From positions 940,860 to 1,004,859 of the forward strand of contig NC_049996.1 of NCBI RefSeq assembly GCF_000003815.2: 64,000 nucleotides of DNA, in the 5' to 3' direction. Source of the DNA: Branchiostoma floridae (taxonomy: Eukaryota > Chordata > Leptocardii > Amphioxiformes > Branchiostomatidae). The notes beneath the pieces were generated by a model. That model had not been told where the DNA came from, did not search any database, and was given only the letters and a program-made list of their open reading frames with translations. Of this stretch, positions 1 to 64,000 are shown one piece after another. Within the stretch, counting starts at the first letter, position 1. The number at the start of each line of letters is the position of its first letter. The position numbers and the translations under genes were made by a program.

Positions 1-600
1 TACCTTATGAAGTAGATTTCTAGCGAGGTCAACGCCCATGAAGCCGGTTCTTTCAAATGCAGAGTAACCAATTAACGTCAGACCGGTGGCACGCGAGGGT
101 CAGGGAGGAATGTTTCATACCTATTGTCCGTCGATTAGTAGCTGTTAAATACCGTCAATACATTACAAAGGACATCTTTGTGGGGCTTCCTTTAGTTTGC
201 AGCATGTATTTTTATGAGCTGGTCCCTTTGAATGCTGGTTATATAGAATAGAAGGACGGACTGAATAATCAGCAAACAACACGACTTGAGTGCATAACGC
301 ATATATTTGACAACTTACTACAGCCGCTGTACACCGGGTCATCAGATACGTCTCTTTACCTTGTTACAAGGTACAAGTTGTAAGTTGTAGAACTACGTAC
401 TGTTTTTATTTTTGTGAATGCAAGGAAATAGCACTGAAACATAGGGTGACACGTACTAAAAGTCACAACTTTTTTGGGGTGACAACATTTTTGGGGAGTG
501 ACAAGAAGCGAAACACTTCAGTTACAAAAGTACGACCGCATAGTGATAAATAGTAAAATATTCAACAAAGAAAAACCTTTTTAAAAAGTAAAAAAAATTG
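1..600. other. Non-coding stretch, nothing recognised
   Basis: Short open frames only, with no domain-like composition or conserved splice pattern. I see no gene and no clear repeat boundary here. Confidence 0.5.
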
Positions 601-672
601 CACCACGTCAGGTTCGAACTCTGGTCCAAAAGTTACAAATCCAATCACTAGTCAACTACGCCACGAAGCCTT
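601..672 (-). repeat. tRNA-like sequence (tRNA-derived SINE or pseudo-tRNA)
   Basis: On the minus strand an A-box-like TGGCGTAGTTGACTAGTG is followed about 30 nt later by a B-box-like GAGTTCGAACC, the spacing of an RNA polymerase III internal promoter. The loop between them reads TTTGTAA, as in a Thr (TGT) anticodon loop. The anticodon and T-arm stems pair poorly, so a working tRNA is unlikely; a SINE head or tRNA pseudogene fits better. Confidence 0.4.
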
Positions 673-2680
673 GCGATTCAAACTAATGAAAAAATAGAAG
701 TAAACTGACAAAGCGCGTAATAAAAGAGACGGAAATAAACTGTAATAAACTTTTTAAACTGATATATAGAGTTGTTTGTGAGCAAGTAAAGCTCCCGCAC
801 GGTGCAAAGTGACGAACAATAATGCCTGCTTGATTTGAGTTCACGGCATTTGCATGATAAGGAAAGGTGCGAAAAGCTCGCAGTTATCACCCAATGTCAG
901 TGACCTGCCAGCAGCTATTTGATTGGTCCTCGCTAGAAACTACTGAATGTCAAATAGTCTACACGGGGGGGGCGGGGGGCGGGGGGGGGGGCTGGGGGCT
1001 CTTTCCTTGGATGAATGACTCTTTAAGCTAGCCTCAACCAGGCTCCGCGGATCAGTGGTAGGAGAGATCAGACAAATAGAGTCAATAGTACGCCAGAGTT
1101 AGTGTACCAGGTTTTTCGGTGAGAAATTAGTTCTCTTGTCGGCCGACTCCCTATATAGCTATCGCACTATTGACTAATTGTCAATAGTGTGTATGTGTGT
1201 GTGTTTGTGACGCACAGGGAAAATGTCAAGGACAGTTGGCCAAAAAAACCTTCACCTCACCTCACCGTAAGGTATTTCGCCGTAGGCTATAGTTTGGCGT
1301 AGAGTGACTGCGCAAGTTGGGTTACACCCTGTCTATACTCTGTCTACAGCACAGATATCTGTACGTTAACTTGTTTACTCCTGCAGACCAGTTTGGACTC
1401 AAGCAGCCAACAAACGTGTTACAATTCACTACGGGCAATCAAGCAAGGTAAGCTAGACGTTCTGTTGGTCTCTACCAGTCTAAGTACGCTGACTATAAGA
1501 TAAATTTGCAATTGCCAGGGGAGTCTGGCCACTGACGGCCAGGAGGGGGAATGTTTCCCTTTCCGTGGGCAAAATATGCCCCTTTATGCCAAATTCTAAG
1601 ATCATACATGTCCCCTTAGGAAGGCCTGGTGAAGGCTAACGGTCTGTTCTTTGCTTGCCTGTTGGCTAAACACTCTGGAGGAGGAAACTTTGTATAACTG
1701 TGAAAGGGGGAGGGAACTGGCGCCTTGGGGAGTTACACAGTGTGTATTGAAGTTCATTGGAATGTGAACAATATTTTAAAATAGCGATCATCCGGTTAAA
1801 AAAATTAATCAGCTCATCAGGCTACTTACTTTCGATCACAAAGTGGTAAAAACACCACAGGGCTTAATCAAGCCAAAGCCGATTGTAAGCTACATTGACT
1901 CAGTGACCTGTCAGTCTGGGCCTATATAACTTATGATTTATGGCCATTGAGGCATTCCAGGCTCTTTTGCTGGTGTAAACCCTGCTGAAAACTCACAAAT
2001 TTTGTCCTCGGAATGGTTTTGTAATCAAGTCAAAGCTCACGGACAGGACGATTAAAGTAGATTTTAATTTGTGATGTTTTTCTTTCTAATTATATCGGAG
2101 ATGTGTGAAGCGGCTTGGTCTGACATACACGTGTCATGTGCACGTGTAACTTTCCTGACCCTTGCGACAATCTGCTTAAGGTACCGCCCAGGAGTCTTCT
2201 GTCCCGATAACAATGAGTCATGTCTTTGGAAGTTTTTCTGTACCCTCTACACTGTCTGACGGTCTAGAAAAATGTTTGCTTTGCGTTGAGATCATTTTCA
2301 AGAATCTTCCACTTACATAATCAATAAGAGTCCGTAGCTCTTTTTACATGTGATTTCAAATGTTTCGATAAGCACCTCTTTCCGTTAGATAAACTTCATT
2401 TGTTCACACATGCCTTCATGTTGGTGTTAATAAAAAGAAACAGAAGTCCTTTTATACCTAATAATATTGTCCTTCCACTACTAACAGAAAGAAATACGTT
2501 TATTAGAATCCCAGATTTCACATCTGAGAAAAGCATGTCACTAATACATGCACTACTAAAAACTAGAAACAGCTACGCCAAAGACTGACACGACAAGTAT
2601 AAATACCTGCTGTTTAAACAATAGTGTGGCTACTCGTTTTTGTTCTGCACAATAATGTAGACACGCACACCAGGCTGAAG
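673..2680. other. Intergenic DNA with G-run and simple repeats
   Basis: No coding unit recognised. It holds a nearly pure G tract (about 965-998), a small hairpin around 1165-1188 (arms CACTATTGAC / GTCAATAGTG) followed by a short GT microsatellite, and at 1028-1060 a lone end of the inverted-repeat family seen complete at 6930 and 10854. Confidence 0.5.
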
Positions 2681-2736
2681 TTGGCCGCCGATTGGGCCGC
2701 CGATTGGTAGCCACCGATTGGGCCGCCGATTCGTCA
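2681..2736. repeat. Short tandem repeat of GCCGATTGGGCC type
   Basis: Four imperfect direct copies of a GCCGATTGG-containing unit lie next to each other. An inverted match (CCCAATCGGCGG) occurs at about 2923-2934, so this may be the edge of a degenerate foldback element. Confidence 0.45.
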
Positions 2737-2949
2737 TTAGACAAAACATAGCATCCCATTCAGACGCCCATTCGAAGAAACTAAAAATTCCTAATTTCCT
2801 TTGATAGCTTTAATGGATATCACGAACTGCTAGATAATGTCTATTACCACCCAATGTATGAATACATAAACATAAATGATAACAAAAAGTATGATTTCAA
2901 CGAATAAGCACAAATAATAGGCCCAATCGGCGGTCACTGACTTGTTCCA

Positions 2950-3760
2950 ACATCAACTACGATACGGCTTCTAGAGCAATTTGCTACTTATCTAAACGTG
3001 GCCCTTGAACTTTTAGGACGATCGGATGTGCACGTGACTGGAATCTGTTAGCCTGTGTGTTTGGATTCGACTGACAAGTCAGTGTGGTCCGAGGGGATCC
3101 GGAAATAACTGATTGGGCGCGGGAAGAAATAAACAGACGATTACATACATAAATATCACCACTGAGACATTTTTTTTCACTTTGAGAAACCTGATACAAA
3201 GTGAAACAAACAGAGCTCCATATTCTTGTTCACAACCCCTATTACGGCCTTTCTTTCTTAGCGACCTTCTAACTTGATGTAAAACTCACCAGCTGCCCTG
3301 TAAGAGCTATTTTGACAAGAACATCAGAGTGTACTACCGGCCATCATAGAAACATGAGTCGAACTGATTGCCATTTATAAATCCAAGACCTGGAACATCC
3401 TACTGTTATTGTAGAACAACTACGTCAACAAGTACATGTACAGTATTTACATACAGAATACATTGTTTTATTTAAGAAAATATCAATTATTTGATTTCAA
3501 ACACATGGCAAAGTGAATAATAATGAACTATGTAAAAAGTATGCAGAGAAAGGCAAATTTTTTACTTACCTTTAATGCAAGCTTCGAATCTTACAGAAAC
3601 ACATGACGTTTGGCAAAAAGAGTAAATGTTGAATACTTTGAAATAAACCAAGAAAAAGTTCCAGTCCATACCATGTACACGTAGCTATAAGTAGATCTCT
3701 GATGTGTTCATGCCGCATAGTTGTGTCATCAGGCTATTTCCACGCGACATGCCCAGTGTG
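2950..3760. other. Intergenic DNA, nothing recognised
   Basis: AT-rich sequence without long frames or clear repeats. From about 3660 it becomes similar to the DNA upstream of the other 62-bp repeat array near 15480, part of the duplicated zinc-finger 3' flank. Confidence 0.45.
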
Positions 3761-3763
3761 TGG

Positions 3764-3949
3764 GCTCGCCCATTGGTCAGCCCATTTGATGAGATTAGGA
3801 AGGGAAGGTCCCGCGGCAGGTGTGCGCTCGCCCATTGGTCAGCCCATTTGATGAGATTAGGAAGGGAAGGTCCCGCGGCAGGTGTGCACTCGCCCATTGG
3901 TCAGCCCATTTGATGAGATTAGGAAGGGAAGGTCCCGCGGCAGGTGTGC
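3764..3949 (+). repeat. 62-bp tandem repeat, three copies
   Basis: Three nearly identical 62-bp units, each starting GCTCGCCCATTGGTCAGCCC and ending in CCGCGGCAGGTGTGC. The same repeat has four copies at 15553. Each unit carries ATTGG (an inverted CCAAT box) and a CCGCGG site. The array lies beyond the 3' end of the first zinc-finger gene. Confidence 0.9.
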
Positions 3950-4840
3950 AGGCAAGAGTTGCCTTGTTTCCGCACACCGCAGCCACTTCAAGGAAAACGT
4001 CTGTTTGCTGCGATTTTTTTTCTGTCAACCAGGGTACATACATGTGCAATATTAAGAAACACAAAAATCTAGCCATGTTTTTGAGGCATGTTGCATTTTA
4101 TTATCAGATATTCCGTACATCACTATCATGTCACATTTTCCATTACAGCTAAATTCTAGCATCGACAGAGATTAGTTCAATTTGAAGGTAAGGCATATTT
4201 ACAAACCAATAAAAAATATCTTGAGGAATGTTACGGTGCCAACAAAGTTCCGGTTTCAACGACCTCAATATCTGACAATGAAGGACAACTGTAATATCAT
4301 GACAGCCAAGCGTAACATGTTACATACTCTATAAAGAACCAATAATAAATTCCAGTCCATACCATGTCCATGTAGCTACTCAAATACCTAAGATCTAACT
4401 AGAGAGACGCCTACATTATTCTATCTACAATGCCCTGCCGATCTAGCATTCCACACAATGTAAAAATATGAAACTACACAAAAATTTCGATGGTTTTTCA
4501 ACGGTTTACTTGGCAGAAATCTTTCACATGTCAAAACTACCACTGTTCCTAAACACAAATCATAAACTACCAAACAGCAAATTGAACTTTCTAATCTCTA
4601 CATTGGTTAAGGGAATCTGAATGCAAACAGATTACGAGTATACGTAAACATCTTCATCGAATGTCAGATCATAACTATACTAAATGTCAGTCCAGTCATC
4701 AAATTCTACAACGAAGCATCGGTCTTGCATCAGTGACTGGGACATACACACGTGCAAACGTTGGTTCGTGGCCTCTGTTCGCTATCTGTCGCAGAACTTA
4801 CCTGTAACTTTTACAACGGTATAGTTGTGAACTTTTATCG
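3950..4840. other. Duplicated 3' flank of zinc-finger gene
   Basis: No frame of its own. It is clearly similar to 15800-16850: both share the sequence after the 62-bp repeat (AGGCAAGAGTTGCCTTG), then an AT-rich stretch with GTTCAATTT and CATATTTACAAACC. It is therefore part of the duplicated unit that carries the zinc-finger genes. Confidence 0.55.
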
Positions 4841-4844
4841 CTGT

Positions 4845-5049
4845 GGGTTCGCATGTGACTCCGGAGATGGATTGACTGACGGAAGCTCATATTCCATCGG
4901 TAGGTTTTCAACACTGTGTATCCCGCACATGGGTCTTTAGATTAACCTGTCTGCTGCACTGTCTGAACTTCTCACTCTTGTAAGGTTTCTCACTGGTGTG
5001 AGTCCGCATGGACCTATTTAAATTACCCGGCACATAAAACTGACATTCC
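4845..5049 (-). pseudogene. Decayed C-terminal zinc fingers of the first gene
   Basis: Directly downstream of the stop of the first zinc-finger gene, a shifted minus-strand frame still reads finger-like sequence: PYRCEEC, then a linker-like RTHTSEKPY, and further on SFRQSIHLRSHMRTH followed by SD, the family's usual C-terminus. Several Cys are lost. The gene once ran two to three fingers further; an 8-nt loss at about 5072 (GTGAGAAA missing from the TGEKPY linker) moved the frame and created the present stop. Confidence 0.7.
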
Positions 5050-5778
5050 TCACATCTGTAAGGCAGTGTGGTTCCTCATATGCGTCTTCATATTACTATG
5101 CTGACTAAACTGTTTGCCGCATTCATCGTACTTGTAGGGCTTTTCACCGGTGTGAGTCCGTATATGTCTCTTTAGATCACCAAGCTGACTGAACTGTCTG
5201 CCGCACTCCTCACATTTGTAAGGTTTCTCTCCTGTATGAGTCCGCATATGCTTCTCCAGGGAACCCAACTCGCTAAACTGTTTGCTGCATCCATCGCACC
5301 TGTAACGTTTCTCACCTGTATGAGTCCGCATATGCGTCTTCAGACTACACAGCAAACTGAAATGTTTGCTGCATTCATCGCACTTGTAGGGCTTCTCACC
5401 AGTATGAGTCCGCATGTGCCTCTTCAGACTATCCAGTTGACTAAACCGCTTGCTGCATTCTTCGCACTTATACGGCTTCTCGCCGGTATGAGTCCGTATA
5501 TGTCTCTTCAGATCACCAAGCTGACTGAACTGTCTGCCGCACTCCTCACATTTGTATGGTTTCTCTCCTGTATGAGTCCGCATATGCTTCTTCAGATTAC
5601 CCAGCATACTAAACTGTTTGCCGCAATTCCCGCACCAAAAAGGTTTTTCACCCGTGTGAGTATGCATGTGTCTCTTCATGTAAATCAGTTGACTAAACTC
5701 CTTACCGCACTGGCCACACTTGTGGGTACGTGAAAGAGGCTCCTCTTGTTTCAGATGAGATCCAGCCGGGGTCGCCAT
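5050..5778 (-). CDS. C2H2 zinc-finger protein 1 (8 fingers, truncated)
   Basis: A probable nuclear DNA-binding protein of 242 residues made almost wholly of C2H2 fingers joined by TGEKPY-type linkers; no KRAB, BTB or SET domain is seen. I chose the ATG that opens MATPAGSHL because the two paralogs begin MATAAGSHL and MATPAVSHL; the frame stays open 28 codons upstream, but that part looks like 5' UTR containing a splice acceptor (TTCCCGCAG near 5800). Seven fingers keep C2H2. The eighth reads YKYDEC, so its first Cys is Tyr. Fingers 3 and 7 are identical in protein sequence. The frame ends RNHTALQM after an 8-nt linker deletion, and further fingers decay downstream. It may still be expressed as a shortened protein. 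DNA target unknown. Confidence 0.85.
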   Translation of the reverse strand: MATPAGSHLKQEEPLSRTHKCGQCGKEFSQLIYMKRHMHTHTGEKPFWCGNCGKQFSMLGNLKKHMRTHTGEKPYKCEECGRQFSQLGDLKRHIRTHTGEKPYKCEECSKRFSQLDSLKRHMRTHTGEKPYKCDECSKHFSLLCSLKTHMRTHTGEKRYRCDGCSKQFSELGSLEKHMRTHTGEKPYKCEECGRQFSQLGDLKRHIRTHTGEKPYKYDECGKQFSQHSNMKTHMRNHTALQM

Positions 5779-6900
5779 GTTGAGTAGGTCTCTGACACTG
5801 CGGGAATAGAAATGAATTTCAACATTTAGGAAAGAAACCGTAGATTTCTTGACACAGCCCATCCAAACGACTCACCTGTCAAGTAAATTTATAAAAATGA
5901 TTGCGGCTTCTGTCCAAACGGCATGGTCTGTTGTAATAATAAATTCTGCATGATTGACGAAACATCCTTGCTATTAATTAGCTTTCTTCGCAGACTTGCA
6001 GCAGTGTTGTCTTTTATCCTCCAAGGAGAGCCAAGACCTGAGCCCTGCAGTCAGAAAATATTGAAATAATACAATCCTTCGCCCAAACATCCGCATAAAT
6101 ATATATTTATATGGGTTACGCCGCCAACGTCACATTTCCTACCCAGGGTTCGGTCGGGCTGTTTGCTGAAAGATTCAAACGAAAAATGTATGTCAATAAC
6201 CATATGCACAAGGCATGGATTTTTGGGGTCAGTTTTGTGTTCTGTTTTTGGTCCCCAAAACTGCCACTTGTGTCAAAGTCATCCTTTCTTGAAATACGAC
6301 TCGTTTTCTGACACGCCACTTCGAATTCTGGCAAACTTGTTTACCTTCCGTTCCCCAGTATGTTGCGTTTCGTTCGCTGTTTTATCTACGGAGCTTGCTC
6401 ATAGGATTGTGGAACTTCGACAGGATAATCAAAGTATTACGCTACAATAGCTACAAACCAGACAACATTACATGCCACAGAGGGACTATCTAACACGATC
6501 ACATACCTGACGCCAGGGTCTCGAATTGACTGAGCAGACAGTGCACCTTCCAAGCTTAACTAACATAACAATAAGATATCTACTTAGCCTATGACAGGAC
6601 TGCTCTCATCGGTCTCAACCAATCAGGGCTCGACTAACGAGTTAATGTATGCAAGCCCTACCCCCCGTACGGTCTAACCTAACAATAACCCTTTTTACAT
6701 ACAACAGTCAAAGGTCATAGGCGTTACAGGTAGTTCAAAATCTTCGGGGTGAGTTAGACACAGTTTGGCCCTTTAGATACAGCACTGCGTCCGGCATACG
6801 TAAATAAATCTGCTTGGAGATGACGGATATAGCATTTTTCAAATTCTATCGGTCAGTGATTTTGAAAGGTCGACCCTAAACATCGTGCTGAAGCAAATTG
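5779..6900. other. 5' flank and intron of zinc-finger gene 1
   Basis: It contains the likely 5'-UTR acceptor near 5800. Around 5820 the sequence TTCAACATTTAGGAAAG matches the site where a TTAA-flanked element sits in the third gene. From about 6725 to 6935 it is similar to 10650-10850 upstream of the second gene (shared CTATCGGTCAGTGATTTT and AAAGGTCGACC), so a promoter-side segment was duplicated with the genes. No coding exon is visible. Confidence 0.5.
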
Positions 6901-6929
6901 AATATAATTTACAACTGTTTGCTTTTGTT

Positions 6930-7103
6930 AGCCTCTACCAGACTCCTCATGTCACTAGATAATGGTCAGATAGACAGACAACACACCAGATGAGTCAGCC
7001 GGCCCAAAACTACAGTTACCGACATGACATACATGTACGTGGCTGTTGTCTATTTGGCCAGTTTCTACTATTTTCCAGCGACTTGTGCAGCCTGGTAGAG
7101 GCT
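6930..7103. mobile_element. Foldback MITE (family CCTCTACCAGACTCC)
   Basis: The left end AGCCTCTACCAGACTCC reappears inverted at the right end (GCAGCCTGGTAGAGGCT) with about 140 bp between. A sister copy lies at 10854-11006, and single ends occur near 1028, 8275 and 10640. No coding capacity. Target duplication not resolved. Confidence 0.7.
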
Positions 7104-9480
7104 GTCCCATTGTGTGTGTGTGTGTACAAACTATTGTTTAAAAAGCAGTTGTATTTATCAAAGTTGTGTCAGCCTTTGGCCTGACAGTTTCTAGTTTTTA
7201 TAGTCTCCGTAACATGCTTTTTTTCAGATGTGAAATCGTTTCTTACGAACGTATTTTTTGCTGTAAGCAATGGAATGGAAAAGAAATAAATTCAAAAAAA
7301 GGACTTACTTGTCTTGTGTGTTTCTGTTTCATCTTTACTTTCTATTGATATCAACGTTGGTGACCAAAGGGAGTATATCTGGCGGGAAGAGGTGTTAATC
7401 GAAAAATTTGAAATTGCAAAGCCTTTTGTCAATATTTCAAGTCGATGAGATATTATATATTCACCCATAATAAACCTATGTATTAACTCAAAAGTGAGAG
7501 AAAGGCTCCATAGTTAACCGTCCATTCTAGACCCTCCACAAAGAAAAGGCGTATTTAGAAATTAGTCAGCTGGGGCGCTTTATCCATAATCTATTCCTCG
7601 CACAGATGTGTTTAGGTGGTTTGGCTAAGCTTCAAGGTCATGGACCACAAGCGACCCCTATCAATTAGTTGCCATACTGCACGACTCCAATGTGAATGAT
7701 GCTGCAGTATTGTAATCGATTAATAGGTGTCGCTTTTGACCCCATGTATTCACTGGAAAAATCGAGTTGTTTTCCTTACATACTTCACCGTCTTTAGTTA
7801 ATTACAGCTGCTACTTGCATTGGTCATAGTCTATTCATAGATAAATACCGGAAACCAAAACCATTCTAGTACTTACCGAGATACGCTGATGCTCCAAAGT
7901 ACTGCGCGATGTTATTACGGTGACACAGATCCTCACGGCTTCAGAGTCAGTACTGACAGAGTGATCAGTGACACCATTATTTAGTGACTGGATGGGGGAA
8001 TAAAACCGGTTTGGCAGGTTGTACTTGACAGCGGAACAGATTGAAGTGCTGATTTGCATAAGGGAAAACCAGACAGCATGAGACAGAGGTCTTACAGGTG
8101 TTTTGGGATAGTTGTTAAGCCAATAAAGCAGTGAGTCGGCTTTAAAATCGTTTTAGATGTCGTTGTTGAAAATGGTGGGTTAGCTGAATCAGGGGTCAGT
8201 GTTTCCGGTGGTGAGAGGTCAAAGGTTACGTACCTGATTACCCTATGCAAAACAAAAGTTGGTCTATTTTTCCAGCGACATGTAGAGTCTTGTAGAGGCT
8301 ACCGTGTCTACTCTGATTTGTTTACATTGGGGAATATCAGACAACACTGTACGGGAAAAGGAGAACAACTTGGCTAACAGCGATAAGAAAGGTTAACAGC
8401 AAGGCAAGGCAAGTCTTTAATGACAAAGACAACAAATAACATCTAACAAGAAAGACAACAAGACATAACGTTCTAACTCTAGCATTTTACAGTAGATTAT
8501 CAAGGCAAACAATAGTTAGCAACATCTGCAACTAACATGTTTCCATGGCTAATTCCAAACGCTTAGTATCTACAGTAGATCTATGTATTTAGAGTGATCA
8601 GTGAAAAATTAAAGTGTCATAGTAGAAAACTATAGACCATAACACCTTTACATAAAATTGGCGATGTCTTATCGTTTCTCTGTCACTAGTGTGGAAACAT
8701 TCAATCGGCGGTTTTTACACAACACTTCTAGTTCTAATCCACTACGGGGCATGCGACACTGTAATCCAGTTTAATCATAGGAAACAAGCAAGCAACACAA
8801 ATAGTAATATGATAATCACAAAATATCAATGCATTGCGAAACAGCAACATAGGTAAACATAATGTCCGTAACGTACCCACGATACTCATATTTAATGTCT
8901 CATTGATGAGTCTCTTCTTCCCATAGACTTCTATGTTATAATTCGTAGGTCATAATGAAGCTACGTGAAATTTCAGCAGATTTTTCATTCTTTGTCGAGC
9001 ACATTTACCCTATATCGTGGGAAAAAATTGCCAATGCAAACTATACATAGAAACTTTTTTTTATAGCAATTACAAACTACGATTAGTCAATCCCCACAAA
9101 AGGCACTTTTTCGCTGCTATTGTACAACCGCACCACTCAGAACCCACGACTGTGTACCTCCGATCTAGCGCGCGGCTGCCAAACTTTACCTGCTTATTTC
9201 TTCAGTTAGAAACTAAATTTCACCAATCTAACTTTTGATATCAGTTCCGCTGGCTAAAAGGGAATTTCTCACCGCTAAAAACATGCGTCTATACAGCCGT
9301 TCAGTTTTTGGCTCGGATCTCTTTTAGGGTCCCCACTAGCGGAGTAATACATCAATGAGACCATAAATATGGATTGTAGGTACGTTTGAGCGTTTAACCG
9401 TCTGACAATTGTCTAGATCTTAACTATATATCACGCCAAAGGAATGTGTCATTTGTTGCAGACATTAATAGGAGTCCACC
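7104..9480. other. Intergenic DNA with one MITE
   Basis: No gene recognised. Apart from the foldback element at 7641-7746 and a lone MITE end near 8275 (CCAGCGACATGTAGAGTC), it is AT-rich DNA with short frames only. Confidence 0.5.
7641..7746. mobile_element. Foldback MITE (GCGACCCCTATCAATTAGTTG family)
   Basis: The left half (GCGACCCCTATCAATTAG) pairs with the inverted right half (CGATTAATAGGTGTCGC) around a centre containing CCAATGTGAATGATGCTGC. The same hairpin occurs at 14309-14409, and one half of it at 48404-48460. Confidence 0.7.
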
Positions 9481-9512
9481 AGTGTGAGCCTGCATGTGTA
9501 CCTTCAGATTAG

Positions 9513-10276
9513 TTAAATAGCGAAAGCTTTTGTTGCATTTTCACATCTGTACGGTCCCTCTCCAGTGTGAGTTTGCATGTGACGCTTCAGTTGACCCAGC
9601 ACACGAAACTTCTTGCAGCACTCACCGCAACTATACGGTTTCTCACCGGTGTGAGTTCTCGTGTGTTTTTTCAGGGAACCTCGCTCATTAAACTGCTTAC
9701 TGCACGTCTCGCACTTGTAAGGTTTTTCCCCTGTGTGAGTCCGCATGTGTGTCTTCAGATTAGATGACTGACTGAAGCCTTTGTTGCAATGTTCACACGT
9801 ATAAGGTTTTTCACCGGTGTGAGTCCTAATGTGTCTCTTCAGTTGACCCAACCTACTGAACTGCCTGCTGCACTCCTGACACCGGTACGGTTTCTCCCCG
9901 GTGTGGGTTCTCACGTGGCCCTTGAGATCGCCAAGATGAATAAACAGTTGCCCGCATTCATCACAGTGGTATGGTCTCTCACCAGTGTGAGTCCGTATGT
10001 GTATTTTCAGATGGCTCAACCTACCGAACTGTTTGCTGCATTCCTCACACCGGTGTGAGTTCTCATGTGGTCCTTCAAATGACCTAGCTGACTAAACCGT
10101 TTCCAACATTCACCACACTGGTATGGTCTATCACCAGTGTGAGTTGGCAGGTGTCGATTGAGCTCACTGTCAAAGTGAAACTCCTCGTCACAATAGCTGC
10201 ACTTGTGGGTACGGGGGGAATCCTGCCCGTCCTCTCCCTCCCCTTGTGTCAGATGAGATCCGGCTGCAGTCGCCAT
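9513..10276 (-). pseudogene. C2H2 zinc-finger gene 2, split by frameshifts
   Basis: It starts at the conserved MATAAGSHL. About nine C2H2 fingers can be recognised, but in two frames. The first frame (10276 to 10016) covers fingers 1 and 2 and then runs off as [15 protein letters not shown]. The second (10019 to 9513) holds the rest of finger 3 and fingers 4-8. The break lies in the linker before finger 3: the DNA goes directly from CACCGGTG to TGAGGAATGC, a loss of about 16 nt flanked by a repeated CCGGTG. A second break, one nt, falls in the last finger (TGTGAAAATGCAAC), where the frame ends in AFAI; the +1 reading restores [23 protein letters not shown] acceptor just upstream of the ATG matches the 5'-UTR intron of its paralogs. 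Probably a pseudogene; assembly error is less likely for a 16-nt loss. Confidence 0.8.
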
Positions 10277-10853
10277 GTTTGTCAAAATCGAAATCCTGCA
10301 AAGAACTGTGAGAAAACAACAACAACTAATCAACACGGTGAAACAAGATAAAAGTTTTAGAATTCTAGCTTGTCCTTTAGAATGGGAGTACCTGTCTGAG
10401 AAAGTTCTTCTGCGATTCTATGAATACATAAAATGGTGGCCAGTTCAATTCTCTGCATTGTTATGAAGTTTTTTTTTCATTTCATGTATTTCTACAGAAA
10501 AAAGGACAATTTCAAACAATCAACGATAATAAAGGTTAACAGCAATAACGTATTTTACTTTATAATCAAAACTGGAATACGAAGAACTTTTAAAAAATCC
10601 CAGCATACAGCTGCAACTAATTCTAAACGCCAAGAATAACCTCTACCAAACTCCATGGAATGTACGGATAGTTTAATCTTCCCGGGGCGAGTCAGACACT
10701 AGTGTTTGGCCATTTGGATACTGACTAGCGTCTGCTGTACGTAGATCTACTCGGAGATTACAAATAGCTTCACGCTTTCCTATCGGTCAGTGATTTTAAA
10801 AGGTCGACCTATAAACATCGTACAGAGGCAAATACACACTGTTTCTCTTGGTT

Positions 10854-11006
10854 ATCCTCTACCAGGCTCCACAGGTCATTAGAAATACCAGAAATTCAAA
10901 TAAACAGACAACACACGAACAGTTAGAGACATATTATATGTGTGTTATCTGTCTATTTGGCCTATTTCCGCAATTTTCCAGCGACATGTGGAGTCTGGTT
11001 GAGGCT
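10854..11006. mobile_element. Foldback MITE, second copy of the 6930 family
   Basis: Ends CCTCTACCAGGCTCCACAGG and CCAGCGACATGTGGAGTC are inverted relatives. The inner part AAACAGACAACACAC and TCTATTTGGCC is shared with the 6930 copy. Both copies sit in the duplicated upstream flank of a zinc-finger gene, so the insertion predates that duplication. Confidence 0.7.
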
Positions 11007-11009
11007 ATT

Positions 11010-11710
11010 TCTCTGTGTGCGACTGTGAATATGCGGAACGAAACGGGTCGGCACACTATGGTCCTTGGCCAGAATAAACAGCCACCAAACAAGGGCAGTC
11101 GACAGGCTGGAGATAGAAACAAAGACAACAATCTTACCTTGTGAATACTGGCGGTAACGAGTCCCTTTCCTAAGACAAAGAGATAGATGTAACTCTCTTG
11201 CTTGGACTTGGACGCAGAAGTGTGTACGTGTCTGCTACGCAAGCTCCAGACATTCCAGACAGACACGTTTGACTGTTATGCAAATCCAATATGGTCTGAC
11301 CAATTAGGGCTACTAGTAGTTTCTGGCACACTTACGTGCACGTGAGGTGTTCCTTTTATTTCAGACAATCGTGCTTGCGTAATACACACTGATACGAATA
11401 ATGGGCGGTTTCATGCAGTTCTGTCGTCTTCAAGTATGTGAAGGCGACATTTTATTTTTTCCCAAACTCTTTATCTCTTTTTAAGTGTCAGTTGTTATTA
11501 ACCTTTCGACTGAGAATGGGTAACAACTGTGACCTGGTAGAAATACGTCAAAAAGCTGCAAGTTGCTTCCTATTCTGACGCGTCTCAGTTAGACCACCTT
11601 GATTTGATTATATGGATGACATCATCTGTGAACCCTTAAACTGATGGGATCGTGCGAATTAAAAAAAAAAAAATGGCAAAAAAAGTTGCCTTCATAATGA
11701 AGCCTTAGTG
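11010..11710. other. Intergenic DNA, nothing recognised
   Basis: A short stretch near 11285 (CTGACCAATTAGGGCT) resembles the upstream flank of gene 1 near 6615 (CAACCAATCAGGGCT). No exon or element boundary is seen before the hAT-like insertion at 11711. Confidence 0.45.
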
Positions 11711-11718
11711 GTTTGTAA

Positions 11719-13251
11719 TAGGGCTGGGTACAGGTGTGACAGCGATCTCGCCCCCCCGGCGAGATCACTAGCGTTTTCGCCCCCCTTTAGCGTTTTCGCC
11801 CCCCCCCCCACCCCAAGAGCAGCTAGTTACTACATATTACAGGTGCGCTACCTGGTACTATACTGCACCTGGGGAGTAACGTATATGGTGTGTTACCGTA
11901 AGATGTCATACCTCGAAAGTCGATACTATATTGTTCGGTGCAAACATGACATTGAAATGAAAAAGACAATTTTTGCAGCTGAGGTGGCATAAAAACAGCG
12001 CTACTGCGAACGTATAAATCAACACCGTCTATGGTACGGAATACGTCAGCTGTATGTTTTCAATTTGTCACAGTGTTTTCTTTCTTGTGCTGGAAACATT
12101 TCCAAAGCATTAACAAAAACACACGTGAATAATAGTTTCTCATTATAAACACTATCTACGCGCAAGTTGATATAGCTGTTGCTAAATGCTACACAAACAC
12201 TGGTAAATTACCAGTCTTAAGAAACACGGGTAAATGCATCAGTTCCTAAATACTAGAAAAAACAGTCATGTTGGAGGTGAAGATATCCCTTGGCCAGGTG
12301 CAAATACCAAAATGTGCGTTATTCTAATTAATACCTAATATTTGCATAATTCATAAAGACATTACATAGTTATTTTGTGGTCACTTCATGGTAGAGACTT
12401 CATATTGGAGATACATAGGTTGCATGAGGACAGGTGAATACAATGAAATACATCTTATGTCAAGACTCAGGTAAGTGCAATAATGGGAATACAAGGGACC
12501 CAACCCTCCTTGTCTGAAACAAGTTCAACTATCTTATTACCATGTAATTACGTTAATATTGATACTATGAATGGAGTTATGTATCAAACTCGTGTACTTA
12601 TATCATTCTGAAACTGCATTTTGTGATTTATACCGATCAACTTGTAAAATGTCATGTAAACCCGTTTTTTTTGGGGGGGGGCGAAATCGCTAAAGGGGGG
12701 CGAGGTAGGGGGGCGAGATCACTAGCCGGGGAGGGCGAGATCGCTAGTGATTTCGCCCCGGGGGGGCGAGATCGCTAGTGATTTCGCCCCCGGGGGGGCG
12801 AGATCACGGGGGGGCGAGATCGCTGTCACACCGGTACAGAAAATTCAGGTCCAGGTCCGGTTCAGGTCCAGAGGATCAGGTCTAGGTCCGGACCTGAACC
12901 TGGACCTGATTCAGTCTGAATCATACCAATGATCCATTTCACTACAAAGAAATCTGTTGGGTGGAGTATTAGACTTACACTGGCGTTTTAAAATACTACA
13001 ACGCTAACTGAACCTGTACGATTGACTGTAAACCTTGGTAGAAATTACTATTAACTCTACTCTACTTCACTCTTGTCATTTTCTTCCAACTGCAAGCGCT
13101 AAAACGTGTGAATGCCTGATAAAATGATATGTTAATTTTCTAATCGGTCCAACATCCGGTCCCCCCTTTTTTTTCAGGTCCGGTTTTTCTGGACCGGTCC
13201 AATAAGAAAAACCGGTTTTGTACCGGTACGCTGTACCGATACCCAGCCCTA
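11719..13251. mobile_element. hAT-like non-autonomous element (1.53 kb)
   Basis: Both sides carry the 8-bp direct repeat GTTTGTAA (11711-11718 and 13252-13259), as expected for a hAT target-site duplication. The ends are inverted: TAGGGCTGGGTA on the left and TACCCAGCCCTA on the right. Inside the right half are repeated CCGGTCC / GGACCGG motifs. No transposase frame is present. A second element is nested inside, at 11734-12831. Confidence 0.8.
11734..12831. mobile_element. Nested GC-ended element with long inverted ends
   Basis: The element begins GTGTGACAGCGATCTCGCCC and ends with its inverse (GGGGCGAGATCGCTGTCACAC). The ends contain repeated CGAGATCACTAGCGAT / ATTTCGCCCC blocks with C or G runs; the centre is AT-rich. 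It is flanked by GGGTACAG and CGGTACAG (7 of 8 identical), which look like a target duplication inside the hAT-like element's left end. No coding frame. Confidence 0.7.
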
Positions 13252-13310
13252 GTTTGTAAGGTTGAAGAAATGACCAAAATACATTGAATACCAAACACGC
13301 GACGAACATC

Positions 13311-13405
13311 GCTGTGAGTTTGCATGTGCCTGCGTAGAACACTTGAGTTACGGAAGCTCCTACTACATTCTGTACACCGGTAGGTTTCTCACTGGTATCC
13401 ACATG
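13311..13405 (-). pseudogene. Relic of one C2H2 finger
   Basis: Allowing for one missing base in the linker, the minus strand reads YRCTECSRSFRNSSVLRRHM then QTHS, very close to the last finger of the third gene ([10 protein letters not shown] ... LRRHMRTH). It is an isolated finger with no gene around it. Confidence 0.7.
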
Positions 13406-13606
13406 TATATATATCATATCTGCCGAGTCTGAGGTTTGGATACGAGGAACGCTAGTGACATGCTTTCCTCAGATGTGAAATCATTTCTTACTAACGTATT
13501 TCTTGCTTTGTGGAATGCCAAAGAAATAAAGTAACAAAGGACATTGTCTTGTTTCTTTTTCTTCTTTACTTTCCAATTATACCAAGGGATTATTGACTAA
13601 AGTGAT

Positions 13607-13706
13607 ACTCTCCAAGCAGAGGTTGAATCGCGCAGATATAGTAATAGTAGGAAAAATTTTTCCGACTACTACTATATCTGCGCGATTCAACCTCTGCTTG
13701 GAGAGT
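13607..13706. mobile_element. Near-perfect 100-bp palindrome (MITE)
   Basis: Two 50-nt arms starting ACTCTCCAAGCAGAGGTTG face each other with about two mismatches and no spacer. The same terminal motif bounds the element at 50412-50590, so this is probably a collapsed MITE of that family. Confidence 0.8.
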
Positions 13707-13709
13707 GTA

Positions 13710-14980
13710 CATATAGTTCGTCTGACAGCTGCAGGAAGGGGTTTTTATCGACGGATTTGAAATCACATGTAACGTTAATGGTAAAGCCTTCTGTCAGTAT
13801 TTCAATTGGATAAGAATGGGATATTCACCCATAATTATAATAGTTATTGCATTTTCATACACATAGGTTATATACCCAAATGACCACAAGTGGTCTAATG
13901 AATGAAAAGGAAAAAACAACAACTTATGCAGTAATTTTAAACTAGACAAGTTATCATGTATTGTTTTAGGAAACATCATATTACTGTGACTTTAATCGCT
14001 GCATCGAATGTTTTTCTGCCCCATTATAAATTTATGTATGAAGCGGTTACCAATAATATTAGTAGTAGGAATACTACCATGTAATATTTGTAGAGAAACT
14101 GAATTGTGTCAAAAGTGACAAGAAAGCTCCATAATAAAAAGTTCATTCTAGCCCCTCCAAAAAACATAACCATATAAAGAGTTAGATTCAATCATGTGAA
14201 AAATAGAAGAGGTAGATTAAGTTAAAGGGATGTTGTAGAAGTCACGCAGAGAGTTATGGTGCCATTGCAGTATGGGCTAGGAGATACTGCCCTACAAGAA
14301 TTTTACAAGGATCAAAAGCGACGCCTATTATTTAGTTGCAGTACTGCACGTCTCCAATGTGAATGATGCTGTAGTACTGCAACCGATTAATAGAGGTCGC
14401 TTATGATCCATGTACCGATTGAGGTTAGGTCGAGTTGTTTTCCTCACATACTTCAGTCTTCACCGTCTTCAGCCTTATGTCATACAAAGTAAAGATAGAA
14501 TGTGTAAATATGGCTTTATGTCAGTGAAAATAGGGGAACTCAAAGACACGGATTATTTTATATATTTGTTTTTGTGTTAAAAGAGACACCCGGAATGGAA
14601 TGTGTAGGACACCTGATCAAACTTGTCTATCGTCTGTGGATTACTGTTATTGAAATACCTCAGCTGTGAATTATGTCAATCTTAATCTTTGTAAGAGTCT
14701 TCGTAAGCGTACGAAATAAGGAAACACACTAAATCTTACTTCAGGAATATATGAGACACTACTATACCGCACAAGTAGAATGTGTTGTCCACCTGTACTT
14801 ATAACTACCTTTTGTTTGTATAGTTAATACTTGTCTACCCGCCCTGTCAATCTTCGCTAGATAAGATCTCAATAGGCTCTAATAAGATATTTTTCTAATA
14901 TTGATAACAGATATGGGCAAATACTACACTACGTTCAGAACTTGGACGTCCCAGTGCTTTAGAAACGTCAGCGCTGGAAG
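13710..14980. other. Intergenic DNA with one foldback element
   Basis: AT-rich, without recognisable exons. It contains the foldback MITE at 14309-14409, whose right flank (GTTGTTTTCCTCACATACTTC) is also found near 7770 and, inverted, near 48375. Confidence 0.45.
14309..14409. mobile_element. Foldback MITE, second copy of the 7641 family
   Basis: GGATCAAAAGCGACGCC pairs with the inverted AGGTCGCTTATGATCC; the inner arms TTGCAGTACTGCA and TAGTACTGCAA also pair. The centre CCAATGTGAATGATGCTG is shared with the copy at 7641. Confidence 0.75.
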
Positions 14981-15370
14981 AACAGAGCTGAGGATTTTAC
15001 AGCGCTGGGTTTCCAGTATTGAAAAGTTCCCGAGCACTGGAAATTTTAGTGCGGAACCTGCTCCTTTTTTTTCCAGCACACGGTTACAATGCTGACGAAG
15101 GTTTCAGCACTGGGTAACCAGTACTGACTGGCCTCAGAACTGGTTCGCCGCCTCTCCGCCGCGAGTTCAGCACTAGTAACCGAGTGCTGACGGCAGTTCA
15201 GAACTGGAAAACCAGTGCTCGCATTGGGTTCAGCATTGGTTTTCCAGTGTTGAGGGAGCTTCAGCACTGGAACAAGGCCGTTCTGATGAATTTCTTCAGC
15301 ACTGGGCGCCCCGTGCTGATGCCGAATAGACACGTTGCTTCAGCACTGGAAAGCCAGTGCAGGACCCGAT
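14950..15370. repeat. Array of short hairpins (CAGCACTGG ... CCAGTGCTG)
   Basis: About ten copies of a self-complementary motif, CAGCACTGG-few nt-CCAGTGCTG, follow one another at roughly 26-44 bp intervals. Arms are conserved or mutated in parallel while the linkers differ. No reading frame explains the pattern. Confidence 0.75.
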
Positions 15371-15552
15371 ACTTTTGTACACTTGCCTCTCTGTCCGACT
15401 TATGATGTAAGTTCAAGCGACTTACGGAAAAGAAAAGCAGGAAAGAAGCCCGGCTCCCGTGCACGTGGTCACCGATCTCTGATGCGTTCATACGGCGTAG
15501 TTGTGTCTTCATGCTATTTCCCAACCTGACCTGACCTGTGCCCAGGCGTGTG

Positions 15553-15800
15553 CGCTCGCCCATTGGTCAGCCCATTTGATGAGATTAGGAAGGGAAGGTC
15601 CCGCGGCAGGTGTGCGCTCGCCCATTGGTCAGCCCATTTGATGAGATTAGGAAGGGAAGGTCCCGCGGCAGGTGTGCGCTCGCCCATTGGTCAGCCCATT
15701 TGATGAGATTAGGAAGGGAAGGTCCCGCGGCAGGTGTGCGCTCGTTCATTGGTCAGCCCATTTGATGAGATTAGGAAGGGAAGGTCCCGCGGCAGGTGTG
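15553..15800 (+). repeat. 62-bp tandem repeat, four copies
   Basis: Same unit as at 3764, here in four copies, again on the 3' side of a zinc-finger gene. Copy number differs between the duplicated segments (three against four). Confidence 0.9.
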
Positions 15801-16478
15801 CAGGCAAGAGTTGCCTTGTTTCCGCACACCGCAGCTCCTTCAAGGAAAACGTCTGTCAACCGGAGAAAAACATACAAATCCAACCATAATTCTGAGACAT
15901 ATTGCATTTTATTGAAGATATGTCCGATATTCTGTTGATCATACAAACAATATCATGTCATATTTTCTGTTACAGCTAAATTCTAACATCAACAGAGATT
16001 AGTTCAATTTAAAAGTACAGCATATTTACAAACCAAAAAAAAATCTCTCGGGGAATTTCAAATGTTAGAAGGTCGACAAAAATGTGTCGTGTTTACATAC
16101 TGATTAACTGTCTCAACAGCCTCTAGAGATGTGTACATGTAAACTATATATATACAGAGAGGGTCAATGCAAGCCAACATTAAAGTAATGAGAATCCCGT
16201 GACTTCGACGACAATATCTGAAAAAGTTGTTTAACTAGTTGTCTATGACAGACAGGCCTAAATCTTACTCTAAAAAGAACCACTAATAAGTTCCAGTCAA
16301 TACTATGTACATGTAGCTACTCAAATACCTTAAATCTAGAGAGATGCCTACATTATTTCAACCAACTTACTAAAATTATCTGGCGATCTAGAATTCTAGC
16401 ATTTGATACAATTGAAACAACGAAAATAAACAAAATAAACAAAGAACACATCGAAGTTCTAATCCCCACGTCCTTATA
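15801..16478. other. Duplicated 3' flank, second copy
   Basis: Similar to 3950-4500, including TTACAGCTAAATTCTA and GTTCAATTT. No gene seen. Confidence 0.5.
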
Positions 16479-16663
16479 CCCCCCTCACATTAGGCGCGAT
16501 TCGATCGAACGACGAGTCTGCGAGCCCCAAATTACGAGGAGGAATGACACTGACGAGAAGGGGGGAACTCTGCAATTTCTTCGTCGGCATCAGGGTCATG
16601 CCTCCTTGTAAATTAGAGCTCGCAGACTTGTCGTCCGATCGAATTGCGCCTAATGTGAGGGGG
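16479..16663. mobile_element. TA-flanked foldback MITE (185 bp)
   Basis: The left end CCCCCTCACATTAGGCGCG and the right end CGCCTAATGTGAGGGGG are inverted, extended by GATCGAACGACGAGTCTGCG and its near-complement. TA dinucleotides flank both sides, as in Tc1/mariner-type insertions. No coding capacity. Confidence 0.75.
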
Positions 16664-16859
16664 TATTAATATCGGATCACCAGTATACGTAAATGGCTTG
16701 TTGAACTGACCATCATCAAGTTATACAACGTAGCACCAAACCTGCGCCATTCCCATATCTATGAGCAAATTAGTTTCGTTGCTTCTCTTTGCCAAACTAT
16801 CATTGTCATACTTAAACTACTTGTCCCTCTGATACCTAAAGCCTTCAGATCAGTAGCTG

Positions 16860-17110
16860 TGAATTTCTATCACTGTGGGTTCGCACGTGGCTCCAGAGAT
16901 GGTCTGACTGACAGAAGTTCTAAGTCTTACTGCATTCCTCACAAAGGTAGGGTTTCACCCTGGTAGCTGTAAGGTTTCGTCACACCGGTAGGGTTTCACC
17001 CTTAATCGTGCATGAAACCGCCACATCGGTTACTGTGAAGTTTAATCGCTGTGAGTTCGCTTGTGGCTCCGGAGATGGTCTGACTGACAGTTCTAAGTCA
17101 CGTACATGTG
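16860..17110 (-). pseudogene. Two relics of a terminal zinc finger
   Basis: One relic (about 16866-16950) reads YLCEECSKT, a stop, then CQSDHLWSHVRTHSD. The other (about 17045-17100) reads CQSDHLRSHKRTHSD followed by a stop. Both match the last finger and C-terminus (THGD, stop) of the third gene, so its 3' end was repeated downstream and decayed. Confidence 0.65.
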
Positions 17111-17149
17111 TCCATATAGAATACAACACGGTGTGTTTCGTATCACCCA

Positions 17150-17600
17150 GGTTATCAGCCCGACCGCGGGTCGGATCGTCAAACGGCCGAAGGCCGGAGG
17201 GTGATCCGACCGCGGGAGGGCTGGGACCGAAGGTGATGCAGAATACGTTTTGCATTTTATTTATGTCATACCCACCTAAGAAAACCCCTGTTTTGATGCA
17301 AAATGCGCCGGAAGTTGAACAAATTTGGTGCCCTCGAACAAAAAGTGTTGCAACAGTAATGTTCCAACGTCTGAATCAGGCATTCAAACATTCGATGGCG
17401 CCGCACTCGGCCCGCGCCGCTCGAAACAGTTTGAGTTATTCGAATGGAGCCTGTGTGATACGCCTTTCGAACCGGTCTGATACGGAAGTTATGGCCAGTT
17501 CCGGAACACCCGTATCGAACGTTTTCGCGTCACAGTTATGACATAATTTATTATAAGTGTTATTACATCCTTCAAACCGGTAGGGTTTCACCCTGGTGCC
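17150..17600. repeat. Inserted sequence with GC-rich hairpin
   Basis: The hairpin AGCCCGACCGCGGGTCGGATC facing GATCCGACCGCGGGAGGGCT lies at about 17159-17223. It is followed by roughly 300 bp without similarity to the matching flank of the first gene. This block separates zinc-finger relics and looks like an insertion; family not identified. Its open frame has no domain. Confidence 0.4.
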
Positions 17601-17629
17601 TGAAGTCTTCACATCGGTAGCTGTGAACT

Positions 17630-18370
17630 TTAATCACCATGAGTTCGCATGTGCCTCCGGAGATGACTTGAGGTACGGAAGCTCCTACTGCATTCTTTAC
17701 ACTGGTAGGGTTTCTCACCGGTATGAGTCATCACATGGCTCTTCAGGTTATCAAGCCGACTAAACTGCCTGCCGCACTCCTCACATCTGTAAGGTTTCTC
17801 ACCAGTGTGAGTCCGCATATGCTTCTTCAGACTACAAATCGCACTGAACTGTTTGCTGCATTCATCGCACCTGTAGGGCTTCTCACCGGTATGTGTCCGC
17901 ATGTGTATCTTCAGACCACCCAACACACTAAACTGTTTGCTGCATTCTTCGCACTTATAGGGCTTCTCTCCGGTGTGAGTCCGCATATGACTCTTCAGAT
18001 GATGCATCCTACTAAACTGTTTTCCGCACTCCTCACATTTGAATGGTTTCTCATCAGTATGAGTCCTCATATGACTCTTCATACTGCCCTGGCCACTAAA
18101 CTGTTTGTAACACTTATCACACTTATAAGGTCTCTCACCGGTGTGGGTTCTCATATGTCTCTTCAGATTACCCAGCTGACTAAACTGTTTGCTGCACTCC
18201 TCACATCTAAACGGTTTCTCGCCAGTGTAAGAACGCATGTGTATCTTTAAATTACTCAGTCGACGAAACTCCTTGTCGCACTCGCCACACTTGTGTGTAC
18301 GCGGAAGATCCTCTTCACGTCCATTACTTCCCTTCTCTTTGCCCAGATGAGATACAGCCGGAGTCGCCAT
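17630..18370 (-). CDS. C2H2 zinc-finger protein 3 (8 fingers)
   Basis: An intact 246-residue frame starting at the family's conserved ATG (MATPAVSHL). An acidic leader of about 25 residues is followed by eight C2H2 fingers with TGEKPY/TGERPY linkers and the short end THGD. It should bind DNA in the nucleus; no effector domain is visible. Finger 1 reads HKCGEC...HMRSY, so its final zinc-binding His is Tyr; fingers 2-8 keep all four ligands. Upstream, TTCCTGCAG at about 18385 is a likely 5'-UTR acceptor, matching the paralogs. The intron behind it carries a TTAA-flanked element. Of the three copies in the window this is the best candidate for a working gene. Finger contact residues differ from those of gene 1, so its target probably differs. 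Confidence 0.9.
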
Positions 18371-18414
18371 GTTAAATAAGACACTGCAGGAATGGATATG
18401 AATCTCAACATTAA

Positions 18415-19362
18415 CCCTATTCAGACCGGGGGGGGGGCTTTTGAGGCCCGCGCTAACTTCGATGTCCTATAACGCCAGAACGGCTTACGCTAGAGCCACA
18501 AAATTTAGTGAGTTTTCCTAAAATATTGTTGGCAACAATTCTACGAAGTTTGACAAATTTTCCATTTTTTCGTGTTGCCATGGCAACCGTTTGTTCACAG
18601 GCAGTTTTGCCAAAAATCACTATTTTTGGTTCTAACAATGTATTTTTCAAATTTATTTGCTATATTACTGTGATTTTGTTACATAAACAAAATCTTATAT
18701 TATTCAGCATATCTTTCATAATTATATATGCATAAATTATGCTAATTTGATGACGTCATCAGCCCAAAATCCAAGATGGCGGACGGAATGGCCAGATCAA
18801 GAAAAACAAGCTAATTATCCCTTAAAATTTGCAACTACCTGGTATTTTTTCATCAAAAACCATCTAAATGAATGAATTTAGTCTATTTCCATTGCCCTTT
18901 GTGATTATTTGTTGCAAAAAAAGTATTTTTAAAAATTCAAGGAAGTGGATATAATATGGCGGAGCCCAACTCGTATCTTAGATGTGCATGACGTCATTTT
19001 ATGACGTCATATTGACGTAATTGATGTTGCTATTGGCAACGCAAGTCGTAATAAACATTATTATTCTGTTACCTGCACTTGTTGTTACATTTTTGTAACA
19101 TAACTTGAAGTTTTCTGAGAATACCCATTTTTCATGGGTTTGGCCAATATAATCAAATTGATGACGTCATAATTACGTCATCTTACCTCAACGTACCGTC
19201 AAACGTCACATACTTGTCAGATATTATGTCGAAATCATGTCCTGAAAATTTGGTGGCCCTACGGCACGTCGTTTTAGAGTTATAGGACTTAGAAGTGGAG
19301 GGCCTCAAAAGCCACCCCCCCCCCGGTCCAGGGATGACCAAAAAAGCCCGGTCTGAATAGGG
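18415..19362. mobile_element. TTAA-flanked inverted-repeat element (piggyBac-like MITE)
   Basis: The element starts CCCTATTCAGACCGGG and ends CCCGGTCTGAATAGGG, with TTAA on both sides, the target site of piggyBac-type transposons. It is 948 bp long, AT-rich inside (GTTGCCATGGCAAC, several TGACGTCAT) and has no transposase. The paralogous position near 5820 lacks it. Relatives lie at 26625, 27479, 29692, 45840 and 55070. Confidence 0.8.
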
Positions 19363-21324
19363 TTAAGGAAAGTCTACTTAGCTGACAAGCACACGCAATT
19401 GTAAGTTCATTTATAAATATTATTGCCTCCATCTTACAGACCGACTTCTGATATGGTGTTCTGCATGTTTGAAATCGCCTTGCAAGTATTGGTACTGCAG
19501 ATTTTTAGGAACATTAGGTTCTAAAAGTTAGGTGTTTGGGTGTTGTTGACAGGCAGTGAAAGGGGGTCAAAAGGTTTTGCCACCTATCCTTTGATCCCGT
19601 ATACAATAATTCTGCCGTAATATTATACCTTGTTTTGTCGTTTAGAGGCAACCTTGCCAATGTGAGTTTTCATGTTCTAAAACTCAAAGGTAGGTGATTT
19701 TTGACAGAAAATTTCTGCCATAATTCCCATTGTTAAGAATATACCGTCTAAAAATAAAAAAAATTGCACTGTGAGTGTTTGCGTACCGGTAAAACAGGTT
19801 CGGAAGGTTCTGTTTGATACCGAAACACCAAGGAGGATTAGCCAACCGGATTTGCATTAAAGAAAAAAAGTCAGAATTTCCAGACAAACCTATGAAGCGC
19901 AGGACAGTACTTGTAGACTACAAGCCGGAATATAAACGCATAGAATGCTTTTCGTGAGAATTCGTGACAAATTTAAAGCTGTACGGAGCAAAAAGTTGAT
20001 ATGCCTGAGTACATGTATTGTATACATACTATGTGTAGTGACCTACATAGTGAGATTCGGCATACCAGCCAAGTGACCCGATCAACCAGGCCAGCATGCT
20101 ATCACATACTATAACAGGCTCATTGTAGACAGCGTGTCGAATGATGCTTCCCTCCCAGACTTCTTGCTAGATGTAACACCAGTTGGAGCAGAAAAAATAC
20201 TTTAGATGCCATAACATTTTTTTTCATTATAGAATATAGAATATAGCAAATAAACGTGAAAAATACATTGTTAGCGATTTTCGCCAAAAAAAGATACCTG
20301 TCAATAAACGGTTGCCATGGCAACACGAAAATCAATGCGATTAAGTCAGTGTGGCCTTAAACTTGACTGGCTATTAAGGGAAGAGAAGAGTTTAATTTCC
20401 AGGGGAGTTGCCAATGTACTACTAGGGTTCATTGACCCGGGCAGCAGGGTGAAATTAGGGCAGGAGTCCACAATGATCCGTACCCTGTAATTAGTCTGTC
20501 TGGTGGAGGCTGTTTTAGCTGGGTGTCATCTGCAAGATGGTTCATTGTATCATTTACTTCACATTAAGTCCCCGTGACCAGAGGTTTTTTCCGTTCTGCC
20601 CAAATGGGATCGAAGACGAAAGTCACTCTGTTATGGATTGTTTACGATATAATATATAAACGCTCTAGAGAATTTGCTACTCTCTGTTAGATACATTAAT
20701 TCAACTACATTCTGGGCGGCGATAACCCTTACTGTGTACAAGAATGTAAATCTGTTCACGAATGTTTACGCTGTAAAATAAATAGTGTAACTGATATGCT
20801 AGACCCAATATGTTGCTTATTCATCCCTGTAGACACCCATGTATGCCTGTTTAATTGTACTGTAAGTAGTTATTATAGACCTTACGAAAATCGCTGTACT
20901 TTTGTCATGTTGATAAAAATTTCTCTACTTATTCCTTGATTTGTTTCATCTTATTATATCATAACAATCAGGTTGTGGCCTGTTTTCAGGTGTCCCTGGA
21001 CACACAATAACCTCCTTGCAGAGACATTCACACAAAAGATTACTAGTATTTAGGTCAACAAAAATAGAAATAGTCTTCTTTATTATTTTTGTTATTGTGT
21101 AACGAAATGTCCTAAATGCTTCCATGGAGTTTATATTAGGAAATGCCTACAAATTATCAACGTATTGTGGTCGAAGTCAGAGGTCTTTATCTTACAAACA
21201 CATAGATACTTTCGGAGGGTAGAATCTACAAAATATGTGAAAATGAGCTTAAGTTTGTCTGCTCGTTCTTCCATAAAAGCCACTTTGAATTTGTCGCTTT
21301 GTTCGGGTAGGCTATATTATAGTA

Positions 21325-21438
21325 ACGTTAATGACCCGCCTGTTCTTCGGCTTCGCTCACTCGTTGGTTTCATTCGGTGGTTATAGCAAAGGACCAGGCG
21401 TTATGACACCATATACACATCGGGGCGGGTCATTAACC
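21325..21438. mobile_element. Short foldback element
   Basis: GTTAATGACCCGCC at the left is inverted as GGCGGGTCATTAAC at the right, about 115 bp apart. No coding capacity. Confidence 0.55.
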
Positions 21439-23744
21439 CTTAATCAATCAAAACGTAGAAAAACAGATAGTTCTGCTGCGAATATAACACAAGTCACAAT
21501 GTCATAATGAGTTGCTAAGAAGATGTTACGTACCTAGTAGGTTCTTCTCGGGTCGTCTGCAGGCGGGGGAGTGGAGTGACAAAGTGGAGGGGGCTCAATT
21601 TATCTTTTCTCGCCTAGCAAGTATGCAAATGTGTAGCCATTGGTGACGGGATTCGATATAGTGAGGGGTCTGCATGCTCTTTTAGGTAAGGCGTAGGCAG
21701 CCTATTTCTATTTCACGTAACTCGTAGGGAAAACCATCTTATCTACATAATTTGTAGCGAGGCGTCCAAATTTAGCGTAATTTCCATCCTTTATTTAGCG
21801 TAATACGGTGGGGGTTCCTTTTAACTCAGCATAAATCGGTGTCGAGAACCCCATGCAGATCCTCATAGATTCTTGAGTGTGCCAAGCCTCATCCTGGCTC
21901 GTCCACACACCAAGGAGGTTATGAAAGGGAGTTTGACCACCCTCCATGTGATGTCCTGACTGGTACCCAGGTTTAATCTATGGGCAAGGACCCAAAATAA
22001 CGATGTTTGTACGACCAGAGCTATCATAGATTTGTTTTGTTTTTTTTTCAAATCGGCAGCAATATCTCAGGTACAACTTTCATACTATAACCATATGACC
22101 AAGTAAAACGTGTCTGTCTTATTAACACTTTGCTGAAAGGGACGCGATAGAAAATATTAGTCAGACTTCGCTGATATCAACTGCGGTAAGATCGGGTTGA
22201 TATAAAATACGGATGGTCAAAAGTTCAGATGTCCCAACACCTGCAGCTGGAGATTGCCGTAGGCGTGGAGTACGGACTGGTCCAAAGTAGCTACAGGTGT
22301 GTCTAAAGACCTGGTGGATTACTGATCGCTCTTTAAATACCAGGTCCGGGATGATATGAAAATTTTGAAATCTAAATCGTGAAATTGGGACCTTAATCAG
22401 TCATTCTGTTCTTAACGTGTGACAAAATAACTGACATTTGAATTTAGGTGCATTTATGTAACCATGTCCTACTTGGTCACTGAACCATGCTACTTGGGCA
22501 GCAATTTTTCTCCATTGTCTGCTGACCTTTCAAAAGATATACTGTCCACTAAATTGGTTAATGTGGTAGTTGTATGCTGAAAACGCCCACTTTTAATTTA
22601 TTTCGAACATTAAATATACTGTCTCACGAAACAGCTTGATTTGGTCGTAACGTTAATATCAATGATGCAATAACTATTCTAGAGATGGTGAATTTTATTA
22701 CCATGATGTGATCGTTGGTAATTATTCCCTTTGCCAAGAAGGTTATATTTTCGTTAATGGCAAGATGTTGTGTCTCTCTAAAATGGTTGGTGTGGCACTT
22801 TCCGTTGACACTGCAGCGGGCTGAGTGTGTGTGTTCGAGTGTTTGTGGACAGCATAACTCGAGATGTTGCGAATGGTTTTGCATGGTATTTGGTGAATAG
22901 GCAGGGGTTTGAAAAAGGAAGGTAAAGTTTGATAATGGGCCTCTCAGCGGCGAGTTACGGTACTGCAGCGGAGGTTCAAAGTTGGAGGTAAGATATTACT
23001 CATGTGCCAGGTTCATGATTTTTTAGGAGTGGATACGTGTTTATGAGGGGAGTAAGTTTGGGTCCCCTGGTGGCTTGTTTTAAGCTACAGTGGGTAATTG
23101 TTTGTTATCTTTGGAAGAGAATAAGTCGAGCAGGGGTTGGAGGATTTGCATTATTATTTTTAGTGCTTGCATACCTCTGAAATGCATTGTACGAAAATCT
23201 GGGCTTCATTTACACGATTGATTGAAGAAAATGTGTAATTCCAGAAAGCGACCTCTTTTCTCTGACACTCAGGTCTTTGCCTGACCAGCTTCCATTCATA
23301 AGACTTGTATCAGTGATGACAGGTTGTGATAGCAAAACATAGATGCTATTTTTGCGGGTGCCATGCCCTAGAAATATAGGTTAAGTAATCACTTATGTTA
23401 ACTTATCAATCAGGTTGTGAAAATCTTGCATCACTGTGTTGAGCTATTTTTGTTTCTTTTCTGTCCATTTCCTTTTATTCTCTTCCCTTTTTCACCTTCA
23501 CCAAGATGGTCATGTTTTTAGTTATACCATGGTGCAGTGGCTATGGTGTCGGTCTGCATGTTAACAGCATAACTTGAGAAGGCGTGGACTTGAGAAGTAC
23601 CTGTTGTGGAAAAGAAGGTCAAGCCCCAAAATGGTTTACCTGTCGTTTTCCTGGCATTGCAGCGTTTGTGTATGTAATGTATGTTTGTTTGTGGACAACA
23701 TTACTCGAGGTAAGTTGGGATGGATAAAATAGAATTCCCAACTG

Positions 23745-23885
23745 TTAAAAACACACGTTCATGCAGTAGCTTGCTTTTGAGTAAGGTACTAATTACTCTT
23801 TAGCAATACATAAATGAGACCTTGAAGTCTTGAAGGAAGGCATGGTTATTTGGGTGTGTTCGCGGAACTCTAGTGTTTAATCATA
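23745..23885. repeat. Dispersed repeat shared with 47990-48125
   Basis: Both copies contain TTCATGCAGT, AATACATAAATGAGACC (AATGCATGAATAAGACC), AAGGCATG and finally TGTTCGCGGAACTCTAG or TGTTCGTGGAACTCTAG. Non-coding, family not named. Confidence 0.65.
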
Positions 23886-24969
23886 AAATAAAGTCTTATA
23901 ACTTGGCATCGTGTTTCGCCACTGTCTCAAAATGCGATTTTTTTGCTTTTCAGTACGTTTAATTAAATACTTTTGTAAGAAAAAAATCAGACTGAGTATA
24001 TGTAATGATAATAAATCTAATTGTTGAATCGGCACAGGGTGTACTTACATCATCCTCAATGCAACAAAATTAATCATTATGATTTTGGAATTGAATAGAT
24101 AGCATCCTTTTTTACATATAAATCAATATTTTATCTGTCCTTATTTTTTCACATAACAAAGTTACGACAGTCAACATCGATCATTTGGGATAAGACTTTG
24201 CTCACTTTTCAGCCATAACTCAAAGTGTTGTTTTTAATTGTAGTTCAGTTTCAGTTCAAAGTAATGCCCCAGCGACAGTGAATACTGAATTGAAAATAAG
24301 CACCCAAAAATGTGAAAAAGAGGCTCCTTTTTAAACTGTATCCCTTGATCTGAAATGAAAAATCAAATGATGCTGTTTAATTCAATACACTTTAAGTCAA
24401 TCGATTTTGTTGCATTGATCATGGATCATAAGTTTTAACGTGCATAAAAATGATAATTGAATATTGTTGGCCGCAAACGGAAAGATGATTGGAATTCCAA
24501 GTAACAGTAGCTAATCGACATCTAGTAAGGATACGGATAACGTTTTTTATGCCAGGTAAGACCAGTCCTGTGTACGATTGTTACGTTAAAGTAGTATGAT
24601 TTTTTGTTTTGTTTTTTTGTTTCTTATATTATATTTCCTTCGCATAAGTATATGAATCATTTTATGACAATCAAACAAGGAAATACTTTTTTTTCATTAT
24701 GTTACTGTTGTATGTATAAGGAGAATATCATATCGTAAAAAATGGATAAGCATTTTTTACTGATATATTCATATGAAAACAAATTTTTTAAAAGCTTACA
24801 CTACAAACCACTGTTACCCGTGATCCTAGTCGACGAATAAATGAACATGAAACATGTGCATATAATACATGATCTGTGTCGTTTTACATGCATGTTACAT
24901 CATTACGACACCATCCTACAACTGTATGTAGAACAAAAACAGCATCTCTCTCATGCATGACAGTTCAAA

Positions 24970-25064
24970 CTAAGCGAACATGTCATAATAAGCCAATACA
25001 ATGTGAGTCAGAATCATCGAGGCCAGAACACCAACACCAATAGTAGCAGAGGTTGCCTTCGAGT
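24970..25064 (-). CDS. Mosaic gene exon 16: membrane tail and stop
   Basis: After the acceptor TTATTCACAG (phase 1) it reads DSKATSATIGVGVLASMILT, then HIVLAYYDMFA and TAG. The small residues SKATSA before the hydrophobic run fit a GPI attachment site; a plain C-terminal membrane span is the alternative. Confidence 0.78.
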
Positions 25065-28000
25065 CTGTGAATAACAAAGGTATACGTATACTATGAATAT
25101 TCGAACAAAAGATATGTAGAAATTAGTTAATAAATAGAATTAAGTACAAACGTATTGCAAAAAATGATGATACAATTACTTGTATGCCTTGAGCATTTTT
25201 TTCTATTGCAATAGCTTAAATCATATATTTTACTTGAGGTAAAAATAAGATATGAATACAATAGAAGTATGAATACGCTCTGCATAACTGATGCACCAAG
25301 TAAGCACGACTGTATAAAGGTATATCATAGCATGGAGGTAAAACAGGACATAGGGACATTGCTCTGGTAACGTAAAGGTGGTCTGTGTTCTTACCGTCAT
25401 AAGCTGTACCACGGGGAGCCATAGTGGCCTCAGGTGGTCCTGTGGTCGCCATTCCGCCAGGTGGCATAGTGATGTCAGGCTGCCCTTCTGTGGTTAGACC
25501 ACCAGGGGGCATCGTGATGTCAGGCGTCCCTTCGGTTGTCGAACCGCCAGGAGGCACCGTGATGTCAGGCTGCCCTTCCGTGGCCATTCCGACAGGAGGC
25601 ATCGTGATGTCAGGCTGCCCTTCTGTGGTCAGACCACCAGGGGGCATCGTGATGCCAGGCTGCCCTTCGGTGGTCAGAACGCTAGGAGGCATCGTGATGT
25701 CAGGCTGCCCTTCGGTGGTCGGACCGCCAGGAGGCATCGTGATGTCAGGCTGCCCTTCGGTGGTCATACCGCCAGGAGGCATCGTGATGTCAGGCTGCCC
25801 TTTGGTGGTCAGACCGCCAGGAGGCGTGACTATGTCAGCCTGTCCTTCGGTGGTAGGTTTTATGTCGCCATGGCCTTCGAAGGTGGTCTGAGCATCAGTC
25901 ACAGTCTCTGATGTGGTTCCTGCAGCAACACCCAATTACAATATAAACGCTTGTGTAGTTTTTGTCTTTTTTAACGACGTTACCCGAACTCTTAGGTCTA
26001 GCAGATGGCATGAAACATTGAAAGTAACGTATTTAAACAGTGCCGCATACAGAGAGAATGTAAAGGTTGTCTTTTACCTCCCCGACCAAAGTAAGGTATC
26101 CATTTCTAAACATCGGTGAAGTGAAGAAGGTCGTGTAAGGCACGACGGGTTTCAAACTCGGGACCTCTAGATTCCGAGCCAAACACGCTACCAGTTACGC
26201 CACAAACGACACGATACCCGTACATGATCCTCAAGTTAAGACCCATCATCCCTAACTTCCACCTACCCATAATCGTCGTTCTTATAAATAAAATTTTGAA
26301 AACGTAATCATGATTGAGACAGAAATTTACCGCAGACAACACCGTCCGCTTCGTCTTCAAAATGCGGACAGTCGCCGTTGATTTCTTACACCGCAAAAAT
26401 GTAGCAATGCACTGCCCGTTTAAACAGCCTTTAAATAGCCTTTACTGTCAGCGCACACAAAACTCCTGGATGTAAATGTAATAGTACCAGCCATTATAGA
26501 TTCAAACTTTGTAGACACGTCACAATACTCTAAAGTACACATTCTATGGGTAGACTGTTCAAAAAACAACGTTACAAATAAATGTTGCAAAAACACGTTA
26601 TTGACGAATATAATAAAGCGTCATTAATTGATTTTTTTGTCTAAAACGGGGAATTCACAAAATACCTAAATATCTCACTCAAAAAGTTACCAATAAAGGT
26701 TTCTTATTAATATCTAAGTGTTATAAGACTTCTGTTGTCAAAAGCCGACGCAACGATGTTATAGAATGACGTCATCTGTAGTTTAGCTATCCGCCATCTT
26801 GGATTATCAACCTTACATTTTTAAAGATACATTTTTTTCAACATATAACGCTAAAATCCCATGGAAATGGATTAATAACGATCACATGAATGTTTTCTGT
26901 AAGAAAATACCAAGTAGTGATGAAATCTGAGGGAAAATAAGCTTGTAAAACTTGATATTGTCGGACATCTTGGATTTTGACCAATTACGTCATCTCATTA
27001 GCATAATTTATGAATATTTTATTATAAATGTTCAACTTATATGTGTTAGATGTTAAAGTTATATGAAAAGAAGTTAAGTTTAGCAAGAAAATCTTAAAAT
27101 CCCATTGATTAAACCAAAATTATTGATTTTTGGAAAATTTGCATTTCAGAAACCCGTTGCCATGGCAACACTAAAAATAATAAACTTACGCATTTTTTTA
27201 AATTGTTGCCAACAATATTTTAGGAAAACTCACCAAGTTTGGTTGTTCTAGCTCAAGCCGTTTGGGAGCTATAGGAGGTCAAAGTTGCCACGGGCACTTT
27301 TAGCCCCTACCCCCTACCCCTAGTCTGGATAGGGTTAATTAACTTCTGACAACCTTTGCATGTAATGTACTAGCCATTNNNNNNNNNNNNNNNNNNNNNN
27401 NNNNNNNNNNNNNNNNNNNNNNNNNNNNNNNNNNNNNNNNNNNNNNNNNNNNNNNNNNNNNNNNNNNNNNNNNNNNNNTTAATTGATTTTTTTGTCTAAA
27501 ACGCGGGAATTCACAAAATACCTCAATATCTCACTCAAAAAGTTACCAATAAAGGTTTCTTATTAATATCTAAGTGTTATAAGACTTCTGTTGTCAAAAG
27601 CCGACGCAACGATGTTATAGAATGACGTCATCTGTAGTTTAGCTATCCGCCATCTTGGATTATCAACCTTACATTTTTAAAGATACATTTTTTTTCAACA
27701 TATAACGCTAAAATCCCATGGAAATGGATTAATAACGATCACATTAATGTTTTCTGTAAGAAAATACCAAGTAGTGATGAAATCTGAGGGAAAATAAGCT
27801 TGTAAAACTTGATATTGTCGGACATCTTGGATTTTGACCAATTACGTCATCTCATTAGCATAATTTATGAATATTTTATTATAAATGTTCAACTTATATG
27901 TGTTAGATGTTAAAGTTATATGAAAAGAAGTTAAGTTTAGCAAGAAAATCTTAAAATCCCATTGATTAAACCAAAATTATTGATTTTTGGAAAATTTGCA

Positions 28001-31000
28001 TTTCAGAAACCCGTTGCCATGGCAACACTAAAAATAATAAACTTACGCATTTTTTTAAATTGTTGCCAACAATATTTTAGGAAAACTCACCAAGTTTGGT
28101 TGTTCTAGCTAAAGCCGTTTGGGAGCTATAGGAGGTCAAAGTTGCCACGGGCACTTTTAGCCCCTACCCCCTACCCCTAGTCTGGATAGGGTTAATTAAC
28201 TTCTGACAACCTTTGCATGTAATGTACTAGCCATTATAGTTTCAGACCTTAAAGGCACGTCACAATACTCCACAAAAGCATTCTATGGGAACAAGACTGT
28301 TGCAGAAGCACGTTATTGGCGACTATAATAAAGCTCATGTGATCGCTGTTATAAAACACCTCACCTATGGCTATGGCTGCATAGTTCAACTGGAAACCCT
28401 GAGCAGTCTCAATATCATCAGATGTAAACCTCACGAACATCTGGTTAGATGTGCTGGCAACGGGGTCGACTGACACTTCCCCTGTTAAGCTGGAAATCAA
28501 AATAAGTCTTTCTTCGGTCAAACAAAAATGTTATGTTTCATGTTTCAGTCTTAACAAGTTGTTGTTAGGTTGACATTCTCCTATTTAGTTAGATTTTTTA
28601 TGTTTGGGCACAGCCAAGGTGATTCAACAAGTACGGTTTAGAAATACAAACGGAAAATGCGTAAGAAACTGGTGTTTTTAACTCGTATGGGAAATGTCAT
28701 TGATGTAAATTGTAGAAGCAGATGTATGTCATTGATAAGCTGAACGAAAAGTACGATGTTTACTACACATTCTTATATCACTTTTTCTTTTTACTGAACT
28801 CTTAACAGAGTGTGTTTGCTTTGAATTTCACCACCAAGATTTCTAAGCGAAACTTTATCCCTACCGACCCAAAAAAAATTGGCTAGGGCGTAGTTTTTTT
28901 TTTCATAGGGTCGGTCCAGTAACTAAACACGCAACAATTTCTTTAGGAATTGCCTTAAAGTTTGCTACCCACAAAATAGTAGAGCTCTGAAAGCTGAAAC
29001 TAGCAATTTACACCAGAACCGACTCTCTACATCATACAAACTTCCAAAATCAGTTTGACTGTTTAGGCCATCACCTCTGCAATTCTGGAGCATCATCACT
29101 GCCCCCATCGTAGATGGTCAAAAAGTCATAACCGTCCTCAAGCTGGAAGCTTCTAAATTTGAGAAGAACCATGCTTCCTTCTGCCACAGTGATTGTCCAC
29201 TCACAGGTCGCATCGTTGTTGTAGTTGTCGGGGTAGTTCGGTGATGTCACAGTACCTCCAGGTGGAGCCGTCAGGATACCTCCACATCCGGGAGCACTGG
29301 TTGTTGCAGCTGTGTCTTAAGAGAAGACAAAATGACATCAACTGACTTTACTGTAGTCTAATGATTGGATCCGTCAAAACGTAGACACGACTTTTGTTGC
29401 ATAAGACCTTGGTCCATATGTTGAAAAGATGTAAGGTTCCAATTATCTATATTCATCTATTGCTAAAACTAACTTATACATATTCATATATTCAAAAGGC
29501 TTGACCATTGAAAAAAGGTTATCGTGGCATTTCCTAATAGATAATGCAAAAGAAAGCCTTAGATATGTTAATATTTACCCTATTAACATATCTTCATTAG
29601 TTCATTTATTGCTGCCAGTGTTTTATGATAATTTTGTCATTTGTTCTGCAAATAAGTTTCTCATTAACTAGCCAATATCTAGGACTGTTAACCCTATCCA
29701 GACTGGGGGGGGGGGGGGGCTAAAATTGCTCCCAAACAGCTTGTGCTAAAACAACCAAACTTGGTGAGTTTTCCTAAAATATTGTTGGCAACGGTGTTTT
29801 AAAAAAATTGCCTAAGTTTATGATTCTTAGTGTCGCCATGGCAACGGGTTTCTGAAAGGCAAATTTTCCAAAAATCACTAGTTTTGGTTTAAACAATGGG
29901 ATTTTAATATTTTCTTGCTAAACAAAACTTATTTTCATATATCTTTAATATCTAATACATCTTAGTTGAACATTTATAATTAAATATTCATAAATTATGC
30001 TAATGAGATGACGTAATTGGGCAAATGTAAGATGGCCGACAATATCATGATTTAAAGTATAACAAACTTATTTTCATTCCAATTTCATCACTACTTGGTA
30101 TTTTCTCACAGAAAACATTCAGGTGAACGTTTTCAATCAATTTTCAAGGGGTTTAAGCGTTATCTGTAGTTTAGGTATTCCCCGTTTTAGATAAAAATAT
30201 CAATTAATGACGTCATAAATACGTCATATTACGTCATAGTGATATAAAAATTTCAGGAATTATAAAACTCGATAAGCACAACCCTCCCCGCAAATTTGTT
30301 GATCATACAGTAAGCTGTTTTGAAATACCCAAGGGGGGGGGGGGTCGAATGAGNNNNNNNNNNNNNNNNNNNNNNNNNNNNNNNNNNNNNNNNNNNNNNN
30401 NNNNNNNNNNNNNNNNNNNNNNNNNNNNNNNNNNNNNNNNNNNNNNNNNNNNNTATATTCCCACATTACGCACAGGCTAGATGCCATGTAATTATCATGC
30501 ACAACATTATTCCAAAAGAAGGGGAATGCCGTATAGATTTGAGAAGCAATGTAAAATATATGTATGTTTTTTCCTAAAGCCGTAGATAGCAGCTCACCCC
30601 CACAGTCCGCCTCGTCCTCTCCTTGCGAACAGTCGAGGTAATATTCATCGCACCAATAGTCTGCAGGGATGCACGAACCGTCCAAACACTGCCGTTCACT
30701 CTCCTGGCAGCCCCCAGCTTAGGAAAAGACCAAAAGATTAGTATGAGAAAAGTGAGTTCCACGATCTCATACCTTTGTTATTTTTTCTTTACCTTTACGA
30801 ACGATTTTCTTGTGTGTTTTGCATTAATATTATATATATATATGTCCTTTTTCTATAAAATGTATATGTTAACCATATCGATCTTCATCCCAAATGACAG
30901 TTTTGTGTTTCTCATAAAAATTCATTCGCATCATTAATCATTTCATGATAGTCAAACAATGAAAAACTGTCTTTTGCGTTTTTAAACAGAATATTATGTG

Positions 31001-34000
31001 GCGAAAAACAGATAAGCATTTTTTACTGATCTTTTCATTTGAGAACAACTTTTTAAAAGATCTTACACTACACACCACTATTACCCGTGATCCTATTCGA
31101 CGTATATCTAAACAGTACTGTTTGAATATAATAATAATGATATTGGTAATAATATAAATCACGAGGATGGGACTATGTAAGGTAAGGTAATCATCTGTAA
31201 AGTCGTAGATAACAGCTTATAATTACCCAAACATTCCGCCTCGTCCTCTCCCTGTGAACAGTCGGTATACTGTCCATCGCACCAATAGTCTGCAGGTATG
31301 CACGAACCGTCCAAACACTGGCGTTCACTCTCCTGGCAGCTCCCAGCTTGGGAAAAGAGCAAAAGATTATTTTGAAAAAATTTGAAAATGAGTTCCACGA
31401 TCTCATACCTTCGTTATTTTTTCTTGATCTTTACGAACGATTTTCTTGTGTGTTTTGCATTAATAATTATATTTCCTTGTTTGCATAAAATATATAAGTA
31501 AACCATCTCGATCTTTATCCCAAATGACAGAAGCAGACAATCTTATCATAACAAAGAATGCAATGTTTTGGTGATGAGTAGCTGGTTGATCATCTATATG
31601 ATGATAACGTTAAGCGGATTCGGCTATTCATGTGGTGGTTATAGCAATCGGCAGCCCCCAGCCTAGGAAATTTAATTCTCTACACACAAAGAATTCAAAC
31701 TATCCTTTGCTTGTTCAAGCATGCTAAGACCGATCCGTTAAAAGTGATACCTGGCAAAAGTCAAACAAACGTGTACCTGCATAGAAACTAATCTGCTTCT
31801 CACATTGTATATTAACTTACACAGTGTGCAGTAATTTATTTCATAAATTAATGCCGTTTGCCCAATAATCACTAGTTTACATCGCTACCTCTATTTCTCA
31901 AAACAAGTAAGTTGTAGTTGGTTGCTCACGTGCACCCCCACAGTCCGACTCGTCGTCTCCATACCAACAGTGGATATAACCATCACACCAATTGTCTTCT
32001 GGAATGCACAAGCCGTCCAAACACCGGCGTACGCAGCCTCCAGCTTGAAAAGGGATGACAAAGGAAGATGGACATGAGAAACAATTTCAAATTGAACTGC
32101 TATGGTGGTGATATTAAATTTGTTATAAGGATATTTCATGGATTATTCTCTTATTGGTTTTCATTTCATCTTCTCCTTGCGGATAGCTGTTTTAAACATT
32201 ACACCGATAGTCCTCAGCGAAACACGAACCGTCCCAACACTGAAGCTCACTCTTTGAGCCGGGGCTCTAGCCAGCTCGAATTTTTTTTTCCATCAGCCAA
32301 TTCCCATTGTCGCGAAAACCGCGACAATTAAGTTAGAAAGACGGAACTGAGACCTTGAAAAACGAGTTTTTAATGAGATTATCGTATGCGACAGGGCGCC
32401 GACTTACTAAGTCAACAATCATAACAATAGCAAGACAAACAGTGTGTGGCTTTCCGACCGTGGACAGCGTCCACAAGCCGCCTGTAGCTTCCACAAAGAA
32501 TTTTTGTCCGTCAAGGTGGACGGATTGGTTTTAAAAATTTTCCGTCACACGCAGCAAATTTCCGTCAATTGACGTAAAAAACGGACGCTGGCTAGAGCCC
32601 TGCTTTGAGCAGTCCTCAGCTTGGGAAAACGAAAGTTGGCAGTCTGAGATGAAAACATTCTAAATAATCTACTTTCATGGCAACCTACAAATGGTTATTG
32701 GGATGTAACATTAGTTACATTAGAGTTAGAATGAATACAGTAAGGGGGAGGGGGGCGATGTCTATCTACGAAAAAAAAAAAATTTCTTTCGATCTCTCAC
32801 TGACGGAGCCAGGAGTCACAGTTTCTCTCACCCCTGGTCTGTCGGTTATATGTTTTTCGGGGCCATAGTGGCTGATTGAGCGTTTGCCTTTGACATTTTG
32901 CACTGTACCTTTTCGGGTACCCAGCACACTATATCCGTTACACAGCCAAAAATGCCTTTTCTTGTTTATCTTGTCTTGCTTCCTCACAGAAAATTTATGT
33001 TCCGTGATGAAAATTATTCTGTCCCAAAGAAATCTTAGAAAAATGTGCTTGTCCTTGTAAAGTTTATGAGACGATTTGAGATTCGTTTTCTTTCACTGCT
33101 AAAATGCTTTTCTTGTTCGTCTTGATTTGCTTCCTCCATGGAGAAAATTACTGATGCGAGAATGTAAGTCATGTCATATTCGGAGGAAGAAAAAAATAAT
33201 GTATTTCTTATGAGCTGAATCTTGTTACAAAAAAAGCAAGAATTACTAGAAATGTTTTTCTTGCATCATAAGAAAAAATGTAGAAGATTTTGCTTAAATC
33301 CCCCCATAAAATTGTAGTTTCTTGTTTTGCTTGAAATTCATTCTACATTTTCTTCCTGCAATTATATTTTTCTTCATATAATAATTTTCCATGAGGTAAG
33401 CAAAACAAGAAAAATCATTGTTAGTAGTGTGTGTGCGATAAAGGCTTTTATGCCTACTAATGCAGGCCTGCTCATTGAATGGTGTCAATAAATGTCACCG
33501 CCCTCTTTAGATTTACAGGTTCAGACCTTACCGAAACATGCTGGCACGTCACAATAACCCCATTGTTGGTCCGGATCCATAGTGAAGCACCAAACGCCAT
33601 AAGGGTCTCCATCCGGATTCCGGCAGTAGTTCTGCTCCAGTCCGGATGCCGGATAATTAGCGGCTGTGACGCCGTGTTGGTGCGGTGTCTGACTGTCCCA
33701 ATGCTGACACGTCCTGCCTGTTTCCGTCATAGAGATATTTCCTCGGTAAGATGTCCCATTGCCTGTCAGGCAGTCTAAGGGTAGATGAAAGGCAAGGTCT
33801 ATTACGCATATCGTTTTAGCAATTAGTAATAGGTAATGTCTTTATGAAAATTGCATGTGGATCCCTTAAAACCTTGCTCGTTTTCAAAATTATCCACAAG
33901 GTCTGAGGAATTATGCCCACTTTTTGAAGAAAAAAAAAACATATTAGATCAAGCTTGACCTAATGATGACCTTAAACTTTTGGAATGATTAAGCGAAGAC

Positions 34001-37000
34001 ATCTTTTGTTTGATATATAGAAAATGGAGAACAAGGGTTCTAATATCTATTTTGGAGCTTGAATAATTTTCCGGATATTAGTTCAATCTCATAATTTCCT
34101 TCATGCAATAAAGTAGTTTGCATAGTATTACAAGCGTCCAAATGGTAAGTATAAACTATTGCCAGTTGTCAAATTTAAACATAAAGCAAACATTTGACGG
34201 AAACAATAAAGAATATCAGAATGAAGTATCATATTTTTAACTTGATAGTCCATACAGCTGCATGTCCGAAGTCAATATTTAGATTTTCCTTGAAAGCAGG
34301 AAAAAGTTGTGGATTATTTTAGGAGGAAAAAGAATTTTGTTTATTTCGAATCCTAAACCTTGTAAACAGTTCGGATGTCTTTATAGGTAAATAGAAAGCC
34401 AGATTATTAAATCCAATGACAATCCAATGCGATTTTTTCCACGCCTACCCTTTGTTCTACCCCCCCTTCTTATATTGTACACGCTTGTACATTTGAAAAG
34501 TTGCCCTTGAACGTATCTTTGAAGAGATATATACTACTTTATCTACTATTTCTCTTTGGGAAGAGTTAGTATGAATTGACCTATCTGAAATCCTCGCCAA
34601 ACCCAACGCACCTGCTGCCATTCCTAAAAAGCTCACTTCGACTAACCAAGGCTGTTGGTTTTCCGGGCCAGTTGCCGTGATAAGCAGTCGCCAGAATCGA
34701 CTCGTGGCACTGAAGCCGCCAAGTGCTAAATCCACAGGCATGTTATAAGGGGATTCAATCACGTGAATCCAGTCATAAGGATCCGAACTGGCTGATATTT
34801 GAAACTCAAATGCCGTACAGTCGTGGGTTATGTCTCCGTAGTTGGTGATGCGGATCGCGGAGAGAGTATGAGCTACCAACAAGTCAAAGATGATGTACCA
34901 TGGGCCGGGACTGATCGGGTTCCAGAAAGTACCAACATCACCGTCGAGAACTTTATCTGGGCCAGATGTATCAGGTGATAATGTTGGTGTAGCGTCGATA
35001 GCCCAAGCAGGGGAGCTCTCCATCCACCCTGGTAATTGGGAAATTGAATGGACAAAATTGGTCGATGTAAGTTAGACATCCAGGCATTAAGGTACGCCAA
35101 AAAGTAGTGACTTTAGCAACTGGATATGGTTTTGGTCAAGGAACTGGATATGGTTTTGGTCAAGGAACTGGATATGGTTTTGGTCAAGGAATTGGATATG
35201 GTTTTTGTCAAGCAACTGGATATGGTTTTGGTCAAGGAAGTGGATATGGTTTTGGTCAAGGAACTTGATATGATTTTGGTCAAGCAACTGGATATGGTTT
35301 TGGTCAAGCAACTGTATATGATTTTGGTCAAGCAACTGGATATGGTTTTGGTCAAGCAACTGGATATAATTTTGTCAAGCAACTGAACATGGTTTTGTCA
35401 AGCAACTGAATAATATTATGGTTTTGGTCAAACAACTGGATATTATTTTGTCAAGCAACTGAATATGGTTTTGTCAAGCAACTGAATAATATTATGGTTT
35501 TGGTCAAGCAACTGGATATGGTTTTGGTCAATCAACTGGATATGGTTTTGGTCAAGCAACTGGACATGGTTTAGGTCAAGCAACTGGGTATGTTTTGTCA
35601 AGCAACTGGATATGGTTTTGGTCAAAGAACTGGATATGGTTTTGTCAAGCAACTGGATATAGTTTTGGTCAAGTAACTGGATATGGTTTTGGTCAAGTAA
35701 CTGCATATGGTTTTGGTCAAGTAACTGGATATGGTTTGGGTCAAGCAACTGGATATGGTTTTGGTCAAGGAACTGGATATGGTTTTGGTCAAGCAACTGG
35801 ATATGGTTTTGTCAAGCAACTGGATATGGTTTTGGTCAAGGAACTGGATATGGTTTTGTCAAGCAACTGGATATAGTTTTGGTCAAGTAACTGGATATGG
35901 TTTTGGTCAAGTAACTGCATATGGTTTTGGTCAAGTAACTGGATATGGTTTTGGTCAAGCAACTGGAAATGGTTTTGGTCAAGCAACTGGATATGATTTT
36001 GTCAAGCAACTGAATATGGTTTTGGTCAAACAACTGGAAATGGTTTTGGTCAAGCAACTGGATATGGTTTTGTAAAGCAACTGGATATGGTTTTGGTCAA
36101 GTAACTGGATATGGTTTTGGTCAAGCAACTGGATATGGTTTTGGTCAAGCAACTGAATATGGTTCTGTCAAGCAACTGAATAATATTATGGTTTTGGTCA
36201 AGCAACTGGATATGGTTTTGATCAAGCAACTGGATATGGTTTTGGTCAAGCAACTGGATATGATTTTGTCAAGCAACTGAATATGGTTTTGTCAAGCAAC
36301 TGAATAATATTATGGTTTTGGTCAAGCAACTGAATAATATTATGGTTTTGGTCAAGCAACTGGATATGGTTTTGGTCAAGCAACTGGATATGGTTTTGGT
36401 CAAGGAACTGGATATGGTTTTGGTCAAGGAATTGGATATGGTTTTTGTCAAGCAACTGGATATGGTTTTGGTCAAGGAAGTGGATATGGTTTTGGTCAAG
36501 GAACTTGATATGATTTTGGTCAAGCAACTGGATATGGTTTTGGTCAAGCAACTGTATATGATTTTGGTCAAGCAACTGGATATGGTTTTGGTCAAGCAAC
36601 TGGATATAATTTTGTCAAGCAACTGAACATGGTTTTGTCAAGCAACTGAATAATATTATGGTTTTGGTCAAACAACTGGATATTATTTTGTCAAGCAACT
36701 GAATATGGTTTTGTCAAGCAACTGAATAATATTATGGTTTTGGTCAAGCAACTGGATATGGTTTTGGTCAATCAACTGGATATGGTTTTGGTCAAGCAAC
36801 TGGACATGGTTTAGGTCAAGCAACTGGGTATGGTTTTGGTCAAGCAACTGGATATGATTTTGGTCAAGCAACTGGATATGGTTTTGGTCAAGCCACTGGA
36901 TATGATTTTGGTCAAGCAACTGGATATGGTTTTGGTCAAGCCACTGGATATGATTTTGGTCAAGCAACTGGATATGGTTTTGGTCAAGCAACTGGATATG

Positions 37001-40000
37001 GTTTTGGAAACGATAAGACGTTTCAACTGTATAGACCCTCTCCAACAAGATCTCTTCAGTGTCACTGACAAAAACTACGGGATATCAGTTGAAATGTCTG
37101 ACCGTTTTCAGAACCATATCTAGTGGCTTTAGTAACTACTTTTTGGCGCAATGGACAAAAATAGGTACTCATTAGTTGTATAAAAAAGAGTTAAGACTCG
37201 TGTAAATTAATGTAAATGTCTAAATATTGGCTCGATTATGGAAATATAATTGAAATTCTTTCTTCAGTTATTCTCCACAGAAGATTTTGGCAAAGCTAGC
37301 AGAGTCTGATTCGTCCTCTCCTCGCGGACAGTCACCATAAGCATCACACCCATAGTCTTTATGGAAGAATCAACCGTTTAAGCACTGAATTTCATCCTTA
37401 TAACAAACCTCGCACTGGCCTTAAAAATACGACGATACGCATGAGAACTATACAAAAAGTAACTTCGACTGTGATCTAGAATTTGGTACTGGTCTATATT
37501 TCAGAACGCGATATCTATTTTACAAACTGATAAGACGTAGAATTGCTGCTTACACGGGCAGTCCGACTCGTCCTCTCCTTGTGAACAGTCATCAGAACCA
37601 TCACACCAATAGAATTCAATGATGCACGAACCGTCGAAACACTGGTGAGCACTCTCCTGGCAGCCCACAGCTTTTAAAAAAGATCGAAAGGAAGATAGGC
37701 ATGAGAAATTCCACAATTTCATACCTTCGCTAATTCATCGTAGCATTCACGACTGATTTATTTTGCGTGTTCTGAAGTAATTAGGCATAAGGTCCTAGTT
37801 TACATAAACTATATGAGTAAACCATCTCCGCTGCTCAAATTACAGAAACAGATAGTCTTATTGTCCTATTGTTGTTACGGTAGTTGTTTGCTCACCCCCA
37901 CAGTCCGACTCGTCCTCTCCTTGTGAACAGCTAGAATAACCATTACACCAATAGTGTTCAGAGATGCACCAACCGTCCAAACACTGCCGTTCACTCTCCT
38001 GGCAGCCTACAGCTTTTGAAAAAAAAATCAAAAGTTAGCTAGATAGGCACGATACATTTCATACCCTCTACAATTTCATACGACTGATTTATTTTGTGTG
38101 TTTTGGATTGATTATACAAATACAGTCCTGTATAGAAATTGCTGAACTTTCTTTCCAACACTGAATTAACATACTTAGGGACTTACCCTGAATTATCGGT
38201 CAAACTCCGTCAACCTTGTTCCCAGAATGACCCTCTCTATCTCCAGCAGTGACGCCAGGAACACGCCACTATTGCAGGAGGGGGTCATAAGTATCAGAAA
38301 CTCTATGTCGCCCCCCGTCTCTGTTGAGTGTGGGCCGGTAAGCTCGAATGTACACTGCCTTCTTCACTCCTCGCGCGAAGAAATCCTGTTCTGGGTCTAG
38401 TATTTTCTGATACTTATGACCCCCTCCTGCAAAAGTGGTGTGTTCCTGACATCACTGCTGGGGATAGAGAGGGTCTTTCTGTGAAAAGGGTTTGCCGGAG
38501 TTTGACTGAAAATTTAGGGTAAGTCCTTATATTAATTCAGTGTTGGAAAGAAATTTTAGCAATTTCTATAATGTATTGTACCAACACAGTTGAACTTTCA
38601 TAAAGTCCTGGTTTACAAAAACTACTAAGTAAACCATCTCCACCGCCCAAATGACAGAAGCAGACAGTTTTATTGTCCGTAGTTGTTTGCTCACCTTCAC
38701 AGTCCGACTCGTCCTCTCCTTGCAAGCAATCATTATACTGACCATCACACCAATAGTGTTCAGGGATGCACCAACCGTTCAAACACTGGCGGTCACTCTC
38801 CTGGCAGCTCCCAGCTTGTGATGGGATGAACAAGGAAGATTAGCAAGAGAAAAAATTGCAAAAATAAACTGCCTTCCCTAACCTTAAAATTTTCCAATAC
38901 CAAATCTATCAAGATTTGGTATTGGAAAATTTTATTCCATTGATTGTATAGCATTTCAATTCAGTACAACAATTCAAAACGCGATGTTTATCATATACAA
39001 TCAGTACCTAAGAGACACTAGTACTTACCCCCACAGATTGACTCATCCTCTCCTTGGAGACAGTTCACCTCCCCATCACACCAATAGTTATCAGGAATGC
39101 ACGAACCGTTCAAGCACTGGAATTCATCCTCATAACAAACCTCGCGTTCACCATGGCCTTGCAAAAAACGAAGATTAACATGAGAACTAAACGTAAAAAT
39201 AATTTGATGGTGATCTGAAATTTGGTACTAAAATATAGCACTTTTATATTTCAGTGTGCGATATCTATTTTACAAACTAGTAAGACGTTGCATGGCTGCT
39301 ACCCGCTACTATGCGCATTTTCAGTAAATGTCTTGGGGGTAAGTGGGGTAAGGAGCGCTCCCGGTGCAGGCCATATGGGCACGATAGGCCGGGCACGAGG
39401 GGCCGGGCACGAGGGGCCGGGCACGAGGGGCCGGGCACGGGGGGCTCGGCACGAGCGGCCGGCGGTACCATGATACGTGTGTGGGGGCATTTCTTCACTG
39501 GGAAAAACGATTTTTTAATCATTTTTTTATGTTTTCTATCGCTAGAGCACCCCTTCTGTGATTCTCAATAATTAGTTTTTAACAAATGAGCTTAATTACT
39601 CAAAAGACACCCCTTAGGCATGAAAGAGTCTACGGTCACAAGAGGCCAAAACTATGGACTTTCTCCCAACTGATTAACAAAATTTTCAGTCAATTTCTAA
39701 AATGCAATACACATGTTTTCTATCACAAGAACACCCATTCTGTGATTCTGAATCATAAGCTTTTAACAAATGGGCTTAATTACTATGAAGAGATCCCATA
39801 GGCATAGGTATCAAAGAGTCTACAGTCACGACAGGTTTAAACTACAGGCTTTTTTTCTCCTTACGGAGAAATCAATTTTTTATCATGTTTTCTATCAATA
39901 GAGCAAGCATTTTGTGATTCTCAATTATCAGTTCATAACAAATTAACTTAATTATCCAAAAGAGACACGGTCCCCTAGCCTAAGGGTCAAAGAGACTACG

Positions 40001-42312
40001 GTCATGATAGGCTGAAACTATGTGCTTCTTGCAAACTGTGAGAAACAAATTTTCAATCAATTTTCTAAAATTGATTGAAAATTTGTTTTTCCCAGATAGG
40101 AAAGGCCCCCCACACGTATAATGGTACAGTCGGCCCCTTGTCCCCAGCCCCTCGTACCCGGCCTATCGTGCCCGAATTGCTGGCACCGGGAGCGCTCCTT
40201 ACCCAAATGCTTATGCCTACTAATGCTGCTCAAAGAATATAACTACAGGTTTACAGGTTCAGACCTTACCGGAGCATGTTGGCACGTCACAATAATCCCA
40301 TGGCCGTTCCGAATCCGTGGTGATGCACCAAACTCCGGAAGGGTCTCCATCCGGATTCCGGCAGTAGTTCTGCTCCAGTCCGGATGCCGGATAATTAGCG
40401 GGTGTGACGCCGTGTTCGTGCGGTGTCTGACTGTCCCAGTGTTGACACGTCTTGCCTGTTCTCGTCACAGAGATTGTTCCTCGGTAAGATGCTCCATTCC
40501 CTATCTGGCAGTCTAAGGGCAGATACAAGAGGTTAGAAATATTACTTTCCTTTGTTTACTAGACCATTAGGCTTATTGTGAGCCACTTTAATGCTATGGG
40601 TTACATTAATTACACTATGATGGCAGATGTCCTCTTCCCTTAGTCTTGAAAGGTTTTAAGTTATACACTGACTTACTTTATGCATGGCATCTTCTGGAGA
40701 CCTCAAAACTAATGCTCGAATGCAAAAAAAGGAAAATGCAAGAAAAAACGCTGCTAAATCAGAGGACTAAACATGTAGTCCATACTTTCGAATACTTGGT
40801 CTATGTCATGTTTACCTCTAGTAAGACTATGTAATCGTCGGTATTTCAAATATGTTTTGTTGTCATTCTTGTTTATATAAGGGGAACATGGGCGCCGTGG
40901 CTCCATGCCCTGACCATGTGCCCCCATATCCCGGAGAGCAGAGCGTAAAATTTTGATTGACCAAGGTTGCCCTTGGGTAACCTGTGACCACTGTTCTAAC
41001 TATTCTGAAATGAATGCCATGCCATCCATTGAATTAAGTCAGTGTGGCCTTAGGGAAGGCATCACGAGAGGCTTGTTACACAAGGATTAAGTCTAAGAAA
41101 TGACAAGCAAAGGAGCTAAAATGTAAAGGCAATATTTAATTTGTCTCATCGGGCTCTTGTAACAATGCAGGAAGGCAAATTGACATTGATTCTTCCCGAT
41201 GAGATACAAACTACACAACGTTATCATTTTCCCAGCTCCTAAATCTCATTAACTCCAAAGGGTCAGAAGCTTACCGCTGACGGTTCAATTTTGATGAAAC
41301 GCAAAGACTGTGCAGGGGGATGAAAAATCTATATGTTTTATCGAATTTGATTCAAGAAATAATGTTTTGTTGTATTTACTGGTCAATATTGTTGACTGGT
41401 TCGGGTATGTCAGATACAAAGTCGGGTATGCCGGTGGTTGACTTGGTTCTAACGGTGAATGGGTTGGATCTGCTGGTGGTTGGGTCGGGTCTGCTGGTGG
41501 TTGGGTCGGGTCTGCTGGGGGTTGGGTCAGGTCTGCTGGTGGTTTGGTCGGGTCTGCCGGTGGTTTGGTCGGGTCTGCTGGTGGTTTGGTCGGGTCTGCT
41601 GGTGGTTTGGTCGGGTCTGCTGGTGGTTGAGTTGGGTCTGCTGGAGGGTGGGTCGGGTCTGCCGGTGGTTGGGTCGGGTCTGCCGGTGGTTGAGTTGGGT
41701 CTGCTGGAGGTTGGTTCGGGTCTGCCGGTGGTTGGGTCGGGTCTGCCGGTGGTTGGGTCGGTTCTGCCGGTGGTTGGGTCGGGTCTGCTGGTGGTTGGGT
41801 CGGGTCTGCCGGTAGTTGGGTCGGGTCTGCTGGTGGTTGGGTCGGGTCTGCCGGTGGTTGGGTCGGGTCTGCCGGTGGTTGGGTCGGGTCTGCTGGTGGT
41901 TTGGTCGGGTCTGCCGGTGGTTGGGTCGGATCTGCTGGTGGTTGGGTCGGGTCTGCCGGTGCTTGGGTCGGGTCTGCTGGTGCTTGGGTCGGGTCCCCCG
42001 GTGACAGAGTTGGGTTTGTAGGTAGGTTGGTCTGGTATTCCGATGGCTTGGTTGGATGTGCCGGTGGCTCTGTCGGGTCTGCCAACAACAAAAGACACAT
42101 TTTCTGTCGAGATTCGTCTTTCATGTTTTCAACTTCTCCGTTAAAATGGATGAGTAAAAGTATTCGAAACACATCATGTAGATACTGCCTTAAAAACACC
42201 ATCTTTTTGTACCTGTAGGTGTAAGGGATGGGTCCGCTTTCACCACATAGACGGCTATAACGGTTGCCACCAGACTGATGGCCCATTGTCCAAAGCGACG
42301 TTTGGTGTCCAT
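24970..42312 (-). CDS. Mosaic kringle/LDLa/F5-8C/CUB membrane glycoprotein gene (16 exons)
   Basis: Sixteen minus-strand exons join in frame to 3519 nt, about 1172 residues. Order: signal peptide (1-26), Thr/Pro mucin repeat (34-266), kringle (267-347), four LDLa (348-508), F5/8C (509-647), kringle (648-728), three LDLa (729-844), CUB (845-966), second mucin-like repeat (967-1141), hydrophobic tail (1142-1172). Splice sites are GT/AG throughout. Every boundary is phase 1 except the one inside the CUB domain (phase 2), the classic signature of exon-shuffled extracellular proteins. The tail ends YYDMFA after about 20 hydrophobic residues, fitting a GPI signal or a single membrane span with almost no cytoplasmic part. 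Kringle, LDLa, F5/8C and CUB domains usually bind proteins, lipoproteins, carbohydrates or lipids; which applies here cannot be told. I do not recognise this architecture as a named protein. A missed exon, for instance in a gap, is possible. Confidence 0.82.
25395..25919 (-). CDS. Mosaic gene exon 15: second mucin-like repeat
   Basis: A 175-codon phase 1-1 exon with about ten copies of a 15-residue unit of the type PPGGLTTEGQPDITM (45 bp), after GTTSETVTDAQTTFEGHGD. Rich in Thr, Pro and Gly: likely an O-glycosylated stalk lifting the binding modules from the membrane. Acceptor GTTGCTGCAG, donor GACG|GTAAGA. Confidence 0.82.
26110..26218 (-). repeat. tRNA-derived SINE (intron 14)
   Basis: The minus strand has the A box TGGCGTAACTGGTAGCGTG and, about 30 nt later, the B box GGTCCCGAGTTTGAAACCC, a good RNA polymerase III promoter pair. 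No tRNA fold is complete. The SINE body continues toward 26105. Confidence 0.6.
26325..26440 (-). pseudogene. Dead LDLa exon (intron 14)
   Basis: The minus strand reads CLNGQCIATFLRCKK and, one frame on, NGDCPHFEDEADGVVCG followed by a usable GTAAAT donor. A one-nt shift in AAATCAACGG and an upstream stop kill it. It differs from the other LDLa copies, so it is an older or separate module. Confidence 0.6.
26625..27334. mobile_element. TTAA element, 5'-truncated, reversed (intron 14)
   Basis: It ends TCTGGATAGGG followed by TTAA (27335-27338). The inner landmarks GTTGCCATGGCAACAC and TTTATGAATATTTTAT match the family in reverse orientation; the other end stops at CATTAATTGAT, so it is truncated. 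Confidence 0.75.
27479..28191. repeat. TTAA element copy, near-duplicate of 26625-27334
   Basis: It repeats 26625-27334 with only a handful of differences, up to TTAA at 28192, and even the following 45 bp (CTTCTGACAACCTTTGCATG) match. The 100-N gap lies between the copies. Confidence 0.85.
28365..28489 (-). CDS. Mosaic gene exon 14: CUB domain, second part
   Basis: A phase 2-1 exon, acceptor ATTTCCAG: LTGEVSVDPVASTSNQMFVR, then FTSDD and GFQLNYAAIA. The last strand pattern (MFVRFTSD...GFQLNY) is the usual C-terminal half of a CUB domain. It is the only exon boundary in the gene that is not phase 1-1, as expected for a split inside a domain. Confidence 0.87.
29075..29315 (-). CDS. Mosaic gene exon 13: CUB domain, first part
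   Basis: It starts phase 1 after CTTAAG and ends phase 2 at AGAG|GTGATG. It reads CGGILTAPPGGTVTSPNYPD, then CEWTI, then the typical YDFLTIYDGG. One Cys pair (CGG and CEW) is present; the second CUB disulfide is missing. The Glu/Asp around LEDGYDFL resemble calcium-binding CUB domains. Confidence 0.88.
29692..30353. mobile_element. TTAA element, left part (intron 12)
   Basis: After TTAA (29688-29691) it begins CCCTATCCAGACTGGG with a G run and continues with the family's inner landmarks (CACCAAACTTGGTGAG-like sequence, GTCGCCATGGCAACGGG, repeated GACGTCAT). Its right end falls in the gap at 30354-30453. Confidence 0.75.
30598..30717 (-). CDS. Mosaic gene exon 12: LDLa 7
   Basis: A 40-codon phase 1-1 exon: AGGCQESERQCLDGSCIPAD, then YWCDEYYLDC, then GEDEADC. 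Very close to exon 11, as is the intron around it, indicating a recent tandem duplication. Donor GGGG|GTGAGC. Confidence 0.86.
31227..31346 (-). CDS. Mosaic gene exon 11: LDLa 6
   Basis: A 40-codon phase 1-1 exon: AGSCQESERQCLDGSCIPAD, then YWCDGQYTDC, then GEDEAEC. Complete Cys set and acidic cage. Donor TTGG|GTAATT. Confidence 0.86.
31655..31676 (-). pseudogene. Fragment of an LDLa exon start
   Basis: TTTCCTAGGCTGGGGGCTGCC matches the acceptor and first codons (AGGC) of the LDLa exons exactly, then similarity ends. A truncated module. Confidence 0.55.
31936..32043 (-). CDS. Mosaic gene exon 10: LDLa 5 (shortened)
   Basis: A phase 1-1 exon of 36 codons: AGGCVRRCLDGLCIPED, then NWCDGYIHC, then GDDESDCG. 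Cys 1 and 2 are only two residues apart (three codons shorter than sisters), and His replaces a calcium-binding Asp. Two donors are possible, GGGG|GTGCAC or, six nt later, GCAC|GTGAGC; both keep phase. Folding may be compromised. Confidence 0.7.
32163..32632 (-). pseudogene. Dead LDLa exon split by a transposon (intron 9)
   Basis: With the 343-bp insertion and one copy of its target repeat left out of the reading, the exon begins after an intact CCCAAG acceptor as AEDCSKSELQCWDGSCFAED, then YRCNV and a stop. The remaining part (YPQGEDE) keeps the acidic motif but not the last Cys. The module was broken by a stop and by the insertion. Confidence 0.75.
32260..32602. mobile_element. hAT-like MITE (343 bp) inside a dead LDLa exon
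   Basis: The 8-bp direct repeat CTTTGAGC flanks it (32252-32259 and 32603-32610). The ends are inverted: CGGGGCTCTAGCCAGC at the left, and the right end complements to CAGGGCTCTAGCCAGC. No coding capacity. Confidence 0.85.
33532..33774 (-). CDS. Mosaic gene exon 9: kringle domain 2
   Basis: The same 81-codon length and phase as exon 3, with all six Cys (DCLTGNG, RTCQHW, NYCRNPDGD, VWCFT, GYCDVP, PAC). Intron sequence beyond the donor is also shared with exon 3 (TTTACAGGTTCAGACCTTACC and TTATGCCTACTAATGC on the plus strand), so the duplication covered exon plus flank. Confidence 0.88.
34612..35028 (-). CDS. Mosaic gene exon 8: F5/8 type C (discoidin-like) domain
   Basis: One 139-codon phase 1-1 exon. 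Recognisable elements are KVLDGDVGTFWNP, WYIIFDL, LSAIRITNYGD, FEFQISASSD, WIHVIES and RFWRLLITAT to PWLVEVSFLG, the order of a galactose-binding-like F5/8C fold. The usual terminal disulfide Cys pair is missing; only HDC is present. Such domains bind sugars, phospholipids or proteins. Confidence 0.8.
35090..37150. repeat. 24-bp minisatellite, about 1.9 kb, with inverted ends
   Basis: Roughly 80 copies of ATGGTTTTGGTCAAGCAACTGG-type units fill intron 7. Higher-order structure is visible: the block from about 35133 to 35560 reappears at about 36384 to 36810, and another block at 35640-35730 repeats at 35860-35960. Left edge GCCAAAAAGTAGTGACTTTA and right edge (inverted) GCCAAAAAGTAGTTACTAAA are terminal inverted repeats, so the array seems to have grown inside a MITE. 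Open frames across it are artefacts of the 24-bp period. Confidence 0.9.
37300..37419 (-). pseudogene. Dead LDLa exon (intron 7)
   Basis: Close relative of exon 4: after an intact acceptor (TTTTTAAG) it reads CEVCYKDEIQCLNG, then a stop codon, then KDYGCDAYGDCPRGEDESDS. The final Cys is Ser and the donor is gone. The flanking intron is also duplicated (37440-37540 against 39200-39300), so exon and flank were copied together and then lost function. Confidence 0.8.
37554..37670 (-). CDS. Mosaic gene exon 7: LDLa 4
   Basis: A 39-codon phase 1-1 exon: AVGCQESAHQCFDGSCIIEF, then YWCDGSDDC, then GEDESDCP. Six Cys and the full acidic cage are present. The donor used is CCGT|GTAAGC, slightly shifted from its paralogs, which use GGG|GTGAGC. 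Confidence 0.83.
37896..38012 (-). CDS. Mosaic gene exon 6: LDLa 3
   Basis: A 39-codon phase 1-1 exon: AVGCQESERQCLDGWCISEH, then YWCNGYSSC, then GEDESDC. Six Cys are present, but CNG and SSC replace CDG and xDC, so two calcium ligands are missing. Confidence 0.85.
38131..38570. repeat. Long inverted repeat in intron 5
   Basis: Arms of about 170 nt (38131-38300 and 38404-38570) are inverted with few mismatches; shared landmarks are CTTTCCAACACTGAATTAA, GACCCTCTCTATC and GCAGGAGGGGGTCATAAG. The spacer is about 100 nt. A foldback transposon or a cruciform-forming palindrome between LDLa exons. Confidence 0.85.
38695..38814 (-). CDS. Mosaic gene exon 5: LDLa 2
   Basis: A 40-codon phase 1-1 exon: AGSCQESDRQCLNGWCIPEH, then YWCDGQYNDC, then GEDESDC. 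All six Cys and the acidic calcium cage (CDG, NDC, EDE) are intact. Acceptor CATCACAAG, donor GAAG|GTGAGC. Confidence 0.87.
39029..39157 (-). CDS. Mosaic gene exon 4: LDLa 1
   Basis: A 43-codon phase 1-1 exon: GHGEREVCYEDEFQCLNGSC, then IPDNYWCDGEVNC, then GEDESIC. Six Cys are present. The second calcium ligand position is Asn (EVNC) instead of Asp. Donor GGG|GTAAGT. Confidence 0.85.
39345..40204. mobile_element. Inverted-ended element with three internal repeats, intron 3
   Basis: GGGTAAGGAGCGCTCCCGG at the left end is inverted at the right end (CCGGGAGCGCTCCTTACCC). A 14-bp GGGCCGGGCACGAG tandem follows the left end. Inside are three diverged units of about 180 bp (each with GTTTTCTATC, TGTGATTCT and AAAGAG.CTACGGTCA). 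No transposase. Target duplication unclear (AAATGTCTT against AAATGCTTA). Confidence 0.65.
40270..40512 (-). CDS. Mosaic gene exon 3: kringle domain 1
   Basis: An 81-codon phase 1-1 exon containing a full kringle with six Cys: DCQIGNG, KTCQHW, NYCRNPDGD, VWCIT, DYCDVP, PTC. The acidic pair in NPDGD is where lysine-binding kringles hold their ligand, but the cationic side is unclear. About 77% identical to kringle 2 by eye. Confidence 0.88.
41380..42078 (-). CDS. Mosaic gene exon 2: Thr/Pro mucin-like repeat
   Basis: The acceptor TTGTTGGCAG leads into DPTEPPAHPT. About 26 copies of a seven-residue unit PTQPPAD (21 bp) follow, with K/H/N variants, then LYLTYPNQSTILT to the donor CCA|GTAAAT, phase 1. 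Such a stretch should be heavily O-glycosylated and extended, forming a stalk between the N-terminus and the first kringle. The 21-bp tandem DNA is prone to length change. Confidence 0.8.
42213..42312 (-). CDS. Mosaic gene exon 1: signal peptide
   Basis: ATG opens MDTKRRFGQW, followed by a hydrophobic core AISLVATVIAVYVV and a likely cleavage after VVKA, then DPSLTP. Donor CTACAG|GTACAA, phase 1. The sequence before the ATG (CTTCTCTACAATAG) could be a 5'-UTR acceptor, so the promoter may lie further up. Confidence 0.8.
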
Positions 42313-45300
42313 TTTGGGTTAGCTATTGTAGAGAAGAAAAACTCTTGAATAAGTCCATATGTTTATGAAGAGTCGAAATATTTCAAATATTTGTTGTTGT
42401 ATTTTTGGATTGATTGATTCGGATATTCATTATATATGGTGCTATTCTTCCTGGAGTCCAGGTGAATGATATTAGCAACCTTAAAGCGTCCACAGACATG
42501 CACGGACGTTATAGGGCCTTCACACTGAAACCGAATTAGTAGGAACCAAGCAGAACCAGCCGGAATGAAGTATTTGTAACATTCGTGCCACATTCGGGGC
42601 CATTCGGGTTGGAATTTCAAATGAACCTTATATCCCATTAACAAGAGAAGGAATGAGCCAAAACACCATTAGAATGAAAATTCTTTTCTATTCCTGGAAT
42701 TCTTAGTGCATTCTAGAAATGCCATATATAATTCGATATTCCTCCACTTCGAATGCACCTCGACAGTTTTGAACATGTCAAAAAAGTTCGGGTCAACCAA
42801 AAGAACGGGCACAAATAATTGAAATGCAGTGAGAATTTCTAGAATACACTACGAATTACCAGGAATTGCCAGGAGTAGAAAATAATTTTCATTCTGACGG
42901 CATTCCGGCTCATCCTTGCTCTCGTGTGAAAATACCTGATGAATGTCTATTGTCCTCGGTAAGTATATGTAATTGGCTATTAAGCATGTGAGAAGTCGCC
43001 AAAATGTATGTTAAAAACAGAATGAATTCGAAGAAAGAATGACAAGATGTTCCTTTCTATGTATGTTATAGAAATACCTAATGGATATCTATTGTCCTCG
43101 GGAAAAATATATGTAATATGCTATTATAGGCTAGCCTGTAAGGAGTCACCAAAATGTAATGTTAAAAACAGAATGAAGAAAGAATGACAGGATGTTCCCT
43201 TCAATGATTAAACCGTTAATAATTTTCAATTTTAGACTGTATTATGATACCGAGGAGAAACCTGGAACAGACGCCAGTTTTCCATATCGTGTGTCTTGCA
43301 TACGTACGGATTTATACTTCTCCGGATTTTAATTTTCTAGAGCCGTACTGATCGTGTTGTCGTACAGCCATATAATGTTCGTTCGTGCGAGTACATTACG
43401 ACAGGTGTCGGTAAAAAGAGATGCGCCACGACATACGTACTCGCCCTACCATCAATTGATTCCATTTTAATTGCCAATAAAAACGTTGAGTACGTTCAAT
43501 TAACTGCCAAGGAATTTTTATGCGATGGAGTAAAAACAATATATATCTTGCATTGCACGAGATGCGTGAGGATCTTATATAACTGCGCATGCGTCAGCAT
43601 TGAAAGCACGATTAAAATTCTAAAAAAAAACGAGAACCAATTTGCAAAATGTTCCATGTTTCTACTAGTCCAAAACAGCGACGCATATAATTGTCCTGGG
43701 GTAGTTAGTATTTCTATATCTGAGCGAGTTCCAATGCAAGGAAAATATGACCCAGTGCTACGCCAATACCTGAACAAAATGTGCATGTATTTCACTCTCT
43801 CACTATTTACGACTGGTGTCTGTAAAAAGTGATACGTCATACAACCATTCAATTTTGTTTTAAATGAAAAAATTAGTACGTTAAATTAACTGTCAAGGAA
43901 TTTTTATGCGATGGAGTAAAAACAATATATATCTTGTATTGCACGAGATGCGTGAGGATCTTATGTAATTGCGCAAGCGTCAGCATTGAAAGAATGAATA
44001 AAATTCGAAAACAAACAAGAACCAAATATTTGCAAAATGTTCCATGTTTCTCATAGTCCAACACGTGGACGCATATACTAGTAATTGTCCCGAGGTAGTA
44101 AGTAATTCTACATCTCAGCGAGTTCCGATACAAGGAGAATATAACCCTATACCATGCCTATGCGAGAGCACAATGCACATGCGTATAGTTTTGCTGTTAA
44201 ACTTGTGGAAACTGTTTAAAGCCTATGTTCTCGGTAAATGCATATATATTCAGGCTAGCCAGTAAGAAGTCACCTAAATGCAGGTTAAAGACATAATAAA
44301 GAAAGAATGACAAGATATTCCCTTCAATGGCAACACTGTTAGAATTTTCTAAATGTTAGATTTTTTCAAAAAAATTAATATGAAATTTTGAATCTATTTC
44401 AATTCCTTTGAATACTTTGGAAACATTTTGAAAGAGATCACACAAAAATCTCTTTATTTAAAATAATTTTCAAACAACTGCAGGATTCTTTCACTTTTAG
44501 GAGTATTTACAAAAAATGGTAAACTTTGCTAAATGGTAGAATTAGTTTATAACCCCATAAAAGTTAGTCACTTTTGTCTGCCTGGTATATTTTTTAGATT
44601 TCACTGATGGGCACTGATGGGTCCTTTGTGGTAGGCCATTGACATGACACCCAACCATACAAGGATGTGTGAATTGCTTTCTTTCTAGCCCACTGACCCA
44701 ATATTACAAAAAATGGTAGAAAATGGTAAATAATGGCAACATTCTGTTACCATTGTTTACAAACTGTTAAAAGTATTCTGTTCCACATTTTGAATATTTC
44801 AAAGGTTTTACAGACCGGGAAAAATATCTAGAAAGTTCAAATAGCATTCCAAATATTTCCAAAGTATAAAATCTCCTGGACATATAATTGAAAACAGTAG
44901 AAAAATGTTGTAAATGATGACAGTGACAACCCTCGCGGTGACTTAGAATAGACTCTAATACAGAGGAGAAGCACCATCTGAAACGAACGCCATTTTCCCA
45001 TGTCGTGCATCTTGTATACGTATGGAGTCATACTTCAAAAGATTTTTAAAGTTTCCAAGGACGAACTTATTCACAGCAGCACAGTATCGCGTTGTCATAC
45101 GGCCATATAATGTTCATTTGGTGCGAGTACATTTTACGACTGGTGTAAAAAGAGATGCGGCACGACGCAGTCGCTATCCGATCATGTGATTTCATTTTAA
45201 TTGCCGTGTAAGATATGTTTAGTCAACTGCCAAGGAATTTTTATGCGATGGAGTCAAAACAATATATCTTGCATTGCACGAGATGTGTGAAAATCCTATG

Positions 45301-45609
45301 TAATTGTCAGCATGGAAAAAAAACGAAAAACAATTTGTTTTCAACAGATGGTGGCATACAATTGTCTTCAGGTAGTTAGTACATGTGTTTCTACATCCCA
45401 GCAAGTTAAAGTACACAATGGGAATATGACCCAATGCCACGAAAATACGAGAGCTAAATGACATGCGTATAGCTCTGTGGTTAAACTTGTGGGAACTGTG
45501 GAAGGTAAGGACGATTCTGTCAATTCTACGCACCGAGTAGGTAAAAATCGGGACTTCCATCGGCGGTGTTTCTATCGAAAGTACAAAATAAACTGTTTCT
45601 ATGGGTTGC
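42313..45609. other. Repeat-derived intergenic region
   Basis: No gene recognised. It contains a foldback MITE (42520-42950) and three copies of a roughly 450-bp AT-rich unit at about 43250-43860, 43870-44250 and 44950-45500, each with CAAGGAATTTTTATGCGATG, TTGCATTGCACGAGATG or close variants. Upstream of 42312 must lie the mosaic gene's promoter; no TATA box stands out. Confidence 0.5.
42520..42950. mobile_element. Foldback MITE with 95-bp inner arms
   Basis: CCTTCACACTGAAACCG at the left faces CTCGTGTGAA at the right. Within, AGAAGGAATGAGCC...ATTCTAGAAAT (42640-42735) is inverted at 42835-42945. No coding capacity. Confidence 0.6.
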
Positions 45610-45613
45610 TTAA

Positions 45614-46578
45614 CCCTCAAACCACCGTACCTTTTTTGTGACGTAGATTACCGTATGGGGTCAAAACTGACCCCATAACGTTTTGTACAAATACAATTTT
45701 TTTTGGTGACTATTTTTTGTGATTTGTATATATGTATAGTTTCATTAATCTATGTTGGGCAGTTTGACATGATTAGGTGAGAATAATTCAAGCTCATTAT
45801 CATATTTTATGCTAAAGATAATGAGGACCACATTTTGCACTAACTATGTTCAGACCGGGTAGGGTTGTTTTTTATGCCCCCACCCACTTCAATGTCGCAT
45901 ATCCCCTGAATGCCTTATGCTAGGGCCACCAAACTTGGTATGTTTTCAGAAAATGTTGATAGCAAACATTTTAATTCAATAAAGTAAGTTCATCATTTTC
46001 TATGTTGCCATGGCAACGGAATTCTGACAGGAATATTTATTACGAAATTTTCTAATTTTGGGTTAAACATTCAAGTTTTAAGGTTTTATTGGCAAACCAC
46101 ACTTTTTCATGACATCTTATCAAATTCAACGTAAATTTCATGATTCAATATTTATGATTTATGCTAATTTGATGACGTCATCAGTAAAATTCAACTTGGC
46201 GGCCGATTTTAGCTAGATGACGTCATGACGTCGTCATATAACATGATAATGACACAAAAGTTGTTACCATAATTTTGGTTTACATGTACATCATTTTCAG
46301 AAAAGTTCGTGATCATACGATAAGTTGTTTAGCTGTGGGTCTCAAAAGTTTGTTTAAAACAATGCTGGGGTCAGTTTTGACCCCACAGGACCATGCATAG
46401 ACTTTCTAGGATAACTTAACTAACAATGAGCCAATCTTGGTAAAAACGTATGAGAAGTTATAAGACATATACACAAACAAACTCTCGGGAGGAAATTTGT
46501 TTTCGAACAGAAATGCGATAATGGCACATATTTATATACGCCTGGGGTCAATTTTGACCCCATACGGTGGTTTGAGGA
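45614..46578. mobile_element. TTAA element, second family (GACCCCATACGG ends)
   Basis: It is flanked by TTAA (45610-45613 and 46579-46582). The left end CCCTCAAACCACCGTA is inverted at the right end (TACGGTGGTTTGAGGA), with GGGGTCAAAACTGACCCC near both ends. At about 45845 a sequence like the 18415 family begins (TATGTTCAGACCGGG), so that family seems nested inside. Length 965 bp. Confidence 0.75.
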
Positions 46579-46582
46579 TTAA

Positions 46583-48600
46583 ACGATCGGGAAGGTTTTC
46601 AACGAATGTTTACAGCATATTGCGTTCTAACAGTAATTCTTTAAAGCCCGAATGTTTCTGCACTATGTTTATTTAAGCTATGGAAGGAATCAGTTTTTAT
46701 GAATTGCAAACAACGCAACGTAGTGAGTTACAATCTTTGCGACCGTTTCCTTTAACGTAGAGATGTGCATGAAGTGGAGTCGTAAACGGATGTAACGCTG
46801 GTTCACCTTTATCCGAGGGCGACCTTTATTCGTTGTTTATAACAAAAAAATCTTATCTAGGGATATAAAGTCGACGGACATGTACAGTAGTTTGAAATCG
46901 GAGCATTTTGAAAATATTGCAAATTTTAAACCACATTCAGATGACTTGATACTCCAAAAGTGCTGTTTTTAAAGACAACGGATAAAGGTCAACCCGCAAA
47001 TAAAGGTGAACTAGCGTTATCAAAGTAGCTTAGATTAAAACACACTTACTGAGTTCCTGCAGCGCCAGAATTCGGCGATGCCACAACTCGGACCGCTGTT
47101 CTCTTAAAAATGAAAGGCTGTGGTCTAAACACGGTATCTACTTTTTCCGATCGTTTGGTACAACCAATCACTGTGTTTGATATGAATACACTCAGTACGT
47201 CGGAGAAATTCCACCCTTTAGGTATCCTATCAGCGTCTTCTTTACCAAAACTTCACCGGCACGAGGCTTTGTGGTATCTCTGCAGCTACAGATGCATAAT
47301 TTAGTGAGGAATACTACGAAGAACTAATTGAAGCATTATATAGAAAAGCCTATATCTTTCTGATTAAAATGTTTCGTGTTCACATAATTTGTGCTGAACA
47401 CTGGGAAAGTTGCTAGGCAGAAATGCTATATTTGGTAACTCTAGACTTTATACATTAACCGAAATACTACATGTAGTACTTTGGGGTACAACAACTGCTA
47501 AATCATATTTTCCGACATCGTTGAAAATACGTGTTAGTTTTTTAGACCAGACATTACAAGTTTTGTGATCAAAATATTTTTCTGTTCTTGTTTTATTTTA
47601 AGATATGATGGCTATAACAACAAGATGTCTTAAAAGTGTCTAAATCATGGGAACACCCGTGTACCCATGTTATTCTTCCGATCCACATTTGCTTGAGCAT
47701 GCGGTTACCGATGGTTACAACGTGCGACCAGGCTTTAATTTCCTTTTGTCTTTTGCAATTTGAGCCAATTTTTTGGGCCCCTTAGCGTTTTTTTTCAAAC
47801 TGCAGGGGCCGATTTTAAAATGGAATAATTCGAGAAAGGGTGGACGTATTGTCTTTATTGTTGGTGTGTTGATAGTTTGAGTGATTATTTATATGAGCAA
47901 GTTACAATCCGTAGTTAATTTACATAATCAAGGAATGAAGTTGAGAAATCAAGAAGGTAATGTTTTTGGTAGCGTTCGTGGGATTGTGGGGAACACACCT
48001 TCATGCAGTCGTTTGCTATCGGCGTAGGTACTCTTCAGTAATGCATGAATAAGACCATAAAGTTTTGAATAAAGGCATGATTTTTGGCAAAGGGATGTGT
48101 TCGTGGAACTCTAGTTTTGAACATCGCATGACAGTCGATATCCGACGCAAACTGGCCTATTACGGCCCAAACTCATGTTAGTTACCATTGAAAATCGATG
48201 ACACCTCAAGCTTAAAAATGACGCGGTCATCATGGGCAGGGATCTGGTCCTGTGAGGTCCAGTTTTTGACGGTCGCAGTCGCGTTGGCCAGGTGGTCGTA
48301 TATATAAAATAATTCGTGTCTTTGAATTCCCCTATTTCACCGTCTTCATAAGACTGAAGACGGTTAAGTCTGAAGTATGTGAGGAAAACAACTTAGCAGG
48401 TACATGGATCAAAAGCGAAACCTATTAATCGGTTGCAGTACTGCAGCATCATTCACATTGTTTGTTTGTTTTTCATTCTTAATTCAGATACCAAACAAAC
48501 ACATACATACAGGTAAACATGTACAATACAATAATCATGCGGCATTTAAAAGAGAATACAGAGGTTCCCATTTTCTGTTGTGTACATACAATTTGTTTTT
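46583..48600. other. Intergenic DNA with repeats
   Basis: It contains a foldback element at 46791-47023, the dispersed repeat 47990-48125 (partner at 23745) and half of a MITE at 48404-48460 (family 7641). No exon recognised. Confidence 0.5.
46791..47023. mobile_element. Foldback MITE (GGTTCACCTTTATCCG ends)
   Basis: AACGCTGGTTCACCTTTATC with GGGCGACCTTTATTCGTTG at the left is inverted at the right (CAACGGATAAAGGTC, then AAATAAAGGTGAACTAGCGTT). No frame. This type of end is familiar from marine invertebrate genomes. Confidence 0.7.
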
Positions 48601-48608
48601 ACGAGTGG

Positions 48609-49500
48609 CTATAGTTTTTCCATTGTGTAAAAGTACTTAATGAAGGTGTTAAACTTATTGATAGACAGTATTGATTTCTCACGATTTCTATAGATGAAAA
48701 TTTTTCCCAACAATATAACAACATTAGACGTTAACGTGATAGGACTTTCACGCTCTAAATCCCCCAGTATTACATTCAATGCGTTATCAATATTCAAATA
48801 ATGTCCTGTTACACTATTATACAAAGTATGAACATATTTCCAGAATAATGTTACAATATGACAATTCCAAAATTAGTGTTTAATGGTTTCTGCATCTTCA
48901 CCACAGAAAGAGCATTTCGAATTATATTTAATATTCAAATGTGCAACATTCGGTTTGTAGCGAGGAACTTGTGTAATACTTTGATTTGGAATATCCTACT
49001 TGTCGAGTCGATTGTAGTTCTGTATGCCATTTGAAATATTTGTTTCAATGGAAGGGCGATGTTGAACTCGTCTTCCCAGTAGGAGAATTTTTGTTCTGGA
49101 TTCATCCTTAAGATTTTTTTCCAAAACATGATCATAAATTTTCTTGTTGATTTTTACCACTTTCAGCCTATCATAATGTTTTAGAATTGGTTTACACACT
49201 TGTAGGTGATTGAAATCTTTTTTGTTTTACTTGAACACGATGTACACAATGTAAAAACAACTTGAAACCAATTGTATGTTCAGAGCACAGATATTTCTTA
49301 ACTAAATCATTATATAATATGTTTTTTCCACTTATATCAAGCAAATCCTCTACAAATAAGATGTCCCAGTCAACAAAGTTTGCCCGTAGAAAAGGTTTTC
49401 CTTCAACTTTAAAGTCTAAATTTAAACATAGCATTTGTTGCTGTTGAGACTTGGGATCAGCAGATTAAATTGGAATGACAACCATGCCAACAGCGCAACT
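48609..49500 (-). mobile_element. Decayed L1/Tx1-like LINE, C-terminal part
   Basis: Three minus-strand frames read in order as the end of a non-LTR retrotransposon protein: FRANFVDWDILFVEDLLD-like sequence near 49380, then LPLKQIFQMAYRTTIDS and FQIKVLHKFLATNRMLHI near 49000, then CSFCGEDAETIKH, a stop, and FWNC. The last is the Cys/His knuckle typical of L1/Tx1-type elements. Frameshifts and stops show it is dead. Confidence 0.7.
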
Positions 49501-50245
49501 TTGAAAAATACACTCAAGTTGAGATTTTTTTCTTGTACAGTCTTAGTGATAGTTGTTTCATCAGAACCTAATTACATACATAGAGTAGACCTTTTACAAA
49601 AATTACATGTGTATTAGACAGTAGTTTGGAACGAAACCGATTTCTATTACAGTATACTTTGTAGACTCAAAGGGCTTTCAAACTAGCATTGAATGCATCA
49701 TTCAATTAAATGAGTTTCGTTCCCTACATGACATGGTTTGGAGTTCATTTCTAANNNNNNNNNNNNNNNNNNNNNNNNNNNNNNNNNNNNNNNNNNNNNN
49801 NNNNNNNNNNNNNNNNNNNNNNNNNNNNNNNNNNNNNNNNNNNNNNNNNNNNNNNNNNNNNNNNNNNNNNNNNNNNNNNNNNNNNNNNNNNNNNNNNNNN
49901 NNNNNNNNNNNNNNNNNNNNNNNNNNNNNNNNNNNNNNNNNNNNNNNNNNNNNNNNNNNNNNNNNNNNNNNNNNNNNNNNNNNNNNNNNNNNNNNNNNNN
50001 NNNNNNNNNNNNNNNNNNNNNNNNNNNNNNNNNNNNNNNNNNNNNNNNNNNNNNNNNNNNNNNNNNNNNNNNNNNNNNNNNNNNNNNNNNNNNNNNNNNN
50101 NNNNNNNNNNNNNNNNNNNNNNNNNNNNNNNNNNNNNNNNNNNNNNNNNNNNNNNNNNNNNNNNNNNNNNNNNNNNNNNNNNNNNNNNNNNNNNNNNNNN
50201 NNNNNNNNNNNNNNNNNNNNNNNNNNNNNNNNNNNNNNNNNNNNN

Positions 50246-50760
50246 TTGTTCAGTTTTCTCTTGGCTGACAGTAGGGAGACAATTTAGCACGTGAGTCGCC
50301 AAATCGCATGAGACCAATGTCTGTTGTGAACATTGCGGTGAACTAAAAAGGTATTTATGGTCTATTCTACGGCCACTTCGTTTAGTAGAAGATGCACACG
50401 GTATCTCTATGCTTCTCTCCAAGCAGAACTTAGGCTCCGACGGTTTTTACTGCCTTTTTGGTCGTTTTTATCAGGCTTTCTATTTTGTCATGTTTCTTGA
50501 AGTCAGCCAATGCAAGATACAATACAAAATAGGAAACCCAATAAAAACGACTAAAAAAAAACAGCCGGAGCCTAACCTCTGCTTGGAGAGTATCTCTATG
50601 GGAGCTATTCCTACTGAACGTGCATTTGCATATCTCCCCAAACTCAAAGATATGAATCGTACCCCGATTCTTTTGAACACCTGTAATGCCTCTGTGGATT
50701 ATATGGACACGTAGCTCGCATGGCATACCTAGATAGATTTTGCGCCGTCTGGTTTTAGTT
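50246..50760. other. Short stretch between the large gap and tandem duplications
   Basis: Only the MITE at 50412-50590 is recognised. Confidence 0.4.
50412..50590. mobile_element. MULE-like MITE with 10-bp target duplication
   Basis: TATCTCTATG occurs on both sides (50402-50411 and 50591-50600). The inverted ends are CTCTCCAAGCAGAACTTAGG and CCTAACCTCTGCTTGGAGAG, and the inversion extends through GGCTCCGACGGTTTTT. A 9-10 bp duplication suits Mutator-type elements. 179 bp, no frame. The ends are the same as those of the palindrome at 13607. Confidence 0.8.
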
Positions 50761-50774
50761 GAATGCGATTAGCT

Positions 50775-51170
50775 TGTAAATGAGTTCAGGAGGGGGATGA
50801 AGCGACTAGTAAGTGGGTTCGACTGTATAGTTCGTGAGCTCGTCGCTATGTTTACGGTGCTGAGAGTGTTGCCCGCCCGCCCAGTTGATAAGCGCAGACC
50901 GCCGGGAATTTTGACTGGATCGCTTCCAAATACATCGCTCACGGCGAAAACTAGAACGGCTGGCTGAAAAGACAAGGTGTCAGTGACTATGCTGAGCCTG
51001 TAAGAGAAGAGGGAGCAGCTATTATTTTTATGAGTAGGGAAGGGGGATGTAGCGACTAATCATCGGATTCGATTGTATAGTTCGTGAGCTCGCCGCTATG
51101 TTTACGGTACTGAGAGTGTGCCCGCCCGCCTAGTTAATAAGCGCAGACCGCCGGGAATTTTACTTTCTTT
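50775..51170. repeat. Direct duplication of about 140 bp
   Basis: 50775-50920 and 51030-51165 share GTATAGTTCGTGAGCTCG, TATGTTTACGGT, CTGAGAGTGT, GCCCGCCCGCC and AAGCGCAGACCGCCGGGAA with few changes. The period is about 255 bp. Non-coding as far as seen. Confidence 0.75.
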
Positions 51171-51354
51171 TGCCTATTTTGGCAACCGTCTGTTCAGGAG
51201 CTGGACCGTGCGCTCCGGAGCTACGCAGTGAGCTGGAACGCACGGCCCGAAGCTGGAATAGAGCGCTCAGGAGCTGCGAGGGCGTAGATTGCATAAAGTA
51301 AAGCCTAGCTTACAAATAGCCGAATCTAGCTCCCTTCTCCTCCCGACTATGGTT

Positions 51355-51510
51355 AGGAGTGATTCGGGAGTCGGCTGGCGTTCGGCTCAGTCGGCTGGCG
51401 TTCGGCTCAGTCGGCTGGCGTTCGGCTCAGTCAGCTGGCGTTCAGCTCGGTTGGCTGGCGTTCGGCTCAGTCGGCTGGCGTTCAGCTCGGTTGGCTGGTG
51501 TTCGGCTGCG
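51355..51510. repeat. 20-bp tandem repeat (GTTCGGCTCAGTCGGCTGGC)
   Basis: About seven successive copies with minor variation. Looser copies of GGCTGGTGTTCGG continue to about 51620. The open frame through it is a by-product of the repeat. Confidence 0.85.
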
Positions 51511-51619
51511 CCATCCGAATGTTTGAAATGTTTAAACATTCGGCTCTGAACGGCAGGTCTGGAACGCCGGGTTGGCTGGTGGTTGGCTGGTGTTCGGCAA
51601 GGTCGGCTAGTATTCGGCT

Positions 51620-52276
51620 GGTGTTCGGGCGTTAGTCAGCGGTCAAACAGACATCTTAACCACGCCATACACTACTGACTTACTCCGAGCTTGTTTCCAA
51701 CCTACCAACGATTCACCCCAAGACCGTAGAAAAATCTCTGATATCTCATTCCCAAGCAAAATTATTATTACAAGGACGAAGGCGAATCACCCCCGAACTT
51801 CACACTACCGACACCCAGCCAAAAGCAAAAAAGAACCATAAATGCCGCAATGGAGCTATCTGTGATCCAAATTTGATGTCCTCGTAATGTATACAAAATT
51901 GAAAGAAAGGATGATTTTGGTTAAAAACGAAAATAACCACTTTTTTTTCTAAATCGCCGATTATGTCCAGTTCAAGTCGTAAGAGGATTAGCGATCGGTT
52001 GGTAATCAGTCAGGAATGATTCGTCAGTCTGAGACTAGAGTTCGGGATGGTTGGGAATAGGTTAGATAGCATTTAGGACACAGTCGGGAGTAAGTCACTT
52101 ACCTGTCGGGAGATTGTTAGGACATGTTTGGACATGTTCGGCGCTAAAATAGGCGTGGCCTTAACTGGTCAGACTGCTACCGAACTACTGCCGACCTGAG
52201 TCGGCTAAGGGTCTGCTGGTGTTCCGCTATGTCGTGGTAAGCTAGGCTTAAGATGAACTCTTGGTCTCTATTGACG
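51620..52276. other. Intergenic DNA, nothing recognised
   Basis: No exon, no repeat boundary found. Confidence 0.4.
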
Positions 52277-52280
52277 TTAA

Positions 52281-53227
52281 CCCTCATCCGACCGTATGGG
52301 GTCATTTTTGACCCCATGCGTATATTTTTATCTGCTATATGAACATTTTTCATGGGAGAAAAAAATCTATCCATGAATTTGTTTGTATACATGTCTTACA
52401 ACATCTACCAATTTTTCACCGAGTTTTGTCCATTATTGTATAAGCTATACTTGAAAGTGTGTGTCTGGTTTGGTGGGGTCAAAAATTACCCCAGCCAATT
52501 ATGAATCATTAATTACGTAAATATCAAGAAATTTCAATAAAATAACAGACATTTCTCATCATTGCTATTATAGCAACAAGTTATAGTTGCTTAGATGAGC
52601 AAAACATGGAATATTATGAAATAAATATAGTATTTTAGTGTAAAACACAGTTTTTCGACATTCTGCATAAATTATGGTAATAAGCACTAATAACATATGT
52701 TTATGAAAATAAAAGTGTTTCTATTTAATTAGGAAACATGATAGGGACAGAATGTGAAGAAGGAACCTACATGAAAGATTTTTTTGCAGAGAAAATAGAC
52801 AAGAGTAACTGTCTGTATGTAATTAGGTGGTAGACTATGGTGCATAATTAAGCAATAAATTCGTTACTTTTCACAAACATTCTATCTTTTCTTTTCAAAT
52901 AACATGCTTTTGCTATCAGTATTATTGTAGCATCAACATTATTGTTAAGAATTTGATAAGACTCAAATACTGTTAAGGTATGTGGAGTATTGTAGATTTT
53001 TAGAGCAAAATGTGGGTTCTTCTGATTTTCTGCATAAGTTATGATAATGAGTAATAATTACTGACACCAAAACTTGTCAAAATATTTTCCATAGATTGGT
53101 GAAACAGTAGATGTATAGAAATGACAAAATAAGCCAGCAGAAATATGTCTATAAGCAAAACAAAATGGGGTCAAAAATGACCCCATACGGTCAGATTCGT
53201 CGTAAAAATGTATCGGTCGGATGAGGG
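52281..53227. mobile_element. TTAA element, second family, clean copy
   Basis: TTAA at 52277-52280 and 53228-53231; ends CCCTCATCCGACCG and CGGTCGGATGAGGG. GGGGTCATTTTTGACCCC and GGGGTCAAAAATGACCCC lie near the ends. 947 bp, AT-rich centre, no transposase. Almost the same length as the element at 18415. Confidence 0.8.
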
Positions 53228-53424
53228 TTAAAATGTGACGCTGTCTACGTACTTTGATAGTTGACTTAGCAACAGCTGTTAAAATAAACCTTATCGTGAG
53301 TGCTATAAATGGTTTCGGCAAATATATGGACCCCCACGCTTTGTTATTTTTATATTTTTTCTATTTGCCGATAACATCTTTTTAATGTGGTTTATCTAAT
53401 GCAAAAATGCCCAATGTTATGCTT

Positions 53425-54100
53425 TATTTTTATATTTCAGCCATACCATAGGTATGATGAAATATATTGTATTCGTAATGTTTTTTTCTTTCTATTGTCA
53501 AATTTTCAAAACACGTTTAACTTACCTCCTTCGTTCCTGGACTGAATGACCGGAAATTTGGCACAAGGGTAGAATGGGCTAATCCTCTTAGACGTTTTTT
53601 TTTCATATCTGCCTTTAAAATTATTTTATTAAGGTCTTTGGCAATTTTTATGTATATTTTGGCTCTCTGTACCCTGGTATTACAGCCGAATGGCCTAAAA
53701 TTTGGTACAGAGATGCTTTGATCATATACCCACATAGATTCGGTAACAGTTTTGGCATATGGTACAAAAAATGTTTAATTTTGTGATTTTTTGTGATTTT
53801 TTTAAAACAAAAAGGGACATTTTTTGCTCCTGTACCCTCGTTTTACAACCAAATGACCTAAACTTTCGTATAGGAGTGCCCTCCAAATGTGCGCACATGG
53901 ATTCAACAACAATTTGGGCATACAGTACAACAAAACGCTTAATTTTGTGATTTTTTGGCCATTTTTTGACAAAAATAGGACATTCGTTTCGCAACCAAAT
54001 GACCTTCAATTTGGGAAAGGGGTGCTTTAGATGTTTTTTTCAAAGGACCCATGTATATTTTTGGCATAAACCACTTCCAAATGATATATTTTTGGATTTT
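53425..54100. repeat. Repeat of about 165-bp units, plus copy
   Basis: Successive units each contain a form of CAACCAAATGACCTAAA, then TTTGGCATA.GGTACA. The whole block occurs inverted at 60890-61515. The end near 53445 carries CCATACCATAGGTATG, a small palindrome. Non-coding. Confidence 0.7.
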
Positions 54101-54184
54101 GTTGGTCATGTCTATAAAAACTTATTTGGCAACCATTCGTGTAGGCTGATTCAATATTCTGAGTAGGTTACGGCAGCCAATCAG

Positions 54185-54740
54185 TGAGCCTGTTGTTGGA
54201 AGAGTCCATGTCTGCACGGAGTGTTTTTTTTTTTAAATTCATCTTTGGACTAGTGATTATGTTAAGTCTTTCAGTGGGAGTATTTTTGAACTGGTCTATT
54301 TTGCAAGTTTACATGGGATATGCTGGAATAGTCCATTCTTGCACGGAGGGGGGCATTTATACAAAAAAGAATAATTTTTTGGCTTCCCTGATTGTGTCAA
54401 AGTCCTAGTTTAGCGGATGTATTTTTGCTCTGGTCCACTGCGTCCACTTCCTATGATACCCGTATCATAGGAAGAGTCCATTCATTGACGGATGGGGATT
54501 TTTTCAAATTCAGTTTTGGATGGGTGATGATTCAAAATTCCATTTTTAGCAGAAGTGTTTTTAGACTGGTCTATTTTACATTTTCATGCACGGGGGACCT
54601 CTTTTGCTTAGTTTAATTTTGGACTGGGTTTCTTATTCAAAGGCCATGTTTTCAGCGGGAGTATTTCTGGACCGGTCTATTGTGCAAATTCCACTGGGAT
54701 GCTCTGAAAGAGTCCATCCTTGCACAGGGTAATTTTTTAA
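54185..54740. repeat. Degenerate satellite with GGAAGAGTCCAT units
   Basis: GGAAGAGTCCATGTCTGCACGG-like motifs lie at about 54197, 54334, 54471 and 54708, each with a preceding GTATTTTTGAACTGGTCTATTTT-type stretch. The frames through it are not conserved between units. Confidence 0.55.
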
Positions 54741-55069
54741 GATTCCTTTTTGGGCTACACTATGCTTAGTAAACTAAGGTGATTTTTAAGCAGACGTGTT
54801 CCGTTTTCATACATGGTGTTTTTGGAAATGTCTATTGTTGAATGGGGAGGGAGATGGCTAAAATATGCTGTATTTGCATGCTCTCAAGCAAATGTCGGCC
54901 TTTCTAGTTTACTTAAAGATTTTATTTGGTCCTCTTAATTTTTAGAATTGGAGAAATTGAAAGATCGGATCTCAATTGGTCTTGTAGTTAGAAGAATATC
55001 CTCTCACTCCATATGCAGTTATTTTGCTTCAGGATAATTCCAGTGGTAGAGATGATCGCTAGACTAAGG

Positions 55070-55254
55070 TGTCTTAAGATACATCTTTTTCAACATATAA
55101 CGCTGAAATCCCATGAAAACGGAATGGAAACGTTCGAATTAATGGAAGAAAACACCAAGTAGTGAGGAAATCCGAATGAAAATAGAATGGCTATACTTTT
55201 ACCCTACCCCCCCCCCCCCCAGCCAACAGACACACACAAGCCTGGATAGGGTTA
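55070..55254. mobile_element. Fragment of the TTAA element family
   Basis: AACATATAACGCTGAAATCCCATG and AACACCAAGTAGTGA match the inner part of the copy at 26800; CCTGGATAGGG followed by TTAA (55252-55255) is the terminal part. The piece between is deleted. Confidence 0.6.
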
Positions 55255-55317
55255 ACTATAGTATAGGTTACATGTCAATTTTATTTACTGTTGTTCTCCG
55301 TATTTTGCGGCTACTAG

Positions 55318-55464
55318 AAATGACGGAACATATTCGACATCACCCGGAAGATGTTCAACATGGAGGGGATGACACTGGAAGTTACGCTGATGTCCGTGAT
55401 ATCCGGGGTTGTTTGAATGTAAACCCTATGTACGGACAAAGGGATAATCCACAGGCTTCGAACG
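55318..55464 (+). CDS. Candidate receptor-tail exon (NPMY motif)
   Basis: A 49-codon phase 1-1 reading between a weak acceptor (GCGGCTACTAG, pyrimidine-rich before it) and the donor AACG|GTAGGG. It encodes HHPEDVQHGGDDTGSYADVR and then CLNVNPMYGQRDNPQASN. A diverged copy of the same exon, with the same acceptor, lies at 56925, and amino-acid similarity is kept (HPxDxxQHGxDDTGSYAxVR), which supports real coding. NPMY resembles an NPxY endocytosis motif and SYADV a phosphotyrosine site, so a cytoplasmic tail is a reasonable guess. The parent gene is not identified. Confidence 0.5.
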
Positions 55465-55486
55465 GTAGGGTGATTTTCACTTTGAA

Positions 55487-56740
55487 GTGTTTGTTTGTTT
55501 GTTTATTTCGATCTCCATTAGACTTTGCAATCACAATATCTTTCTTCCTGAAGTCCATCTTAGATTACAAATCAATCAAATATCATAAGCCAACGTAAGT
55601 GCACAAGTATAACATAAGATGGACTGAAAGTACTTAACTAAATGTAAAATTGAACTTAACTTAAAATAATGAGGTGTTAAAGGTCATCAGTAACAAAAGC
55701 TTTAACAAAAATAAAAAATAAAACAGCACCCGTTGTATTTAAACAATAAATAACACAACCAAGTGATTGTAATTGACAAAAGAAAGTAATAGTATAAATA
55801 AAATGAATTAATGACAACGGTGGACTGATAGTTTTCGACAAACATGAGTCAACCAATACAGTTGATTAGGGGCTACATTAGAACTAGATTCAAATTTGAC
55901 TACCACCAGTCCTGTAGGGGTTTGTTTGTGTAAATCTTAGCCCGAATCCAATTCACAATGTCTGTTTTAAAAATGGAAGGTGAGGTTGCTTTTATTTATA
56001 GTGGGAATGTGTTATAGGTTATAGCTCTAGGTTCCTCAGCTACTTATATTGTGTCAAACATAAAAGTGTATCAGTGTCGAGTCTTTCTTTAACTGTTGGC
56101 CATTGTAGCTTACTATGCATATAATTCAGGGTTTTCATTATAGCGTGCATTTAGAACAAGTCTGGCTGACGTAGTTTGCAAAATCTGTAGCTTGTTCAAG
56201 GATGTATGTGGGCTAGCAGATAACAAGCAAGTACAATGATTCAGATGAGATAACACTAGTGCCTGCGCAAATGCCTTAAGAGGTCCATCAAAAACCAGAT
56301 CTCTCGACCTCTTAATCATTGCTAGTAGCAGTAGTATAGTGCAGCAGTCATCTTATTCAGCACTTTGTCTGCTTGCTGTGCCCATGTTAAGTAATGGTCT
56401 ATCATTAAACCAAGTATTGTTGCTTGAGTTACCTATCATTTTAAGTCTGTAAAATTTTTATTTATATGTCTGTCTATGTTGTTCTTTAATTTGTGGCGAC
56501 TTCACTCACAATCGACTTAGTTTTCTTCACATCTAATACTAGTTTATTTACTTGCACGCAGTACCAAATATGGTAAAGTTCGGCCTGAAGTGTGTTTTGG
56601 ATTGTTAAAACATCTGGGCCAGAAGCAGAAGGTGTAGAGTCATCAGCATACATCTCAATATTACAGTGTGTAATAGCAGTGGGTAGGTCATTCGTGTAAA
56701 TGCAAAAAAGTAACTTGTAAGTCATCAGTTCACTCTTGTT
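55487..56740 (-). mobile_element. LINE (CR1-like) reverse-transcriptase fragment with 3' tail
   Basis: Minus-strand frames read LLFCIYTNDLPTAI then MYADDSTPSASG (the YADD catalytic motif of reverse transcriptase; 56486-56725) and LNKLQILQTTSARLVLN (56113-56319), separated by a frameshift. The element ends CTAATGGAGATCGAAATAAA followed by (CAAA)n at 55487-55510, a usual CR1/L2-type 3' end. 5'-truncated and dead. It lies within the intron after the exon at 55318. Confidence 0.75.
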
Positions 56741-56924
56741 TGTGTTCTATGGTTTTCACGAGTGAAAACTACTTTGAAGTGTGATTCACTTTTCCGTGTT
56801 TTTAATTTGGTTTAGATTCATGTTCCTGTCCTTTTGCCACCTTTCACGGTGTGTTTGTATGATCTTTGAGAAGACAATGATCTTGGCTACTGTTGTTCCC
56901 CATGTATGTTTTTGCGGCAACTAG

Positions 56925-57030
56925 AAAATAACAAACCTATTGGGAAACTTCAAGATCACCCAAAAGATATTCCTCAACATGGAGCGGATGACACCGGAAG
57001 TTACGCCGTTGTCCGTAATATCCGGGGTCG
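56925..57030 (+). CDS. Candidate receptor-tail exon, second copy (incomplete)
   Basis: After the acceptor GCGGCAACTAG (phase 1) it reads NNKPIGKLQDHPKDIPQHGA then DDTGSYAVVRNIRGR, up to an N at 57031 where similarity to the first copy ends. Either a tandem duplicate exon or the tail of a neighbouring paralog. The donor is not seen because of the break. Confidence 0.4.
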
Positions 57031-57039
57031 NTGATGTAG

Positions 57040-58430
57040 CATGATGAAATATAATGTGTTCGTAATGTAACATCTATTATCATAATACCGGCCGTTTACG
57101 CCAATTTCTCTAGCCATACTGATTTGACAAATTGTCAACGCATCATTTTCTCCAGTTAAATGTTGCTGTTATAGCTTACCCTTGCCACTTCTTCTGTGTA
57201 ACTTTTCTGCCACTCTTGTCCTACTTAAAGCGTAATATCGTAATTGTAACACGCCGCGGACTTACACGGCGAACGGGCGCGTGGTTGGGAGGGGGTACAA
57301 AATACCGGCCGGAAGAAACACGGCACAAATAACTGTCGCTACATGTATGTACCTTTATGCATCCTCCATGTTTCTTCCTTTTCTGTTAGTAAATGAATAA
57401 AACATAAACCTGCATGAGCATACAAAATGTCATGAGAAAACGGACGTATACTGTCAAGAATTTTCATTTAACTTTTCTCCGTCACAACCGCTGTGACGTA
57501 ACACTTTACTGCTAGCGTAGATATAAAAATGGCGGGAAAATGGCTGCGTACGTTCAATTTTGCCCATTCAGTCGTAGATCCGGGCTATTATGCAACGGTT
57601 CTTCACGCTTAAACATGAGTTGTAGGTCACCAACAAAAATTCAAGATTGCTGTTGAATCATGTTCGTCTTGTGCAGTGAGCATGTGTAATTATGATCTAC
57701 AAATCTGGCAATGAATGTGACAGTGTGTTCATCCCACGACGAGCTGCCTACCCCGAAAAAGATACTGAAAACTTTTGGCCTTGTTGTCTTCGAATGCATT
57801 GTTATCGATGCTTTGTAAATAATGTATTGGACACCTAGATGTTTGAAGTGTGCATACCTCAGAAAAAACTATTGTTGCATGTGTAGATCTCTTTAAATTC
57901 CATTATTTTTTATCGGCCGGTATAAGTCTTACGGCCGGTATTATGCCAACGCATGTTATCTTCTTTCTCCTGTCAAATTTTCAAAGTGATGTGTCACCCT
58001 GTGCCCGGTTTAAAATTGTAGTTTGCGAGGATTTGAAGTTCAGACAGGGTCATTTGAGCGGTAGCGGACGGTACGCGTGCATTGAACGTTAGAATACAAG
58101 TCTTTGTCATTGAATTTACTAACACTCCGCATGGCAATTGAATATGAATCATTTCGGCAGATTTGACTTTGGTATGGTTAGTTGAGACAATCGAGAAAAT
58201 GTTATTTGGCGGAAAACGTGGGGAAATTGGCCAGTTTGCATTTAGTTTTCATACGTAAGTTTGACAGTGGCGAGAATAACTTACTGTTAAAATGTTGCAT
58301 TTTTGCGCAGGGTGACTTGGAACAGTCCAATGTTGCGTGGGAATGGGTATGGCTGAAATATGCTCAAGACCTAATATGTAGACGTATGCTGACGGACTCC
58401 AATTTGCAACACCTGACGGATGTTGACAAA
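57040..58430. other. Intergenic DNA, no gene recognised
   Basis: It begins with a fragment of the 53425 repeat (GATGAAATATAATGTGTTCG). A TATAAAAATGGCGGGAAAATGG near 57521 looks promoter-like, but the frame from that ATG is only 28 codons. Confidence 0.4.
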
Positions 58431-58439
58431 TGCTGAAGT

Positions 58440-58930
58440 ATCCCAAAATCAATCACGGATCCCAAAAAATGACGGATCCCACTTAAATCCGCAACGCATT
58501 CGTAGGTATCCGTAACTCGCGGTGGATACAAACAAGAAACCTGTATACTTACGTACTTCGCGATGGATGCTAACACTGCATCCGTATGGATACTTCCGAA
58601 ATCACGGACGCTATACGCATACGTAAAGCATTCGTTGGTATCCATAAGTCACTAGCGGATTCAAACAGTGCATTCGTATGGATACTTATTTTTAATGTAA
58701 ACAGGATTCTTGTTTATCAGCAAAAACTCTTCAGATGCAGACGTATACGAATTTGCAACATCCCGACGGATGCTAACGGATTCCTAAGATTACCAAAAAT
58801 CACGGATCCCATACACATCCTTAACGCATTTGTTGGTATTCGTCACTCGCTGTCAATGCAAACACGGAATTCGTATGCTTACGTACTTGGCGGATGCTAA
58901 CACAGCATCCGTAAGGATTCTTACTTTTTA
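58440..58930. repeat. Degenerate hairpin repeat (GGATGCTAAC / GCATCCG)
   Basis: Three or four diverged units of about 150 bp repeat AATCACGGATCCC, AACGCATTCGTTGGTATCCG and GGATGCTAACACTGCATCCGT. The last motif is itself self-complementary. Non-coding. Confidence 0.6.
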
Positions 58931-59083
58931 CGTATGCGTGGCTAGCACTCTTATTTTTGCGCAAAATATCATTTTTAGAGGGGTCATATCTTTCCCCCTT
59001 TTGCACCTCGAATACCACAGTTTGTACCGTCAATACATCGTACGGATGCGCAATTTGTTTTTTTTTGCATCCGTGCATAAAGA

Positions 59084-59148
59084 TATTACCAACAATGCAC
59101 TGCTCGGGTGGAGCAGGGGACTCCACCGGAGCAGTGCATTGTTGGTAA
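59084..59148. repeat. Perfect hairpin, arms ACCAACAATGCACTGCTC
   Basis: ACCAACAATGCACTGCTC and its exact complement GAGCAGTGCATTGTTGGT face each other across a short centre that is also partly self-complementary (GGTGGAG / CTCCACC). Confidence 0.8.
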
Positions 59149-59149
59149 A

Positions 59150-60027
59150 CTTAAATATATTAAATATGCGACTCTGTATATTTTTACATCTGTGCTGTGG
59201 GTTATCCAATCGTTGTCTCTCCGACCAATCAGACTGCACATAGTCAGTCTTAAATAAAGCGGAGATAGTTAGCGTTGTCCGTGAGGGCCATCATCTTTTT
59301 GTGCATCAAAATTTGAGTTTTGAAACGTTAAAGTGTAGGAGCTTCTGTAATAGGGTGATGTTGAGTCGTTGACCAAACTCAAGTGGCAGTCGCAGACGGG
59401 ACGGCGAGGGACTGAAACAGCGAGCCCTGTTTTTGTATTTCGGCGTCTGGGGCCATTTTTCATCACTGTCGTGCGGATCTCACGGTGAGGTATGTTTTGT
59501 ACAATGATTGTTTCCAAACAATACCCGCTTTGAGTTCGTTGTTCTTTCTTGTTGGCTAGTAGTTAGAGGCATCTTTCAACCTCCTTGGGCTGAACTAGGG
59601 CTGAACAGGATCTTACCAGAAAACGTCATAACGGACCCTTACATGTATAAAACACAAGTCACAAACATGGTACTTGCTGAGTAACTATTGGTTCCAACAG
59701 TGTTTACGCGTTTGTTTATGCGCGACGTCCAGCCGGAGATGCAGATATCACCCTGTCACTAATTATGGATCACTGGATTGTTTCTGCCGTGCCCTCCGGG
59801 GGCGCTTTTTGGTATGGTAATGCTGAATGTGGCTGTGATAATGGCGATAACACAATCAGATGCATTTCAACGTTTCCTGCTGTATAACAAACCAATCAAC
59901 ATTTTTTTCATATACATCCTAATTGATTCATTCAGTGACGGACCGCTCATTTCTCTATCAAACTATTTCAAACAAGAATGCTTTAGCTACCTCAAAATGT
60001 AATGGAAATATTCTTTCTCTTTTTCAG
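59150..60027. other. Intergenic or intronic DNA, nothing recognised
   Basis: No domain or repeat identified. If the exons at 55318 and 60028 belong together, this is intron. Confidence 0.4.
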
Positions 60028-60107
60028 AAGGTGGACCGATATTCTCTGACCGTGTCAACAGCTGCCAGAAAACTGGTCTACAGGAAGGGCACACAATCAG
60101 GGCGTAA
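60028..60107 (+). CDS. Candidate terminal exon
   Basis: A strong acceptor (TATTCTTTCTCTTTTTCAG) is followed by a short open reading. Read in phase 1, the phase of the tail exons upstream, it gives GGPIFSDRVNSCQKTGLQEG then HTIRA and a stop at 60105-60107. Read in phase 0 it gives KVDRYSLTVSTAARKLVYRK and stops at about 60126. Which is right depends on the upstream exon. No domain is recognised. Confidence 0.35.
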
Positions 60108-60410
60108 CAAGGCTGAAGACAAATGAAGCAGTCTGCATTCGAGATGTTGCGAGAAGCTGAACGAACCGATACTATAAGTCATGTTAGTTGTATATTGAAT
60201 TACCAACTCTATTTACTATTATAATAACTATTCGTTTCCTGTAGCCGGATGTGGAAATTTCTGAGTTGGACATCGCGAATACTCATAGAAGCAAGATTAG
60301 CCACAGACTTCTATGTCAGATTTACATATATATGAATTAAGTTGTATTCATATTTATCCTATATTCCATTTGGAACTTCCGAAGTAAAAGACGCCATGCG
60401 ATAATGGCGG

Positions 60411-60660
60411 TTCACCCTCAAGCACCCGACCTTTTCTTGCGACTAAAATGACCGAGTGGGGTCCAAACGGACCCCAAAATGTTTTGTTCATAAAATCTCA
60501 GTTCCAATTACTATCGGTGATCATTGTACATACATTGCTTCGTCAATGTAAGAGGAAATTTTTGACATGTTGAGGTGTTGCTAATTCCATCTCATTATCA
60601 TAATTTATGCAAAAGATAAGAAGGACCATGTTTTGCACTAAACCTATTCTGACCAGTCTA
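60411..60660. mobile_element. Left part of a second-family TTAA element
   Basis: CACCCTCAAGCACCCGACC and GGGGTCCAAACGGACCCC, then AAGATAAGAAGGACCATGTTTTGCACTAA, match the left 230 bp of the copy at 45614, including the start of the nested first-family sequence (CCTATTCTGACC). The right part is missing. Confidence 0.65.
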
Positions 60661-60889
60661 AAGATGAACTTAAAAAATATGTACCCCCTCCGTGCCAGAA
60701 TGGACTCATCCAGATAACACCAGGCTCACTGATTGGCTGCCAATCCCATTCGGAGGCTACGTGATTGGTTGCCTCTTTAATCAAGTTACAAGTATATATA
60801 CATGTGCACATGCTGTCTTCAGGTGGGAGGTCAACGGCCTTGAGGTTGTTAACCCTCTGGCCAGTGGAGAATTACCCAAAACGTCCCCA

Positions 60890-61515
60890 AATATATAATT
60901 TTGAAGTGGTTTATGCCAGAAATTATACATGGGTCACTTGAATGAATATCTAGTGCACCTATTTACCAAATTGTTGGTCATTTGGTTACAAGACCAGGGA
61001 ACAGGAGCCCAAAGCATTTTGTTTTACCGTATGCCAAAAGTGTTATTGAATTCATGTGTGCATATGTAGGCGGCACTCTTACACCAAATTTCAGGTCATT
61101 TGGTTGTAAAATGGGGGTAGAGGAGCCAAAAATGTCATTTTTAGGCAAAAAATGCCAAAATTAAGCATTTTGCTGTACCGTATGCCAAAATTGTTTTATT
61201 TTTGTGGGTATATAATCAAGGCACCTCTTACCAAATTTCAGGTCATTCGGCTGTAATGGCAGGGTACAGGGGGGCAAAATGTACATAAAAATGGCAAAAA
61301 ACATTAATAAAATCATTTTAAAGGAAGATATGAAAAAAATGAAGATAAAATCACCTGGGTATTGACCCACTCTACCCTTGTGCTAAATCTCAAGTAATTC
61401 GGTCCAGGAACGACGGAGTTGATTCGATTTGAAGATTTCACAGGAAAAAGAAGAAGAAACATTACGAATACAATATATTTCACCATACCTATGGTATGGC
61501 TGAAATATAATAAAA
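60890..61515. repeat. Repeat of about 165-bp units, inverted copy
   Basis: Inverse complement of 53425-54100: GAAGTGGTTTATGCCAGAAA, GGTCATTTGGTTACAAG, CCGTATGCCAAAA and finally CATACCTATGGTATGGCTG. It abuts and truncates the LINE fragment at 61530. Confidence 0.7.
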
Positions 61516-61529
61516 CATTGACAACATAT

Positions 61530-62208
61530 TGACATTGACATGACGTGCAGTGGTGAGCCCGGCATGCCAGACGGCGGCACAATACTCCAGGACTGGTCGG
61601 ATGTAAGGCACGTACACTGTGACTAGGTCACCGATGGATTCGTGGAAGTGTTTTAGTTTGCGAAGGAGGAACAGACGTCGACTTGATTTGCTACAAATGG
61701 AGTCAACATGGGAGTTCCATCGTAGATCAGACTGAAGCAGCACACCAAGAATTCTCATTACTACAACCTGTTGGAGCTCTGTGTTGTCGATCTTAAGGGG
61801 AGGTGTTGGGTACGGGATCTTCCTGAATTGAATATGCATGACTTGACACTTATTGGGATGCAGCTTCATATGGCTCGTTCGAGACCAGTTGTCCAAGTCG
61901 TTTAAGTCCTTTTGCTTACTTGAAAGATTTAGGTTGGGGGTTCTAATTTTCAACAAATTCATGTCATCAACGAATTTCCAGCGTTTGGAGGCAGCCTGGT
62001 GTGCGGCACTGTTGATATACGCAAGGAAAATCAATGGCCCCAGTGGAGTCCCCTGTGGTAATCCACAGGTCACCTTCAAGCTGTCGGAAAGTGTTCCATG
62101 GTAAGGTACATGCTGTCTACTGTTAGAGAGGAAGTCTACAATCCATCTTGTCACGGATATTATAGATTCTTCTTCAGAGAAAAATATACTTTTATAATTT
62201 CTCCACAT
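61530..62208 (-). mobile_element. LINE reverse-transcriptase fragment
   Basis: The minus-strand frame shows reverse-transcriptase blocks in order: WIVDFLSNSRQHV, GLPQGTPLGPLIFLAYIN, FVDDMNLL (variant of YADD, first residues changed), MKLHPNKCQVMHI, LGVLLQSDLRWNSHVD and YIRPVLEYCAAVWHAG. This is the palm-to-thumb part of a CR1/jockey-type element. The 5' part is missing and the 3' end is cut off where the 60890 repeat begins. About 220 residues remain open, so it decayed recently or is still under little damage. Confidence 0.85.
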
Positions 62209-63413
62209 AATTACATAATCACAAGACAGTGAGAATTTGTCTACGAATTAAGTTGTGAGATTACTTACTTTCAAGTTCTTTTACTTGAATATTACATTTC
62301 CTGCAAAGGGAGCACAGTTATAATGATCTATAAGTATCTTTATACTTAAAATCGATTTGACATTTCTCTAATAATGTTCCAATCCTTACTGCCTTTAAAT
62401 GAAAGTTTAATGTCGTAACAGGAAAGTAACTATTTAATGAATGAGCACAATAAATCCGACTTCTTTAATATTATGTCTAAGATTGACGATCTTACATCAA
62501 GAACGCCTGTCATACTCCAAGATAAACATTCTAAGTATTGTCTTTCTTTGAAGATTTGTGTCCTTATAGCACTAATGCATTTATTGCAGTAAAACAAATT
62601 TAGTTTTTCCTACAATGTACCTTTACCTTCGTTCTCACATCAAGAATACATTTCATACTGGCAGATTGCAACTCCAGATTACTTAAGACTAATCTAAGTA
62701 TGACGAAAGTCCTACGCAGGCATTGTGTACTGAATTTGACGGCCTGACATCATTTAATATCTTTCAATATCAGTGAATGAAGCTATCTGAATTGACCTGT
62801 GGACGAACTGACAGTTCTCACCTACCAAAGCAACCGTTCGTACGAAGTGTCAAATCATTGTCATTTGATCATTATTTTTATGCAACCAGACAACAAACAG
62901 TGCTTTTAAGTAAATACGGGGGTGATATCTTGATTAACATTTAGGTTTATAGCATGTGCTACGTCAGGGAGAAACAATGTTACATAATTCTTTGCAGAAG
63001 TGCCAATCAGTTCTAAGCACTAACAACCGCAATAAAATTAAATTTAAGTTAATCATTTTTTGCGTAATATAAAAGCAGTTTCAAATAAGCAACATAACAA
63101 GGAAATCCGTTAAATATAGTTTTAATGCTTGATCGCAGATTATTGGATTCAATAATTTAGGAAGAAATCATATTGTTTTTCAGTTCCCAGTTGCCGGTGA
63201 CGGCAAGGTATGATTTACAGATAAAGATATTCTCCTTTACTACTACATAGAGGTCTATAGGTCTATATGTCTCTAGTATCAGGTACAGACCTAGAAATTT
63301 TGACGTTCTTGAGTTAGATGATGAATGCCCATTGACATTAATCCCCATGTGTTTTAATTTAAATGATATTTTCAGATCTCAAAAGAACACGGATGTAATT
63401 GTTTGCTTTGGAA
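62209..63413. other. AT-rich DNA, no gene recognised
   Basis: Only short frames. TTTTCAG at about 63370-63376 could be the acceptor of a 5'-UTR exon leading into the ATG at 63414. Confidence 0.45.
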
Positions 63414-63491
63414 ATGGCACAGGAATCTAAAATTCCCGCAAAGAGCCTGTGCTACATATGTCTGGCTTTTCTCTTGTTGTACCTTCTCCCG
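63414..63491 (+). CDS. Candidate first coding exon: signal peptide
   Basis: ATG opens MAQESKIPAKSLCYICLAFL then LLYLLP, ending exactly at a strong donor CCG|GTGAGTAA (26 codons, phase 0). A basic start followed by a hydrophobic core fits a secretory signal peptide. The rest of the gene would lie beyond the window. A chance frame cannot be excluded. Confidence 0.5.
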
Positions 63492-63499
63492 GTGAGTAA

Positions 63500-64000
63500 A
63501 TTGATTATTGTAATATGTTGCTAATTCTTTGCTTTGTACGTAAATTTAGATATCCAGTAACATAACCCCCATTCGTAATTTTTTAACGGCTCATGGAAGC
63601 TCAACAAATAATTAGGGGATAATATTCTCATCAAGTATTATAAATCCTGAATTTTTTATATCATTGTGACGTTATATGAGGTGATTATGACGTCATTTTT
63701 TTGCTAAAACAGGGAATCCTTATTATACTTAAATATTTCACATAAAAACTAACAATATAAGTTTCTTATAACTATTTAAGTGTTATGTTCATAAATAAAA
63801 TTCGTTATATAAGAGCTTTATCATTCACATTTTCTATTCTGTAAATGCTGTAAAGTTTGCGCAGATTTACTTTCACGGTAGCAGGGAAATTGAGTGTTCG
63901 CGGTTGTGTTGAGTACGCGATAGTGCCATAGACGGAACCTTACTGCATAGGGTTTCTTGAAACATTTATGGACAGAAATTCTTTAATCTATATTCCTGTC
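63500..64000. other. Intron-like DNA with TTAA-family fragment
   Basis: 63660-63790 resembles the inner part of the copy at 26640 (GCTAAAACAGGGAATCC, TTATAACTATTTAAGTGTTAT). No exon seen. Confidence 0.4.

Follow-up and report, generated by a model that had tools for sequence, protein, structure and literature searches.

In the lancelet Branchiostoma floridae, a gene on the minus strand of a 64,000-nt stretch of DNA (C18:940860-1004859, hereafter the window), read from position 42312 down to 24970, joins 16 exons into one 3525-nt CDS encoding 1174 amino acids and a stop codon. Its anatomy is established here, as are the recurrence of its module order and splice sites across several loci and the constraint on its protein sequence. 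We give a probability of roughly 60% to the reading that the 16 exons form a real gene belonging to a multigene family of lancelets, whose products would be membrane-tethered extracellular mosaics made from class 1-1 exons and serving as surface receptors of the adhesion or scavenger type.

Gene structure and coding evidence

The module order runs from a signal peptide and a P/T repeat through a kringle, four LDLa modules, an F5/8C module, a second kringle, three further LDLa modules and a CUB module spread over two exons to a T/P repeat and a hydrophobic tail (Table 1). All 15 introns have GT/AG borders and 14 of them are in phase 1, the exception being a phase 2 intron within the CUB module; phase 1 introns thus flank the module exons, as in class 1-1 exon-shuffled mosaics, apart from this CUB-internal border. 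Exon 10 could also end 6 nt earlier, at a second in-phase donor. An earlier note on this DNA had proposed a complete gene at 24970-42312, and its coordinates, module count, intron borders and open frame were all borne out. It was mistaken in placing mucin stalks between two binding clusters: the first mucin-like exon directly follows the signal peptide and the second immediately precedes the tail, so that exons 2 and 15 stand at the two ends, and it is the F5/8C module that lies between the clusters.

Table 1. Exons and exon relics of the window gene (window positions) and the six paralogous loci compared with it.
Feature	Position	Strand	Evidence or remark
Exon 1: start codon and signal peptide (MDTKRRFGQWAISLVATVIAVYVVKA)	42213..42312	-	also in 4 other loci
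Exon 2: P/T-rich 7-residue repeat (DPTQPPA), 21-nt tandem repeat	41380..42078	-	frame from synonymous variation
Exon 3: kringle 1	40270..40512	-	gene model, Pfam, alignment
Exon 4: LDLa 1	39029..39157	-	gene model, Pfam
Exon 5: LDLa 2	38695..38814	-	gene model, Pfam
Exon 6: LDLa 3	37896..38012	-	gene model, Pfam
Exon 7: LDLa 4	37554..37670	-	gene model, Pfam
Relic LDLa exon, LDLa 1-like	about 37304..37420	-	in-frame stop; outside reading frame
Exon 8: F5/8 type C (discoidin/CBM32-like) module	34612..35028	-	gene model, Pfam, sequence relatives
Exon 9: kringle 2	33532..33774	-	gene model, Pfam
Relic LDLa exon	about 32159..32263	-	in-frame stop
Exon 10: LDLa 5, six Cys, shortened C1-C2 spacing	31930..32043	-	gene model
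Exon 11: LDLa 6	31227..31346	-	gene model, Pfam
Exon 12: LDLa 7	30598..30717	-	gene model, Pfam
Exon 13: CUB, first part	29075..29315	-	gene model, Pfam
Exon 14: CUB, second part, phase 2 intron ahead	28365..28489	-	gene model, Pfam
Exon 15: T/P-rich 15-residue repeat (TTEGQPDITMPPGGL), stalk	25395..25919	-	gene model, repeat-frame analysis
Exon 16: hydrophobic C-terminus and stop (ATSATIGVGVLASMILTHIVLAYYDMFA)	24970..25064	-	gene model, hydropathy
P1	C8:1.57-1.60 Mb		all 16 exons, window arrangement
P2			no signal peptide exon, 4.1-kb N run at 5' end; no LDLa 6-to-tail exon within stretch read
P3	C8:0.32-0.345 Mb		all 16 exons, window arrangement
P4	C8:0.49-0.52 Mb		three kringles, different kringle/LDLa number
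P5	C1:26.88-26.90 Mb		additional kringle after F5/8C
P6	C18:1.412-1.444 Mb		14,208 of 32,039 bases outside stretch read

In the repeat of exon 2, two frames are fully open and the third is open over most of its length; openness is therefore not decisive, and the frame needs proof from the substitution pattern. Among the 27 of 33 units that fit the consensus and entered the count, the 43 changes divide into 27 synonymous and 16 nonsynonymous in the frame of the gene; read in the other two frames, they divide into 6/37 and 2/41. The repeat of exon 15 (9 of 11 units) gives 17/18 in the gene frame against 10/25 and 8/27.

Two assembly gaps (27379-27478 and 30354-30453) are both intronic, and the idea of exons hidden inside them was dropped, since a near-identical copy of the region on C8 has no extra module of the kinds present in this gene at either site. 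Around a 100-N gap, a 757-bp direct repeat (99.3%; 26624-28235) looks like an unmerged contig overlap, because the C8 copy has a single unit. The intron between LDLa 4 and the F5/8C module contains about 78 copies of a 24-bp tandem repeat (35115-37007), and the intronic segment 38131-38570, which aligns with itself in reverse complement over 456 bp at 77%, is perhaps a palindromic mobile element. Elsewhere in the window, C2H2 zinc-finger reading frames lie near the gene on the minus strand (5053-5871, 9516-10091, 13143-13388 and 17633-18466), and a reverse transcriptase fragment (PF00078) occupies 61492-62247, also on the minus strand.

Modules, binding sites and C-terminus

A Pfam scan of the joined protein, with a reporting threshold of E<=0.001, found five families. 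Kringle (1e-50, two stretches), LDLa (2e-37), CUB (3e-26) and F5/8C (2e-7) all exceed their curated cut-offs, which confirms the module types read earlier by eye. Six LDLa stretches pass individually, against seven modules; LDLa 5 gave no Pfam match when scanned alone. Protease, 7TM and YWTD families are absent from the five, trypsin, SRCR, PAN, WSC, EGF, MAM and LCCL gave no Pfam match at the same threshold, and the joined protein showed neither an enzyme nor a signalling part.

Coagulation-type F5/8C modules carry a terminal pair of disulfide-forming Cys. The F5/8C exon scores above the Pfam cut-off but contains one Cys, and therefore does not have this pair; among solved structures it is nearest in sequence to AlyQ (E 8.5e-5) and to a CBM32 domain. 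A single-sequence AlphaFold model of this exon was poor (mean pLDDT 50.7) and was discarded.

Calcium and lysine sites are unevenly preserved across modules and copies. The E...D...D pattern, which we take to mark calcium-binding CUBs, is preserved in the CUB module, and LDLa 4 carries what is presumably the full LDLa acidic set, whose residues are missing from LDLa 1, 3 and 5. Compared with plasminogen kringle 4, kringle 1 of the window (by alignment) and kringle 2 (by visual comparison) have each retained the two Asp and two Trp that we take as site residues; DGD is replaced by DGG, presumably at the same site, in kringle 2 of P2 and of P3 and in kringle 3 of P4. Strong lysine binding by the window kringles was dropped as a candidate property, since these differ from plasminogen kringle 4 at the basic positions and one Asp is missing from other copies.

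GPI signals consist of a small-residue omega site followed by a hydrophobic C-terminus without a basic stop. The window protein is hydrophobic almost to its end, ATIGVGVLASMILTHIVLA being followed by YYDMFA and the stop, so that about 6 residues lie past the hydrophobic stretch; VLAYYDMFA plus stop is common to the tails of the window gene, P1, P3 and P4, and the P5 tail reads differently. By eye and hydropathy, the terminus resembles this pattern. With neither Lys nor Arg past its hydrophobic part and with a cytoplasmic domain lacking, it suits either GPI anchoring or attachment by a very short membrane tail. Of the 'membrane tail' named in the earlier note, the hydrophobic C-terminal stretch thus stands; a cytoplasmic portion is absent, and a GPI signal fits equally well.

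A family of paralogous loci

The earlier note had treated the gene as one of a kind, whereas several paralogues occur in the same genome (513,431,437 bases in 431 contigs searched). At least 150 kringle exons, out of 528 candidates, lie above the Pfam cut-off. When the joined protein with shortened repeats was used as query, the best 50 of 2082 candidates were scored and gave 56 matches, counts that are lower bounds, and related loci were found on C8, C1 and C18 among the matches listed. Most of the F5/8C exon recurs in at least nine places besides its own: four on C8 (93, 90, 89 and 81% identity), one each on C1 and at C18:1.41 Mb (72% each), and on C7, C11 and C16 (51-55%).

We examined seven loci, the window and the six paralogous loci P1-P6. 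The exons from signal peptide to tail are recognizable, in the same order, in five of the seven (the window, P1, P3, P4 and P5); in these five, the ends and the F5/8C module are constant and the number of kringle and LDLa modules varies. P4, with exons 71-95% identical to those of the window, allows an open reading of 1235 residues, ATG through stop, that includes three kringles and has the order K-L-K-4L-F5/8C-K-3L-CUB (K, kringle; L, LDLa) once two LDLa-like stretches without usable sites are omitted; the LDLa preceding its F5/8C module has a weak acceptor. Since the script that built this model took only in-phase GT/AG sites, the open frame, and not the sites, is the independent evidence.

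The proposal that the gene arose partly by duplication of a kringle-plus-LDLa block holds up on several counts. The exons of kringles 1 and 2 match over 278 bp at 88%, splice sites included, and matches between LDLa exons run into the adjoining introns (340 bp between LDLa 6 and 7, 320 bp between 4 and 6, and 200 bp between 2 and 5). In the kringle tree, the kringle 1-type copies of the window, P1, P2, P3 and P4 cluster (0.93), and their kringle 2-type copies form a separate group (0.92). Because the two types group apart, the tree shows the kringle 1/kringle 2 duplication as older than the window gene and P1-P4, and thus as predating most of the copies compared. The first and third kringles of P5 pair with each other (0.88), which a simple history does not explain. 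P4 itself carries two successive blocks of a kringle, an LDLa and an LDLa 1-type module, the middle LDLa being relic-like. Exons of phase 1-1 can be lost singly with the frame preserved, and two LDLa relics with in-frame stops do sit in the window introns; at the places corresponding to these relics, LDLa-like sequence (matches only) is found in P1 and P2, and one such match in P3.

The segmental copy on C8

Between about 19.5 k and 57.0 k, the window matches C8:1561688-1598607 in inverted orientation, with large insertions. Towards its ends the segment is 82-93% identical, its middle outside tandem repeats mostly reaches 94-100%, and across about 10 kb (24.6-34.5 k) the 300-base pieces, N-rich ones left out, are 98-100% identical. 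Between 42.3 k and 36.9 k, 13 of 18 pieces are nearer to P3 than to P1, and we read this mosaic of identities as probable exchange between loci.

A different account of the same pattern is that the assembly split one locus between two chromosomes, placing one haplotype in the window and the other at C8:1.58 Mb. The identity of 96-100% across much of 37 kb would suit it, as would the 10-kb stretch just described. However, homology falls off at both ends and then stops, at about 19.5 k and 57.0 k with C8 sequence compared on both sides, the sole remaining match being a collinear one of 218 bp (77%) in a zinc-finger exon, and C8 bears three further copies. Misplacement of a haplotype is therefore rather unlikely, and it would in any case be compatible with a real gene of a multigene family.

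Constraint and decay

Over six between-copy comparisons, dN/dS lies between 0.23 and 0.36, with repeat exons left out and with YN00 yielding a smaller dS than NG86; amino-acid changes between copies are rarer than expected. Between the window gene and P3, 40, 28 and 66 differences fall at codon positions 1, 2 and 3 of 751 codons (dN 0.044, dS 0.135, ratio 0.32 by NG86), and the NG86 ratios are 0.32 against P1 (752 codons) and 0.36 against P2 (490 codons). A rough per-module test that takes variable sites as independent shows, in the four closest copies, constraint on kringle 2 (p=1.8e-5) and on F5/8C (p=3.3e-4); CUBa is weakly constrained among three copies (p=0.08, or 0.006 once P4 is added). 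For kringle 1, the same four copies give no sign of constraint (N 10, S 3, ratio 1.00, p=1), and a ratio of 0.48 (p=0.034) when P4, which has two such kringles, is added; positive selection on this module was considered and is unsupported at a ratio of 1.00. Kringles 1 and 2 of the window gene, set against each other, have a ratio of 0.59 under NG86, and the two other methods give larger values.

Splice dinucleotides are intact at every aligned boundary in P1 (16 exons) and P2 (8 exons aligned). In P3, the acceptor of the second mucin-like exon is lost; the donor of the first, misplaced by the aligner, actually reads GTAAAT. Because this lost acceptor is joined by a stop in LDLa 5 of P1 and an apparent frameshift in the P5 tail, some copies of the family may be decaying. 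The window gene could likewise be a decaying pseudogene with working members elsewhere, for example on C8: relic LDLa exons are present, related copies carry the defects just listed, the segment closely copies C8 sequence, and kringle 1 is without constraint among close copies. We regard this as unlikely, since the window copy is fully open with every splice site intact and kringle 2 and F5/8C are under constraint, albeit as an average over copies.

Relation to known proteins and probable function

Several known proteins share parts of this composition. Members of the LDL receptor family combine LDLa repeats with an EGF/YWTD propeller and an NPxY tail; the window protein has LDLa repeats in common with them, but neither EGF nor YWTD modules (E<=0.001) nor a cytoplasmic tail. 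Neuropilins and DCBLD proteins have an N-terminal CUB module and F5/8C, together with MAM or LCCL; the combination of CUB and F5/8C is shared, whereas the window CUB is C-terminal, MAM and LCCL are lacking at E<=0.001 and there is no cytoplasmic tail. Adhesion GPCRs are marked by the 7tm_2 domain, for which the joined protein has no match at E<=0.001; its final exon, of 31 residues, ends in a stop, and the last nine residues recur in P1, P3 and P4. According to the accessible part of one report (PMC2246102), in B. floridae there are GPCRs of the adhesion class that carry kringle, LDLa, CUB or discoidin modules, surface proteins with the same module types as the window protein, which unlike them has no seven-helix domain. 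Lancelet plasminogen-activator-like proteins (SRCR, kringle, LDLRA, PAN and trypsin, as given in the part of PMC6337849 available) likewise place kringle and LDLa in one protein, but the window protein has no trypsin-like (E<=0.001), SRCR or PAN domain and instead has F5/8C, CUB, repeats and a membrane tail. Kremen (kringle, WSC and CUB, from the available part of PMC3927612) unites kringle and CUB in one membrane protein, as here; the window protein differs in having no WSC (E<=0.001) and in its seven LDLa modules, two kringles and F5/8C. No account of the full module order of the window protein, for which the earlier note had likewise known no named precedent, was found in the open-access literature searched by titles and the beginnings of abstracts, a corpus outside which most subscription papers lie.

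The simplest reading of the module content is a surface-tethered binding protein, and its function is most likely that of a membrane-tethered adhesion or scavenger-type receptor. We propose that the ends of the protein would be fixed, with the signal peptide and P/T repeat at one side and the CUB module, T/P stalk and hydrophobic tail at the other, and that the interior set of kringle and LDLa modules would expand and contract through duplication and decay of phase 1-1 exons with the frame preserved. A GPI anchor or very short membrane tail would tether the protein at the outer cell surface, where the T/P stalk may raise the two LDLa/kringle clusters, the CBM32-like F5/8C module and the CUB module above the membrane. 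The modules may bind protein and glycan ligands, partly via calcium, and the protein would then act in adhesion or as a scavenger-type receptor without a signalling tail or enzyme. A bolder version, an 'accordion' receptor in which fixed ends enclose a kringle/LDLa repertoire continually altered by 1-1 exon duplication, decay and interchromosomal exchange, possibly for immune or self/non-self recognition, seems to us quite improbable as stated.

Huang et al. (PMC4284660) state, in the portion available, that rearrangement of coding exons is far commoner in lancelets than in other animals and has a bias toward 1-1 exons; Banyai and Patthy (PMC4967905), in the portion available, hold much of the claimed lancelet innovation to be gene-prediction error. 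That the window gene is such an artefact, with modules of two adjacent genes joined by eye, is very improbable: although the latter authors describe a lancelet domain fusion refuted by ESTs and consider architecture differences probably prediction errors, five loci share the order with signal-peptide and tail exons at their ends, a window-wide tblastn search found a single exon of each of these two kinds, the phase 1 chain is unbroken, and P4, for all its divergence, also opens end to end. The multigene-family reading describes a new architecture that was formed by a mode already described for lancelets. Because the order is repeated at several loci, splice sites are kept, the protein sequence is constrained, relic exons are present and module numbers vary, the family offers a test case for the dispute over lancelet domain shuffling that is independent of annotation.
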